Shown here: positions 1 through 41,407 of the stretch, in pieces | How the letters are laid out: each line of letters begins with the position of its first letter | Position numbering within the stretch: position 1 is the stretch's first letter | Translations under genes and position numbers: made by a program | DNA from: Acidimicrobiales bacterium | GTDB lineage: Bacteria; Actinomycetota; Actinomycetes; Mycobacteriales; QHCE01 | Direction of reading: 5' to 3' | Assembly: GCA_003243955.1 (NCBI GenBank) | Contig: QHCE01000033.1 | Coordinates: 1-41,407 of the forward strand | Length of the DNA stretch: 41,407 nt | Notes under the pieces: generated by a model | Told to the model about the DNA's origin: nothing | Databases searched by the model: none | What the model saw: the letters and a program-made list of their open reading frames with translations, nothing else

Positions 1-4
1 TGCG

Positions 5-16
5 TATACTGCAAAC
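5..16 (+). promoter_or_regulatory. Probable -10 element of a leaderless promoter
   Basis: TATACT at 5-10 matches the -10 consensus at five of six positions and is followed by only six bases before the ATG at 17. No Shine-Dalgarno sequence fits between them. In actinobacteria a -10 box 6-8 nt before the start codon usually means transcription begins at or next to the A of ATG, giving a leaderless mRNA. The -35 region lies outside the window, so this rests on the -10 alone. Confidence 0.5.
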
Positions 17-442
17 ATGAGTTCTGAATCACCAACCCCGTCCCGCGCCGCCGACGACCTTGCCCGCGCGGCCGATGTGGCAACCCAGCTTCGTTCGAGA
101 TCTCGTTGGATGGCCAGTTACCTCACCCTGTTCGGTGTGGGTTTCGCGGCGATCACCGTTGCGCTCGGGTTACTGGAATCCACCCCAGTGCGGGTGATCG
201 TGGTCGCGTTGTGGGTGCCGTTCGTGGTCGGCATGGTTATCTGGTCCTCCCGGCAACGGGTTGTCGCGCTAAAGGCGCGCCGCCGCGCGATGCCCTACTG
301 GGCGGCGGCTAGCTTGTTGTATGCCGTGGTTCTCGTCATCGGTACACCCGATCTGCTGGGAAATTTGGCCTACTGGCTGCCTGCCGCCGCCGTGGTGGCA
401 CTGCCACTTCTGATCGGCGCCTGGCGGGAGCGGCGAGCATAA
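17..442 (+). CDS. Small multipass membrane protein
   Basis: 141 residues. A hydrophilic Ser/Ala/Arg-rich N-terminus of about 30 residues is followed by about four hydrophobic segments, roughly residues 33-52, 58-76, 92-110 and 117-134, with an Arg/Lys-rich loop after the second (RQRVVALKARRR). No catalytic or transport motif is recognisable. It lies two bases upstream of a winged-helix regulator gene (442 to 445), so the two are almost certainly co-transcribed. Small membrane protein plus HTH_27-type regulator is a common actinobacterial arrangement in which the regulator probably controls its own operon. The start has no Shine-Dalgarno but a close -10 box, which fits leaderless translation. 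Function unknown. Confidence 0.7.
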   Translation: MSSESPTPSRAADDLARAADVATQLRSRSRWMASYLTLFGVGFAAITVALGLLESTPVRVIVVALWVPFVVGMVIWSSRQRVVALKARRRAMPYWAAASLLYAVVLVIGTPDLLGNLAYWLPAAAVVALPLLIGAWRERRA

Positions 443-444
443 CT

Positions 445-759
445 ATGCCCAGCCAGCATCCTCGGCATGACCTCAACGAGCTGCTCACCAATGGCGTTCG
501 GCTGTCCATCGCGGCCGCCCTCCAAGAAGTAGAAAAGGCCGAATTCGGACTCATCCGCGACCTGGTGGAGATCACCAACCCGGCATTGTCCAAGCATGTC
601 GCGACTTTGGAGGCGGCCGGATACCTCGAAGTTGAGAAGGGTCGTGTCGGCCGGCGCCCACGCACCTGGCTTCGACTGACCAACTCTGGACGTGAGGCCC
701 TTAAGCGGCACATGTCCGCGCTGTCGCACATCGCCACCTTCGCAACACCGCACGCCTAG
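445..759 (+). CDS. Winged-helix transcriptional regulator (MarR/ArsR-like, HTH_27 type)
   Basis: 104 residues, the usual length for the compact winged-helix family. The fold is visible throughout: NGVRLSIAAALQEVEKAEFGLIRD (first helices), the recognition helix region ITNPALSKHVATLEAAGYLEVEK and the wing GRVGRRPRTWLRLTNSGREALKRHM. LSKHVATLEAAGYL is the classic short-form HTH_27 signature found in regulators paired with membrane proteins. The protein probably binds DNA as a homodimer; no ligand-binding domain is present. It starts 2 nt after the stop of the upstream membrane protein and is therefore translationally coupled to it. The hydrolase pseudogene follows 31 bp downstream. Confidence 0.85.
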   Translation: MPSQHPRHDLNELLTNGVRLSIAAALQEVEKAEFGLIRDLVEITNPALSKHVATLEAAGYLEVEKGRVGRRPRTWLRLTNSGREALKRHMSALSHIATFATPHA

Positions 760-790
760 AACCCCTCACACCAGGATTGGATCACGAAAT

Positions 791-1966
791 ATGAAGCGCA
801 TCGGCCGCTCACTCCTTATCTTGACCATCCTGCTGCTCGAGCTCTCCTTCGGAACGGGACTCTCGCCCGCACGGGCAGCTAGCGGCACCGTCGGCGGAGC
901 GGGGCAGCTCGGCCCCTCGGCGGGCGTGCGGCACCGCGACATCGCTATTAACCTCGGCGATTTCGTTTCCGCCGCTCAGCTCAGTACGCCAGCCGCCGGC
1001 CGTGGTCCGTGGCCCACGGTCATCCTCTTCCATGGCTCCGGCCCGTGGGACAGAGATAGTACATACCGCGATCGACCTGGCGGTCCAGTGCTGGCAACCA
1101 ACTTCAAACTGCTAGCCGAGCGTTTGGGGCAAAAAGGCATTGCGGTGCTGCGGTTCAACAAGCGGGGCGTGCGCAGCGACGGCAGCCACGACTCCGCACA
1201 GATCGCGCGGGCCACCACCAACCAGCTCATCCAAGACGCACAGGTAGTCATTAAGACCGCACGCAATCTTCCCGAGGTAGACCACCGTCACCTGTTTCTC
1301 TATGGGTGGAGCCAAGGAGCCCAGGTCGTCACGCACGTCGCCGCTGCGGATACTTCTATCGCTGGCGTAATTCTTCAAGGACCACCGAGTAGCGGCTGGT
1401 CCAGTATTCTGAATTACCAGCTCATCACCAACGGACTTCCGGCATTACGGCGCGCGGACACCGACCACGATGGCCAGCTCTCCATTTCCGAGCTTATCGC
1501 GCTGCCACCAGGCCCGGCAGTGTTCTTCCTTCGCCCTTACCTATGGGCCTTGAGCTCGACTCCCGCGCTTCCGAAGCTCAACCCTGCGCTCGACTAAAAT
1601 CGCGATGGAAAACTCACCATCGAGACGGAGATTCGACCATTTTTCCAGGCATTCGTCGCCGACCCGACTCGCACCGGCAGCCCCTTTCTCGACCCTAAGA
1701 ACGAGCCCGCACAGCGGATAGATGACGTATTTAGGGCCTCGCCGCTGCACGCCCTCGTACTGAGCGGCAACGCCGACGGGTTGGTTCCCCCACGGGACGC
1801 CTTTCTGATTCAGGCCGCGGCCCCTGGCCGCGTCCAACTCCGGCGCTACCCAGGGCTTGGACATGCGCTTAATCCAACGACCGACCCGAGCACTGATACT
1901 TTCGGGATCATGGACGACAAGCCAATCCGAGACGTCATCAACTGGGTCACTCGTCGGTCGCGGTAG
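791..1966 (+). pseudogene. EF-hand-containing secreted alpha/beta hydrolase interrupted by an in-frame TAA
   Basis: I start at ATG 791, which begins a clear signal peptide (basic MKRIGR, hydrophobic LLILTILLLEL, then SPARA-A). The upstream in-frame extension to 692 lies inside the previous gene. The protein shows the alpha/beta-hydrolase oxyanion segment HGSGP (residues 81-85) and nucleophile elbow GWSQG (Ser174). A canonical EF-hand loop follows at 223-234 (D-T-D-H-D-G-Q-L-S-I-S-E). Codon 269 (1595-1597) is TAA. The same frame then continues without interruption to TAG at 1966, encoding N-R-D-G-K-L-T-I directly after the stop, which is the rest of a second EF-hand loop, then the likely catalytic acid (GNADGLVPP) and histidine (GLGHALNP). 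The 268-residue product would lack acid and histidine. Either a nonsense-mutated pseudogene, a sequencing error, or stop readthrough. Confidence 0.8.
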
Positions 1967-2099
1967 CACACATTCCGAGGCGCTCCAAGCCGTTTTAGAA
2001 CCGCGTTGCCTCCTGCTGCCTGGCCGGGCTATGGCTCACCGAAGCCCGATGTCCGAAATTGACAAGACGATTCCGTTCGAAGCATGGTGACATAGCGCC

Positions 2100-2390
2100 A
2101 TGACTTCGCAAGAAAGCACCAGAGATAGCTCAAGCTCGGACCTTTCCGAGCTTGTCAACATTGGCCCGGCGATGCTGGGCTACTTTCAACGTATCGGCAT
2201 CACCCGGATCAGCCAGCTCGCCGGCCGGGATGCAGTCGAGATATATGAGGATATGTGCAGAGCGGATCGACAGCGAATCGACCCATGTCTGCTTGACACT
2301 GTAATGTCTGCGGTGGAGCAGTCTAACGGTGGTCCCGCCCGACCCTGGTGGGATTACACTACCGAACGCAAACGGCTCCTGGGCGACTAA
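2100..2390 (+). CDS. Cdd1/pathogenicity-locus-like helix-hairpin-helix protein
   Basis: 96 residues. After a Ser-rich leader, L-V-N-I-G-P-A-M-L-G-Y-F-Q-R-I-G-I followed by I-S-Q-L-A-G-R-D is a helix-hairpin-helix signature of the Cdd1 ('pathogenicity locus') family, also related to the TfoX C-terminal domain. The family usually ends in a conserved Trp-rich stretch, and here PARPWWDYTTERKRL matches. HhH motifs generally bind DNA backbone non-specifically, but no biochemical role of Cdd1 proteins is firmly known. It stands alone between the broken hydrolase and the flavoenzyme gene; the spacing to the latter (42 bp) would allow co-transcription. Confidence 0.75.
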   Translation: MTSQESTRDSSSSDLSELVNIGPAMLGYFQRIGITRISQLAGRDAVEIYEDMCRADRQRIDPCLLDTVMSAVEQSNGGPARPWWDYTTERKRLLGD

Positions 2391-2432
2391 ACAGTAGAGC
2401 CGCATAGGCTGGCTGTCAGAAAGAGATCGCTT

Positions 2433-3848
2433 ATGGAATCAGTGGATCGCGGAGAACCAAACGCAATTGTTTCACCCCAAGCTTTGGACGTCCGCGAGCT
2501 CAAGAAGCAGGTGTTCGGGCCCGTGCTATTGCCGCGGGATGAGGGGTACGACGAGGAGCGATCCGGCTTCGAACTTTCGGTAGATCACCGGCCGGTTGTC
2601 ATTGTCGGCGCCACGGAAGCTGCCGATGTCGTCGCGGCGGTGCGTTTCGCCGCTGAACGCAAACTTCCGGTTGGGGTACAAGCCACTGGACACGGTGCCT
2701 CGGTACCAGTGACGGGAGTCTTCATCAACACTCGGCGGATGACTGATGTCCGCATCGATGCCGTCGCAAGATTCACACGGATCGACGCGGGTGTCCGGTG
2801 GGAGGAGGTGATACACGAAGCCGGAGCACATGCGTTGGCGCCACTGAGTGGTTCAGCACCCTTCGTCGGAGCCGTGTCCTACCTGCTCGGTGGAGGTCTG
2901 GGGCTGCTCTCCCGGCGGTATGGCCAGGCCGCCGATCACATACTCGGGTTTAACCTAGTGACAGCGGACGGCCGTTTTCTACAGGTCACCGCCGACCAAC
3001 ATCCTGATCTGTTCTGGGGAGTCCGCGGCAGCAAGGGCAACCTTGGCATCGTCACCTCCGTGGACGTGAGGTTGTTCCCCGTCGAACGGGTATATGGCGG
3101 GGGACTTTTCTTTCCGGGGGAGGCGGCGCGGGAGGTGCTGAACACCTACTTTGCCTGGACTGCCACGGTTCCCGAAGAGGTGGCCTCATCGATGTTCATG
3201 GCACGGTACCCCGATGTTGATGGGCTACCGGAGCCGCTTCGCGGCCGGTTTGTGGTGCATCTGCGACTAGCCTATTTGGGAGAGCCAGCCGAGGGTGAGT
3301 GGTTCTTCGCGCCGCTGCGAGAAGCCGGTCCGGTGATCATGGACACCGTTGCCTCAATCCCTTACACGCAGGCCGGTAGCATCCATTCCGACCCAGCGTC
3401 GCCAGTCTCCAGCTTCAGCAAGACACTCATGCTCCGGAAGCTCGATCCGGACGCGATCGAAACCATCATCAAGCTGGCCGGCCCCGAAGCGAACGCGGTG
3501 TTCGGCGTTGAGGTACGCCACCTGGGAGGCGCGCTCGCGCGTCCGGCCGATTCGCCTAGCGCGGTGGGTTACTTTCCGGAGGCTAGGTTCAATGTGTACG
3601 TGGCTTCGCTGCTCGAATCCGGACAACGGGACGCCATCGACAATGCGCAGCAGCAGATGCTGGATGCCTTGAAGCCATGGGCCGATGAGCGCGTGTGTCT
3701 GAACTTCCTAGTGGGCGCCAACACGTCGGTGGAACGGGTACGAACCGCCTACACCGCTGAGAACTACGCACGCCTGCAAAAGCTCAAGGCGCAGTACGAC
3801 CCCGGCAACCTCTTTCGTTTCAACGTAAACATCCCACCAGCTCCCTAG
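2433..3848 (+). CDS. FAD-dependent oxidoreductase, berberine-bridge (VAO/PCMH) family
   Basis: 471 residues, normal for bacterial BBE-like oxidases. The N-terminal FAD-binding PCMH domain spans roughly 50-225. It has RPVVIVGATEAADVVAAVRFA, then the ATGHG motif whose His normally forms the 8alpha-histidyl-FAD bond, and GGGLGLLSRRYG for pyrophosphate binding. The C-terminus ends with the family hallmark Y-D-P-x-N-L-F-R-F-N-x-N-I-P. In bicovalent members a Cys sits before the GGGLG loop; here the equivalent region reads SGSAPFVG with Ser, so I infer single covalent attachment through His. Substrate unknown; relatives oxidise sugars, alcohols or polyphenols or act in secondary metabolism. ATG at 2433 is preceded by a modest purine stretch (AAAGAGA). 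Confidence 0.9.
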   Translation: MESVDRGEPNAIVSPQALDVRELKKQVFGPVLLPRDEGYDEERSGFELSVDHRPVVIVGATEAADVVAAVRFAAERKLPVGVQATGHGASVPVTGVFINTRRMTDVRIDAVARFTRIDAGVRWEEVIHEAGAHALAPLSGSAPFVGAVSYLLGGGLGLLSRRYGQAADHILGFNLVTADGRFLQVTADQHPDLFWGVRGSKGNLGIVTSVDVRLFPVERVYGGGLFFPGEAAREVLNTYFAWTATVPEEVASSMFMARYPDVDGLPEPLRGRFVVHLRLAYLGEPAEGEWFFAPLREAGPVIMDTVASIPYTQAGSIHSDPASPVSSFSKTLMLRKLDPDAIETIIKLAGPEANAVFGVEVRHLGGALARPADSPSAVGYFPEARFNVYVASLLESGQRDAIDNAQQQMLDALKPWADERVCLNFLVGANTSVERVRTAYTAENYARLQKLKAQYDPGNLFRFNVNIPPAP

Positions 3849-4018
3849 GGGTCTGAGATCGTTAGCCGATCAGTCGACCATCCCGGCGTGACGGCGTTGG
3901 CGAGGCAACCGTTGCCGGATATAACGACATGGGGCACGATTGCACGCTACTGCCATCACCGTCGATGAAGCGACCAGGTCAGTGGCAGCGTGTTTTGCCA
4001 AGTTAAGAGAACTTGTGC

Positions 4019-4042
4019 AAAAATTTTTATCGTGCACCTCGT
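4019..4042. promoter_or_regulatory. AT-rich palindromic site upstream of the VOC gene
   Basis: A perfect 10-bp palindrome of five A then five T (4019-4028) is enclosed by GTGCA (4015-4019) and TGCAC (4032-4036), an inverted pair. It lies about 65 bp before the glyoxalase-fold gene in a GC-rich surrounding. It could be a regulator-binding or UP-type promoter element; the AraC-family regulator next door is a candidate ligand. Weak evidence. Confidence 0.25.
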
Positions 4043-4099
4043 AAGAGCAACGTCCGAAGCGTCCAAGACACTCCGATTCTGAGGCCCTATCCTTGCGGC

Positions 4100-4501
4100 A
4101 TGAAGCTGACTCCCGCCGTTATCGAACTCGTAGTCTCTGAAATGCCTGCCGCACTGGCTTTCTACCGCCGTTTGGGCCTCGATGTGCCCCCAGAGGCCGA
4201 CACCGCGCCTCATGTGGAGGTCGAGTTGGGCGGTGGGATGCGCTTGGCTTTCGATACCGAGGACACGATCCGGTCCTTTAATCCCGACTGGTCTCCACCT
4301 CCCGGGACCGGGCACCGGGTCGCTCTCGCGTTCGCGTGCGATAGTCCCGCCGAGGTGGACCAGGCGTGGGCTGATCTCACCAATGCTGGCTATCAGGGCC
4401 ATCTGCCGCCATGGGATGCGTTCTGGGGCATGCGTTATGCCGTCGTGTACGACCCCGACGGCACGCCAATCGACCTATTCGCCGCGTTAGCTTCGGCGTA
4501 G
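4100..4501 (+). CDS. VOC-superfamily (glyoxalase/bleomycin-resistance fold) protein
   Basis: 133 residues from ATG 4100; an upstream in-frame start at 4013 is rejected because the added 29 residues are basic and unlike the family. The sequence shows the paired beta-alpha-beta-beta-beta pattern: VIELVVSEMPAALAFYRRLGLDVP at the N-terminus, a central metal/ligand segment APHVEVELGGGMRLAFDTED, then GHRVALAFACDSPAEVDQAWADL and the family ending RYAVVYDPDGTPIDLFA. Substrate cannot be read; small stand-alone members are often dioxygenase-like, isomerase-like or drug-binding. It is convergent with, and overlaps by 15 bp, an AraC-family gene. VOC/AraC pairs are common in actinobacteria and suggest that the regulator controls this gene. 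Confidence 0.88.
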   Translation: MKLTPAVIELVVSEMPAALAFYRRLGLDVPPEADTAPHVEVELGGGMRLAFDTEDTIRSFNPDWSPPPGTGHRVALAFACDSPAEVDQAWADLTNAGYQGHLPPWDAFWGMRYAVVYDPDGTPIDLFAALASA

Positions 4502-5182
4502 CTCCTGTAGTAATCCCGTCGGCGTCATTCCGGCGAGCGCACGGACCTCGCGGGACAGGTGGGCTTGGTCGGCATAGCCGCAGTCGGCCGCTACCTGTGC
4601 CAACGGGGTGCTCCAGCGCGTCTCCTCGAGCGCCCGACCCATGCGCAGTACCCGGGCCAGGTGTCGGGGACCGTACCCGAAAATGGGCAGGCAGCGCCTG
4701 TGCAGTTGTCGGCAACTCACCCCTAGCCGGTCGGCCATAGCTGCCACGGACGTGCCGGCCATCGCCATCTTCAATACCCGAGGTCCGAAGGCATCCATTT
4801 GGTAAGAGGCCGCGCGCTTGGCAACCCACGCCTGTAATGCCGCCGCCGAATCCGCCGCGACTTGATCGGTAAGGGCTCGTGTCTGAACAGATGGCCACAG
4901 GTCTTCCAGGGCTGCGGTCTGATCGCGAAGCTCATCCGCCGATACACCTAACAACGCTGGTCCCAGACCGCCCGAGAAGCGCAGCGCGACATAGAACGCA
5001 TCGGCACGACTAGCGTATAGGCGGGCCGTGGAATCTGGCCCCGCGACAGACAAGCGACGGCCATCCCACAGTATGTCCATACAGCCGTCGGGCAAGATTC
5101 GTTTGTGCTCCGGGGTTGGCCCTAACGTGCGCTCCCACAACACAGCTCCCGGCACCGCGGTAGCGCGCTCCCCATACGTCAC
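4487..5182 (-). CDS. AraC-family transcriptional regulator
   Basis: 231 residues. The N-terminal domain (about 1-115) carries the 'ILPDGCMDILWDG' motif of the DUF6597-type sensing domain, followed by FYVALRFSGGLGPALLGVSADELRDQ. The C-terminal two-HTH AraC domain (about 135-231) is clear: MADRLGVSCRQLHRRCLPIFGYGPRHLARVLRMGRAL (first HTH and linker) and VAADCGYADQAHLSREVRALAGMTPTGLL (second HTH). The annotated start is a GTG that overlaps a strong Shine-Dalgarno-like AGGAGGTGA, so spacing to that GTG is effectively zero. The true start may be the GTG at 5155 (start of VPGAVLWERT), where homologous domains usually begin. The 3' end overlaps the convergent VOC gene by 15 bp. Confidence 0.85.
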   Translation of the reverse strand: MTYGERATAVPGAVLWERTLGPTPEHKRILPDGCMDILWDGRRLSVAGPDSTARLYASRADAFYVALRFSGGLGPALLGVSADELRDQTAALEDLWPSVQTRALTDQVAADSAAALQAWVAKRAASYQMDAFGPRVLKMAMAGTSVAAMADRLGVSCRQLHRRCLPIFGYGPRHLARVLRMGRALEETRWSTPLAQVAADCGYADQAHLSREVRALAGMTPTGLLQELRRS

Positions 5183-5274
5183 CTCCTAATCATGCCCGAG
5201 ACGGAGCCTGCAGGGTATGCCAACTGGCTTTAGGTGTCATATCCCTTAGCCGGTGGCGGGGGTAACTCCGTGGA

Positions 5275-5829
5275 TTAAATCTCGCGGATGATTCGGGCCG
5301 GGTTGCCTACGGCGACGACGTTGGCGGGCAGGTCGCGAGTAACGACGGTCCCGGCGCCGACCACAGTGTTCTCACCGATTGTCACACCGGGGCAGACGAT
5401 GACGCCACCGCCCAGCCAGACGTTGTCGCCGATGGTGATCGGTTTCGCAGCCTCCCACTTGGCACGGCGCGGTTCCGGCTCGATGGGGTGAGTGGGGGTC
5501 AGGAGCTGAACGTTGGGGCCGATCTGAACGTCGGCACCGATGACGATTCTCCCGACGTCGGCCAACACGGCGCCGTAGTTGATGAACGTTCGGGCCCCGA
5601 TGCTGATTTGGTAGCCGTAATCCACTCGTAACGGGGGACGCACCTCCACGCCCTCCCCTATGTTGCCCAGCAGTTCAACCAGTATCTTGCGTCGTTCCGC
5701 CGGGTCCGCCGCGCTGGAGGCGTTGAAACGCTCGCTCAACTGCTGAGCACGTAGCTCATCGGCGGCAAGTTCGGCGTCGGCATGGAGGTAGAGCTCGCCG
5801 GCGAGCATGCGTTCCTTCTGCGTCACCAC
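5275..5829 (-). CDS. Sugar O-acetyltransferase, maltose/nodulation (LacA/Maa/NodL) type
   Basis: 184 residues, the typical length of these left-handed beta-helix enzymes. Residues about 5-60 form the Mac (maltose acetyltransferase) domain (KERMLAGELYLHADAEL...AQQLSERFN). The rest consists of hexapeptide repeats such as IVIGADVQIGPNVQL and ITIGDNVWLGGGVIVCPGVTIGENTVVGAGTVVTRDLP. The catalytic His is in TPTHP, and VAVGNPARIIREI is the canonical C-terminus. It transfers acetyl from acetyl-CoA to a sugar hydroxyl as a cytosolic trimer. The start is GTG at 5829 with AGAGG eight bases upstream. Monocistronic; neighbours give no hint of a dedicated sugar. Confidence 0.9.
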   Translation of the reverse strand: MVTQKERMLAGELYLHADAELAADELRAQQLSERFNASSAADPAERRKILVELLGNIGEGVEVRPPLRVDYGYQISIGARTFINYGAVLADVGRIVIGADVQIGPNVQLLTPTHPIEPEPRRAKWEAAKPITIGDNVWLGGGVIVCPGVTIGENTVVGAGTVVTRDLPANVVAVGNPARIIREI

Positions 5830-5996
5830 GACGGTTTCCTCTCGATGGTGTAGTTGCTTACGCCAAGCTTACGTTAAAGCGCGGTTGGTTGCGGGCGGCC
5901 TGAGCCCCGTTTGGCGGTGGCCGTGACTCTGATCTCAAGGCTCAATGCCGTGTAGTTTGTGTGGTCAGCGGGCTTCCCTCCGCAGTTTCCGCGACT

Positions 5997-6050
5997 TTTT
6001 CAGGGAAAAGGGCGTGTAAAACCCCTTCTAGCAGACGTTTTCCCTGAAAA
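5997..6050. repeat. 13-bp perfect inverted repeat, probable MFS-gene terminator or palindromic element
   Basis: TTTTCAGGGAAAA at 5997-6009 is matched exactly by its reverse complement at 6038-6050, separated by 28 bases. Inside the spacer AAGGGG/CCCTT-type complementarity could form a smaller competing hairpin. It begins 4 bp past the stop codon of the leftward MFS gene, where a transcription terminator is expected, but it lacks a classical GC-rich stem and U-tract. Confidence 0.6.
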
Positions 6051-6054
6051 CGAC

Positions 6055-7269
6055 CTACGGCCGGGTGCGCCACGCCTCGAAGGCGACGACCAGCGCGAGC
6101 GCAGCCACTGCACTGCCGAAGATCTCGAACGTCAGCTGTAGGCCGAGTGGGGTGACCAGCGCGCCGGCGAGGATAGCAGGCACCGACAGGGCCGCATAGC
6201 CAACGATGTAGAAAGCGGACATTACCGCACCGCGGCGCTCTGGGGGAATAGCCGCCGAGAGGACACGCAACGCCCCGAGGAATGCCACCCCAAAGCCTGT
6301 ACCTCCGATGAGTACGCCGACTAGGGACAGTGCTCCGGAGTCTGCTGCCGTGGCAACGACGAGCGTCACCATTCCAGTGGCGAGGGCTAAGGAGCCGGCG
6401 GCGGCACCTGCCCAGGGTGCGGCATGCCGGAATGCGAGCTGCCCCACTGCGGCGGCTCCAGTGAGGGCAAAGATATTGATGCCGGCTACCAGATGATCGT
6501 TCGTGTGGAACAGGCTTGCGGCGAGCTGCGGACCAAGTGCCAGGAGTAGGCCACCGATCGACCACGAGGAAGTGATCGCAAGTGCTGCGAGCATGAACGC
6601 GCGGCGAGTTTTAGGAGGTACGCTGGGCCGCTGCGGGGTGAGCCGCAGCCGTGATCGATTCGAAACCGGCTCAGGCATAAGCAGTGTGCCACTGAAAGCG
6701 ATCGCGAACAGTACGAGCAGCGCGACATAGGGCAGCACAAGCGGCGCTGGCAGCAGTTCGAGGAATACCGCTGACGTAAGGACACCCAAGCCGATTCCTC
6801 CCGCACTGGCCACTCCATTGGTCAGGCCTACTCCGGCTGGGTCGCGGCGGGGGTGCAGGTCGAGCAGCGCGGCACCGGCCGCGCCTAGCGCCAAGCCGGT
6901 GGCCAACCCCTGCAAGGCCCGGGCGATAAACAGCCACGTGACCGAGTCGGCCAGCATGAAAAGGACTGTTGTACCCATTAAGGTTCCCAGCGCCACGAGC
7001 AACACGGGGCGTCGACCCACTTCATCGGAAATCCGACCGGCCAGGATGAGGCTGGTGAGTACGCCGAGCGCGTATATTGCGTATATGAGCGTCAGGACCA
7101 GAGGGGAGAATCCCCAGAGCTCCCGATACATGCTGTAGAGCGGTGAGGGTGTTCCGGAGGCGAATAGCGCCAGCCCAATAACGCTGGCCATCAAAGCGTA
7201 GGCGACGTTCGGTGCCAATGCGCGACGGGTCGCGACCGAGAGGAGTGGTGAGTCGGTGAGCATGGGCAT
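6055..7269 (-). CDS. MFS transporter (DHA1-type, 12 helices)
   Basis: 404 residues from ATG 7269, chosen because AAGGA lies eight bases upstream; the longer frame to 7317 would overlap the divergent ArsR gene and its operator. MFS signatures are visible: the loop 2-3 motif GRISDEVGRRPVLL (variant of G-x-x-x-D-R-x-G-R-R), repeated hydrophobic helices with Gly/Ala-rich faces, and a central basic loop (PVSNRSRLRLTPQRPSVPPKTRR) separating two six-helix halves. It is probably a proton-coupled efflux permease; the substrate cannot be read. It is divergent from an ArsR-family regulator with a shared 17-bp start region, so efflux is likely derepressed by a ligand of that regulator. No metal-binding motifs occur in the permease, so a drug or metabolite is as likely as a metal. 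Confidence 0.9.
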   Translation of the reverse strand: MPMLTDSPLLSVATRRALAPNVAYALMASVIGLALFASGTPSPLYSMYRELWGFSPLVLTLIYAIYALGVLTSLILAGRISDEVGRRPVLLVALGTLMGTTVLFMLADSVTWLFIARALQGLATGLALGAAGAALLDLHPRRDPAGVGLTNGVASAGGIGLGVLTSAVFLELLPAPLVLPYVALLVLFAIAFSGTLLMPEPVSNRSRLRLTPQRPSVPPKTRRAFMLAALAITSSWSIGGLLLALGPQLAASLFHTNDHLVAGINIFALTGAAAVGQLAFRHAAPWAGAAAGSLALATGMVTLVVATAADSGALSLVGVLIGGTGFGVAFLGALRVLSAAIPPERRGAVMSAFYIVGYAALSVPAILAGALVTPLGLQLTFEIFGSAVAALALVVAFEAWRTRP

Positions 7270-7285
7270 GTGGCAGTCCTTCGAA

Positions 7286-7305
7286 ACTTCCGGAATCTTG
7301 GAAGT
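7286..7305. promoter_or_regulatory. Candidate ArsR operator between divergent MFS and regulator genes
   Basis: ACTTCC (7286-7291) and GGAAGT (7300-7305) form a perfect inverted repeat around an 8-bp spacer that itself begins with the palindromic GGAA complement (TTCCGGAA at 7288-7295). It sits in the only non-coding gap between the two divergent genes. The right arm GGAAG also supplies the Shine-Dalgarno for the regulator, so binding would block both genes. Confidence 0.55.
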
Positions 7306-7310
7306 ATAGC

Positions 7311-7640
7311 ATGTCACGCATGTTGCCTACTGCGAGCTTTCTGGAGAAAATCGTTCATCCTCCTGTCTCTGCACTGGATCTGGCCACGATTCTGCGTACA
7401 GTGGGCGACCCGGTGCGCCTAGAAATTGTCCGTTTGCTCGCCGACGGTCGACCGCGCATGTGCAGCGAGTTCTCCAGCGCGCTTGGCCTTCCGCCCTCGA
7501 CCAGTTCGCACCACCTGCGTCTGCTCCGTGAGGCAGGTGTGACCCGAACTCGTGCCGAGGGAACGCTACGGCTTATCTCACTGCGCCGCGACGACCTCGA
7601 TGAGCTATTCCCCGGCCTGCTCGACGTCCTCGCCCGGTGA
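7311..7640 (+). CDS. ArsR/SmtB-family transcriptional repressor
   Basis: 109 residues. The winged-helix fold is typical: LDLATILRTVGDPVRLEIVRLLADGRPRMCSEFS, recognition helix LPPSTSSHHLRLLREAGVTRTRAEGTLRLISLRRDDLDELFPGLLDVL. P-S-T-S-S-H-H-L-x-x-L-R-E-A-G-V is the ArsR recognition-helix signature. The metal-type ELCVCD motif is absent; only C52 (RMCSEF) is near that position, so this is probably a non-canonical member sensing an organic ligand or redox change. ATG 7311 has GGAAG six bases upstream. It is divergent from the MFS gene and presumably represses both through the inverted repeat at 7286-7305. Confidence 0.9.
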   Translation: MSRMLPTASFLEKIVHPPVSALDLATILRTVGDPVRLEIVRLLADGRPRMCSEFSSALGLPPSTSSHHLRLLREAGVTRTRAEGTLRLISLRRDDLDELFPGLLDVLAR

Positions 7641-7683
7641 GCTGGACGGACTCGGAGTTACAGGGGTTGAACAGCTGGGCAAT

Positions 7684-7705
7684 GCGGTAGTGCTAGCCAG
7701 ACCGC
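7684..7705. terminator. Weak hairpin between convergent genes
   Basis: GCGGT (7684-7688) and ACCGC (7701-7705) can pair around a 12-base loop, followed by AAATTTG. It lies in the 101-bp gap between the convergent ArsR and pentapeptide genes and could act as a bidirectional terminator. The stem is only five pairs. Confidence 0.25.
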
Positions 7706-7741
7706 AAATTTGCCGAGGGAGCTGTGGTTCGTCAGTGATCA

Positions 7742-8434
7742 CTATCGTTCGTCATCGATGCTGATAGCTGAGTCAGCGAATAGCGCCACCGACATGTCCA
7801 TCAATTGATCTTGGCTGATCACGACTCCCTCCAGTGCGGACGCCCCCTTGAGATCCCACAAGACGGAACCATGCAACCGCAGCCCGTCCATCGAGGCCTG
7901 AGTGTAGTTCGCGGAGGACAGGTTGCTGTCATAGATCCGGGTATCGGCGAAGTCCCCGCCGTAGAAATCCGCCTCTCGAAGATCGCAGGCGAGAAACTCT
8001 AGTCGCTTCCCTTTGGTCATACGCAGGTTCGCTAAGTCGAGCTTGCAACTCGAGAACAACACGTCCTCTATCTTCGAGCCGCCAAAGACCATGCCGCTCA
8101 TCCGACACTCCTGAAACTCGACTCGACTCAGACTGCTCTCTTCAATGATCACCCCGGAAAGATCACAGTTCTCGAACACGACATTTCTGCAGTGCAGCCG
8201 CCGGAAACGCCGACCGATCAGCTGGCCGCCGTTCCATCGCATATTGGTTAGTTCAGCATTTTCTACGATGTCTCCGCCCGGTTCTCCCCCCAGGTTTCCT
8301 GTGGCGTAGACGCCGTCTAGAGCAGCGCCGCTGACCAAATCCTCACGTGCTGGCTTGAGTTCGTCAGGCAAGTGCGCCGCCCACCTACTCTTTGGGGCTG
8401 CTCGCCGATTCTTGCCTCCACGCTGTGTCACCAT
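7742..8434 (-). CDS. Pentapeptide-repeat protein
   Basis: 230 residues. From about residue 55 to 200 the sequence follows the A(D/N)LXX-type five-residue periodicity with Leu/Phe/Met at the central position. Examples are AELTNMRWNGGQLIGRRF, VVFENCDLSGVIIEESSLSR, MVFGGSKIEDVLFSSCKLDLANLRM, LACDLREADFYGGDFADTRIYDSNLSSANYTQASMDGLRL. These fold as a right-handed quadrilateral beta-helix. A basic N-terminus (QRGGKNRRAAPKSRW) precedes it and an acidic tail ends it (SISIDDER). MfpA/Qnr-type members mimic DNA and protect gyrase from quinolones, but the many charged positions and the basic N-terminus here do not establish that role. Monocistronic, convergent with ArsR. Confidence 0.85.
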   Translation of the reverse strand: MVTQRGGKNRRAAPKSRWAAHLPDELKPAREDLVSGAALDGVYATGNLGGEPGGDIVENAELTNMRWNGGQLIGRRFRRLHCRNVVFENCDLSGVIIEESSLSRVEFQECRMSGMVFGGSKIEDVLFSSCKLDLANLRMTKGKRLEFLACDLREADFYGGDFADTRIYDSNLSSANYTQASMDGLRLHGSVLWDLKGASALEGVVISQDQLMDMSVALFADSAISIDDER

Positions 8435-8490
8435 GTCTGTAAAACTACGGGGCAGACTGACAGAAGGCGAATCGGTCTGCAGTAAAAGAC

Positions 8491-8523
8491 GGCTACCTAC
8501 CCGCTGATGACGGGTAGGTAGCC
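8491..8523 (-). terminator. Rho-independent terminator downstream of the small secreted protein gene
   Basis: GGCTACCTACCCG (8491-8503) and CGGGTAGGTAGCC (8511-8523) form a perfect 13-bp stem with a 7-base loop. On the minus strand it begins 33 bases after the stop of the secreted-protein gene and is followed by GTCTTTTACTG, a short U-rich run. It separates that gene from the next leftward gene. Confidence 0.8.
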
Positions 8524-8555
8524 GCGCGACGGTAAGTGCATAGCAAGCGGCGGAA

Positions 8556-8924
8556 TTAGCCCCATTGCTCCCCGGGTGCGCACTGCCTCAGGGAGGCGAT
8601 AGCAGTAGAGTAAGTGTTGATGTAGCCTCTGGCGCCGTACCCATTGGGGTCGCCAAAATCATCAATGAGCAACCAGTCGGCACCGGGATTATCAAGGTCG
8701 GCGGCCCAGCAGCGGACTGGCGTCTGACGGCCTGCAGTGCAATAGCCACGGATCGGATCGCGGTTGGTCGGTCCAGTCCGGATGGCACCAGAATTGGAAC
8801 CGTAGGAAACGCATTCGCCGATTCGATCGCCCGGCTGATTGGCTGACGCTGGGCCTGCACCCATAACCGCTGCGAATCCTGTGGTGGCGGCGAGAACCGC
8901 CACCACAATCACACCTTTAAGCAT
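8556..8924 (-). CDS. Small secreted SH3-like protein
   Basis: 122 residues from ATG 8924, which has GAGAGGAAAAC directly upstream; the longer frame to 9128 has no signal peptide and covers promoter DNA. A Sec signal peptide is evident (MLKGVIVVAVLAATTGFAAVMG, cleavage near ASA-NQ). The mature part has Cys residues at C39, C63, C74 and C113, consistent with disulfides, and W-L-L-I-D-D-F-G-D-P...G-Y-I-N-T-Y resembling the last strands of bacterial SH3-like domains in actinobacterial exported proteins. Likely binds wall or extracellular ligand; no enzyme motif. Followed by a strong terminator, so it is monocistronic. Confidence 0.8.
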   Translation of the reverse strand: MLKGVIVVAVLAATTGFAAVMGAGPASANQPGDRIGECVSYGSNSGAIRTGPTNRDPIRGYCTAGRQTPVRCWAADLDNPGADWLLIDDFGDPNGYGARGYINTYSTAIASLRQCAPGEQWG

Positions 8925-9172
8925 TGTTTTCCTCTCGATAGACCTGTGCCGACCGTACCTGCTGTCGCAAGTTGTGGCTCGTTTTTTGAAAATGTGGACT
9001 GCCTGCCCCTGATCGGGATACCCGCTGGGACAGTCGCAAGTTGCCGCCTGTGCGTTACTCTGGATGGTAGGCCGTGACTGGCGCTGGGGTGGGTCACCAT
9101 CAGGGAGCGGCCCGACGACTTTCGTCACTGCCGTGCGCCTGGGCGACTCGCGACGACGCGTAGGAGCAGCCC

Positions 9173-10054
9173 GTGACCGCCACTAGAACCGCCCGTCTGT
9201 TGGACGGCGCCAATTGCGCGCAACGCATCATCGAGCGCGCCGCCGCTGCCGCGGCGACTATCACCGAAAGCACCGGGACCGTTCCGTGCCTTGCGACGGT
9301 GCTAGTCGGCGAGGACCCCGCGTCGGTGACCTACGTTCGGATGAAGCAATCCCGTTGCCGCAAGAACGGCATCCGATCCCGTGATGTCCCTGTGCCGGCG
9401 ACCACTACCACGGCGGAGCTGGTGGAGATCGTGGCAGAACTGTCGCTTGACCCGGATGTGCATGGCATCTTGCTTCAGCACCCGGTCGGTTCCCATATCG
9501 ATGAACGCGCCGCGTTCGAGGCCATCGCTCCGCACAAGGATGTCGACGGCGTTACCCTGGCCTCGTTCGCTGCCATGAGCTTTGGGCTTCCCGGATTCGT
9601 CTCGTGTACCCCCGGTGGCATCATCCGGTTGCTCAAGGACTACAGCATTAACGTAGCTGGCATGAACGCTGTGGTCGTAGGCAGAAGCGCGATCCTCGGC
9701 AAGCCGGTAGGCATGCTGCTGCTTGCCGCCGACGCCACAGTGACCTACTGCCATTCGCGAACCCGCAATCTTCCCTCGGTTGTTCGGGAGGCCGACCTTG
9801 TGATCGCCGCGGTGGGGCGCCCCAATTTCATCCAAGGCGGGGATATCAAGCCGGGTGCGGTAGTCATTGACGCTGGCTACAACCCCGGCAACGTCGGCGA
9901 CGTCGACTTTACGAGCGCCAGGTTGCGAGCCAGCTGGATCACACCGGTTCCAGGCGGCGTCGGGCCGATGACCATTGCGATGCTCATGGAGCAGACCGTT
10001 CACGCGGCCGCGCACCAGCTAGGAGTGGCCTCCGAGTCATTGATGCCGGCCTAG
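9173..10054 (+). CDS. folD: Bifunctional methylenetetrahydrofolate dehydrogenase/cyclohydrolase
   Basis: 293 residues, the FolD length. GTG start with AGGAG upstream. It interconverts 5,10-methylene-THF and 10-formyl-THF using NADP in the cytosol. Visible signatures: Y54-x3-K58 of the catalytic site (SVTYVRMK), DVDGV for substrate binding, the Rossmann motif VVVGRSAILGKPVGMLLL, and the C-terminal PVPGGVGPMTIAMLMEQT. The usual VQLPLP segment reads LLQHPVG: the Gln is kept but the following positions differ, marking a divergent clade and possibly a second folD copy of the genome. Stop codon TAG shares the CTAG tetranucleotide with the stop of the convergent MFS gene. Confidence 0.92.
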   Translation: MTATRTARLLDGANCAQRIIERAAAAAATITESTGTVPCLATVLVGEDPASVTYVRMKQSRCRKNGIRSRDVPVPATTTTAELVEIVAELSLDPDVHGILLQHPVGSHIDERAAFEAIAPHKDVDGVTLASFAAMSFGLPGFVSCTPGGIIRLLKDYSINVAGMNAVVVGRSAILGKPVGMLLLAADATVTYCHSRTRNLPSVVREADLVIAAVGRPNFIQGGDIKPGAVVIDAGYNPGNVGDVDFTSARLRASWITPVPGGVGPMTIAMLMEQTVHAAAHQLGVASESLMPA

Positions 10055-11565
10055 CTCGCCTCGGAGTAAACGGGTTCCGCTGTAGCTGGCTCGGGCTCGA
10101 CCTCCGGTTCTTTCTTGGTCTGACGCTCGGATTGCAGCACCGTCAGGGTGATGGCGATGGCGGCAACAACGAATCCAACCCCGACCCAGAACGCCAAATG
10201 GTAGCCGTTCGTCAACGCCACCGGGATGGACTGTCCGTCGGAAATCAGGTCCTTGCTCCGGGAGGCTGACAGCGTCGCGAGCACCGCCAAGCCCAACGCG
10301 GCGCCGACCTGCGCTGTCGTGTTGATCAAGCCGGAGGCCAGTCCCGCGTCACCCGGCGTAGCGCCCGACATTGCCAGCGTCATGAGTGCCGGGAAACAGA
10401 GGCCGGAGCCGGTACCGAACAGGATCATCACCGGCAAGATGTGGGTCACGTAGCTGCCGTCGACGGGCGCCCGCGTGAACAGGACGAGCCCCGCCAAGAT
10501 CAGCACAAGCCCGGGGAACAGTGCCACTTTCGCGCTGAAGCGCATGATCAGTCGCTCGGAATAACGGATCGACATTAGCCCCATCATGATCGTGGTAGGC
10601 AGGAACGCTAAGCCGATTTCCAGGGCGTCGTAGCGGAGCACCCGCTGTAGGTACAGCGAACCGAGGAAAAACATTCCGAACATTCCCGAAACCATCAGCG
10701 CCGTTACCGCGTTCCCTCCCGTGACGTTGCGTGACCGGAAGATTCGCAGCGGTATCAACGGTCGCCGCGTAGTCGCTTCACGAGCCACGAAGGCTACAAG
10801 TAGAGCGACCGATAGAGCACCCAGCCCAAGCGTGCGGCCCGCCGTCCAGCCGTAGTCAGCGGCCGGCTTGACGATTGTGTAGACGCCAAGCATCAGGGCG
10901 CTAGTGATCAGGACCGCGCCCGGAATGTCTGCCCCTTTACTGATGCCGATGCCTTTGTCTGCGGGGAGCAGGCGCCTGGCGAGCACCGCCGTTCCGATAC
11001 CGATCGGAATGTTGACGAAAAAGATCCAGTGGTAGTTAAGCGCTTGGGTCAAGACGCCCCCGGCTAACAGCCCCACCGAGCCGCCGGCGGAAGCAACGAA
11101 GGCGTACACACCGATCGCCTTTGCCTGCTCCCGAGGTTCGGGAAACATCGTGACGATCATGCCCAAAATCACCGCTGAGGTCATCGCACCGCCAATGCCC
11201 TGGAGGAAGCGGGCTCCGACAAGCAGCCACTGACTTTGCGCAACCCCGCACAGCAGTGAGGCCGCGGTGAAAATGCCCAGGCCAACCAGGAAGATTTTCC
11301 GCCGCCCGATCAAATCGCCCAGCCGTCCAGCTAGCAACAGCAGGCCACCGAAGGCGATGAGGTAGGCGTTGACTACCCAAGCGAGGCTTGATTGGGAGAA
11401 GCCAAGATCGTCTTGAATGGATGGGAGGGCCACGTTCACCACCGTGACATCAAGCACGATCATCAGCATTCCTACGCACAACACGTAGAGCGCAACCCAG
11501 CGCGAACGATCCTGTTCTCTGGTCTGTGGCGAGTCCTGTCTAGTTAGTTCGACAGTCTCGATCAT
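10051..11565 (-). CDS. DHA2-family MFS drug exporter (EmrB/QacA type, 14 helices)
   Basis: 504 residues from ATG 11565, preceded by AGGAG at eight bases. The length and about 14 hydrophobic segments fit DHA2. Motifs: antiporter motif D1 LDVTVVNVALPSIQDDLG in helix 1, motif A GRLGDLIGRRKIFLVGL between helices 2 and 3, motif C-like GGSVGLLAGGVL in helix 5, and SGLINTTAQVGAALGLAVL late in the protein. Such proteins export cationic dyes, quinolones or antibiotics in exchange for protons. The acidic tail (EPEVEPEPATAEP) is cytoplasmic. No regulator is adjacent; it is divergent from the PAP2-like gene and tail-to-tail with folD with a 4-bp overlap. Confidence 0.92.
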   Translation of the reverse strand: MIETVELTRQDSPQTREQDRSRWVALYVLCVGMLMIVLDVTVVNVALPSIQDDLGFSQSSLAWVVNAYLIAFGGLLLLAGRLGDLIGRRKIFLVGLGIFTAASLLCGVAQSQWLLVGARFLQGIGGAMTSAVILGMIVTMFPEPREQAKAIGVYAFVASAGGSVGLLAGGVLTQALNYHWIFFVNIPIGIGTAVLARRLLPADKGIGISKGADIPGAVLITSALMLGVYTIVKPAADYGWTAGRTLGLGALSVALLVAFVAREATTRRPLIPLRIFRSRNVTGGNAVTALMVSGMFGMFFLGSLYLQRVLRYDALEIGLAFLPTTIMMGLMSIRYSERLIMRFSAKVALFPGLVLILAGLVLFTRAPVDGSYVTHILPVMILFGTGSGLCFPALMTLAMSGATPGDAGLASGLINTTAQVGAALGLAVLATLSASRSKDLISDGQSIPVALTNGYHLAFWVGVGFVVAAIAITLTVLQSERQTKKEPEVEPEPATAEPVYSEAS

Positions 11566-11648
11566 CGCGATATCTCCTGGGGGTAGAGGTAAACCTGTGG
11601 GGGAGCGCACAGAGTGATTATAAGGTCAGTGGTGGAGAATGAGCACTC

Positions 11649-12269
11649 GTGACCACTAGCTCTGACGGCCTCGTTCGGAAGCCTACTACGCCTGCCGAAC
11701 GAGCGGCCAAAATCGTTTCCGAAATTCTTTCCCCTTACATTGTGCTCATAGCGCTGCCCGTAGCCACCGCTTACTACGCCACTGAAAGCCTGCCATCGGC
11801 AATAGGTTGGGGGCTTCTCGTCGCTGGTTGTGTGAGCTTTCTGCCCTTAGGTCTTATTAGTTACGGTGCGAAGAAGGGCTTATGGGAGGGGAAATTCGTC
11901 CGCAACCGTGAGGGCCGTTTTGTTCCTCTCCTCATTTGCATCGCCAGTGTCGGTCTTGCCCTGGGGCTTCTTGCCTTCTTCCATGCGCCGGGTTTACTTA
12001 CCACACTGGCGCTCACGTTGTTGGCGATCAGCCTGTCGTGTCTGCTGATTACCCAGTGGTGGAAGATTTCCCTCCACGCCGCCGCTTCAGCCGCCGCTGT
12101 GGTTGTAATGCAGATCCTTTACGGCTGGCCGCTTGCCCTGCTGTGGCCCCTGGTAGCCGCGGTTTGCTGGTCCCGTGTCGTGCTGCGCGATCACACCGCC
12201 GCGCAAGTCCTCGCCGGGGTGCTTCTGGGAGCCGTTTTGGCAGGGACAATCTTCATCACACTCCGCTGA
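11649..12269 (+). CDS. PAP2-like integral membrane protein
   Basis: 206 residues with about six membrane segments. Three weakened PAP2 phosphatase motifs appear in order: KFVRNREGRFVP for motif 1 (spacing off by one), KISLHAAASAA for motif 2 (PSGH replaced by ISLH), and SRVVLRDHTAAQVLAG for motif 3 (S-R-x5-H kept, the terminal Asp replaced by Gln). Both catalytic His positions survive, so lipid-phosphate phosphatase activity is possible; the changed residues may mean altered specificity. Homologues act on undecaprenyl or phosphatidyl phosphates at the membrane. GTG start 11649; GGAGA lies about 11 bases upstream. Divergent from the DHA2 exporter with an 83-bp gap. Confidence 0.75.
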   Translation: MTTSSDGLVRKPTTPAERAAKIVSEILSPYIVLIALPVATAYYATESLPSAIGWGLLVAGCVSFLPLGLISYGAKKGLWEGKFVRNREGRFVPLLICIASVGLALGLLAFFHAPGLLTTLALTLLAISLSCLLITQWWKISLHAAASAAAVVVMQILYGWPLALLWPLVAAVCWSRVVLRDHTAAQVLAGVLLGAVLAGTIFITLR

Positions 12270-12465
12270 TCGTGGGGTACGGCACGGCTGAGCTAGCTTT
12301 TACAGCACGCGCGACTCAAACTTTACTGGGCCAGCTACTTGCTCGTACGGCCTAGACGGAGAAATGTCAGACCCTGCAGCCATGCTGAATCCTCCAGAGA
12401 GCCTCACTCGCCCGTTTCTCGGCGGCTCGAGCGGTTTCCGAAATGTACATGAAAGGATCAACGTC

Positions 12466-13248
12466 ATGCTCACGACCGACTACGCTCCAGGTAAACCTAA
12501 CTGGATTGACCTCGGCTCTCCTAACATCGAGGCCGCCGCTGAGTTCTACAGCGCGCTGTTTGGCTGGCAGTTCCAATCCGCCGGGCCCGATGCCGGTGGT
12601 TACGGCATGTTTGTCCTCAATGGCAAGACCGTCGCGGCTATCGGGCCGCTCACCGAGCAAGGGGCTAACTCGGCATGGACTGTGTACTTCCACACTAGTG
12701 ACGCCGAGGCCACCGCGCAGAACGTGGCAAAAGAAGGGGGAGCCGTTCGTTTCGGACCGTTCGATGTGTTTGATCAGGGACGAATGGCCGGCTTCGCTGA
12801 CCCTAGTGGCGCGCAGTTCGCTGTCTGGCAGCCCGAAAAGAATCAGGGCCTGGAAGCGGTGACATTACCCAACACGCTGTTTTGGACCGAGCTGCACACC
12901 ACAGATCCGCCCACGGCGAAGGCTTTTTACCGCTCAGTATTCAACTGGGCTTTCGAAGATATGCCGATGGATGGATTTACCTACACCATCGTACGGCCCT
13001 CCGATACCGGTCAGGAAGCTAGCCAGGGCGGGGTCATGGGAATAAACGAGGATATGCGTAAAGCGGGAATGCAGTCACGGTGGCAGCCGTACTTCCAGGT
13101 GACCGACTGCGACGCTGTAGTCGCCACAGCCACGAAACAGGGCGGCGAAGCGCTCATGCAGCCCGCGGACCTCGAGGGAGTCGGCCGCATGGCCGCACTC
13201 GCAGACCCCTTCGGTGCGCCTTTCTCGGTCATTACCCCGGCGGCTTGA
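12466..13248 (+). CDS. Double VOC-domain protein, Cfp30B-like
   Basis: 260 residues from ATG 12466, with AAAGGA upstream; the frame from 12364 adds 34 residues foreign to the family. Two tandem glyoxalase-fold modules are clear. Module 1 is PNWIDLGSPNIEAAAEFYSALFGW to GRMAGFADPSGAQFAVWQ (about 10-125). Module 2 is TLFWTELHTTDPPTAKAFYRSVFNW to GRMAALADPFGAPFSVI (about 135-258). The layout and the 'PNWxDL...FYxxLFGW' start match the mycobacterial Cfp30B (Rv0577) group, single-chain VOC proteins proposed to act on methylglyoxal or bind small ligands. Metal ligands cannot be assigned with certainty. No linked regulator. Confidence 0.88.
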   Translation: MLTTDYAPGKPNWIDLGSPNIEAAAEFYSALFGWQFQSAGPDAGGYGMFVLNGKTVAAIGPLTEQGANSAWTVYFHTSDAEATAQNVAKEGGAVRFGPFDVFDQGRMAGFADPSGAQFAVWQPEKNQGLEAVTLPNTLFWTELHTTDPPTAKAFYRSVFNWAFEDMPMDGFTYTIVRPSDTGQEASQGGVMGINEDMRKAGMQSRWQPYFQVTDCDAVVATATKQGGEALMQPADLEGVGRMAALADPFGAPFSVITPAA

Positions 13249-13399
13249 TGGGAATGAGGTTCGTTGATCATTTTCAAACGCATCGGTCAGCCGAGTGTGG
13301 TTCCGAAAAGAGTGTGTATAGGTCGCTGTCGGAAGCTATGTTGAGGTCTCCGGTGAGCAGTAGTGTCGCTGGCTAACAGCAGCATGATTGGCCACGATA

Positions 13400-13503
13400 A
13401 GAGGTCGCGCCAATAGGTCCCTGCCGGTGTTCTCGTCGCCTTGCCTACCTTCGTAGGCGGCGGCTCCTGTGGTCTTGGCAGATGCCCTATTGGCGCGACC
13501 TCT
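13400..13503. repeat. 104-bp structured element with 18-bp perfect terminal inverted repeats
   Basis: AGAGGTCGCGCCAATAGG (13400-13417) is repeated exactly in inverse orientation at 13486-13503. Inside, CTGCC (13421-13425) can pair with GGCAG (13477-13481), and CGCC-TT-GCCTAC (13437-13448) pairs with GTAGGC-GGCG (13453-13462) around a CTTC loop with a two-base bulge. The whole folds as a nested stem structure. No target-site duplication is visible at the ends. It may be a MITE-like or REP-like palindromic element or the gene for a structured RNA. Confidence 0.7.
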
Positions 13504-13509
13504 ACATGC

Positions 13510-13524
13510 CAGTTGCGCCAACTG
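13510..13524. repeat. Short palindrome CAGTTG-CGC-CAACTG
   Basis: Perfect 6-bp arms with a 3-base loop, extended outward by ATGC/CAT with one bulged C. It lies seven bases to the right of the 104-bp element, and could be part of it or an operator. Confidence 0.45.
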
Positions 13525-13597
13525 CATTTCATGGAGTCGGTAAAATCTATTAGAGCGCGTCTGGGAAATAGTTAGTGAGCTATAGGGATGCGTGTTG

Positions 13598-13664
13598 TGT
13601 CGTCGAACTCGACAGAAACGTGATTTCAGGCTGAAAAACAGCAGTTTTGTCGAGTTCGGCGACA
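13598..13664. repeat. 67-bp inverted-repeat element
   Basis: TGTCGTCGAACTCGACA (13598-13614) and TGTCGAGTTCGGCGACA (13648-13664) are reverse complements at 16 of 17 positions; the single mismatch would be a G-U pair in RNA on one strand. The interior contains the palindrome TTTCAG-G-CTGAAA (13624-13636). It therefore folds into a long stem with an inner hairpin. No T-tract follows, so it is not an obvious terminator. Confidence 0.65.
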
Positions 13665-14148
13665 GGTGTGTTGAAAGTCAGGCCACCGCCTCGCCAGTTT
13701 CCAGACGCGCACTTAGAGGGTGACCAGTCGCCATCAGCGTTGGCCGAGGTGTGAGTGTTCATGACGGTCACGGCTTGCGAAGGAATATCAGTGATGAGCA
13801 CGCCATGCATCCAGGCGCCAGGGCTCGATACCTATCGGCGAAGGACCGATCCCAAACTGCACCCCCCGCGTATTGATCGATAAAACATCCACCTCCGCCA
13901 CGCCCAGATTATTCAACACTAAAACGCGAGATGTCCACCCAAAGGACTAAGGGAAGCGAACCGTTGAACCGTGTAAGTTCGGGGAGGCCGGTTTTCACCC
14001 GATGCCGATGCCTTTCCGGTTGGGGAGCGTCGACAGGCAGCTTCACTGGCTGTTGCTCATGCCAGGAAATCGCACGCGTGGGGTGTTGTGGGCGCGCATT
14101 GCGACCGCCACTTAGCTTGTAGACGCAGAAGGGTTGGATTAAAGAACA

Positions 14149-15108
14149 TTGAATGAAAAAACCGCATTCAGGCCAACAGCGCTCGGAATGGGTGGTTCGG
14201 AGCTGGCGCAGCACCCGGCCAGCTACGTCACTCGCAAGCTGCCCCATGTGACACTGGTGTTTTGGATTTTGAAGATCGCCGCGACGACGCTGGGGGAGAC
14301 TGGTGGTGATCTTCTCGCGCAGACGCTCAAGATTGGTTATCTGACCAGCACGCTCATCTTCTTCGCGATGTTCCTGGTCAGCGTGGTGTTTCAGCTAAGG
14401 GCCCGCCGGTTTCATCCAGCGATCTTCTGGACGGTGATCGTGGCGACCAGTACCGCCGGGACCACGATGTCGGACTTCATGAACCGCACCGCCGGGTTGG
14501 GCTACACGCTGGGTGCGCTGATCCTGACTACCTGCCTAGGGGTCATCTTCATGATCTGGTGGCGCAGCGGGCAAACCCTGGACGTGGAAAACGTTGCCAC
14601 CTTCAAAGGAGAATTGCTGTACTGGGTCGCCATCTTGTTCTCCAACACCTTGGGCACCTCCAGTGGCGACTTCCTAGCCGATGATGCTGGTATCGGGTTC
14701 CGCAATGGCTTTCTGCTGCTAGCCGGGATCATGGTGCTGCTCGCGGCCGCGCACTACTTGACCAACATCAACGGCACCCTGTTGTTCTGGATCGCGTTCG
14801 TACTCACCCGGCCCCTTGGCGCCACCGCTGGAGATTCGTTAAGCAAACCGCTTGATCATGGTGGGCTGAACTGGGGCACCAAGGGCACCTCCGCGACGCT
14901 GCTCGGGATCCTGGTGCTGCTGGTGCTCTACCAGATCATGCACCTGCGCCGGCATCCCCTCGAACCGGTTCCGGCACCAGCGAATCGGCGTAGCGGCACC
15001 TCCGAACAGCTCAACGGTGGCAGGGTCGCGCCGGTCCTACAATTAGCCGAGGTGCCGGCTGCCTCAGTCGGCCTGCTGGACGATAGGGGCCGCCGGCATA
15101 GTTCTTGA
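14149..15108 (+). CDS. COG4705-type membrane protein with four internal repeats
   Basis: 319 residues with about eight hydrophobic helices arranged as four two-helix repeats. Each repeat centres on a T-x-x-G-x-x-x-x-D motif: ATTLGETGGDLLAQTL, TSTAGTTMSDFMNRT, SNTLGTSSGDFLADD and TRPLGATAGDSLSKP. This is the pattern of the uncharacterised COG4705 membrane-anchored family found in many bacteria. The conserved acidic and Thr/Ser residues recur at the same place in each repeat, suggesting a polar path or a metal/ion site, but no activity is established here. A non-membrane tail of about 55 residues follows the last helix. The start is uncertain: TTG 14149 is the first possible codon after an in-frame TAA, and ATG 14188 is an alternative; neither has a strong ribosome site. 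Confidence 0.8.
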   Translation: MNEKTAFRPTALGMGGSELAQHPASYVTRKLPHVTLVFWILKIAATTLGETGGDLLAQTLKIGYLTSTLIFFAMFLVSVVFQLRARRFHPAIFWTVIVATSTAGTTMSDFMNRTAGLGYTLGALILTTCLGVIFMIWWRSGQTLDVENVATFKGELLYWVAILFSNTLGTSSGDFLADDAGIGFRNGFLLLAGIMVLLAAAHYLTNINGTLLFWIAFVLTRPLGATAGDSLSKPLDHGGLNWGTKGTSATLLGILVLLVLYQIMHLRRHPLEPVPAPANRRSGTSEQLNGGRVAPVLQLAEVPAASVGLLDDRGRRHSS

Positions 15109-15172
15109 CGCACCGGCCAGTCCAAGGGCATCCTCAATGTATTCAACGAGCGATGAAAAAGAGGTGGCCGAG

Positions 15173-16411
15173 ATGACCGAGCGCACGGGCTGTGCGATCG
15201 TCGGCGGCGGCCCGGCCGGCATGGTGGCAGGGCTGTTGCTGGCCAGGGCTGGGGTCGAGGTGACAGTGCTGGAGAAGCACCCCGACTTCCTCCGGGACTT
15301 CCGCGGCGACACGGTGCACCCGTCGACGCTGACCTTGCTCGACGAGCTGGGGCTGGGTGAGAAGTTTGACGCCGTGCCGCACAGTGAGCTCACTTCGGCT
15401 GGGTTCCCCACCGACGACGGCGGCATGATGAAACTGGCCGACATGACCCGGTTGAAGGTGCCGCACTCCTACATCGCGATGGTGCCGCAGTGGGACTTTC
15501 TCGGCTTGCTCGCCGACAGCGCCAGCAAAGAAAAGACATTCACACTGCGGATGGAGACCGAGATGACCGGCCTGATCCGCGAAGACGGCCGGGTCGCCGG
15601 AATCCGCTATCACACGGCTCAGGGCGCCGAGGGCGAGCTGCGCGCGGATCTGGTCATCGCCGCCGACGGCCGCTGGTCGCTCGCTCGACGCGAGACGGCC
15701 CTGGAGCCCAAGGAGTACGACTGCCCGTTCGACGTCTGGTGGTTCCGCCTTTCGCGCCACGACGGCGAAGGCGAAGGCATGCTGACCCCGCGAATGCGCA
15801 ACCGCCGGTTCGCCGTGCCACTGCCGCGTACCGGCTACTTCCAGATCGCCTACCTCGCGCCGAAGGGCGCCGACCTCCGCAAGGAAGGCATCGAGGCATT
15901 CCGGGCCAACGTGCGCGAGGTCTGTCCCGAGTTCACCGACCGGGTGCACGAGCTGAAGACGATGGACGACGTCAAGTACCTCGACGTGCGGCTGAACTTG
16001 CTGGGTAAGTGGCACATCGACGGCTTGCTCTGCATTGGTGACGCGGCGCACGCCATGTCGCCGGTCGGCGGGGTAGGCATCAATCTGGCCGTGCAGGACG
16101 CCGTAGCCGCTGCGACGCTGCTGGCAGAGCCGCTTCGCCGTGGCCGCCCGACCTCGTCCGACCTGGCCAAAATTCGGTCACGCCGCCTGTTGCCTACGAG
16201 GTTGGTGCAGGGCCTGCAGCGAGTACTGCACCGGGCCGTGATGCGCCCGGTGATGGCCGGCAAGCGCAACGGGCCGCCCGCGGTGATGATCCAGCTGTTC
16301 ACGAGGTTTCCGCGGCTGTCGTACTTCCCGGCGCGGCTGCTTGGCCTCGGCTTTCGTCCCGAGCACGCACCGGCCTTCGCTCGCCGCCCGATGGAACGAG
16401 TCGAGCCCTAG
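15173..16411 (+). CDS. FAD-dependent monooxygenase (PHBH fold)
   Basis: 412 residues from ATG 15173, which has GAGGTG six bases upstream; the 15137 start lacks one. The flavoprotein hydroxylase signatures are complete: N-terminal dinucleotide fold CAIVGGGPAGMVAGLLLARAGVEVTVLEKH, the DG motif DLVIAADGRWSLAR near residue 160, and the GD motif LCIGDAAHAMSPVGGVGINLAVQDA near 285. It should use NAD(P)H and O2 to hydroxylate or epoxidise an organic substrate; class-A enzymes of this kind act on aromatics, tetracyclines or polyketides. GC content and codon use fit the host. It follows the COG4705-type gene on the same strand by 64 bp; no catabolic partners are adjacent. Confidence 0.9.
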   Translation: MTERTGCAIVGGGPAGMVAGLLLARAGVEVTVLEKHPDFLRDFRGDTVHPSTLTLLDELGLGEKFDAVPHSELTSAGFPTDDGGMMKLADMTRLKVPHSYIAMVPQWDFLGLLADSASKEKTFTLRMETEMTGLIREDGRVAGIRYHTAQGAEGELRADLVIAADGRWSLARRETALEPKEYDCPFDVWWFRLSRHDGEGEGMLTPRMRNRRFAVPLPRTGYFQIAYLAPKGADLRKEGIEAFRANVREVCPEFTDRVHELKTMDDVKYLDVRLNLLGKWHIDGLLCIGDAAHAMSPVGGVGINLAVQDAVAAATLLAEPLRRGRPTSSDLAKIRSRRLLPTRLVQGLQRVLHRAVMRPVMAGKRNGPPAVMIQLFTRFPRLSYFPARLLGLGFRPEHAPAFARRPMERVEP

Positions 16412-16562
16412 AACCCTGCTCCCCACGCGGCACGATCATGTTTGCCCGAGCGTGAAATTCGATCCTTACATTCCTCGTACGTTGGCTTGATCGATTGTTT
16501 TACTAGAGCTGGGAATGTTCGTGATGGCCGGCATTAGCCGCCCGTCACGAGCTGGGGATTCC

Positions 16563-16769
16563 ATGTTGGGTAAGCGTGTTAGTGCATTCATTGGGATTGC
16601 TGCAGCGGTATTGATGTTGCTGCCCGCGGCAACCGCTACCGCCGAAGCCCCCGCCTCCGCTACCATCCCGGTTCCCGTTCCCACTTCGGCCCCTCAGCCG
16701 TCCATTCCCACCAGCGCGATCCCCACCGTTGGAGTGCTGTCGATGGCTGGCCACGGGGCGAGCACCTGA
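16563..16769 (+). CDS. Small secreted Pro/Thr/Ser-rich protein
   Basis: 68 residues from ATG 16563; GGGGA lies close upstream. The first 30 residues form a plausible Sec signal (basic MLGKR, hydrophobic FIGIAAAVLMLLPAA, cleavage after ATA-EA). The remainder is a low-complexity Pro/Thr/Ser-rich stretch (IPVPVPTSAPQPSIPTSAIP). In-frame upstream starts at 16515 and 16524 would bury the signal. No family is recognised; such peptides are often cell-wall-spanning or exported linkers. The ORF could be spurious because its composition is simple. Confidence 0.4.
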   Translation: MLGKRVSAFIGIAAAVLMLLPAATATAEAPASATIPVPVPTSAPQPSIPTSAIPTVGVLSMAGHGAST

Positions 16770-16933
16770 GGGAGGTACCTCGTTCACCATTTGCCTGCCT
16801 GCCCCGGCGGCCACACACCCCGGCGTCGATGCCTCCCCGGCCTAGCAATGCCGTTGGAGAGCTGCCCGAAATACGACAAAAACGGGTGCGAGCTAATCGC
16901 TGGTCTACGTGGCCCTTATGCAGTCAATTTGCA

Positions 16934-17317
16934 CTAGCGGGAGGCGCCGGCGAGGTTGGCGCCAGGTCCAAGGTAGGTGCCGTGTCCTTCGCGCACTAGT
17001 CCGTGGTCGAACAGTAAAACTTCGTTGACCAGGCCGCCTTTTTGATTGCGGTAGTTGATGACGATGCTGCTGAGACCTTCGTAGACGCCGAGAAGTTCAA
17101 ACTGAAGATCTGGGATGAGGCGCAAGGCTTTGGTCCAGTAGTTACGCAGCGCGGTCTTGCCGCGGATCATTCCGTCGCTGCCGGCGAGAAGCTGCGCAGC
17201 GACAGGTGAAGTGAACACAACATCTTCGGTGAAGTGCTCAAGCACCTCCTCGAGATTGTGGGCGTTCCATGCCTCGAGCCAACGGCGACTGAATTCGGCG
17301 GGTTCCGGAGTGGCCAT
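16934..17317 (-). CDS. NTF2-like/SnoaL-like protein
   Basis: 127 residues. The cone-shaped alpha+beta NTF2 fold is evident: FSRRWLEAWNAHNLEEVLEHFTEDVVFTSPVA at the N-terminus, a middle helix GKTALRNYWTKALRLIPDLQFELLGVYEGLSSIVINYRNQKGG, and a final strand VNEVLLFDHGLVREGHGTY. The W-x-x-A-W-N-x-H-x-x-x-x-x-L-x-x-F opening is typical of SnoaL-like polyketide cyclase relatives and of stand-alone hydrolase- or isomerase-like members. The substrate is unknown. Monocistronic; it faces the secreted-peptide gene. Confidence 0.85.
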   Translation of the reverse strand: MATPEPAEFSRRWLEAWNAHNLEEVLEHFTEDVVFTSPVAAQLLAGSDGMIRGKTALRNYWTKALRLIPDLQFELLGVYEGLSSIVINYRNQKGGLVNEVLLFDHGLVREGHGTYLGPGANLAGASR

Positions 17318-17403
17318 ACCCCCATTATCTCTCCGGGCTTGTCGATCGGTGAACTAGGGCACCGTTAAGGACGCTGATAACAGGACGAAATGCGACTGGC
17401 GAG

Positions 17404-17634
17404 TTACTTTTTCCGGCGGAGTCGGCGAAGTGGACTCGAATCGTGCCCGGGCGGCTCCGGCGGGCGCGGCTCCGGCGGCGCTCCCTCCAGGTGCTCGCCC
17501 AAGCCCTTTCCGTGGGCCTGAGCGATTCCCTTCCCCTCTTTTAGAGCCTTTCTAGCGGCCCTACGATCTCCCCATGTCCCAGTTGCCCGTGCTTGTGCAT
17601 ACGCCGCCCTGGCCGCGCGGGTAGCTTCCCTCAA
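17404..17634 (-). CDS. Small basic hypothetical protein, possibly the downstream part of a frameshifted gene
   Basis: 76 residues from TTG 17634; Ala/Arg/Lys-rich with a Pro-rich middle (EPRPPEPPG) and a basic end (PLRRLRRKK). Just upstream in another frame, ATG 17693 opens a 20-codon reading frame (MSNEERIEDYHSQHPVQQSA) whose TGA at 17633-17631 overlaps the TTG in the tetranucleotide TTGA. Joined by a one-base slip, the two parts give one continuous hydrophilic protein of about 96 residues. Either translational coupling, a frameshift mutation, or a chance ORF. No homologous family is recognised. Confidence 0.35.
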   Translation of the reverse strand: MREATRAARAAYAQARATGTWGDRRAARKALKEGKGIAQAHGKGLGEHLEGAPPEPRPPEPPGHDSSPLRRLRRKK

Positions 17635-17858
17635 GCGCTCTGCTGCACCGGGTGCTGTGAGTGATAATCCTCGATGCGCTCCTCGTTCGACATGTCACCA
17701 TCGTCCACTTAATTGATTCTTTGAGGGGTATCGTCAAGGGGATCTGATATATGTTGTTCATCACAGCGACTACTTTGATGTCGAGTGAGGCTATGGCTGT
17801 TCGTATTCAAGCCGACTCGTGGCGCACGCGCACCGTGTAGCTGTTCGGGTGGGTTTGG

Positions 17859-19457
17859 TTATCCGTTGGATTTTGGGAGTCCGGTGCAGATGTTTTGGTC
17901 TGCGGCGCGGGCTTGTAGGTTGGGAATTGCGCTAGGTACTGGTACTTGTGTTGTGGGAGTCGTGGCGGTGCTGGAAGTGCTGTGAGCTGCGTAGTCTTGG
18001 CCGAGTACCACTGTCAGGATTGCGGCGTTGCCTGGGCTGGGGGTGAGCTGCGCGCCTGGATACAGCGCGGCTAGGGCGGTAGCGGTTGCCTGATGGCCGG
18101 TGGGGTAGAGGATCTGGGTTACGGGGTGGGCGCCAAGCCGTGTGCCCCCTATTGCGGCGCTGATGCCTTTGGTTTGTAGTTCGCTGGCTGCTTTGCTAGC
18201 GAGGCTGGGTGTAGTGGTGCCGTTGAAGACGGAGACCTTCGTGCCAGCGGGCACTTGCGGGGATGGGGTGGCAGGTGTAGTTGGGGCGTTGGCGGTAGGA
18301 GCGTCAAAGCTTTTGTCGCTGCGTAGGCTCTGCCAGAGCAGGTTCGCGTCGGGGGCTGGCACTAGCCGGTTGGGGTCAGACAGTGCTGGCTCGTTAGGCA
18401 TCGTCACGAAGGTGACGTTGTGTGTCGGGATGTTTTTGACCTGCTTGGTTAAGTCCAGCAGTTTCGATATCGAGCCTAGGCCCTCGTCAACGGTGAGGGA
18501 GGAGGTAGCGGTATCGGCGAGGTGGTAAAGCTGCACGGGGTCGTTGAGGTTGCCTTGGGATTGAAGTTTGGTGATCAGCGAAGAGACGAACATTTTCTGC
18601 ATCTCAATCCGCCCTCGGTCGCCACCGTCCCCGATGCCGTGGCGGTCTCGAACAAACGCGAGCGCTTGGTCTCCGGTGACATTGTGAATACCTTGATCGA
18701 TGTTGAGGCCGCTGTTTTGGTTTTCGTGAATGCCCGGTGGAGGCACGCACACATCGACTCCGCCTATATCGGTGATGAGCTTTCGGAAGCCGTTGAAGTC
18801 CAGTCGCACAAAATGGTCGATTCTTATCTGGGTGAGTTTCTCCACGGTGGCCGCTGAGCAGAGCGGGCCTCCCACGTTCATCGCTAGGTCAATCATTGAA
18901 TGGGGAGCGGCGGGGATGGTGTGGGAGCCATCTCGAGACCTACACGCGGGTCGATCTACCAGAGTGTCACGCGGTATGGAGACGACAGTGGCATGGCGAT
19001 GATCGGCGGTGACATGCACCAGCATCGACGTGTCAGAAATATCGGTGCCCGTAGTGCCGGTGAAGTGCCCGGTTTGTCCATTGCGTGTTTGTGAGCCCAG
19101 AATCAAAACATTGATCGCGGCACCGCCGGAGGCGGATGGTCGGTGGTGGAGGCTGTTGATATCACCCGCGGTCGTGATGTTGCCGTTGAGTTTGGTGTAA
19201 ATCGCAGCCGCGGCGATCAGGATCATCACGAGAAATGCGGCCACAGTTAAACCGATGATTTTGAGCGCACGGCGTCGACGGCGTAGCATCGGCCGCTCGC
19301 CACCACCACGGCGCCTCTGGTTTGGCGGAGCGGCTGCGCGTTTCGCGGTTGGTTGTCTGCTCGGTCGCTGACTGTCACGAGGACGCCGAGGGACTGGCCG
19401 CTGCCGGCGCGCCGCTTGGCTTGAGTTGTCTCCGCGACCCCAATCTGTGTTGGTCAT
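17859..19457 (-). CDS. LytR-CpsA-Psr (LCP) family envelope glycopolymer ligase with LytR_C domain
   Basis: 532 residues from ATG 19457; the longer start at 19529 adds an atypical segment. An Arg/Pro-rich cytoplasmic N-terminus is followed by one membrane helix (LTVAAFLVMILIAAAAIY, around 75). The LCP domain (about 120-350) shows DTSMLVHVTADHRHATVVSIPRDT, the catalytic Arg segment SIPRD, and VRDRHGIGDGGDRGRIEMQK with the conserved DRGR. A LytR_C domain follows (about 405-490, TKVSVFNGTTTPSLASKAASELQ), then a Thr/Ser/Pro tail. In actinobacteria LCP enzymes transfer lipid-linked arabinogalactan or other glycopolymers to peptidoglycan outside the membrane. The neighbouring undecaprenyl-diphosphatase gene fits, since LCP transfer releases a polyprenyl phosphate carrier. 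Confidence 0.92.
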   Translation of the reverse strand: MTNTDWGRGDNSSQAARRQRPVPRRPRDSQRPSRQPTAKRAAAPPNQRRRGGGERPMLRRRRRALKIIGLTVAAFLVMILIAAAAIYTKLNGNITTAGDINSLHHRPSASGGAAINVLILGSQTRNGQTGHFTGTTGTDISDTSMLVHVTADHRHATVVSIPRDTLVDRPACRSRDGSHTIPAAPHSMIDLAMNVGGPLCSAATVEKLTQIRIDHFVRLDFNGFRKLITDIGGVDVCVPPPGIHENQNSGLNIDQGIHNVTGDQALAFVRDRHGIGDGGDRGRIEMQKMFVSSLITKLQSQGNLNDPVQLYHLADTATSSLTVDEGLGSISKLLDLTKQVKNIPTHNVTFVTMPNEPALSDPNRLVPAPDANLLWQSLRSDKSFDAPTANAPTTPATPSPQVPAGTKVSVFNGTTTPSLASKAASELQTKGISAAIGGTRLGAHPVTQILYPTGHQATATALAALYPGAQLTPSPGNAAILTVVLGQDYAAHSTSSTATTPTTQVPVPSAIPNLQARAADQNICTGLPKSNG

Positions 19458-19532
19458 ACAGCCGTTTATCCCACCCAGTCGCCAGTTGCCAAACCTTTCA
19501 GGTGGAGAACATAACAGCACAACTAGCACCCA

Positions 19533-19561
19533 GATCAGGCGGCGCGGTTACCCGGCTGATC
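19533..19561. promoter_or_regulatory. Inverted repeat between the divergent LCP and uppP genes
   Basis: GATCAG (19533-19538) and CTGATC (19556-19561) form a perfect inverted pair around a 17-bp GC-rich spacer. It lies in the roughly 290-bp gap that must contain both divergent promoters. Candidate operator; only six base pairs per arm. Confidence 0.3.
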
Positions 19562-19745
19562 AAATAGGGCACAATGTTAAGTAACGACAAGCCACCACCT
19601 ACGCAGCTTCCGCCCACGTCCTGTGCGGTGTTTCGGTAGTTACCGTCTGGGTGTTCAGCAGGTCAGCGCGCTACTCCCAGACTTGTTACCAGCTGCTCCT
19701 CAACATCATCGTCTGACCGTACCTCTGGAATTGGGGAATCATCTG

Positions 19746-20780
19746 ATGCTGCATCCGCACCTGACCTACCTTGAGACAATCCTTGTTGGTCTGCTGCAAG
19801 GAGTTACCGAACTGTTTCCCGTTTCTAGCCTTGGGCATTCCATTCTCATTCCGGCCCTCATCGGCGGGAACTGGGCCCGCGACCTGAACATGTCCGCGAA
19901 AGATTCTCCCTACTTGACGTTCCTCGTCGCCGTGCATGTGGCCACCGCCGTCGCGTTGGTGGTGTTCTTTCGCCGGGAATGGATGCGCATCGCCATCGGG
20001 CTGGTCACCTCGATCCGTGACCGCCGTATCTGTACTCCCGATCAACGCCTGGCCTGGCTGCTCATCGCCGCGACCATCCCCGTCGGTGTGGCCGGTCTAG
20101 TTCTGGAACACGCCGTGCGCACCGTACTGGGTAAACCGGCCCCAGCGGCGATCTTCCTCATTCTTAACGGCGTTGTTCTGGCCGGAGTCGAACGCCTCCG
20201 GGCCCGCGTTACCCCTAAGCCAGCCGCCTCATACACCGGGCCGGTGTTGCTGGGTACGGACACCAACACCGATGGTTCCGCCGTCGCCGCTTACGCCGCC
20301 ACCGGCTACCAGGGTGCTCACTCGGCCGCCTCCACCAGCGGTGGTGTGTCGGCAATGCATAGTGAAGCCGCAGACGCCGCCGCTTCTGACCAGCGACTGT
20401 CCGGGCTGTCGTGGAAACACGCGATCCTGATCGGGGCGGCCCAGATTCTGGCCCTACTGCCCGGGATCAGCCGGTCGGGGTCCACGATAGCCGCCGGGCT
20501 GCTACGTGGCCTCAACCATGAGGACGCCGCTAGGTTCGCATTCCTGCTGGCCACTCCCGTCATCTTCGCCGCCGGTGTCCTCAAACTTCCCGAGCTCGCC
20601 GGGCCCGCCGGACACGGCATCCTGGGCCCAGTCGCCGCTGGCAGTGTTGCCGCCGGCATTGCCGCCTACATCTCCCTTAAGTTCCTGACCCGCTACTTCC
20701 AGACACGTACCCTCAACCCGTTCGCTCTATACTGCGTGGCCGCTGGCACTGTCAGTTTGGCCGTGATCACCCTGACCTAA
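19746..20780 (+). CDS. uppP: Undecaprenyl-diphosphate phosphatase with an internal insertion
   Basis: 344 residues from ATG 19746 (GGGGAA nine bases upstream); the longer frame to 19623 is non-family sequence. UppP hydrolyses undecaprenyl diphosphate to the monophosphate in the membrane, recycling the carrier for peptidoglycan and other wall polymers. The first active-site element is LLQGVTELFPVSSLGHSIL (Q18, E22, S27, H31), and the second is LLPGISRSGSTIAAGLLRGL with the essential Arg. Between the two halves is an extra hydrophilic Ala/Ser/Thr-rich stretch of about 65 residues (TDTNTDGSAVAAYAATGYQG onward) that ordinary UppP of about 270 residues lacks. The last 54 bp overlap the end of the convergent 711-residue membrane protein gene. 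Confidence 0.92.
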   Translation: MLHPHLTYLETILVGLLQGVTELFPVSSLGHSILIPALIGGNWARDLNMSAKDSPYLTFLVAVHVATAVALVVFFRREWMRIAIGLVTSIRDRRICTPDQRLAWLLIAATIPVGVAGLVLEHAVRTVLGKPAPAAIFLILNGVVLAGVERLRARVTPKPAASYTGPVLLGTDTNTDGSAVAAYAATGYQGAHSAASTSGGVSAMHSEAADAAASDQRLSGLSWKHAILIGAAQILALLPGISRSGSTIAAGLLRGLNHEDAARFAFLLATPVIFAAGVLKLPELAGPAGHGILGPVAAGSVAAGIAAYISLKFLTRYFQTRTLNPFALYCVAAGTVSLAVITLT

Positions 20781-22862
20781 GCGCCAGGGCGCACTGGGGC
20801 TGTCATTTTTGGTGGCGCAGATCGCCAACGTTAGTGGAACTACGGTGAGTGAAACTACGAGCGGAACCGCTACCCCGGAATCGTTTGTGGTGAAGCCGAT
20901 GATGCCTAGTGTCGCTTCGGCAAGCAGCGCCGGACGCAACGCCTCGTGGCGTTTGAAGGCTCCAACCAGCACCGAAGGTGGGCGGAATACGAGCACGACC
21001 AGGACGACAACAAGTAGAAACGCCAAAACCGTATGCGGTCCCATCAGCAGCAGATCTATATTGGTCCGTATCTTACGATCGATCGTGTTAAACGCGGTCC
21101 CGTTTAACACCGAGCCGGCGAACCGCCCAAAGTGGCTGCGTTCATTGGCTGGACGCAGATAGTCCGCCCAGCTAATAACTCCAGCTAAGAGGAACCCCGC
21201 AGACACAGCCAGTAGCAGGCGTCGCCAATTGATCGCCGTTTTTGCCACTAACAAGCCCAGGACCACGAATGTGGGAACTAACGTAAGGACACCGCCAAAT
21301 TTCGCGCCACCCGAAGGGGAACCTACTAGCCACAGAACCGGAGCGGCGACGCCGGCGACGATAGCGACAGCTGCCCACCGTGGACGGCCCACCGCTAAAA
21401 AGGCTGCTAGCAGCACCACGGCTGATGCCAACACTGAAAACGCGATACCACCCAATCCGACGAATCGCCCCGCTACGAGCGGGTTATATCCAAGTAAAGT
21501 ATCGATCTGCAGGCCGCCGCCGGTGAGCACATCTACCAAGAAAACACCCAAGGTGATAGCCGAAAGTGTGCATACTTCAACGCGCATTCGATGCTTGGCT
21601 CCAGCGAAGTAGCCGGCCATGCTCACAATCGCTAAGCTGACGGCGACGAATAGCGCGACCGCACCGTAAATCGCCAATTCCGGGCTTTTAGCACTCCACC
21701 ATGGCATCAAATTGGCGAGGAATGTAGCGGTAGGAACCGTGGCCAGGCCAAGCGCGGCACCTCGTAGTGCTAACAGTGTTTTCTCGCGGACGTGCTTGTC
21801 GCGTTCTTGTCGCCGCAGCAGCGCTCCGAGCGAAACGATAACAAACGCGAATATGATTCCGTAACCGATGAAAAATATCGGTATTACCATGTGCTGCTGC
21901 ACGGCTTGGTTATCTGTGGCGATGAGTTCATCCAGCGTGTCGCTAAGGCTGGAAGGGCGCCCGTGCTGCTCACCTTCCATGGGGCGGCCAGCTACCGTAT
22001 CTGGGAAAGATTGGCCAAGCTCGGCGAGCACCGTTGGTGCGACATCAGAAAGCTGTACATAGGGCACACGCCGGCTGCTCGGCGACCGCAGCCACCCCTT
22101 ACCAAAACCCGGACCGGTAATGACCGCAGGGTGTAAGCGTGACTGGGTCGCATTGTCTTCAGAAACACCGACAACCATCAAGGCTGAGCGCATCGGCAAC
22201 GCGGCCTGGACCTGTTTTATTACCGAGTCCATTGCGCGCAGCGCGGCTACGCGTGTGCCGGCATCGCTGGGAAGGGGTTGAGCCGCGACGATCGTTGCTG
22301 GGCAACGCCGCAGGAATTCGCTGCTATCAGTAGGAAATGCCGGTGCGTATTGACGTACGTCTCCGCTAGAGGAGGCGGCGGCTAATGCCGCACCAGAGCC
22401 TATGGCGGAAACACATGGTAAAGAGGCGCTGAGCCAACCGGGTTTCGCTCCGAAGCGCAGGTTCTCGTTGAGCGAAACAATCCCAGGCATCGCGGGCACA
22501 TGGGCCCCCGGAGCCCGTATCTCTACCTTCGGAAGCGGCCGTTCACTACACCCTGCTTGGGCATTTATCTGGTCAGGGTTTTTGATCGCCGCATACGTTC
22601 CAGCGCCCATGGTCAGCCACCCCTCAGCAGGACACGTCACCGCGGGAGCCGAACGCACGGAGAGGGTCCCTACTGAGCCGTGGTCGGCTAGGGCCGCCAA
22701 AGTAGGTGTCTCCGAAGGAGACACATCAGTCCAACGTAATCCCGGCACGCCGACAACCACTACGTGCTCGAGATTCGTATGAGCCATCACCGGCGTCGAT
22801 CCGATCAACGATCCGGCGCACACAAAAATTACTACTATGACGCGCACTAGTTTCATAATCAC
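20727..22862 (-). CDS. Large membrane protein with N-terminal alkaline-phosphatase-like domain
   Basis: 711 residues. A signal/anchor helix (VRVIVVIFVCAGSLIGSTPVMA) precedes an extracytoplasmic domain of about 320 residues that starts VVVVGVPGLRWTDVSPSETPTLAALADHGSVGTLSVRS. That is the opening of the alkaline-phosphatase/sulfatase superfamily, and a later part matches its end (LSDVAPTVLAELG). About ten membrane helices follow (345-690), with a short acidic tail. The usual metal ligands are not all visible, so the enzyme may be degenerate. The architecture recurs in actinobacterial envelope loci; I do not recognise a tested function. GTG 22862 or ATG 22856 could start it; CGGAG favours the GTG. 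It overlaps uppP tail to tail by 54 bp. Confidence 0.8.
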   Translation of the reverse strand: MIMKLVRVIVVIFVCAGSLIGSTPVMAHTNLEHVVVVGVPGLRWTDVSPSETPTLAALADHGSVGTLSVRSAPAVTCPAEGWLTMGAGTYAAIKNPDQINAQAGCSERPLPKVEIRAPGAHVPAMPGIVSLNENLRFGAKPGWLSASLPCVSAIGSGAALAAASSSGDVRQYAPAFPTDSSEFLRRCPATIVAAQPLPSDAGTRVAALRAMDSVIKQVQAALPMRSALMVVGVSEDNATQSRLHPAVITGPGFGKGWLRSPSSRRVPYVQLSDVAPTVLAELGQSFPDTVAGRPMEGEQHGRPSSLSDTLDELIATDNQAVQQHMVIPIFFIGYGIIFAFVIVSLGALLRRQERDKHVREKTLLALRGAALGLATVPTATFLANLMPWWSAKSPELAIYGAVALFVAVSLAIVSMAGYFAGAKHRMRVEVCTLSAITLGVFLVDVLTGGGLQIDTLLGYNPLVAGRFVGLGGIAFSVLASAVVLLAAFLAVGRPRWAAVAIVAGVAAPVLWLVGSPSGGAKFGGVLTLVPTFVVLGLLVAKTAINWRRLLLAVSAGFLLAGVISWADYLRPANERSHFGRFAGSVLNGTAFNTIDRKIRTNIDLLLMGPHTVLAFLLVVVLVVLVFRPPSVLVGAFKRHEALRPALLAEATLGIIGFTTNDSGVAVPLVVSLTVVPLTLAICATKNDSPSAPWRLGQGDHGQTDSASGHAV

Positions 22863-23478
22863 AACGACTCCGGTCGGGCAACACGGTGCCGCATTGCTGG
22901 ACCCAATCCAACCAAAATTTGAGGCACTCCTCGTCTTTATGACTTATCAGCAGCGGCACTGCAGCTGCTGATAGTAGTTGATTATCTTTGGTACTTGGGC
23001 CTGTCGGCCAGCGCCATCCCGTGTGTCTTCCTACTACTTCGGCGGCACCGGCGGCCGGTCTCGTCGTAGATCGCGTCGTGTATTCGATCGGCGGCCACGC
23101 GTCGCCTGAGATCTGCGAGACCTCCTCGACGGCATTACCCAAATTCCATGACATCCCGCGGTCAGATGCGCCGGGTGGCGGCGCATTACAGACCTCGACT
23201 ACCGGCACCCGCGTCAGCCCGGGCCTTATCTATAGCGACTTCGCCTTGCGTTCTTAGATAGATCCTGTTTACACTTTGCGTACCACATAGCGAAACGGCT
23301 ATCCCATATTATGAGAAATAGTGAAATGACTAAGCACCTTCCAGTGTTGCAGCTTCCGTCATATTCGCCTGCTTATTCAACGGCACGATGACTCGGCCTT
23401 ACTAGGATGTAAGGCACCGCTGTGACTAGTAGGGCGTGCTGGTCCTCGCAACGAAATGACTGAGAAGGTGGTTGCACC
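22863..23478. other. 616-bp gene-free region upstream of the ABC importer operon
   Basis: ORFs on both strands (for example 22988-23257) show no motif, signal or family composition. The stretch must hold the promoter of the leftward membrane-protein gene and that of the importer operon. A strong palindrome sits at 22945-22973. From 23230 the DNA becomes AT-rich, including a CATATTATG palindrome near 23305, as expected of a promoter area, but no -35/-10 pair is convincing. Confidence 0.55.
22945..22973. promoter_or_regulatory. 10-bp perfect inverted repeat, candidate operator or attenuator
   Basis: TATCAGCAGC (22945-22954) and GCTGCTGATA (22964-22973) pair perfectly around nine bases. It is 83 bp upstream of the leftward membrane-protein gene, within likely promoter or 5'-UTR range. 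The symmetry suits a dimeric regulator; a hairpin in the leader RNA is the alternative. Confidence 0.45.
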
Positions 23479-24273
23479 ATGACTACTCCGTCGGTGGAAC
23501 TAAAATCGGTGCGGCGAGACTTCGTCACGCCGAGCGGTGACACGTACCCGGCGGTGCGCGACATCAACCTGGTGATTCCAGCCGGCACGTTCGTCTCGAT
23601 CGTGGGCCCTACTGGCTGCGGGAAGTCGACGATTCTCAACGTCGTAGCCGGCTTGCTGCCGCCCACCGAAGGGCAGGTGATGAGTTTCGGTAAGCCGGTG
23701 TCTGGGTTGAACGCACATACCGGCTACATGTTTCAGCAGGAAACGCTGCTGCCATGGAAGACGATCGTGGACAACGTCCGGCTCGGCCTGACCATGCGGG
23801 GGGTATCGAGTAAGGCAGCTAAGCGTGACGCTCGGTCCTGGCTCAAGCGGGTTGGTTTGGCAGGTTTTGAGGATCGCTATCCGCATCAGCTCAGCGGTGG
23901 CATGCGTAAGCGCGCCTCGATCGCTCAAACCTTGATCACCGGTCCCGAGGTCCTGCTGATGGACGAACCGTTCAGCGCGCTGGACGTGCAGACTCGGCAG
24001 GTTATGGAGAATGAACTGCTACAGCTCTGGCAAGACTCCAACACATCGGTGCTATTCATCACCCATGACCTCGACGAAGCTATCGCCCTCTCCGACGAAG
24101 TACTTCTACTCTCCTCGGGCCCAGGCAGTTCCATCATTGGACGCTTCGACGTCGAGCTGCCACGCCCGCGTGACCTAATGACTGTGCGGGATCAACCCGG
24201 TTTCACCGAGATCTACACCAAAGTTTGGTCCCAGCTGCGCCAGGAAGTGATGAAGACCTATGCAGCAATCTGA
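23479..24273 (+). CDS. ABC importer ATP-binding subunit (nitrate/sulfonate/taurine class)
   Basis: 264 residues. All nucleotide-binding motifs are intact: Walker A GPTGCGKST (near 46), Q-loop MFQQETLLPWKT, signature LSGGMRKRASIAQ, Walker B VLLMDEPFSALD, and the switch His in FITHDLDEA. The Q-loop LLPW and overall length place it in the SsuB/TauB/NrtD class. It drives uptake through the permease encoded next, whose start codon overlaps this gene by 14 bp. GAAGGTGG lies upstream of ATG 23479. First gene of a three-gene importer operon. Confidence 0.95.
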   Translation: MTTPSVELKSVRRDFVTPSGDTYPAVRDINLVIPAGTFVSIVGPTGCGKSTILNVVAGLLPPTEGQVMSFGKPVSGLNAHTGYMFQQETLLPWKTIVDNVRLGLTMRGVSSKAAKRDARSWLKRVGLAGFEDRYPHQLSGGMRKRASIAQTLITGPEVLLMDEPFSALDVQTRQVMENELLQLWQDSNTSVLFITHDLDEAIALSDEVLLLSSGPGSSIIGRFDVELPRPRDLMTVRDQPGFTEIYTKVWSQLRQEVMKTYAAI

Positions 24274-25078
24274 CCTACCCGTTCGGCGGACCGCGCGAGC
24301 CAGGGCTCGCCGCCGTCGCTGGATTGTCCACTCACTGCAGGTTGCGATCGCCGTAGTGATTCTCGGTGGCTGGCAGCTCGGCTCGAACACCGGCTTCGTG
24401 GACAGTTTTTTCTTTAGTAAGCCCAGTGATATCGCGGCGCGGGCCTATGACTGGATCAAAACCGGGTACATCCTTGACGACCTCGCTGTCACACTGCAGG
24501 AGGCGTTCTACGCCTTTGTGTTGGGATCGCTGGCCGGTGGGGCAGTGGGCTTTCTGCTCGGTCGGGTGAGGCTGCTTGCGGAAGTATTCGATCCCTACAT
24601 CAAGATGCTGAACGCACTGCCCCGGGTGGTGCTCGCGCCGATCTTCTTGCTCTGGTTCGGGTTGGGTATCTCTTCAAAGGTGGCTTTCGGCTTCACTCTG
24701 GTCTTCTTCATCGTGTTTTTCTCGACCTTCCAAGGAGTCAGAAACGTTGACCGGATACTTGTGGACAACGTGCGAATGCTGGGGGGCAAGAGACGACACG
24801 TCTTGCGACACGTCCTCATTCCGAGCACGGCGACCTGGATTTTCTCCAGTTTGCACGTCAGCGTCGGGTTCGCGATTGTGGGTGCCGTGGTCGGTGAGTA
24901 TCTGGGTGCGTCCCAGGGCGTCGGATACCGCATCGCTCAATCGGAAGGAACGTTTGACACCACCGGTGTATTCGCGGGCATGACTATCCTGACGCTCGTG
25001 GTGCTAGTTATCGATCTGGCGGTCAACCGGATCGAGCGCCGATTGTTGCGCTGGAAGCTCGACGAGCACATGACTTAG
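24260..25078 (+). CDS. ABC importer permease (SsuC/TauC class)
   Basis: 272 residues, six membrane helices after a basic N-terminus (RRTARARARRRRW). The cytoplasmic coupling loop is present: NALPRVVLAPIFLLWFGLGISSKVAFGF and later GGKRRHVLRHVLIPSTATWIFSSLHVSVGFAIVGAVVGEYLGASQGVGYRI, the EAA-type region that docks on the ATPase. It forms the homodimeric membrane channel of the importer. Overlap of 14 bp with the ATPase gene implies coupled translation; the binding-protein gene follows after 62 bp. Confidence 0.95.
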   Translation: MQQSDLPVRRTARARARRRRWIVHSLQVAIAVVILGGWQLGSNTGFVDSFFFSKPSDIAARAYDWIKTGYILDDLAVTLQEAFYAFVLGSLAGGAVGFLLGRVRLLAEVFDPYIKMLNALPRVVLAPIFLLWFGLGISSKVAFGFTLVFFIVFFSTFQGVRNVDRILVDNVRMLGGKRRHVLRHVLIPSTATWIFSSLHVSVGFAIVGAVVGEYLGASQGVGYRIAQSEGTFDTTGVFAGMTILTLVVLVIDLAVNRIERRLLRWKLDEHMT

Positions 25079-25140
25079 CTGACCAGAATTACCAGCAAGC
25101 GTTATTCTGTCCGCAGCCCACTAGAGCGAAAGATACCTCC

Positions 25141-26166
25141 ATGAAACATAAATTGTGGCGCACACGTGCGCTTATTTTCCTGCTAGCCGGGGTGCTCCTG
25201 GCAACCAGCGCATGCGGCGGCAGCGCGAAGAGCGATTCCAGCAAGTTGACGATTGGCGTCGGCGGCCAGAGCTCGCTCGTCTACCTGCCTACTACTTTGG
25301 CAGCTCAGCTGGGCTATTACCAGCAAGTGGGCCTCGAAGTAACGTTGCAAGACCTACAGGCCGGTTCGAAGGCGCTCACCGCCTTGCTCGGTGGCAGCGT
25401 GGATGTCACGTCAGGGTATTACGACCACACGATCCAGACGCAGGCTAAGGGCAAATCGATCGAGTCATTCGTCACGATGCTGAAGCTTCCAGGGATTGCC
25501 CTAGTAATTTCGCCTCAGGAACACAAGCAGATCAGCTCCATCTCTGACCTCAAGGGTGCCAAGATCGGCGTCACCGCTCCCGGTTCATCGACTGATTTTT
25601 TCTTGAACTACCTGCTTAAGTGGGCCGGCCTATCCGCGGATGCGGTCAGTCACCAGGCGATCGGCAGTGGCAGCACCGCGGTCGCGGCGATGGAACAGGG
25701 CACCGTAGACGCGGCCGTCATGATCGACCCGGCCATCTCTGAACTCCTCAAACGACAGCCTGACACGAAAATCCTGTATGACCTGCGAACGGCTGACGGC
25801 GTGCAAAAGATATACGGAACTCCGCAGTACCCCGCTGCCGTGCTTTACTCCACATCGTCGTGGGTCAAAGAGCATGCTGCCATCGCCAAGAAGTTGGCCG
25901 CAGCGATCGTCAAAACCCTGCAGTGGATCAATACCCACAGCGCCGCGGAAATTGCCGCCAAGATGCCAGCGAGCTTGGTCGGCGCCGACAAGAACCTGTA
26001 CATCAAGGCATTGAGTGCAGCTAAGCCGACCTATTCACTGGACGGAAAGATGCCACCCGAAGGCGCATCCGAGGTGCTTAAGGTATTGTCGTCAGATCCC
26101 GCGATCGCCAAGGCGAACATTAATCTTGCCGCCACGTACACGAACTCACTACTACCGCCGTCTTGA
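25141..26166 (+). CDS. ABC importer substrate-binding lipoprotein (NMT1/SsuA-like)
   Basis: 341 residues. Lipoprotein signal peptide with lipobox L-A-T-S-A-C (Cys25), so the protein is anchored on the outer face of the membrane. The mature part has the NMT1/SsuA periplasmic-binding fold: SSLVYLPTTLAAQLGYYQQVGLEVTLQDLQAGSKALTALLGGSVDVTSGYYDHTIQTQAKG, then SISDLKGAKIGVTAPGSSTDFFLNYLLKWAGL and GTVDAAVMIDPAISELL. This class binds sulfonates, nitrate, pyrimidine precursors or riboflavin-like compounds; GSSTDFF is the ligand loop but does not identify the ligand. No monooxygenase of the sulfonate pathway is linked, so the substrate remains open. Confidence 0.92.
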   Translation: MKHKLWRTRALIFLLAGVLLATSACGGSAKSDSSKLTIGVGGQSSLVYLPTTLAAQLGYYQQVGLEVTLQDLQAGSKALTALLGGSVDVTSGYYDHTIQTQAKGKSIESFVTMLKLPGIALVISPQEHKQISSISDLKGAKIGVTAPGSSTDFFLNYLLKWAGLSADAVSHQAIGSGSTAVAAMEQGTVDAAVMIDPAISELLKRQPDTKILYDLRTADGVQKIYGTPQYPAAVLYSTSSWVKEHAAIAKKLAAAIVKTLQWINTHSAAEIAAKMPASLVGADKNLYIKALSAAKPTYSLDGKMPPEGASEVLKVLSSDPAIAKANINLAATYTNSLLPPS

Positions 26167-26195
26167 TTGGCTAGTACCTCCGATGAAGGAGGATC

Positions 26196-27272
26196 ATGCC
26201 TATAGCAAGGATTTCCTACACTGAAGAAGACGCGTGGCGAGACCTGCCTATTTTACTTGGGGCAGCAGGCTTAAATGAAAGCTTAAAGAATGAAGCCGAG
26301 CTTCTTCACTACAATCAGAACAGCCTATTTCGAATTCCTTCTCTGGGAATAGTTATGCGGAATGTTCGACCGAATCCGCTGGCTGCCGGACGCGCCAAAA
26401 GGGTAGCAAAACTTGGGGAGTATTTTAGGCAATCCAGTGCCCCCACAGTGAGGTTGGCTGATGGTTTTACCCAACCTATTAACGTTGGAGACCTTTGGGC
26501 CACAATATGGAATGAAGAGGAGCGTAGGCCTAAGGATCAGATTAAAGGTCGCCATATGGGTTCCGCGCTTAAAGCGTTTCATGAGATAGATATTAGCGTC
26601 CCGGAATTGGCAGCTCTGCCTCGCTGGCAAAATCCGCTAGCGGATAGTAAAAGCCGTATCAGGCAAGGCTTCACAAAAGAACTTATAACTAAAGAGGAAT
26701 ATGAAAAACTGATCGCGTTGATGGATGAGCTTGAAAGAGATATTAGAATTGTTCGGCAACAGCTAGAAAAAATGTTTACATTACTTCACGGCGATCCACA
26801 AATAGCAAATTTATTGTTTAGAGATGACGAGCCAATATGGTGTGATTTTGATTCAACTATGATAGGTCCGTCACAAGCGGATCTTGCGGTAACCGCGGTG
26901 AACGCTATCCGCTTCAATAAGTCTGAACGGCATAAACAAGCGGCAGCTGCTTACGGCCAAGATGTAATGCAGGATGAACATTGGGATCTTTTCCGGCGGA
27001 TGCGAGAGGCAAAGTTGATTGCTTCTAATATTTTGAACCTCAAGGATCACCCAGCTATCCGGCCTGAATTTGAAAAAAGGTACCGGAGTGTTTTCGAGGA
27101 AGGTAATGAAATTTGGATTCCTTACACTGAAGCAAAGGAAAACTACGACAGCGAGAATCCAGGTTGGCTCGACCAACAGGCCTCTACTCAGACCGCGGCC
27201 AAGGTAACAGCAGATGCGGCTAGGCGGCCTCGCCCTGACTGTAGGCGACCCCGCAATCCGAGACCGAGATAG
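26196..27272 (+). CDS. AT-rich aminoglycoside-phosphotransferase-fold (APH) kinase, probably horizontally acquired
   Basis: 358 residues. The APH/choline-kinase C-lobe is clear: catalytic loop LLHGDPQIANLLF (H198, D200, N205) and metal-binding segment WCDFDSTMIGPSQADLA (D217). The N-lobe hinge and nucleotide loop are poorly conserved, so the substrate may be a small-molecule alcohol, a nucleoside antibiotic or a cofactor; resistance is only one option. ATG 26196 has a near-perfect Shine-Dalgarno (AAGGAGGATC). The DNA is visibly AT-rich (AAA, GAA, AAT, ATT, TTA codons) against GC-rich neighbours. The composition flips back near 27165-27180, and the final ~30 residues (QASTQTAAKVTADAARRPRP...) are Arg/Pro/Ala-rich, as if the original stop was lost and translation runs into host DNA. 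Confidence 0.8.
   Translation: MPIARISYTEEDAWRDLPILLGAAGLNESLKNEAELLHYNQNSLFRIPSLGIVMRNVRPNPLAAGRAKRVAKLGEYFRQSSAPTVRLADGFTQPINVGDLWATIWNEEERRPKDQIKGRHMGSALKAFHEIDISVPELAALPRWQNPLADSKSRIRQGFTKELITKEEYEKLIALMDELERDIRIVRQQLEKMFTLLHGDPQIANLLFRDDEPIWCDFDSTMIGPSQADLAVTAVNAIRFNKSERHKQAAAAYGQDVMQDEHWDLFRRMREAKLIASNILNLKDHPAIRPEFEKRYRSVFEEGNEIWIPYTEAKENYDSENPGWLDQQASTQTAAKVTADAARRPRPDCRRPRNPRPR
27163..27177. repeat. Small palindrome at the AT-rich/GC-rich junction
   Basis: GTTGG (27163-27167) and CCAAC (27173-27177) flank CTCGA at the point where the AT-rich kinase sequence gives way to GC-rich host sequence. It could mark a recombination scar; five-base arms alone are weak evidence. Confidence 0.3.
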
Positions 27273-27292
27273 CATACCTCGGCTGCGATGCG

Positions 27293-27329
27293 TTGGAGTA
27301 AGTCACTGCCACGGGTTAGACTTCCGGAT
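27293..27329 (+). promoter_or_regulatory. Predicted leaderless promoter of the MBL-fold gene
   Basis: TTGGAG (27293-27298) as -35, an 18-bp spacer and TAGACT (27317-27322) as -10 place transcription start about seven bases later, at the ATG at 27330. No Shine-Dalgarno precedes this ATG, consistent with a leaderless transcript. The gene therefore need not depend on the AT-rich kinase gene upstream. Confidence 0.45.
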
Positions 27330-28301
27330 ATGACGCTGCTGCCCGTCGATGGACTGGAGGTCCGCGTTCTTGTCGACAACGTCACCGACGGTTTGTCATC
27401 GACTCCCGCACATGTGGAGAGCGAATTTTCCTATGCCGTCCGGCGTGGTTTGCTGCGAGTCAGCGGTCGCTCGCTGTGCTGCGCTGTCCACGGACTTTCA
27501 CTGCTGTTAACGGCGCGCCGCGGTGGGCGAGAACGCACCGTTCTCTTTGATACCGGGCCTGAGGAGTACGCGTTCGAGCGAAATGCGACCCGGTTGGGCG
27601 CACCGCTGGGATCGGTTGAGGGAATCGTTTTGTCACACGGGCATTGGGACCATTGCGGTGCTGTCTTCACGGCCCTCAACTTGGCGCGGCAGGCGTCCGG
27701 TCGCACCGTCCCGGTATATATGCATCCGCAGATGTTTCGCACTCGGGCGCTACAGCTTCCCGGCGGCGCCCTCGAAGTGTTCGACGATGTGCCAAGCGTG
27801 CAGGACCTGCAAGCCAACGGAGCGGAGGTCGTGTCGACCGGTGAGCCGCAGACACTGCTCAATGGCGTGTTTCATCTATCAGCCGAAATTCCCCGCGTGA
27901 CGGAGTTCGAGCCAGGAATGCCCGGTCAGGTACGCAGGACCACCGATGGCCATTGGGAACCAGACGAGCTGGTGCTCGATGAGCGTTGGCTTGCGGTCCA
28001 CGTTGCCGACAAGGGCCTGGTTGTGTTCAGCGGCTGTTCCCACGCCGGGATCATCAATGTGCTTGAGCACTGTCGCGCCAGCTTCCCTCACGTCCCAGTC
28101 CACGCGGTCGTGGGAGGTCTGCACCTTTCGGGTCCAAACGAGCAACACATCGACCAGACCGTGCAGGCCATGCGCGGCTATGCTCCGCAGTCCATCGCGG
28201 CGGCACACTGCACCGGCTGGCGAGCCGTCCGGGCCCTAGCTGAGGCGTTCGGCGACGATGTGGTTGCACCCTCGGCCGTCGGTAAGCGCTACAGCTACTG
28301 A
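27330..28301 (+). CDS. MBL-fold metallohydrolase of the COG1237 (dihydropterin aminobenzene-phosphate synthase-like) type
   Basis: 323 residues from ATG 27330; an upstream in-frame ATG (27288) is inside the junction region. The metal site is in S-H-G-H-W-D-H-C-G (near residue 107), the HxHxDH signature with Trp, followed by the second-ligand segment SGCSHAGIINVLEH and the late motif AVVGGLHLSG...IAAAHCTGW. VRVLVDNVTDG at the N-terminus and this C-terminal GG-H-L pattern are the hallmark of COG1237, whose archaeal members make a methanopterin precursor; bacterial members are mostly of unknown function. GC-rich, unlike the AT-rich genes on both sides. Confidence 0.88.
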   Translation: MTLLPVDGLEVRVLVDNVTDGLSSTPAHVESEFSYAVRRGLLRVSGRSLCCAVHGLSLLLTARRGGRERTVLFDTGPEEYAFERNATRLGAPLGSVEGIVLSHGHWDHCGAVFTALNLARQASGRTVPVYMHPQMFRTRALQLPGGALEVFDDVPSVQDLQANGAEVVSTGEPQTLLNGVFHLSAEIPRVTEFEPGMPGQVRRTTDGHWEPDELVLDERWLAVHVADKGLVVFSGCSHAGIINVLEHCRASFPHVPVHAVVGGLHLSGPNEQHIDQTVQAMRGYAPQSIAAAHCTGWRAVRALAEAFGDDVVAPSAVGKRYSY

Positions 28302-28327
28302 CAGACCACCACGGACTCCGAACAACA

Positions 28328-28342
28328 CTACACATGTGGTAG
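28328..28342. terminator. Hairpin between convergent MBL and W-H-x-H genes
   Basis: CACATGTG (28331-28338) is a perfect 8-bp palindrome, extended by CTA/TAG with one extra G (28328-28342). It fills most of the 45-bp gap between two convergent genes and could terminate either transcript, although there is no loop or U-tract. Confidence 0.3.
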
Positions 28343-28346
28343 AAGA

Positions 28347-28841
28347 CTACTGCTGCGCGTAGAAAAGCCTTTCAATAAGCTTGAGGTCATTCGTTGGCTC
28401 TTTGTCGGTTATATTTTGAATCATGGTTTTCTCTTCTGGGTCTTCAAAGACAAGCGTATAAAGCGGAGTGTTCTTGTTGTACTGGCAGCCGGGAAATAAC
28501 AAGTGATGATGCCATTCGATACCCTGAGTACGTAGCTCCTTGGCTCTTTCCACTATCCGTTTCGTGTCTTCCGAAGGACCAGGCTTTCCATCGATTTGCT
28601 CTTTTTGCAAAATTTTACTGCCGTGCAGTAAAGGAGCAAGCTCTTGACCCAGATTGTGCTCCAGCTTGTCTGAGTAGTGGACTAAATTACTATTATTTTC
28701 CAGGTCTTCAAATACAAAAGCATATTGAGGTCTAACGTTAAATGCGCAGTTGGGTGTCAGAATATGGAAATGCCACCGCGCTCCTCTATTTGCTAACATG
28801 TGTGCCGCTTTTCTGATGGTCTCAAGCGGTACTTCTTTCAT
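28347..28841 (-). CDS. AT-rich protein with two copies of a W-H-x-H-x5-C module
   Basis: 164 residues from ATG 28841, which lies nine bases after a strong AGGAGGTG; an in-frame GTG at 28853 overlaps that site and is rejected. Two modules repeat every ~87 residues. Module 1 has W23-H24-F-H26, C32, N35, Y40 and VFED (43-46). Module 2 has W110-H111-H-H113, C119, N122, Y128 and VFED (131-134). The shared pattern is G-x-x-W-H-x-H-x-L-x-P-x-C-x-x-N. The paired His and Cys suggest metal or cofactor binding, one site per module. No signal peptide. I recognise no characterised family. Like the APH-fold gene at 26196 it is visibly AT-rich, which points to transfer. It is convergent with the MBL-fold gene. 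Confidence 0.75.
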   Translation of the reverse strand: MKEVPLETIRKAAHMLANRGARWHFHILTPNCAFNVRPQYAFVFEDLENNSNLVHYSDKLEHNLGQELAPLLHGSKILQKEQIDGKPGPSEDTKRIVERAKELRTQGIEWHHHLLFPGCQYNKNTPLYTLVFEDPEEKTMIQNITDKEPTNDLKLIERLFYAQQ

Positions 28842-29023
28842 CACTTCATGCACCTCCTCGTTTATGAGTGTCGAATCTGCAGTAGTGCAGCGTCGGAGTG
28901 TGGAACGGCTCCCAGCCCTAAAATGGTGACACGTCTGAGTTTATGGCCATGCTGCCCAGGCCCGTCTCGGCTGGTCTGGCGACAGACCCGGAGTATGCAG
29001 CTTGGGATGGGGTGGTCTGAGCC

Positions 29024-29038
29024 ATCGCATGCTGCGAT
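29024..29038 (-). terminator. Possible terminator hairpin of the sigma factor gene
   Basis: ATCGCA-TGC-TGCGAT is a perfect 6-bp stem with a 3-base loop, 41 bp past the stop codon of the leftward sigma factor gene. Flanking GCC/GGC could extend it with mismatches. No U-tract follows. Confidence 0.35.
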
Positions 29039-29078
29039 TGGGCAGGGAGCGGTCGGCCGCGCGGATGATGCCAGTCGA

Positions 29079-29831
29079 CTAGGACCGTACGGATCGCCAA
29101 CCTAGCCACTTGAGCTGGGTGGGGCGGTGCCGGCCGCGGTAGGACAGCACCGCTTTACGGATGGCGCCGCCGCCGGTGCGCTGAGAGGGCGGGTTTGGTG
29201 TGAGGCAGTCACGCAGGCGGATCAGCCTGCCGTGGATTCCGGTCTTGGCGGTGTCGCCGGGCATCCTGAGGATGCGGGTGACCTGTTCGTAGGTGTAGTC
29301 GTGATAGTAAGCCAGCACCAGCGCATGCCGTTGCAGCGAGGTCAATCTGCTGCGGAGCTCGGTGTATTTGGCGTGAGTGTCGAACTGGTCGGTGACGGGG
29401 TCGTCGACTAGGATGGTCCAGATGAGCTGCCCAGCCGCGTCTTCTCGGCGGCACCGGTCCTGCTCAGTGCGGATCCGGTCGACGGCGGCATAGTGGGTGG
29501 TGCTCAAGATCCATCCGACGCCGCTGCTCTGGCCGGGGTGGTATCTGTTGGCGTTACACCACACTCGCACGAACACCTCCTGGGTGAACTCCTCAGCTTG
29601 TGCCCTGTCGCGTATCAGGCGACAGGCCAGCCCAAGCACCCGTGAAGCGAGCAGGTTGTAGAGCTCACCGAACGCCGCCATATCGTCCCCGGCCACTTTG
29701 GTGAGCAGAGCTTCCACAGCATCACTGCGTGCTCCGGTGAGAGGCCGGGTGCCTCGGGCTTGTCGGGGCATGCCATGGTTGTTACGGCCACCTGCCGACA
29801 GCTGGCCGTACAGCGAGGTAAAGCCGCCCAT
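29079..29831 (-). CDS. ECF sigma factor, SigK-like, with a basic C-terminal extension
   Basis: 250 residues from ATG 29831, which follows GGGGGA; typical SigK-like factors are about 190. Region 2 is clear: AAFGELYNLLASRVLGLACRLIRDRAQAEEFTQEVFVRVW then NRYHPGQSSGVGWILSTTHYAAVDRIRTEQ. Region 4 is LTSLQRHALVLAYYHDYTYEQVTRIL followed by MPGDTAKTGIHGRLIRLRDCL; the usual 'GTVKTRI' core is altered to DTAKTGI. The last ~40 residues (TPNPPSQRTGGGAIRKAVLSYRGRHRPTQLKW) are a basic tail not found in standard members, and about 45 residues precede region 2. No anti-sigma gene (RskA type) is adjacent. It directs RNA polymerase to an unknown stress regulon. Confidence 0.85.
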   Translation of the reverse strand: MGGFTSLYGQLSAGGRNNHGMPRQARGTRPLTGARSDAVEALLTKVAGDDMAAFGELYNLLASRVLGLACRLIRDRAQAEEFTQEVFVRVWCNANRYHPGQSSGVGWILSTTHYAAVDRIRTEQDRCRREDAAGQLIWTILVDDPVTDQFDTHAKYTELRSRLTSLQRHALVLAYYHDYTYEQVTRILRMPGDTAKTGIHGRLIRLRDCLTPNPPSQRTGGGAIRKAVLSYRGRHRPTQLKWLGWRSVRS

Positions 29832-30173
29832 GTGTCCCCCGGAAATTTTCCCGGCGAGGTTATCGTCGGGTCGCCAGGGTCTAGGGCGTTGAAGCTGCAC
29901 GGATTTTCGTCTACCAAGCAACCGACTCTGGTGCCGGCGGCCGACGACGCGCTCGGGTTACTCTAACACGGTCGGACGTAATCCTCGGTTCTCAACAAAG
30001 TGCACGCAGGATCTGGCGATTGAGATCAGGAGCACCGAGGGCCAGCTCTTCAAGGTCGAGGCGTGCGAGTATCAACAGACCGGAACGTCCGTGTGGATGG
30101 CGGTGCGCAGCATCAATGCGACGAAGGAGCTCGGTTATGCAGCGTTCCGCGCCCCACTTCGGGCTGATGCGAG

Positions 30174-30902
30174 ATGGCTGAGCTGGAGGCCTTGCGGGCC
30201 GCGGTGTTGGCCGCGCTCGACGATCCAGATGCAGCCGCTGGCGTGGACGCGGTGGGGCGTGTGTGTCGAGCGTGTGTGCGACTGTTGCCGGTGGACGGCG
30301 CCGCGGTGTCGATCATGTCCGATGCGCAGAATCGGGAAACGGTCTATGCCAGTGACGCGGTGAGCGTCGCGTTGGGGGAGTTGCAATTCTCTCTGGGCGA
30401 GGGCCCATGTTTCCAAGCCTATGCCACCGGTGGCCCGGTGCTAGTGCCCGATCTGGCCAAGGCCGCTGCGCCGCACTGGCCGGTGTTCGCCGCGCAAGTG
30501 GCTGACTATCCAGTGGGGGCGTTGTTCACGTTCCCGGTGCAGATCGGAACGATCCGGTTGGCCACCCTAGACACCTACCGAACAACAGCCGGGCCGCTGA
30601 GCGCGGCGGAGTTGTCGGTGGCACTGCAGGTGGCCGACATTGCTGCGCTGGCATTGTCGGGACTCGCCGCCGGGGATGACTCGTGGCTGGATGAGGACGG
30701 GCGGTGGTTGGAAGAATCATCGACGATGCGGCATCGTCAGGTGCACCAGGCCACCGGTGTGCTGATCATCCAATTAGAACTACCCGCCGGGCAGGCGCTG
30801 TCGCGTATGCGGGCGTATGCGTTCAGCCACGACCGGCCGTTGGCCGACATTGCCGCGGATATAGTCGGCCGCCGGCTGCTATTGGTTGAAGACCAGGGAT
30901 AA
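30174..30902 (+). CDS. GAF-ANTAR regulator 1
   Basis: 242 residues. A GAF sensor (about 10-160: CRACVRLLPVDGAAVSIMSDAQ, FSLGEGPCFQAYATGGPVLVPDLAK, ALFTFPVQIGTIRLATLDTYR) is followed by an ANTAR domain (about 180-235: RHRQVHQATGVLIIQLELPAGQALSRMRAYAFSHDRPLADIAADIV). ANTAR proteins bind paired hexaloop hairpins in nascent RNA and prevent termination. The ANTAR tail here is a somewhat degenerate version (usual QAKGVLM reads QATGVLI). ATG 30174 has a weak ribosome site (GCGAG). The next gene follows 49 bp later on the same strand and encodes a second protein of the same build, so the two probably act or dimerise together. Confidence 0.9.
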   Translation: MAELEALRAAVLAALDDPDAAAGVDAVGRVCRACVRLLPVDGAAVSIMSDAQNRETVYASDAVSVALGELQFSLGEGPCFQAYATGGPVLVPDLAKAAAPHWPVFAAQVADYPVGALFTFPVQIGTIRLATLDTYRTTAGPLSAAELSVALQVADIAALALSGLAAGDDSWLDEDGRWLEESSTMRHRQVHQATGVLIIQLELPAGQALSRMRAYAFSHDRPLADIAADIVGRRLLLVEDQG

Positions 30903-30951
30903 AGGGAAAGATGCAACGTCTAGACTTGCCCGTATACCTAAGGAGAACGTG

Positions 30952-31701
30952 ATGGCCATACGTGAAGGGCGGGTCGCCCAGGCGTTCGTGGAGTTGGCCG
31001 ACACGCTGGTCGATGACTATGACGTTGCTGACCTGCTGCATACCCTGGCGGAGCAGTGCGTGCGGTTGCTGGATGCCGCCGCGGCCGGGCTGCTGCTGGC
31101 CGATCAACGTGGCAGCCTGCAGGTGCTGGCCTCCTCAAGTGAAGGGGCCAGGCTGCTAGAGTTATTCCAGCTACAAACCGAAGAGGGTCCCTGTGTGGAG
31201 TGTTTTCACACCCAGGCCCCGGTGCTGGTCGCCGACATTGCCGCGCAAAGCCACCGGTGGCCGCAATTCGCCGCCGCAGCCAGCCGCGAGGGGTTCGTCT
31301 CGGTGCATGCACTGCCGCTGCGGCTACGGACCCAGACCATCGGAGCGCTGAACCTGTTCGGTCGTGAACGTGGTGCACTGTCGGAAGAGGATCTGCGACT
31401 GGGCCAGGCGCTGGCCGATACCGCCACCATCGGCATCCTGCAGGAACGCGCGATCCATCACAGGGAAATCTTGGTCGAACAGTTGCAGACCGCCTTGAAC
31501 AGCCGGGTGATCATCGAGCAGGCCAAGGGGGTGCTCGCCACGGTCGGCAACCTTGACATGGGTGCGGCGTTCATCGTGTTGCGAACCTATGCTCGCAACC
31601 ACAGTGCCCGACTGAGCGAGGTCGCCCGCGACCTTGTCGAACGTGACCTCGATGCCACCACTGTGCTGGCCGGGCACCTAGCGCCGCGACCGACTATCTG
31701 A
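30952..31701 (+). CDS. GAF-ANTAR regulator 2
   Basis: 249 residues from ATG 30952 (AGGAGAACGTG upstream); the 30886 frame is rejected. The GAF domain (about 15-170) includes LHTLAEQCVRLLDAAAAGLLLADQRG, the ligand-lining TEEGPCVECFHTQAPVLVADI and VHALPLRLRTQTIGALNLFG. ANTAR domain (about 185-240): ALNSRVIIEQAKGVLATVGNLDMGAAFIVLRTYARNHSARLSEVARDLV, complete with the canonical EQAKG core. It should link an unknown small-molecule or redox signal to RNA-level antitermination. It follows regulator 1 with a 49-bp gap, likely one operon. Convergent with the CDF transporter gene. Confidence 0.92.
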   Translation: MAIREGRVAQAFVELADTLVDDYDVADLLHTLAEQCVRLLDAAAAGLLLADQRGSLQVLASSSEGARLLELFQLQTEEGPCVECFHTQAPVLVADIAAQSHRWPQFAAAASREGFVSVHALPLRLRTQTIGALNLFGRERGALSEEDLRLGQALADTATIGILQERAIHHREILVEQLQTALNSRVIIEQAKGVLATVGNLDMGAAFIVLRTYARNHSARLSEVARDLVERDLDATTVLAGHLAPRPTI

Positions 31702-31763
31702 GCCAGCACAACCCCACTCGCCGACTCCCGTGGACACATGAGCGTAGCTGAATCACGGCATCT

Positions 31764-32825
31764 TCACCGGTGGTGATGGGTGAGGATGCCGTGGGCGGTG
31801 CTGGCGCCGGTGGCGGGTTCAGTGTGCACGATGACGGCCATCAACCGAGGCACGGCGTGGATGAGCTGATGTTCGACCTCGTGGGCGATGTGGTGAGCCC
31901 GCTCCACGGTCAGCGCGGCATCCACGGTGACGGCGAGTTCGGCGCGCAGACTATGCCCAATCCACCGCATCCGCAGTTCGTCGGCCTTGAGGACTCCGGG
32001 AACAGAGATGGCGGTGTGTTCGACAAGGTCAATGGTGGCAGGGTCAATAGCGTCCATTAAACGGCGGAACACTTGCTTTGCTGCATCACGCAGCACGAAC
32101 AGGATCATCACGGTGATGCCTAACCCGATGATCGGATCTGCCAGTGGGAAGCCGAGAGCGGCTCCCACCGCGCTAAGCACAACGGCCAGGGAGGCGAAGC
32201 CATCGGTGCGGGCGTGTAGCCCGTCGGCGACCAAGGCGGCCGAGCCGATGTGCCGGCCAACGATGATTCGGTAGCGGGCGACGATCTCATTTCCAGCGAA
32301 TCCCATGACGCCGGCAGCCGCGACGGCCCATAGGTGATTCACCGGGTTGGGATGGATGAGCCGGAGCACCGACTCGTAGCCGGCGATGGCGGCAGAGGCT
32401 CCAATGATCAGGACGACCATGGCCCCGGCGAGGTCTTCGGCACGCCCCAGCCCGTAGGTGTAGCGCCGGGTTGCGGCCCGGCGGCCGAGTAGGAACGCGA
32501 TCCCGAGCGGGAGAGCGGTCATCGCGTCGGCGAAATTATGGATTGTGTCTCCTAGCAGCGCCACTGAGCCGGTGAACAGCACCACCCCCAGTTGTGCCGT
32601 GGCCGTGGCGAATAACACCGCGAACGACCACACTAACGCGCGCATGCCTCGCTGGCTCGCCTCCAGCGCACTGTCGAATCGGCCAGCACTGTCGTGACTA
32701 TGCGGGGTAATCCCATGGCGCACCTGACTCCACAGCGAGCCCAGCCACCCAATCCGGGCATTCTCGCCATGATCGTGGCTTTGTCCGTGGTCGTGATTCC
32801 GGAGATGATCGTGTCGCTCTGCCAT
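31764..32825 (-). CDS. Cation diffusion facilitator (Zn/Co/Cd efflux type)
   Basis: 353 residues. The N-terminus is His-rich (HDHLRNHDHGQSHDHGE and ITPHSHDSAG), a likely metal-sensing loop, and the C-terminus ends THHHR. Six membrane helices (about 60-245) carry the CDF metal site: helix 2 GDTIHNFADA (H-x3-D) and helix 5 DGLHARTDGFASLAVV (H-x3-D). The cytoplasmic ferredoxin-like domain is VEHTAISVPGVLKADELRMRWIGHSLRAELAVTVDAALTVERAHHIAHEVEHQL. H/D sites in both helices fit zinc or cobalt specificity; CDF proteins exchange metal for protons. It is divergent from the Met/His-rich lipoprotein gene across 110 bp, suggesting a shared metal-homeostasis role. Confidence 0.93.
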   Translation of the reverse strand: MAERHDHLRNHDHGQSHDHGENARIGWLGSLWSQVRHGITPHSHDSAGRFDSALEASQRGMRALVWSFAVLFATATAQLGVVLFTGSVALLGDTIHNFADAMTALPLGIAFLLGRRAATRRYTYGLGRAEDLAGAMVVLIIGASAAIAGYESVLRLIHPNPVNHLWAVAAAGVMGFAGNEIVARYRIIVGRHIGSAALVADGLHARTDGFASLAVVLSAVGAALGFPLADPIIGLGITVMILFVLRDAAKQVFRRLMDAIDPATIDLVEHTAISVPGVLKADELRMRWIGHSLRAELAVTVDAALTVERAHHIAHEVEHQLIHAVPRLMAVIVHTEPATGASTAHGILTHHHR

Positions 32826-32850
32826 GCGCCCATCCTCTGCTCGGGAGGTA

Positions 32851-32891
32851 CTACTCTGACTTTAGGCTTGATCTTTTCGGCTTTTGAGTAG
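32851..32891. promoter_or_regulatory. Inverted repeat between CDF and metal-binding lipoprotein genes
   Basis: CTACTC (32851-32856) and GAGTAG (32886-32891) are inverted around 29 bp in the shared divergent promoter region. It could be the operator for a metal regulator controlling both genes. The long spacer makes this tentative. Confidence 0.3.
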
Positions 32892-32935
32892 ATCCTGCGA
32901 AACACCATGAAGCGCAGTTATGGAAAGGCACACCT

Positions 32936-33796
32936 ATGGACAAGAAGTTCCTTGCTATCCTCGCGCTTCTTATGGCTGGCATCCTCGTGGTGGCTGGTTG
33001 TGGTGATAGCTCTCAGGAGAGCCACGACAAAGGGCATGAGCCCGGCATGGATTCAGACCACAACGGGCATATGAACATGAACTCCGGTACAGGTCTGTCG
33101 GACATGATGAACGGCTACCAGCTCACAATCAAAAACGGTCCTGCGGCCGGCGCGGCCACACCAATCACATTCACCATCGCCAAAGCCGGTAAAACGGTCA
33201 CCACATTCGATCGTGAACAGACCCAACTCATCCACTTTTACTTGATCCGCTCCGACCTGACCGGCTTCCAGCATCTGCACCCCAGCATGGACCACAACGG
33301 TCAATGGTCCGTGCGGCCTCAAACGGTTACACCGGGGCGGTACCGAATCTTCACCCAATTCATTCCGCACGCCGATGCGAAGAACGGCCAAATCGTGTTA
33401 TCCACCTCGGCGGATGTGCCTGGCGTCGGACATGATGCCGCCACACTGCTCCCGGCCCCAACGTTGAGCACCCAGGTTGATGGCTACACCGTGACGATCG
33501 ACACCGCGCCCAAAGCCGGCGCTCTCACACCGCTCACGTTGCGGGTTAATACCAACAGTGGCGCTCCTGTCACCGATTTGCAGCCATACCTAGACACCTA
33601 CGCCCACGTCACCGCCTTTCACGAAGGCGACCTCGCGTTCTCGCATTTGCACCCCGAGGGTGAAGTGAAAGGGAGCGGTGGACCTAACCTGAAACTGGCA
33701 GCTGAACTTCCTGAGAAAGGCAAATACGGGTTGTTCATCCAGTTCCAGACCCACGGACAACTCCACACAGCACACCTAACCGTCACCGCCGAATAA
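32936..33796 (+). CDS. Met/His-rich metal-binding lipoprotein with duplicated domain
   Basis: 286 residues. Lipoprotein signal with lipobox VVAG-C (Cys22), so it sits on the outer face of the membrane. Residues 28-55 are His/Met/Asp-rich (SHDKGHEPGMDSDHNGHMNMN), a typical copper or zinc chelating segment. Two related beta-rich domains follow. The first has YQLTIKNGPAAGAATPITFTI and FYLIRSDLTGFQHLHPSMDHNGQW; the second has YTVTIDTAPKAGALTPLTLRV and THVTAF-like AHVTAFHEGDLAFSHLHPEGEV. Each contains the H-L-H-P motif. Similar proteins occur beside heavy-metal exporters in actinobacteria, and the divergent CDF gene fits. GGAAAGG precedes ATG 32936. Function inferred, not shown. Confidence 0.82.
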   Translation: MDKKFLAILALLMAGILVVAGCGDSSQESHDKGHEPGMDSDHNGHMNMNSGTGLSDMMNGYQLTIKNGPAAGAATPITFTIAKAGKTVTTFDREQTQLIHFYLIRSDLTGFQHLHPSMDHNGQWSVRPQTVTPGRYRIFTQFIPHADAKNGQIVLSTSADVPGVGHDAATLLPAPTLSTQVDGYTVTIDTAPKAGALTPLTLRVNTNSGAPVTDLQPYLDTYAHVTAFHEGDLAFSHLHPEGEVKGSGGPNLKLAAELPEKGKYGLFIQFQTHGQLHTAHLTVTAE

Positions 33797-33866
33797 CGTG
33801 ACTTGAGGGGCGCTAGCAGGCTGCTTGGCGGATCAGAGTTGCCCAGCCGTGCTTGTCTCCACGCCC

Positions 33867-34472
33867 TTACGAGTCAGGGGAGGTGGGCGGTCTTCCGGTT
33901 ATGCCCAACAGGCGGTCCAGCAGCGGGGCGCTTTCTGGCACGGGCACTGCCTCGGGGAACACTCCGATTGCGAGCCATTCTTCAGCGTTCGGGCTGATCT
34001 CCTCCCAGAGCGCCCGTACGAGTTCGTCAGGTAGGCGCGGCTCGACTCCGATCACCAGCGCGAGATCGTGAGCTCGCAGGCCCCGGAAGCCGTTGATCTG
34101 CCAGAAGTACTCTCGAGCGGGATAGTCGCCAAAGGAGCAGTGCACAATCCGGCCGAGATCGGCCAGTTGCGTCGCCGCCGCGCACGCTAAGTCTACGATC
34201 GATGCGAAGGCGGTCCGGGGATCGTCTCCGAGCACATCGCCGTCGAACTTGTCGCGACCGGCCTGATCCATCGTCTTGCCGGCTAACATGTCGGGCACCC
34301 AGGCGTCGTCGTAAGCGTGGTAGTTGACGATTTCGCGCAGGGAGGGAGCGTGGTCGGTCTGGCGCATGGCGAAGCTGGCTGGCATCGTCATGGTCCACTG
34401 GTCATCCTTGATCTGCTGTATGACGTCGTTGAGGGTTCGGTCCGCCAACACGAACACGTCTGATTCACGCAT
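33867..34472 (-). CDS. DinB/MDMPI-fold protein (TIGR03086-like)
   Basis: 201 residues from ATG 34472, with AAGGAG eight bases upstream; the 34490 start is less likely. The four-helix DinB/mycothiol-dependent maleylpyruvate isomerase fold is visible in LADRTLNDVIQQIKDDQW, the first metal His in LREIVNYHAYDDAWVPDML, DDPRTAFASIVDLACAAATQL and the second metal His segment NGFRGLRAHDLALVIG. LPDELVRALWEEI...GVFPEAVPVPESAPLLDRLLGITGR is the standard ending of the TIGR03086-type group. Such enzymes often use mycothiol or bacillithiol; the mycothiol link is known for the family, the substrate here is unknown. Confidence 0.88.
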   Translation of the reverse strand: MRESDVFVLADRTLNDVIQQIKDDQWTMTMPASFAMRQTDHAPSLREIVNYHAYDDAWVPDMLAGKTMDQAGRDKFDGDVLGDDPRTAFASIVDLACAAATQLADLGRIVHCSFGDYPAREYFWQINGFRGLRAHDLALVIGVEPRLPDELVRALWEEISPNAEEWLAIGVFPEAVPVPESAPLLDRLLGITGRPPTSPDS

Positions 34473-34538
34473 GCGATCTCCTTGGATCAATGGATTAACC
34501 GGAGCTATCTTCGAAAGTACTCTCGGAAGTGCCCAAGG

Positions 34539-35393
34539 CTAGGCCGTAGGATTTATGTCGTCGAAGTCGGTGGAGGCCGACAATGCGGCCCAGGTCTTGA
34601 TGTCCTGGGCGAAGGCCTCGTGTCCAGCGTTAACGAGGTGGAGCGCGTCACTGCCGAGCAGGAGGCGCGATGGGGGTTTGTCGGCCGCCACGATCTGCAG
34701 AATCGCTCGCGCGGCTTTGTCCGGATCGCCTGGCTGGTGCCCGCTTCCGTGTGCGCGCTGAGCGCGCAACGGGTTGAAGAGCTTGTCATAGTCGGCAATT
34801 GCGCGGGGAGCACGGACCATCGAGCGGCCGGCCCAGTCGGTTCGGAACTTGCCCGGCTCTACGGCGGTCACGTGGATGCCGAAGTCAGCGACTTCCTTGC
34901 CGAGTGATTCAAGGATGCCTTCCATAGCGAACTTGCTGCCGTGGTAGAAGCCAAGGCCGGGAAAAGCGATCAGACCGCCCATCGAAGTGATGCCGATAAT
35001 ATGACCCGCCCGACGTGCGCGCATGTGAGGCAGCACTGCCTTGATCACCGCCACAGTGCCGAAGACATTCACCTCGAACTGGTGACGTAGATCGTCCATC
35101 GAGGACTCTTCGATAATGCCGTCGTGGCCGTACCCCGCGTTGGCGACGAGCACATCGATCGGGCCGAGAACGCGTTCAGCTTCGTCCACGACCGCCTCGA
35201 CCGAGCCGTTGTTAGTCACGTCAAGAATGCGGGCGTACGCGCGGTTACCGGCGAGTTTTTCGAAAGCCCGCGCCGCTGTAGGCGTGCGCACTGTGCCAAC
35301 CACTCGGTGGTCTGCGGCCAGTGCGGCGATAGCGAGTGCGCGGCCCAGGCCGGTACTGACGCCGGTGATCAGGAATGTCTTGGTGTCTGACAC
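34539..35393 (-). CDS. Short-chain dehydrogenase/reductase (SDR)
   Basis: 284 residues from GTG 35393 with AAGGGA upstream; longer frames to 35555 are not family sequence. Nucleotide motif T-G-V-S-T-G-L-G (TGxxxGxG) near residue 10, the NAG motif in VLVANAGYGHDG, and catalytic S/Y/K as ITSMGG and Y-H-G-S-K. The pattern is that of classical NAD(P)-dependent SDRs resembling retinol/oxidoreductase types. The upstream divergent gene encodes an MmyB-type XRE regulator, and SDR plus this regulator is a frequent pair, so expression is probably controlled by it through the 213-bp shared region. Confidence 0.92.
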   Translation of the reverse strand: MSDTKTFLITGVSTGLGRALAIAALAADHRVVGTVRTPTAARAFEKLAGNRAYARILDVTNNGSVEAVVDEAERVLGPIDVLVANAGYGHDGIIEESSMDDLRHQFEVNVFGTVAVIKAVLPHMRARRAGHIIGITSMGGLIAFPGLGFYHGSKFAMEGILESLGKEVADFGIHVTAVEPGKFRTDWAGRSMVRAPRAIADYDKLFNPLRAQRAHGSGHQPGDPDKAARAILQIVAADKPPSRLLLGSDALHLVNAGHEAFAQDIKTWAALSASTDFDDINPTA

Positions 35394-35575
35394 AAAATGT
35401 TCCCTTCGTGCAATGTGATCAAGAGACCGACTGCGACTGTCCACATGCTGGTCTCGACACAGTCGATCGTATTCCGAGAATTGCCTCCTCAGCGACTCCT
35501 GGGTTGTCCGCTTCGAACGAGGGATGGCCGGTACGGGTACTGTCAGGCCCCCCATCCGGGGCTGTCGGGCGTGGT

Positions 35576-35593
35576 TTCGAGGCTTTTCGAGGT
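35576..35593 (+). repeat. Tandem TTTCGAGG direct repeats upstream of the XRE regulator gene
   Basis: TTTCGAGG occurs at 35576-35583 and again at 35586-35593, a 10-bp period placing both copies on the same face of the helix. They lie just upstream of ATG 35607. Two same-face copies suit cooperative binding by the regulator itself. Confidence 0.45.
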
Positions 35594-35606
35594 TTATTGT
35601 GGCGAC

Positions 35607-36524
35607 ATGGATCGGAACGCGGACCTCGGCGAATTCCTGCGCTCCCGACGGGCCCTGATCACGCCACGCCAGGCGGGCTTACCTCTTAACGGGGGCGCCC
35701 GGCGGGTGCCGGGGCTGCGTCGGGAAGAGGTTGCGCGGTTGGCTAGCGTGAGCGTCGACTACTACGTGCACCTGGAACGTGGACGCCGGTTGAACGTCTC
35801 CGACAACGTGTTGGACGCCCTCGCTCGCGCACTGTGCTTGGACCCCGCCGAACGCTCGCACCTGTTCCAGCTCGCCAAGCCCACCCGAAGCAGCACCCAT
35901 CGGCCGCCGGCACGACCCCAGCAAGTGCGCCCAGGACTGCGCGACCTGCTCCGGGTCCTCGAACATACCCCCGCGATGGTGCTAGGGCGGCGACTGGACG
36001 TGCTCGCGTCCAACCGGATGGCGCGCGTCCTACTCACCGACTTCGACATCCTGCCGCACCGGAAACGAAACATGGTGCGGTTTATATTCTGCGAGGAGGC
36101 CGCCCGCTCGCTGTACATAGACTGGGGCACCATCGCCTCCGAGATCGTCGCGTCACTTCGGCTAGACGCCGGCCGCTACCCCCACGATCAGCAACTAGCC
36201 GAACTCGTCAGCGAGTTATCAATCGCTGACGAGGACTTCCGCCACTGGTGGGCCGATCATAATGTGCATCAACGCACCCACGGTACCAAGCACTTCCACC
36301 ACCCACTAGTTGGCCAACTCACCCTCAACTATGAATCACTCACCCTGCCCGCCGATCCAGACCAGCGACTGATCATCTACGCCGCCGAGACCAATACCCG
36401 CTCTGAGGAAACGCTGCGTCTCCTTGCCACTTCGACCCATCAACCTGAAATCCCACCTGAACGGAACACAGACGAACTACTCCAACAGACTGAATCCAAC
36501 GATCTCGGCGGAAACTCCTGTTAG
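35607..36524 (+). CDS. XRE-family regulator with MmyB-like ligand domain
   Basis: 305 residues from ATG 35607; the frame upstream to 35397 is intergenic. N-terminal HTH (about 1-65): LGEFLRSRRALITPRQAGLP...RRVPGLRREEVARLASVSVDYYVHLERGR, the classic MmyB-type opening. The C-terminal MmyB ligand-binding domain (about 110-285) includes PAMVLGRRLDVLASNRMARVLLTDF, the E-E-A-R-S-L-Y region and HHPLVGQLTLNYESLTLPADPDQRLIIYAAET. Domains of this kind bind fatty acids or other hydrophobic ligands. Divergent from the SDR gene, which it most likely regulates. Confidence 0.92.
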   Translation: MDRNADLGEFLRSRRALITPRQAGLPLNGGARRVPGLRREEVARLASVSVDYYVHLERGRRLNVSDNVLDALARALCLDPAERSHLFQLAKPTRSSTHRPPARPQQVRPGLRDLLRVLEHTPAMVLGRRLDVLASNRMARVLLTDFDILPHRKRNMVRFIFCEEAARSLYIDWGTIASEIVASLRLDAGRYPHDQQLAELVSELSIADEDFRHWWADHNVHQRTHGTKHFHHPLVGQLTLNYESLTLPADPDQRLIIYAAETNTRSEETLRLLATSTHQPEIPPERNTDELLQQTESNDLGGNSC

Positions 36525-36555
36525 AAGCGGGTTTCGTGGGAAGGTCAGGTGCTTC

Positions 36556-37785
36556 TTATCCCACCAGGATGTAGGTGGTCACCGTGGCTGCTAGCGTGAT
36601 GGTGGCCGTCACCGCGCCGGTGGCCATGAACTTGCGCCACTGGATCGTGACGCCAGCTGCGCGGCACCGTTCGTGCCAGAGCAGGATCGCCAACGAGGCC
36701 CAAGGCGTGATCAGCGGTCCGATGTTGGTGCCGAACAGTAGCCCGAAGAGCTGATTGTCGTGCCCCGCCGGTATGGCTTGCTCGACAGCGATGTAGCTGG
36801 GCAGGTTATTGACCAGGTTCGCCAGAAGCGCACCTATCCCAGCGGCACGGGCCGTTCCCGTTGCCCCATCCTCGCTGCCGACAGCGGCGGCTAGCAGGTG
36901 ACCGAGGCCAAGCTGACTGACCGTCTGAATCACCAGAAAAAGCCCAGTCACGAAGAGCAGCAAACGCCACGGGATCATGCACCACGCCAGCCAGTAGGGA
37001 CGGCGCACAGCCACTGCCACCACCATAACTCCTGCGACGCTTAACGAGGCCACGTAGAGCGGGGCGCCGACCAGGATGAGCAGCACAAACGCGACGGTAC
37101 ACCCCGCCCCAAGTCGGAAAATCCAGATGTCACGGGGTCGGTGCGGTTCAGGAACGCGGTAGCGATGCGCGTCGCCGACAGCGGTCCGCCAGTGAAATAT
37201 CCACAGAAAGCAAGCGGTGAGAGTGAGCGCCACGAGTTGCGGCACGATCATGCGGGCCGCGAAAGCCTCTGTTGAAAGCCCCACCCGGCCTATGCCCAGC
37301 AGATTGGTGAGGTTCGAGACCGGCAACAGCAGACTCGCTGTGTTCGCTAGCCACACGGTTGTCATCGCTAACGGCATACCTGGTGCGTCGATCCGCCGCG
37401 CGGTGGCGAGCATGATCGGAGTAAGGAGTACCGCTGTGGTGTCGAGGTTGAGGAATATAGTGGTCAGCGTCGCGAATGCTACGCAGAAGAGGAAAAGCAA
37501 CGGGTAACGTCCGCCAGCGGCTCGGGCAATTCGCACCGCAATAGCGCTGAAAACGCCCGACTTGGCGAGCAACTCGGCGAAGACGATCACCGCACCCAGG
37601 AACAGCAGCAGAGGCGTAACCCGAAGCGCGGTGCTGGACGCGTCCGATGAAGACAGTGCCCCGCTGCCTACGCAACCCACGCCGATCAGGAAGACGATGA
37701 TCGCGACCCAGTCCAAAGCGTCTAGCTGGACACTACGTTGTGGGGGATTCCCTTGCTGGCTGCGCGGGAGGGTGCGTAGCTTCAC
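36556..37785 (-). CDS. ArsB/NhaD-type (ion transporter superfamily) permease
   Basis: 409 residues, about eleven membrane helices. Two family fingerprints are conserved: NTASLLLPVSNLTNLLGIG in the first half and LLANLVNNLPSYIAVEQAI in the second, plus FGTNIGPLITPWASLAILLWHERCR, which matches the ArsB active segment 'NxGPxxTPxGSLAxxLW'. The protein therefore probably exports arsenite or antimonite or exchanges an anion for protons, but no ars regulator or arsC is linked, so another substrate is possible. GTG start 37785 lacks a strong ribosome site. Convergent with the XRE regulator gene by 31 bp. Confidence 0.88.
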   Translation of the reverse strand: MKLRTLPRSQQGNPPQRSVQLDALDWVAIIVFLIGVGCVGSGALSSSDASSTALRVTPLLLFLGAVIVFAELLAKSGVFSAIAVRIARAAGGRYPLLFLFCVAFATLTTIFLNLDTTAVLLTPIMLATARRIDAPGMPLAMTTVWLANTASLLLPVSNLTNLLGIGRVGLSTEAFAARMIVPQLVALTLTACFLWIFHWRTAVGDAHRYRVPEPHRPRDIWIFRLGAGCTVAFVLLILVGAPLYVASLSVAGVMVVAVAVRRPYWLAWCMIPWRLLLFVTGLFLVIQTVSQLGLGHLLAAAVGSEDGATGTARAAGIGALLANLVNNLPSYIAVEQAIPAGHDNQLFGLLFGTNIGPLITPWASLAILLWHERCRAAGVTIQWRKFMATGAVTATITLAATVTTYILVG

Positions 37786-37869
37786 GCTGAGTAGCTTGCC
37801 AGAACAGCCATGGGTGGAGATATGAGTTTTTGGCCACTCCCGAAGGCTCTGCCATTGAGGTAGCCGTGG

Positions 37870-38364
37870 TCAGCCCGAAACGGGCCGTAAGCGGTATCGC
37901 TCTGATTGCTCATTCCTCGTAGGTGCAAGGTTCTGGTGTATACGCTGCAGCGATGCAATGAGGAGGAAACGTTCCTTCGATGAAAATCCGGCCAGCGCTT
38001 CTTCAGTCAAACGCTTCATTTCTTGAGCGATAACCGATTCCAGCCGCCGCCCCTCTACTGTCAATCGAAGTCGCACGAGACGCGCATCGGTGTCGTGGCG
38101 TTCCCGCCGAAGTAGACCTGCTACTGCTAGTCGGTCAGCAGTGCGGGTAACCGTTGGAGTGGCGAGGTTGAGTCGCCTGGCGACCTCGCCGGGCGACAAC
38201 CCGTCCTCGTCCCAGAGGCACCGTAAGACGAATTGCTGACCCGATCGGACGCCATGAGCACCGAAGATACGTTCGCCTGCATCGAACATTGCCCGCTTTG
38301 TTGTCCAAAAAGCGGTCTGAAAGTCGGGAGCTGTGCTCGATCGACTTTGTTCTGAATTGTTCAT
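37870..38364 (-). CDS. MarR-family transcriptional regulator
   Basis: 164 residues. The winged-helix core is LRCLWDEDGLSPGEVARRLNLATPTVTRTADRLAVAGLLRRERHDTDARLVRLRLTVEGRRLESVI, with recognition helix TPTVTRTADRL and the wing DARLVRLRLT. Flanking dimerisation helices are FQTAFWTTKRAMFDAGERIF and LTEEALAGFSSKERFLLIASLQRI. MarR proteins repress until a small phenolic or oxidant releases them. It is divergent from an epimerase gene across 76 bp that contain two matching operator-like sequences, so this regulator almost certainly controls itself and that gene. Confidence 0.93.
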   Translation of the reverse strand: MNNSEQSRSSTAPDFQTAFWTTKRAMFDAGERIFGAHGVRSGQQFVLRCLWDEDGLSPGEVARRLNLATPTVTRTADRLAVAGLLRRERHDTDARLVRLRLTVEGRRLESVIAQEMKRLTEEALAGFSSKERFLLIASLQRIHQNLAPTRNEQSERYRLRPVSG

Positions 38365-38380
38365 GCGCCAGTTGTCTGCC

Positions 38381-38424
38381 TATCGTTAGTCGGCTAACAT
38401 ATTTTCATTGTCAGACTAATGATA
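38381..38424. promoter_or_regulatory. Pair of inverted MarR operator candidates
   Basis: TATCGTTAGTCGGCTAACAT (38381-38400, plus strand) and, on the minus strand, TATCATTAGTCTGACAATG (38424-38406) share TATC-x-TTAGTC and the following A-A spacing. The first holds the inverted repeat GTTAG-TCGG-CTAAC. The two copies face each other in the 76-bp gap of the divergent MarR and epimerase genes, covering both promoters. Confidence 0.65.
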
Positions 38425-38440
38425 CCTAATGGAGGTTACT

Positions 38441-39289
38441 ATGACTGTCCTCGTAACGGGAGCAACCGGCAGAGTCGGCTCTCGTCTGATTCCGAGACTG
38501 ATTGCCAACGGAGTAGTTGTCCGGGCATTAGTACGAGATTCCACGCGAGCGAGCGCCCTTGCGGAGCAGGGGGCTGAGTTCGTTGTGGGTGATCTTCGCG
38601 ATCAGGAATCGGTGGAAACTGCGATGGATGGGGTTGAGGCGGTACTTCATCTTGGCGCAGCCTTTCGAGGGGTGAGTCCCGAGGAGGCGGAGCGGATCAA
38701 TAACGTTTCCACCGTCTCTCTGGCAGAGGCTGCAGTGGCTCGAGGTGTAAGACGTTTCGTGTTCACGAGCACCAACCTCGTCTACGGGCCCGGACGTGGA
38801 CGTCCCGCCGTCGAGAGCGACGAACTGCTGGCACCGGCATCAGCTTCATACCCTTCGGCGAAACTCAAAGCGGAACGGGCGCTCCAAGACATCCACGAAA
38901 AGACCGGGTTGGATCTCCGAATTTTGCGCCTTGCATTCGTATACGGCGACGGTGATCCACACTTGAGAGAAGCAATGAGGTGGGCACGCAACTGGCCTGC
39001 CCACAAGCGCCTGCACATGGTGCACCATGCGGATGTGTTTCAAGCCGTGTTTCTTGCTTTACGATCCGAAGTGGGCAGCTGGCGAGCCTTCAACGTGGCC
39101 GACGATGCGCCGGTTACCACAGCGGAACTGTTCGAGCTGAACGGAGAGCATATGCCTGAGGAACGTTCTCTTCAGGTACTCGACGATCCGTGGGAAGGCA
39201 TCGTTTCGACACGTACTATCCGTTCGATGCTTGGGTTTCGGCCGTTCTACCCCACGGTGTGGACGGCGCGGTCCAGTGGTTGCGGCTAG
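38441..39289 (+). CDS. NAD-dependent epimerase/dehydratase family protein
   Basis: 282 residues from ATG 38441, with GGAGG five bases before it; the upstream ATG at 38429 overlaps that site. N-terminal Rossmann motif TVLVTGATGRVGSRLI (GxxGxxG), an extended-SDR pattern, FTSTNLVYGPG near 112 and catalytic Y-P-S-A-K. C-terminal part AFNVADDAPVTTAELFELNGEH is typical of the family. Substrate could be a nucleotide sugar or other hydroxy-compound. The DNA after residue ~265 is less conserved and ends ARSSGCG. Divergent from MarR, which probably represses it. Confidence 0.88.
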   Translation: MTVLVTGATGRVGSRLIPRLIANGVVVRALVRDSTRASALAEQGAEFVVGDLRDQESVETAMDGVEAVLHLGAAFRGVSPEEAERINNVSTVSLAEAAVARGVRRFVFTSTNLVYGPGRGRPAVESDELLAPASASYPSAKLKAERALQDIHEKTGLDLRILRLAFVYGDGDPHLREAMRWARNWPAHKRLHMVHHADVFQAVFLALRSEVGSWRAFNVADDAPVTTAELFELNGEHMPEERSLQVLDDPWEGIVSTRTIRSMLGFRPFYPTVWTARSSGCG

Positions 39290-39323
39290 CTCGTGCGCCG
39301 AGCTCCCGACTCGGCATGGTCGA

Positions 39324-40820
<1,497 letters not shown>

Positions 40821-40857
40821 TCAGGCGTAACTCCACCGATAAGCCTGCTCACCACCG

Positions 40858-41407
40858 TCATGGAGCTGGTATGCCGTCTCCTTGACACGTGACGTCTTCT
40901 ACTGGAATTTCACCCCGTAAAAGAAAAGCGTCAACGATCTGGTCCACGCATGCGTTCTTCCTGCGGCTGTAGATCACATGGTCGCCTTCGTTTTCGACTG
41001 TAACCATTCGAGAACCATGGAAAGCTCGGTGCGCGGCGAGGGCACCCTCATAGGGAGTAGCTGGATCGTGCGTGGACTGCACCATGAGCACCGGTGGAAT
41101 TCCGTGACCCGTGGGTACGAGTATGTTGATTTTTGGTCGGTGCCAATAGGCACATACGTTATCTACTTGCCACCATCCCATGATGGGGTATTGATGGCCC
41201 AACCGCAGCGATCGCTGTTCCCAGTAGGAGCGATTCTGATTCCACGGAGTGTCATTGCACAGAACAGCCCGGAACGTTGTTAATTGCTCATCTGTCATTT
41301 TGTAGTCCACCGAAGGGAATATCCCTTGCTGAGCTAAGCCCAGGACGGTGGGTTTAGTGCTGCTTACGGTCCGGAAGGCAGCAGCCTTAGAGCGTGTTTT
41401 GAAACTG
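40858..41407 (-). CDS. Secreted tripeptidyl-aminopeptidase-like alpha/beta hydrolase, partial (5' end beyond window)
   Basis: The reading frame stays open from the stop at 40858 to the window edge (about 183 codons), so the N-terminal half with the nucleophile serine lies outside. The C-terminal TAP-like domain is clear: RAVLCNDTPWNQ, then VPPVLMVQ-type GIPPVLMVQSTHDPATPYEGALAAHRAF with the catalytic Asp, and GDHVIYSRRKNACVDQIVDAFLLRGEIP with the catalytic His and the Cys of the family disulfide. Homologues in Streptomyces and mycobacteria are exported peptidases or lipases. The gene is leftward, and its end lies 88 bp from the argG start; independent transcription is likely. Confidence 0.88.
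   Translation of the reverse strand, partial: SFKTRSKAAAFRTVSSTKPTVLGLAQQGIFPSVDYKMTDEQLTTFRAVLCNDTPWNQNRSYWEQRSLRLGHQYPIMGWWQVDNVCAYWHRPKINILVPTGHGIPPVLMVQSTHDPATPYEGALAAHRAFHGSRMVTVENEGDHVIYSRRKNACVDQIVDAFLLRGEIPVEDVTCQGDGIPAP

Follow-up and report, generated by a model that had tools for sequence, protein, structure and literature searches.

A probable patchwork of three separately acquired genes flanked by an ABC importer operon and an ECF sigma-factor gene

Introduction

Three adjacent genes on a contig of 41,407 nucleotides, analysed at its full length and referred to as the window in the following, raise the question of whether they were acquired together. They encode an APH-fold kinase, an MBL-fold hydrolase and a small protein with two W-H-x-H motifs. 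An earlier note, made from the sequence alone, had described the outer two genes as AT-rich and foreign and the middle one as GC-rich, and had offered two readings: a single transferred module, possibly a functional unit of kinase, hydrolase and metal-binding protein, or two independent insertions flanking a resident gene. We consider it reasonably probable that the site is instead a patchwork, in which separate acquisitions brought genes of unlike origin next to one another, and not a travelling module.

Results and discussion

Layout and composition of the site

To the left of the three genes lies an ABC importer operon (ATPase, permease and NMT1/THI5-type binding protein; 23,479–26,166, plus strand), and to the right an ECF sigma-factor gene with host-like GC3 (29,079–29,921, minus strand). 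The kinase gene (26,196–27,272, plus strand; 358 residues), the MBL gene (27,330–28,301, plus strand) and the W-H-x-H gene (28,347–28,841, minus strand; 164 residues) were found where the earlier note had placed them. Maximum-likelihood change points delimit two AT-rich islands, one of about 1.0 kb (GC 0.45; 26,116–27,145) and one of about 0.57 kb (GC 0.44; 28,321–28,886), with 2-lnL limits of 25,985–26,272 and 27,124–27,194 for the left and right ends of the first, and of 28,278–28,360 and 28,849–28,958 for those of the second. Measured against 293 ORFs in a 347.6 kb sample of the host genome, the GC3 of the kinase gene (0.426) is below all others and that of the W-H-x-H gene (0.473) falls at the 1.0 percentile, and the two are also the lowest of the 42 mechanical ORFs in the contig; the MBL gene (0.686) falls at the 73.7 percentile. 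The AT-rich codons of the outer genes and the host-like composition of the gene between them are thereby confirmed.

The same holds for the claim that both AT-rich genes carry near-perfect Shine-Dalgarno sites, scarce among their neighbours. The longest exact match is seven bases for the kinase gene (AAGGAGG; 26,186–26,192, plus strand) and eight for the W-H-x-H gene (GAGGAGGTG; 28,851–28,859, minus strand). Seven bases are reached by three of 39 window ORFs, the third being 30,886–31,701, and by 14 of the 293 host ORFs, so that such sites are rare, not unique. The middle gene had also been credited with its own promoter, which is not confirmed; a sigma-70 consensus scan of 23,000–30,200 returned a single site, at 23,479, which is weak evidence either way.

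A site of this kind could also be an artefact, with foreign fragments joined into the contig during assembly or the whole contig binned from another organism. The assembly is fragmented (91 contigs), and the ArgG encoded on the contig, matching Streptomyces and Nonomuraea at 86–88% and the same-family genome G001 at 88%, places it in the actinobacteria and not in a particular family. However, GC-normal genes of one contig lie on both sides of each AT island, the kinase and W-H-x-H genes have the lowest GC3 within their own contig, and a chimera would seldom return twice within 3 kb; mis-binning alone would leave the patchwork unchanged. We therefore regard an artefact as quite unlikely.

The three gene families were not found together

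Were the three genes a module that arrived as a whole and whose products work together, they should recur in each other's company. They are adjacent here, and the outer two resemble each other in AT content and ribosome-binding sites. Yet two of the three did not occur together in any of 17 loci of 10.6–19.5 kb; neither kinase nor MBL gene was found in the flanks of the W-H-x-H gene at 18 loci from a genome scan, nor kinase or W-H-x-H gene in the flanks (2–8 kb) of MBL genes at seven plasmid loci among the matches listed. The kinase was likewise missing from all 11 whole genomes with a W-H-x-H gene, a search that had no positive control of its own, although the same query gives matches in another search. 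Moreover, the closest relatives differ for all three genes, the two AT islands are distinct, with a GC-normal gap between them, and the W-H-x-H gene lies on the opposite strand. The module put forward in the earlier note is rejected on co-occurrence, and we consider it highly improbable.

The binding protein of the importer has strong matches (38–43%) in six of 60 relatives and no match in G001; at four such loci with long flanks (L131–L134), none of the three genes lies beside it.

Descent of the W-H-x-H gene

In two overlapping samples, one of 61 genomes comprising the window's own and 60 relatives and one of 296 genomes of the class, the W-H-x-H protein occurs only in the window's own genome, which makes it the only member of this two-repeat family in the actinobacterial genomes searched. 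The genome scan ranked the Saccharibacterium UBA5148 first (48% identity), followed by two small-celled archaea and then by 15 loci of Pseudomonadota, where the gene has other neighbours than in the window (GntR, FAD-oxidoreductase and SDR genes). Carriers are rare around UBA5148 as well, with two of 294 genomes in its class and five of 314 in its phylum, UBA5148 counted in both.

In the tree, the window protein is sister to that of UBA5148 (support 99/94; 97/92 without two long rows), in a group of Patescibacteria and the two small archaea. Topologies that unite the four Patescibacteria to the exclusion of the window protein (p-AU 0.00025) or join the latter to the 15 rows from Pseudomonadota (p-AU 7e-5) are rejected. 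The gene is thus probably of Patescibacterial descent, as judged from sequence comparison, and its foreign look, claimed from composition before, is now borne out by composition, distribution and phylogeny. On the same three grounds, we propose that it would have come from Saccharibacteria-like Patescibacteria on a piece of DNA of some 0.57 kb that included its ribosome-binding site. UBA5148 (−1.202 per codon) describes its codon choice hardly better than the host does (−1.213), and two other Patescibacteria do so slightly better (−1.146 and −1.147). As the family is rare in Patescibacteria and its rows are long-branched, an unsampled source common to Patescibacteria and the window is possible.

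The kinase gene

The kinase matches PF01636 with 42.6 bits (cut-off 23.2), and its catalytic stretches HGDPQIANLLF and DFD (within CDFDST) are intact in alignment with its homologues (11 of 36 listed); we take HGDxxxxN with a downstream DFD to be the catalytic motif of APH kinases. Homologues are found in 75 of 246 genomes of the class, its own included, with at most 35% identity in the others. It groups with G015 and the same-family G001 (99/98), nested among actinobacterial rows, on a branch of length 2.29. By its sequence, it belongs to an actinobacterial group of APH phosphotransferases, within which its branch is very long; it shares fold family, catalytic stretches and closest rows with this group, but differs in AT-richness, branch length and a C-terminal tail. 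While 32 of the 36 homologues finish by residue 313, the window protein has about 45 extra residues, as its reading frame continues beyond the usual end of the family into GC-rich DNA (27,164–27,272, plus strand, as delimited by homologue alignment and change points), probably former non-coding DNA.

The foreign look of the kinase gene is supported by its composition. Since the nearest rows include the same family, it may be a fast-evolving resident gene. Because it is so divergent and AT-rich, we consider that this actinobacterial gene was probably brought in via an unsampled low-GC genome. A rival route would make both AT-rich genes the gift of a single Patescibacterial donor, with an actinobacterial kinase gene entering a symbiont, evolving fast, turning AT-rich and returning. 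This would reconcile the position among actinobacterial rows with the long branch and low GC3, and both genes fit the codon usage of the same two Patescibacteria, G366 and G699, better than that of the host (eight codon tables). Against it, no convincing kinase was found in UBA5148 itself, in 294 genomes from its class (four weak partial matches) or in 182 from its phylum (one weak partial match). With weak partial matches only, a Patescibacterial origin of the kinase is rejected for now, and the single donor has a very slight chance of being right.

The two nearest relatives of the kinase gene adjoin genes with helix-turn-helix matches (one of 45.6 bits, which exceeds the cut-off, and one of 20.5 bits, which falls short), whereas the window kinase is placed behind the importer. 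As it starts 30 bp behind that operon, on the same strand and with a strong ribosome-binding site, it is probably co-transcribed with it, and the enzyme would phosphorylate a hydroxylated small molecule, perhaps the imported one.

The MBL gene

The MBL reading frame opens at 27,288 and ends at 28,301; because homologues align from about the 14th to 15th codon, the true start is probably 27,330. The product matches PF00753 (37.7 bits, cut-off 22.7) and, over residues 65–313, the structure 2p4z (E 2.3e-24), and shares HGHWDH and GCSHAG with hydrolases of that type, which we take to be COG1237. It would act as a separate metal-dependent hydrolase. Its identification as a subclass B3 beta-lactamase was discarded, since the NCBIfam equivalog gave 19.9 bits against a cut-off of 240.

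Is this gene the resident between two insertions? Its GC3 is host-like, relatives occur in five of 40 related genomes at 39–41% identity (with weak partial matches in four more), and the AU test leaves standing a tree in which it is held with the actinobacterial rows (p-AU 0.448). However, the six actinobacterial rows form a separate group (100/100) at 37–41% identity, and the same-family G001 has no match. Beyond the sampled relatives, the comparison covers plasmid records only (215 matches, 132 of them from Enterococcus), and the closest among the 12 matches listed are proteobacterial: Microvirga at 58–61% (60.5%), Rhizobium at 52–54%, Marinovum at 51% and Legionella at 49%. The nearest of these listed members is thus at about 60% against at most 41% in the 40 relatives, which carry another type or none, and the MBL gene is therefore probably foreign too, despite its host-like composition. 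A proteobacterium-like donor would have had a similar GC content, or the transfer would be old enough for the gene to have adapted. Of the second reading of the earlier note, the fit of the middle gene to host composition stands, and its residency is called into question by these relatives; overall, we find two insertions around a resident gene rather unlikely.

Traces of mobility

Among 29 window proteins scanned (of the 42 mechanical ORFs), there is no integrase or transposase, the window contains no tRNA site, and no RNA element reaches its gathering score in 20,000–34,000. No insertion scar is significant. The six bases TTGGCT recur at the two ends of island 1 (26,167 and 27,164), a match within chance. 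At island 2, a nested inverted repeat looked promising but gave p 0.06 against a null from the same genome, and another alignment scored best. For the W-H-x-H and MBL genes, viral carriage was set aside, with no relatives of the former confirmed in viral contigs or phage records and none of the latter found in viral contigs. An empty site was not found in the same family, where the 295 kb read of about 3.0 Mb of G001 are uninformative either way.

A transfer from symbiont to host?

For the W-H-x-H gene, we tentatively suggest, as a possibility somewhat short of even, that an actinobacterial lineage hosting epibiotic Saccharibacterium-like cells received it from such a cell and kept it with its ribosome-binding site. 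If so, the family would consist of small proteins, binding a metal or another ligand, that spread through contact between symbiont and host. In one study, 43 CPR genomes from a sludge plant are reported to yield 84 transfer events (PMC10031880); another reports groundwater Patescibacteria as both recipients and donors (PMC12455944). Both seem to centre on Patescibacterial genomes and to view the exchange mainly from that side, whereas the present case concerns a single protein family, positioned phylogenetically, in a probably actinobacterial genome. With a rare family whose nearest found relative is Saccharibacterial, and a recipient probably in the phylum on which Saccharibacteria are cultured, the opposite direction of transfer becomes testable. 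For the reading of genomes, the site advises caution in two respects: three unusual neighbours seem to have three separate histories, and, as the MBL gene illustrates, host-like GC need not mean residency.

An unnamed two-repeat family

The W-H-x-H reading frame spans 28,347–28,853 (minus strand), with its start most likely at the ATG at 28,841, because homologues begin there. Homologue alignments, a confident structural model (pLDDT 93.9) and the trees define the family, which is unnamed and has two equivalent conserved sites: W23, H24, H26, C32, N35 and E45 in the first repeat, and W110, H111, H113, C119, N122 and E133 in the second. The window protein has both repeats and all 19 invariant positions, in an alignment that includes it. 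It is predicted to be soluble and to form a pseudo-dimer from its two α-β-β-β-α repeats. Either repeat contains a single conserved set of H-x-H...C...N...E residues, which most likely binds a metal or small ligand.

None of 19 members matches a Pfam or NCBIfam model above its cut-off, the best PHROGs match of the window protein has an E-value of only 0.24, and Foldseek searches of the PDB and of viral models returned nothing at E 0.001. CpXC (PF14353) was rejected as an identity (20.5 bits against 25.4; one of the 19 members matches at E 0.1), as was a defence role, PADLOC yielding a single match at E 0.028, to the W-H-x-H protein, among its defence families. The model shares its topology with SRP9/SRP14 and dsRBD folds, and the SRP9/14 pair 1914 overlays 134 of its residues (Z 5.8, rmsd 5.2). 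With Z-scores of 5.2–6.2 for SRP9/SRP14-like folds, below the trusted level of the tool (8), identities of 6–16% and a tie with an FtsH domain (Z 6.2), this is at most a likeness of fold; a literature search for a bacterial SRP9/SRP14 homolog with an Alu domain fold found nothing relevant. A one-repeat relative of half the size, a 76-codon frame in the Patescibacterium G826, suggests at the sequence level that a single domain able to form dimers was duplicated to give the two-repeat form.

Composition and co-occurrence of the three genes

Two AT-rich genes, for an APH-fold kinase (26196-27272, + strand) and for the two-repeat W-H-x-H protein (28347-28841, - strand), enclose a gene for an MBL-fold hydrolase (ORF 27288-28301, + strand; likely start 27330). 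This contrast, described in the earlier note, is real: compared with 293 ORFs from 347.6 kb of the host genome, the GC3 of the kinase gene (0.426) is lower than that of every single ORF and that of the W-H-x-H gene (0.473) lies at the 1st percentile, while that of the MBL gene (0.686) lies at the 74th. Within the contig, the two outer genes have the lowest GC3 among 42 ORFs, and a change-point analysis delimits two AT islands (26116-27145 and 28321-28886) with normal GC between them. Their strong Shine-Dalgarno sites are rare in the host, though not unique: the longest ribosome-binding match is 7 bases for the kinase and 8 for the W-H-x-H gene (most likely start ATG 28841, judged from relatives), and 7 bases are attained by 14 of the 293 host ORFs. 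Elsewhere in the host genome, we observed further ORFs of low GC3 (0.445-0.477), of which one encodes helix-turn-helix domains (L092:17467-19287) and two gave no match in a Pfam search at E 0.001 (L096:10807-11445 and L087:7136-8608).

The proposal that the three genes form one transferred module is not supported by the sequence comparisons, as they did not co-occur in any of the loci or genomes compared. Seventeen segments of 10.6-19.5 kb were examined: five spanning W-H-x-H genes, and four apiece for the kinase gene, the MBL gene and the ABC importer operon that lies upstream of the kinase (23479-26166, + strand). None of these segments contains two of the three genes. Neither the kinase nor the MBL gene occurs in the flanks (8 kb; 5 kb for L048) of the 18 loci from our W-H-x-H scan, and the kinase was absent from all 11 whole genomes with a W-H-x-H gene; that search lacked an internal positive control, but its query does match in the relatives sample. 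On plasmids, neither outer gene was found beside the MBL gene (0/7 loci, flanks 2-8 kb).

Lineage of the contig, the kinase and the MBL gene

The source assembly comprises 2.42 Mb in 91 contigs at 94.8% completeness, with the window as contig C89 (41,407 bases). By sequence comparison, this contig seems to be actinobacterial: the top six hits of its ArgG (39324-40805) among plasmid records come from Streptantibioticus, Streptomyces, Nonomuraea and Embleya (86-88%), and the kinase has hits in 21 such records, from Streptomyces, Nocardia and Nonomuraea. Since ArgG is no nearer to G001 (88% identity), the sole other genome from the host family in the relatives sample, than to Streptomyces, this protein assigns the contig to the actinobacteria but does not narrow the assignment to the family. 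To the right of the three genes, beside an ECF sigma factor gene (29079-29921, - strand), two adjacent genes encode a GAF-ANTAR protein pair (30174-31701).

The kinase matches PF01636 (42.6 bits, cut-off 23.2) with intact catalytic stretches, and has matches in 75/246 genomes of the class (35% at best outside its own genome), in 11/41 of the relatives sample and in 7/139 of the phylum sample; these samples overlap and each includes its own genome. Patescibacterial genomes searched gave weak partial matches only. In a 37-row tree it groups with homologs from G001 and another sampled genome, G015 (support 99/98), on a branch of length 2.29 that was flagged as long and of odd composition. The GC3 of these two kinase genes is 0.61 (G001) and 0.81 (G015), and both adjoin genes with helix-turn-helix matches; these score 45.6 and 20.5 bits against a cut-off of 27, so only the first exceeds it. 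In the alignment, 32 of 36 homologs stop by window residue 313; the window ORF extends to residue 358, across DNA that turns GC-rich near 27124-27194.

For the MBL gene, strong matches (39-41%) were found in five of 40 relatives and weak, partial ones in four more, with no match in G001; the sampled host relatives thus have another MBL type or none. Among the best 12 of 215 matching plasmid records, Microvirga ranks on top (58-61%), with Rhizobium (52-54%), Marinovum (51%), Legionella (49%) and Streptomyces nigrescens (38%) also represented; Enterococcus accounts for 132 of the 215 and for none of these 12. In the MBL tree, six actinobacterial rows form a separate group (100/100), with the window and six proteobacterial rows on the other side, but holding the window with the actinobacterial rows costs just 0.5 log units (p 0.448), because it may sit basal to the other group. 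The middle gene, which the earlier note considered a possible resident, has host-like GC but is probably not resident, its nearest listed relatives being proteobacterial; its probable foreign origin is less certain than that of the W-H-x-H gene.

Origin of the W-H-x-H gene

The point most worth pursuing is the Patescibacterial affinity of the W-H-x-H two-repeat family, which has no named family: among the matches listed, none of its 19 members scored above cut-off in Pfam or NCBIfam. The gene was found in none of 60 relatives and in none of 295 further genomes from the host class, two samples that overlap. A five-row alignment, used to scan a genome collection of 84,980 species, yielded 18 confirmed loci: Candidatus Saccharibacteria UBA5148 on top (47%), followed by Candidatus ainarchaeum and a Micrarchaeota genome (35-37%) and 15 Pseudomonadota loci (24-32%). 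Because the scan depends on two short conserved peptide patterns, relatives without them are missed. The gene is present in 2/294 genomes of the UBA5148 class and 5/314 of its phylum (UBA5148 counted in both). One of these Patescibacteria, G826, carries a form with a single repeat, encoded by a 76-codon frame (L124:9788-10003, also L120), perhaps the ancestral half of the family.

In a 22-row tree, the window protein is sister to UBA5148 (99/94), within a group that includes four Patescibacteria and two archaea and is split from 15 Pseudomonadota rows (100/100). A clade of the four Patescibacteria that leaves out the window is rejected (p-AU 0.00025), as is joining the window to Pseudomonadota (p-AU 7e-5); a single clade of Patescibacteria and the window is not (p 0.23). 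When the tree was repeated without two long-branched Patescibacterial rows, the window-UBA5148 pair held (97/92) and the remaining Patescibacterium, G670, dropped near the middle. The simplest reading is that the gene moved from the Patescibacterial side into the host genome, although both may possibly have received it from a common unsampled source. Codon choice gives no decision on the donor, with a fit per codon of -1.202 under UBA5148 usage, -1.213 under host usage, and -1.146 and -1.147 under that of two other Patescibacteria.

According to one study, Saccharimonadia have been co-cultured with hosts including actinobacteria; they possess a type IV secretion system, akin to conjugation machinery, without which epibiotic growth was impossible in one strain (PMC12102498). 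Of two further studies, one counts 84 transfers from 43 CPR genomes in a sludge plant (PMC10031880) and the other tabulates groundwater transfers into Patescibacteria, 109 from Patescibacteria and one from Actinomycetota (PMC12455944). A limited literature search by title found no paper on transfer from Saccharibacteria to actinobacteria.

As to a vehicle, the window has no tRNA, no transposase or integrase among 29 proteins scanned and no significant flanking repeats, and the W-H-x-H protein had no confirmed relatives in the viral or phage sequences searched. The motif pair ACTCCGA-gap-CACTAC lies in inverted orientation at both ends of the second AT island (28315-28331 and 28882-28899), with no other copy in the window or in 347.6 kb of the host genome; it was found post hoc and is not significant in the general repeat test.

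Architecture and neighborhood of the W-H-x-H protein

The protein has 164 residues in two repeats, each with W-H-x-H followed by C, N and E; its halves align to each other at 38% over 52 residues, and 19 positions are invariant across 19 family sequences. Because of the paired histidines and the cysteine, we infer that it binds a metal or ligand. In a confident structure model (mean pLDDT 93.9, pTM 0.85), each repeat is predicted to fold as helix-three strands-helix. PDB matches are weak, with SRP9/14 proteins at Z 5.2-6.2 (the pair overlays 134 residues), an FtsH domain equal to the best of these (Z 6.2) and dsRBDs at a Foldseek E of 0.0048 or worse; at the level of the model, they would show a common arrangement, not function.

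In the fetched flanks of 16 Pseudomonadota records (two named only Proteobacteria), relatives of GntR (15/16), an FAD-oxidoreductase (14/16) and an SDR (12/16) recur; none was found in the W-H-x-H flanks of seven Patescibacterial and archaeal genomes. These neighbors recur across loci L003, L035-L047 and L049, some of which also have amino-acid ABC transporter genes nearby; together they suggest that in Pseudomonadota the protein takes part in the catabolism of amines or amino acids. Genes with an AAA_33 domain lie near the W-H-x-H gene in G670 (L121:10948-12513) and in an unrelated proteobacterium (L048:3187-4833), APH being listed for the L048 gene alone; neither locus matches the window kinase at E 1e-4. 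The L121 gene is preceded by two others that, from their sequences, we take to resemble a phosphatase and an NTP pyrophosphatase.

Follow-up and report, generated by a model that had tools for sequence, protein, structure and literature searches.

A tandem WHxH protein outside the family libraries, with a predicted metal site in each module, in an actinobacterium-like genome

The window, by which we mean the whole stretch of 41,407 nucleotides analysed here (contig QHCE01000033.1 of an Acidimicrobiales bacterium), carries on its minus strand, at positions 28347 to 28841, a complete gene for a 164-residue protein with two W-H-x-H motifs, delimited by its open reading frame, by full-length relatives and by a shared start. 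The ATG at 28841 is the same start as that of the relatives L018 (MQEVSLNEL) and L040 (MKEIIIQEL) in a 24-member alignment, and the Shine-Dalgarno sequence GAGGAGGTG, read from the sequence at 28851 to 28859 of the minus strand, ends 9 nt ahead of it, which bears out the signal pointed to in the earlier note on this DNA; an in-frame GTG at 28853 is a possible alternative start. A consensus sigma-70 promoter and an intrinsic terminator were sought around the gene and neither was found. The flanking genes include those for GAF-ANTAR regulators and a sigma factor, which would fit an actinobacterium. Two adjacent GAF-ANTAR regulator genes at 30174 to 31701 overlap by 17 bases. A metallo-beta-lactamase-fold gene (27288 to 28301) is convergent with the WHxH gene, with 45 bp between the frames, and we see no reason to link the two.

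The AT-rich composition remarked upon earlier was measured against 101 genes of the host, sampled across ten contigs. The WHxH gene has a GC content of 44.0% against 60.8 +/- 3.7% (z -4.6), below every gene of the sample, and a GC3 of 47.3% against 65.4 +/- 5.8% (z -3.1). The low GC is limited to this gene and is about 60% again in both flanks. A phosphotransferase (APH) gene two genes off, at 26196 to 27272, is also AT-rich (GC 47%, GC3 42%); we considered it as part of the same import and rejected it, as 192 Patescibacteria gave one weak partial match and its plasmid relatives are those of Streptomyces, Nocardia and Nonomuraea.

Module 1 reads W23-H24-F-H26-x5-C32-xx-N35 and module 2 reads W110-H111-H-H113-x5-C119-xx-N122, at an offset of exactly 87 residues. 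On the minus strand of the window the first motif (W23-H24-F-H26-I-L-T-P30) occupies 28752 to 28775, followed by Cys32, Asn35 and Glu45 (to Asp46) at 28704 to 28748, and the second (W110-H111-H112-H113-L-L-F-P117) occupies 28491 to 28514, followed by Cys119, Asn122 and Glu133 at 28443 to 28487. The equal spacing claimed before holds at 87 residues for the Trp, the two His, the Cys and the Asn, whereas Phe-Glu-Asp, at 44-46 and 132-134, is off by one with an offset of 88. Throughout the 24-member alignment A4 the residues W23, H24, H26, C32 and E45 of the first module and W110, H111, H113, P117, C119, N122 and E133 of the second are invariant, so that both modules keep the His/Cys/acidic set (H24, H26, C32, E45 and H111, H113, C119, E133), and the loss of the His/Cys pattern in homologues, named earlier as an outcome that would speak against two binding sites, is not seen. 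Conservation of at least 90% extends to L28, N35, H112, P149, L153 and E157. The Asn, said before to be kept in both modules, is invariant in the second and only nearly so in the first. E157 is conserved in module 2 only, and the modules are asymmetric in the second helix. The ten residues common to the two halves (W, H, H, C and E in each) make the chemistry of the family directly testable.

Profiles of the two modules match each other in hhalign over 72 columns with 29% identity (probability 99.6, E 2.1e-24), and because of this match the halves are homologous by duplication and chance is ruled out. The duplication proposed in the earlier note is further borne out by single-module relatives of 74-79 residues: one in L043 (1489-1719; 74 residues from its Met; ...WHHHYLPPEC...ILEC...), one in L052 (1471-1731; 79 residues; ...WHHHYMPPGC...ILEN...) and a third in L051, close to a contig end. 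They retain W, H, H, C and E, and the Asn is lost in L043 and L052. It is likely that there was one ancestral module, later duplicated.

Pfam, NCBIfam and PDB, the libraries searched, do not contain this family. None of 20 members passed any Pfam or NCBIfam cut-off, the window protein by itself gave no passing match to a Pfam, NCBIfam or PHROG family, no solved structure was found for the family by sequence or by fold, and a literature search for the motif found nothing; the protein is still of no recognised family, as it was first described, and the match to a well-known domain that would have told against it did not turn up. The sole Pfam family near the window protein, CpXC (PF14353; E 5e-4), is a chance match, since it lies below the cut-off (20.5 bits against 25.4), concerns one of the 20 members, and covers a stretch (28-106) that begins past H24 and H26 and stops before the module 2 motif. 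A match of one single member to Pfam Vsr was likewise put down to chance.

Single-sequence searches yielded no convincing match in the host's order or phylum, those within its own phylum (E 0.01-1) being short, scattered and in no case confirmed by profile. Plasmids of Shinella and Sinorhizobium carry full-length relatives with 30% identity (tblastn, E 2e-14). A search of the genome collection with alignment A1 gave 18 loci, among them Candidatus Saccharibacteria UBA5148 (47%), Candidatus ainarchaeum (36%) and a Micrarchaeota archaeon (35%), as well as, at 24-32%, the Alphaproteobacteria Rhodobium, Alloyangia, Hoeflea, Shinella, Gemmobacter, Ancylobacter and Rhizobium and two Proteobacteria MAGs. 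Full-length relatives are thus those of a few Saccharibacteria and other Patescibacteria, of Micrarchaeota-type DPANN archaea and of Alphaproteobacteria. The Shinella 'hypothetical protein' (WLS11068.1, WP_241949867.1) belongs to the same family over its full length, with about 30% identity and all invariant residues, and differs in that its gene is GC-rich and lies in a cluster for amine and amino-acid transport and oxidation. For the phylum of L018, whole-genome profile searches found the family in 5 of 380 genomes (2 of 245 in its class), and for that of L020 in 10 of 295 (3 of 118 in its order); in every group sampled the gene is accessory and rare. The family occurs mainly in Patescibacteria and DPANN archaea, which are ultra-small and dependent on hosts and most of whose genes lack a known function.

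Profile searches of 91 relatives of the host, including one other genus of its family, and of 199 genomes of its phylum found no copy. The tree joins the window protein first to L018, a Saccharibacteria sequence (96/88), and next to L041, whose genome belongs to the same class (91/93); the Alphaproteobacteria all group in a single clade (100/100). The nesting in the tree together with the composition favours a transfer from Saccharibacteria to the host, as seen with a thin sampling of two Saccharibacteria sequences, and the gene called foreign on its composition is now also missing in relatives and placed beside a donor group. The gene is a well-supported case of passage from a saccharibacterial donor to an actinobacterium-like genome; the hosts of cultured Saccharibacteria are mostly Actinobacteria. 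Saccharibacteria live on host bacteria as obligate episymbionts (PMC9040727). The type IV secretion system of Patescibacteria shares homology with conjugation machinery, though in the view of the authors who describe it, it is mostly repurposed (PMC12102498). A viral origin was rejected, viral contigs and phages having given nothing of note and the BFVD fold search no significant match, and so was a plasmid origin, with relatives on Rhizobiaceae replicons only and no match at the DNA level. The earlier note has proved correct in all its main points, to which we add the distribution of the family, its single-module relatives, the predicted fold, the donor group and the gene contexts.

AlphaFold2 predicts for the window protein (19 rows; pLDDT 93.5, pTM 0.85) an alpha-beta-beta-beta-alpha order repeated twice, and for the Shinella member (pLDDT 92.6, pTM 0.86) the same order with two additional N-terminal strands. 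In the window model H24 and H26 are placed on strand 1 (23-28), the corresponding strand of module 2 being 111-115, and strand alternation would allow H24, H26 and E45 to share a face, next to the loop that carries C32. Judging from the conserved residues, the modules probably bind a metal or a cofactor. The best explanation overall, to which we would give an even chance, is an undescribed two-module pseudo-dimer with a predicted metal site in each module, catalytic on small molecules. It would be a small soluble protein whose two homologous modules pack together, each holding a single metal ion, with Zn or Fe the likeliest; the putative ligands would be both strand-1 His, the Cys in the loop between strands 1 and 2 and probably the Glu that ends strand 2, with the Trp as a core residue. 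More tentatively, the site may act on small molecules in metabolite or nucleotide clean-up or in amine catabolism, as a portable and not a core activity; a portable accessory activity would explain the patchy distribution and the changing neighbours. Against a metalloenzyme stands the fact that no solved metalloprotein shares the fold confidently, the best matches being RNA-binding folds. The asymmetry of the modules in the second helix also counts against this explanation.

A small-molecule role is suggested by gene neighbourhoods, a link that was spotted post hoc: transporter and oxidase genes in Alphaproteobacteria and DUF84, NUDIX and Ham1 elsewhere. The search for a repeated neighbour, advised earlier, succeeded within Alphaproteobacteria, where a polar amino-acid ABC transporter, a GntR regulator, an SDR and a DAO-type FAD oxidoreductase recur, joined at some loci by an FMN oxidoreductase, an Asp/Glu racemase and a TPP-dependent E1; across the clades inspected (loci of Alphaproteobacteria, Patescibacteria and DPANN) no common neighbour was found. 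Among Patescibacteria and DPANN, DUF84 NTPase and NUDIX genes lie directly downstream of the single-module gene of L059, DUF84 lies about 3.3 kb from that of L068, a NUDIX gene adjoins the WHxH gene of L058, and Ham1 belongs to the same gene run in L056 and lies about 2 kb off in L018. By eye only, we recognised an NDK-like gene in L057 and, in L062, genes resembling those for thymidine/thymidylate kinase and dCTP deaminase. The patescibacterial run of L056 (3428-5664) has the appearance of a clean-up operon, with peptidase-E-like, WHxH, histidine-phosphatase-like and Ham1 genes and, farther along, one that is YbaK-like; Pfam confirms Ham1 only.

One archaeal lineage speaks against a small-molecule role, as it has the gene in a protein-conjugation cluster. 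In three related genomes (L064-L066) the WHxH gene follows, in the same direction, a JAMM gene and a winged-helix-like gene, with E2, Ub-like and E1 genes nearby (by Pfam in L064), the E1 being convergent to this operon-like JAMM-WHxH run. The cluster of E1, E2, Ub-like and JAMM genes is also accompanied by Nre and an ATPase-like gene in these Micrarchaeota-type MAGs (L064, 424-5648; L065, 530-3253; L066, 651-5233).

This arrangement adds to the main rival reading, in which the metal sites have a structural role and the protein, a pseudo-dimer like dsRBD pairs or SRP9/14, is an adaptor that binds RNA or protein; we consider it rather unlikely. Tandem dsRBDs top the Foldseek lists for both models, and dsRBDs (e.g. 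Loqs-PB, TRBP, DGCR8) have the same alpha-beta-beta-beta-alpha order and are often in tandem. The SRP9/14 Alu-RNA-binding heterodimer likewise sets two such modules abreast and matches the window model with a probability of 0.97. Some neighbours are related to tRNA as well: TruD adjoins the WHxH gene in L020 (Pfam) and lies near it in L060 by eye, and AlaX-like and Dus-like neighbours of some WHxH genes were read by eye. However, the fold matches are weak: with either model nothing in the PDB falls below 1e-3, the dsRBD matches range from E 2e-3, the best, to 1e-1, TM per module is about 0.45-0.53, and the SRP9/14 match has E 1.1e-2, TM 0.45 over the pair and 13% identity, and is to a eukaryotic protein in which we know of no conserved His/Cys site. 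The dsRBDs show no sequence relation to the family, their Pfam families matching none of the 20 members at E 1, and on inspection of the 24-member alignment their RNA-contact motifs, the GPxH loop and the KKxAK helix, are absent. What the WHxH family conserves is a set of its own, of Cys, His and Glu, and not a basic surface.

Distinctly less probable, in our view, is a protein free of metal, in which each module has the thiol catalytic site of a hydrolase or transferase, built from its Cys, His and Glu. The invariant residues of a module (a single Cys, two His and one Glu) would suit it, as would the archaeal member of G868, which has two Cys in all, both in the motifs. Yet H-x-H on one strand face with a loop Cys is a common pattern for a metal site, and an invariant second His is rarely needed in a catalytic site and seldom retained in both duplicated halves. 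A decaying or contaminating fragment, functionless in this genome, would agree with the single sporadic occurrence, the foreign composition and the lack of a recognisable promoter, but is very improbable given the full-length open frame with every invariant residue intact, the strong Shine-Dalgarno sequence and the host-like flanks on both sides within one contig.

Returning to the archaeal cluster, and still reading the two modules as predicted metal sites, we may even suggest, as a long shot, that the DPANN WHxH protein stands in for the missing E3 beside E1, E2, ubiquitin-like and JAMM proteins, and that the whole family is a class of metal-built adaptors or transfer factors moved among archaea, Patescibacteria and their hosts. 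The characterised Caldiarchaeum cascade includes a RING E3 (PMC5654768). No RING pattern was found in a 19-kb stretch around the WHxH gene in G868, nor in L064 and L065, and the modules differ from RING-type E3s, whose C3HC4/C3H2C3 cross-brace is absent from them, each having a single invariant Cys beside two to three His. In G1077 two tandem WHxH genes lie in a cluster of E1, E2, Ub-like and JAMM genes.
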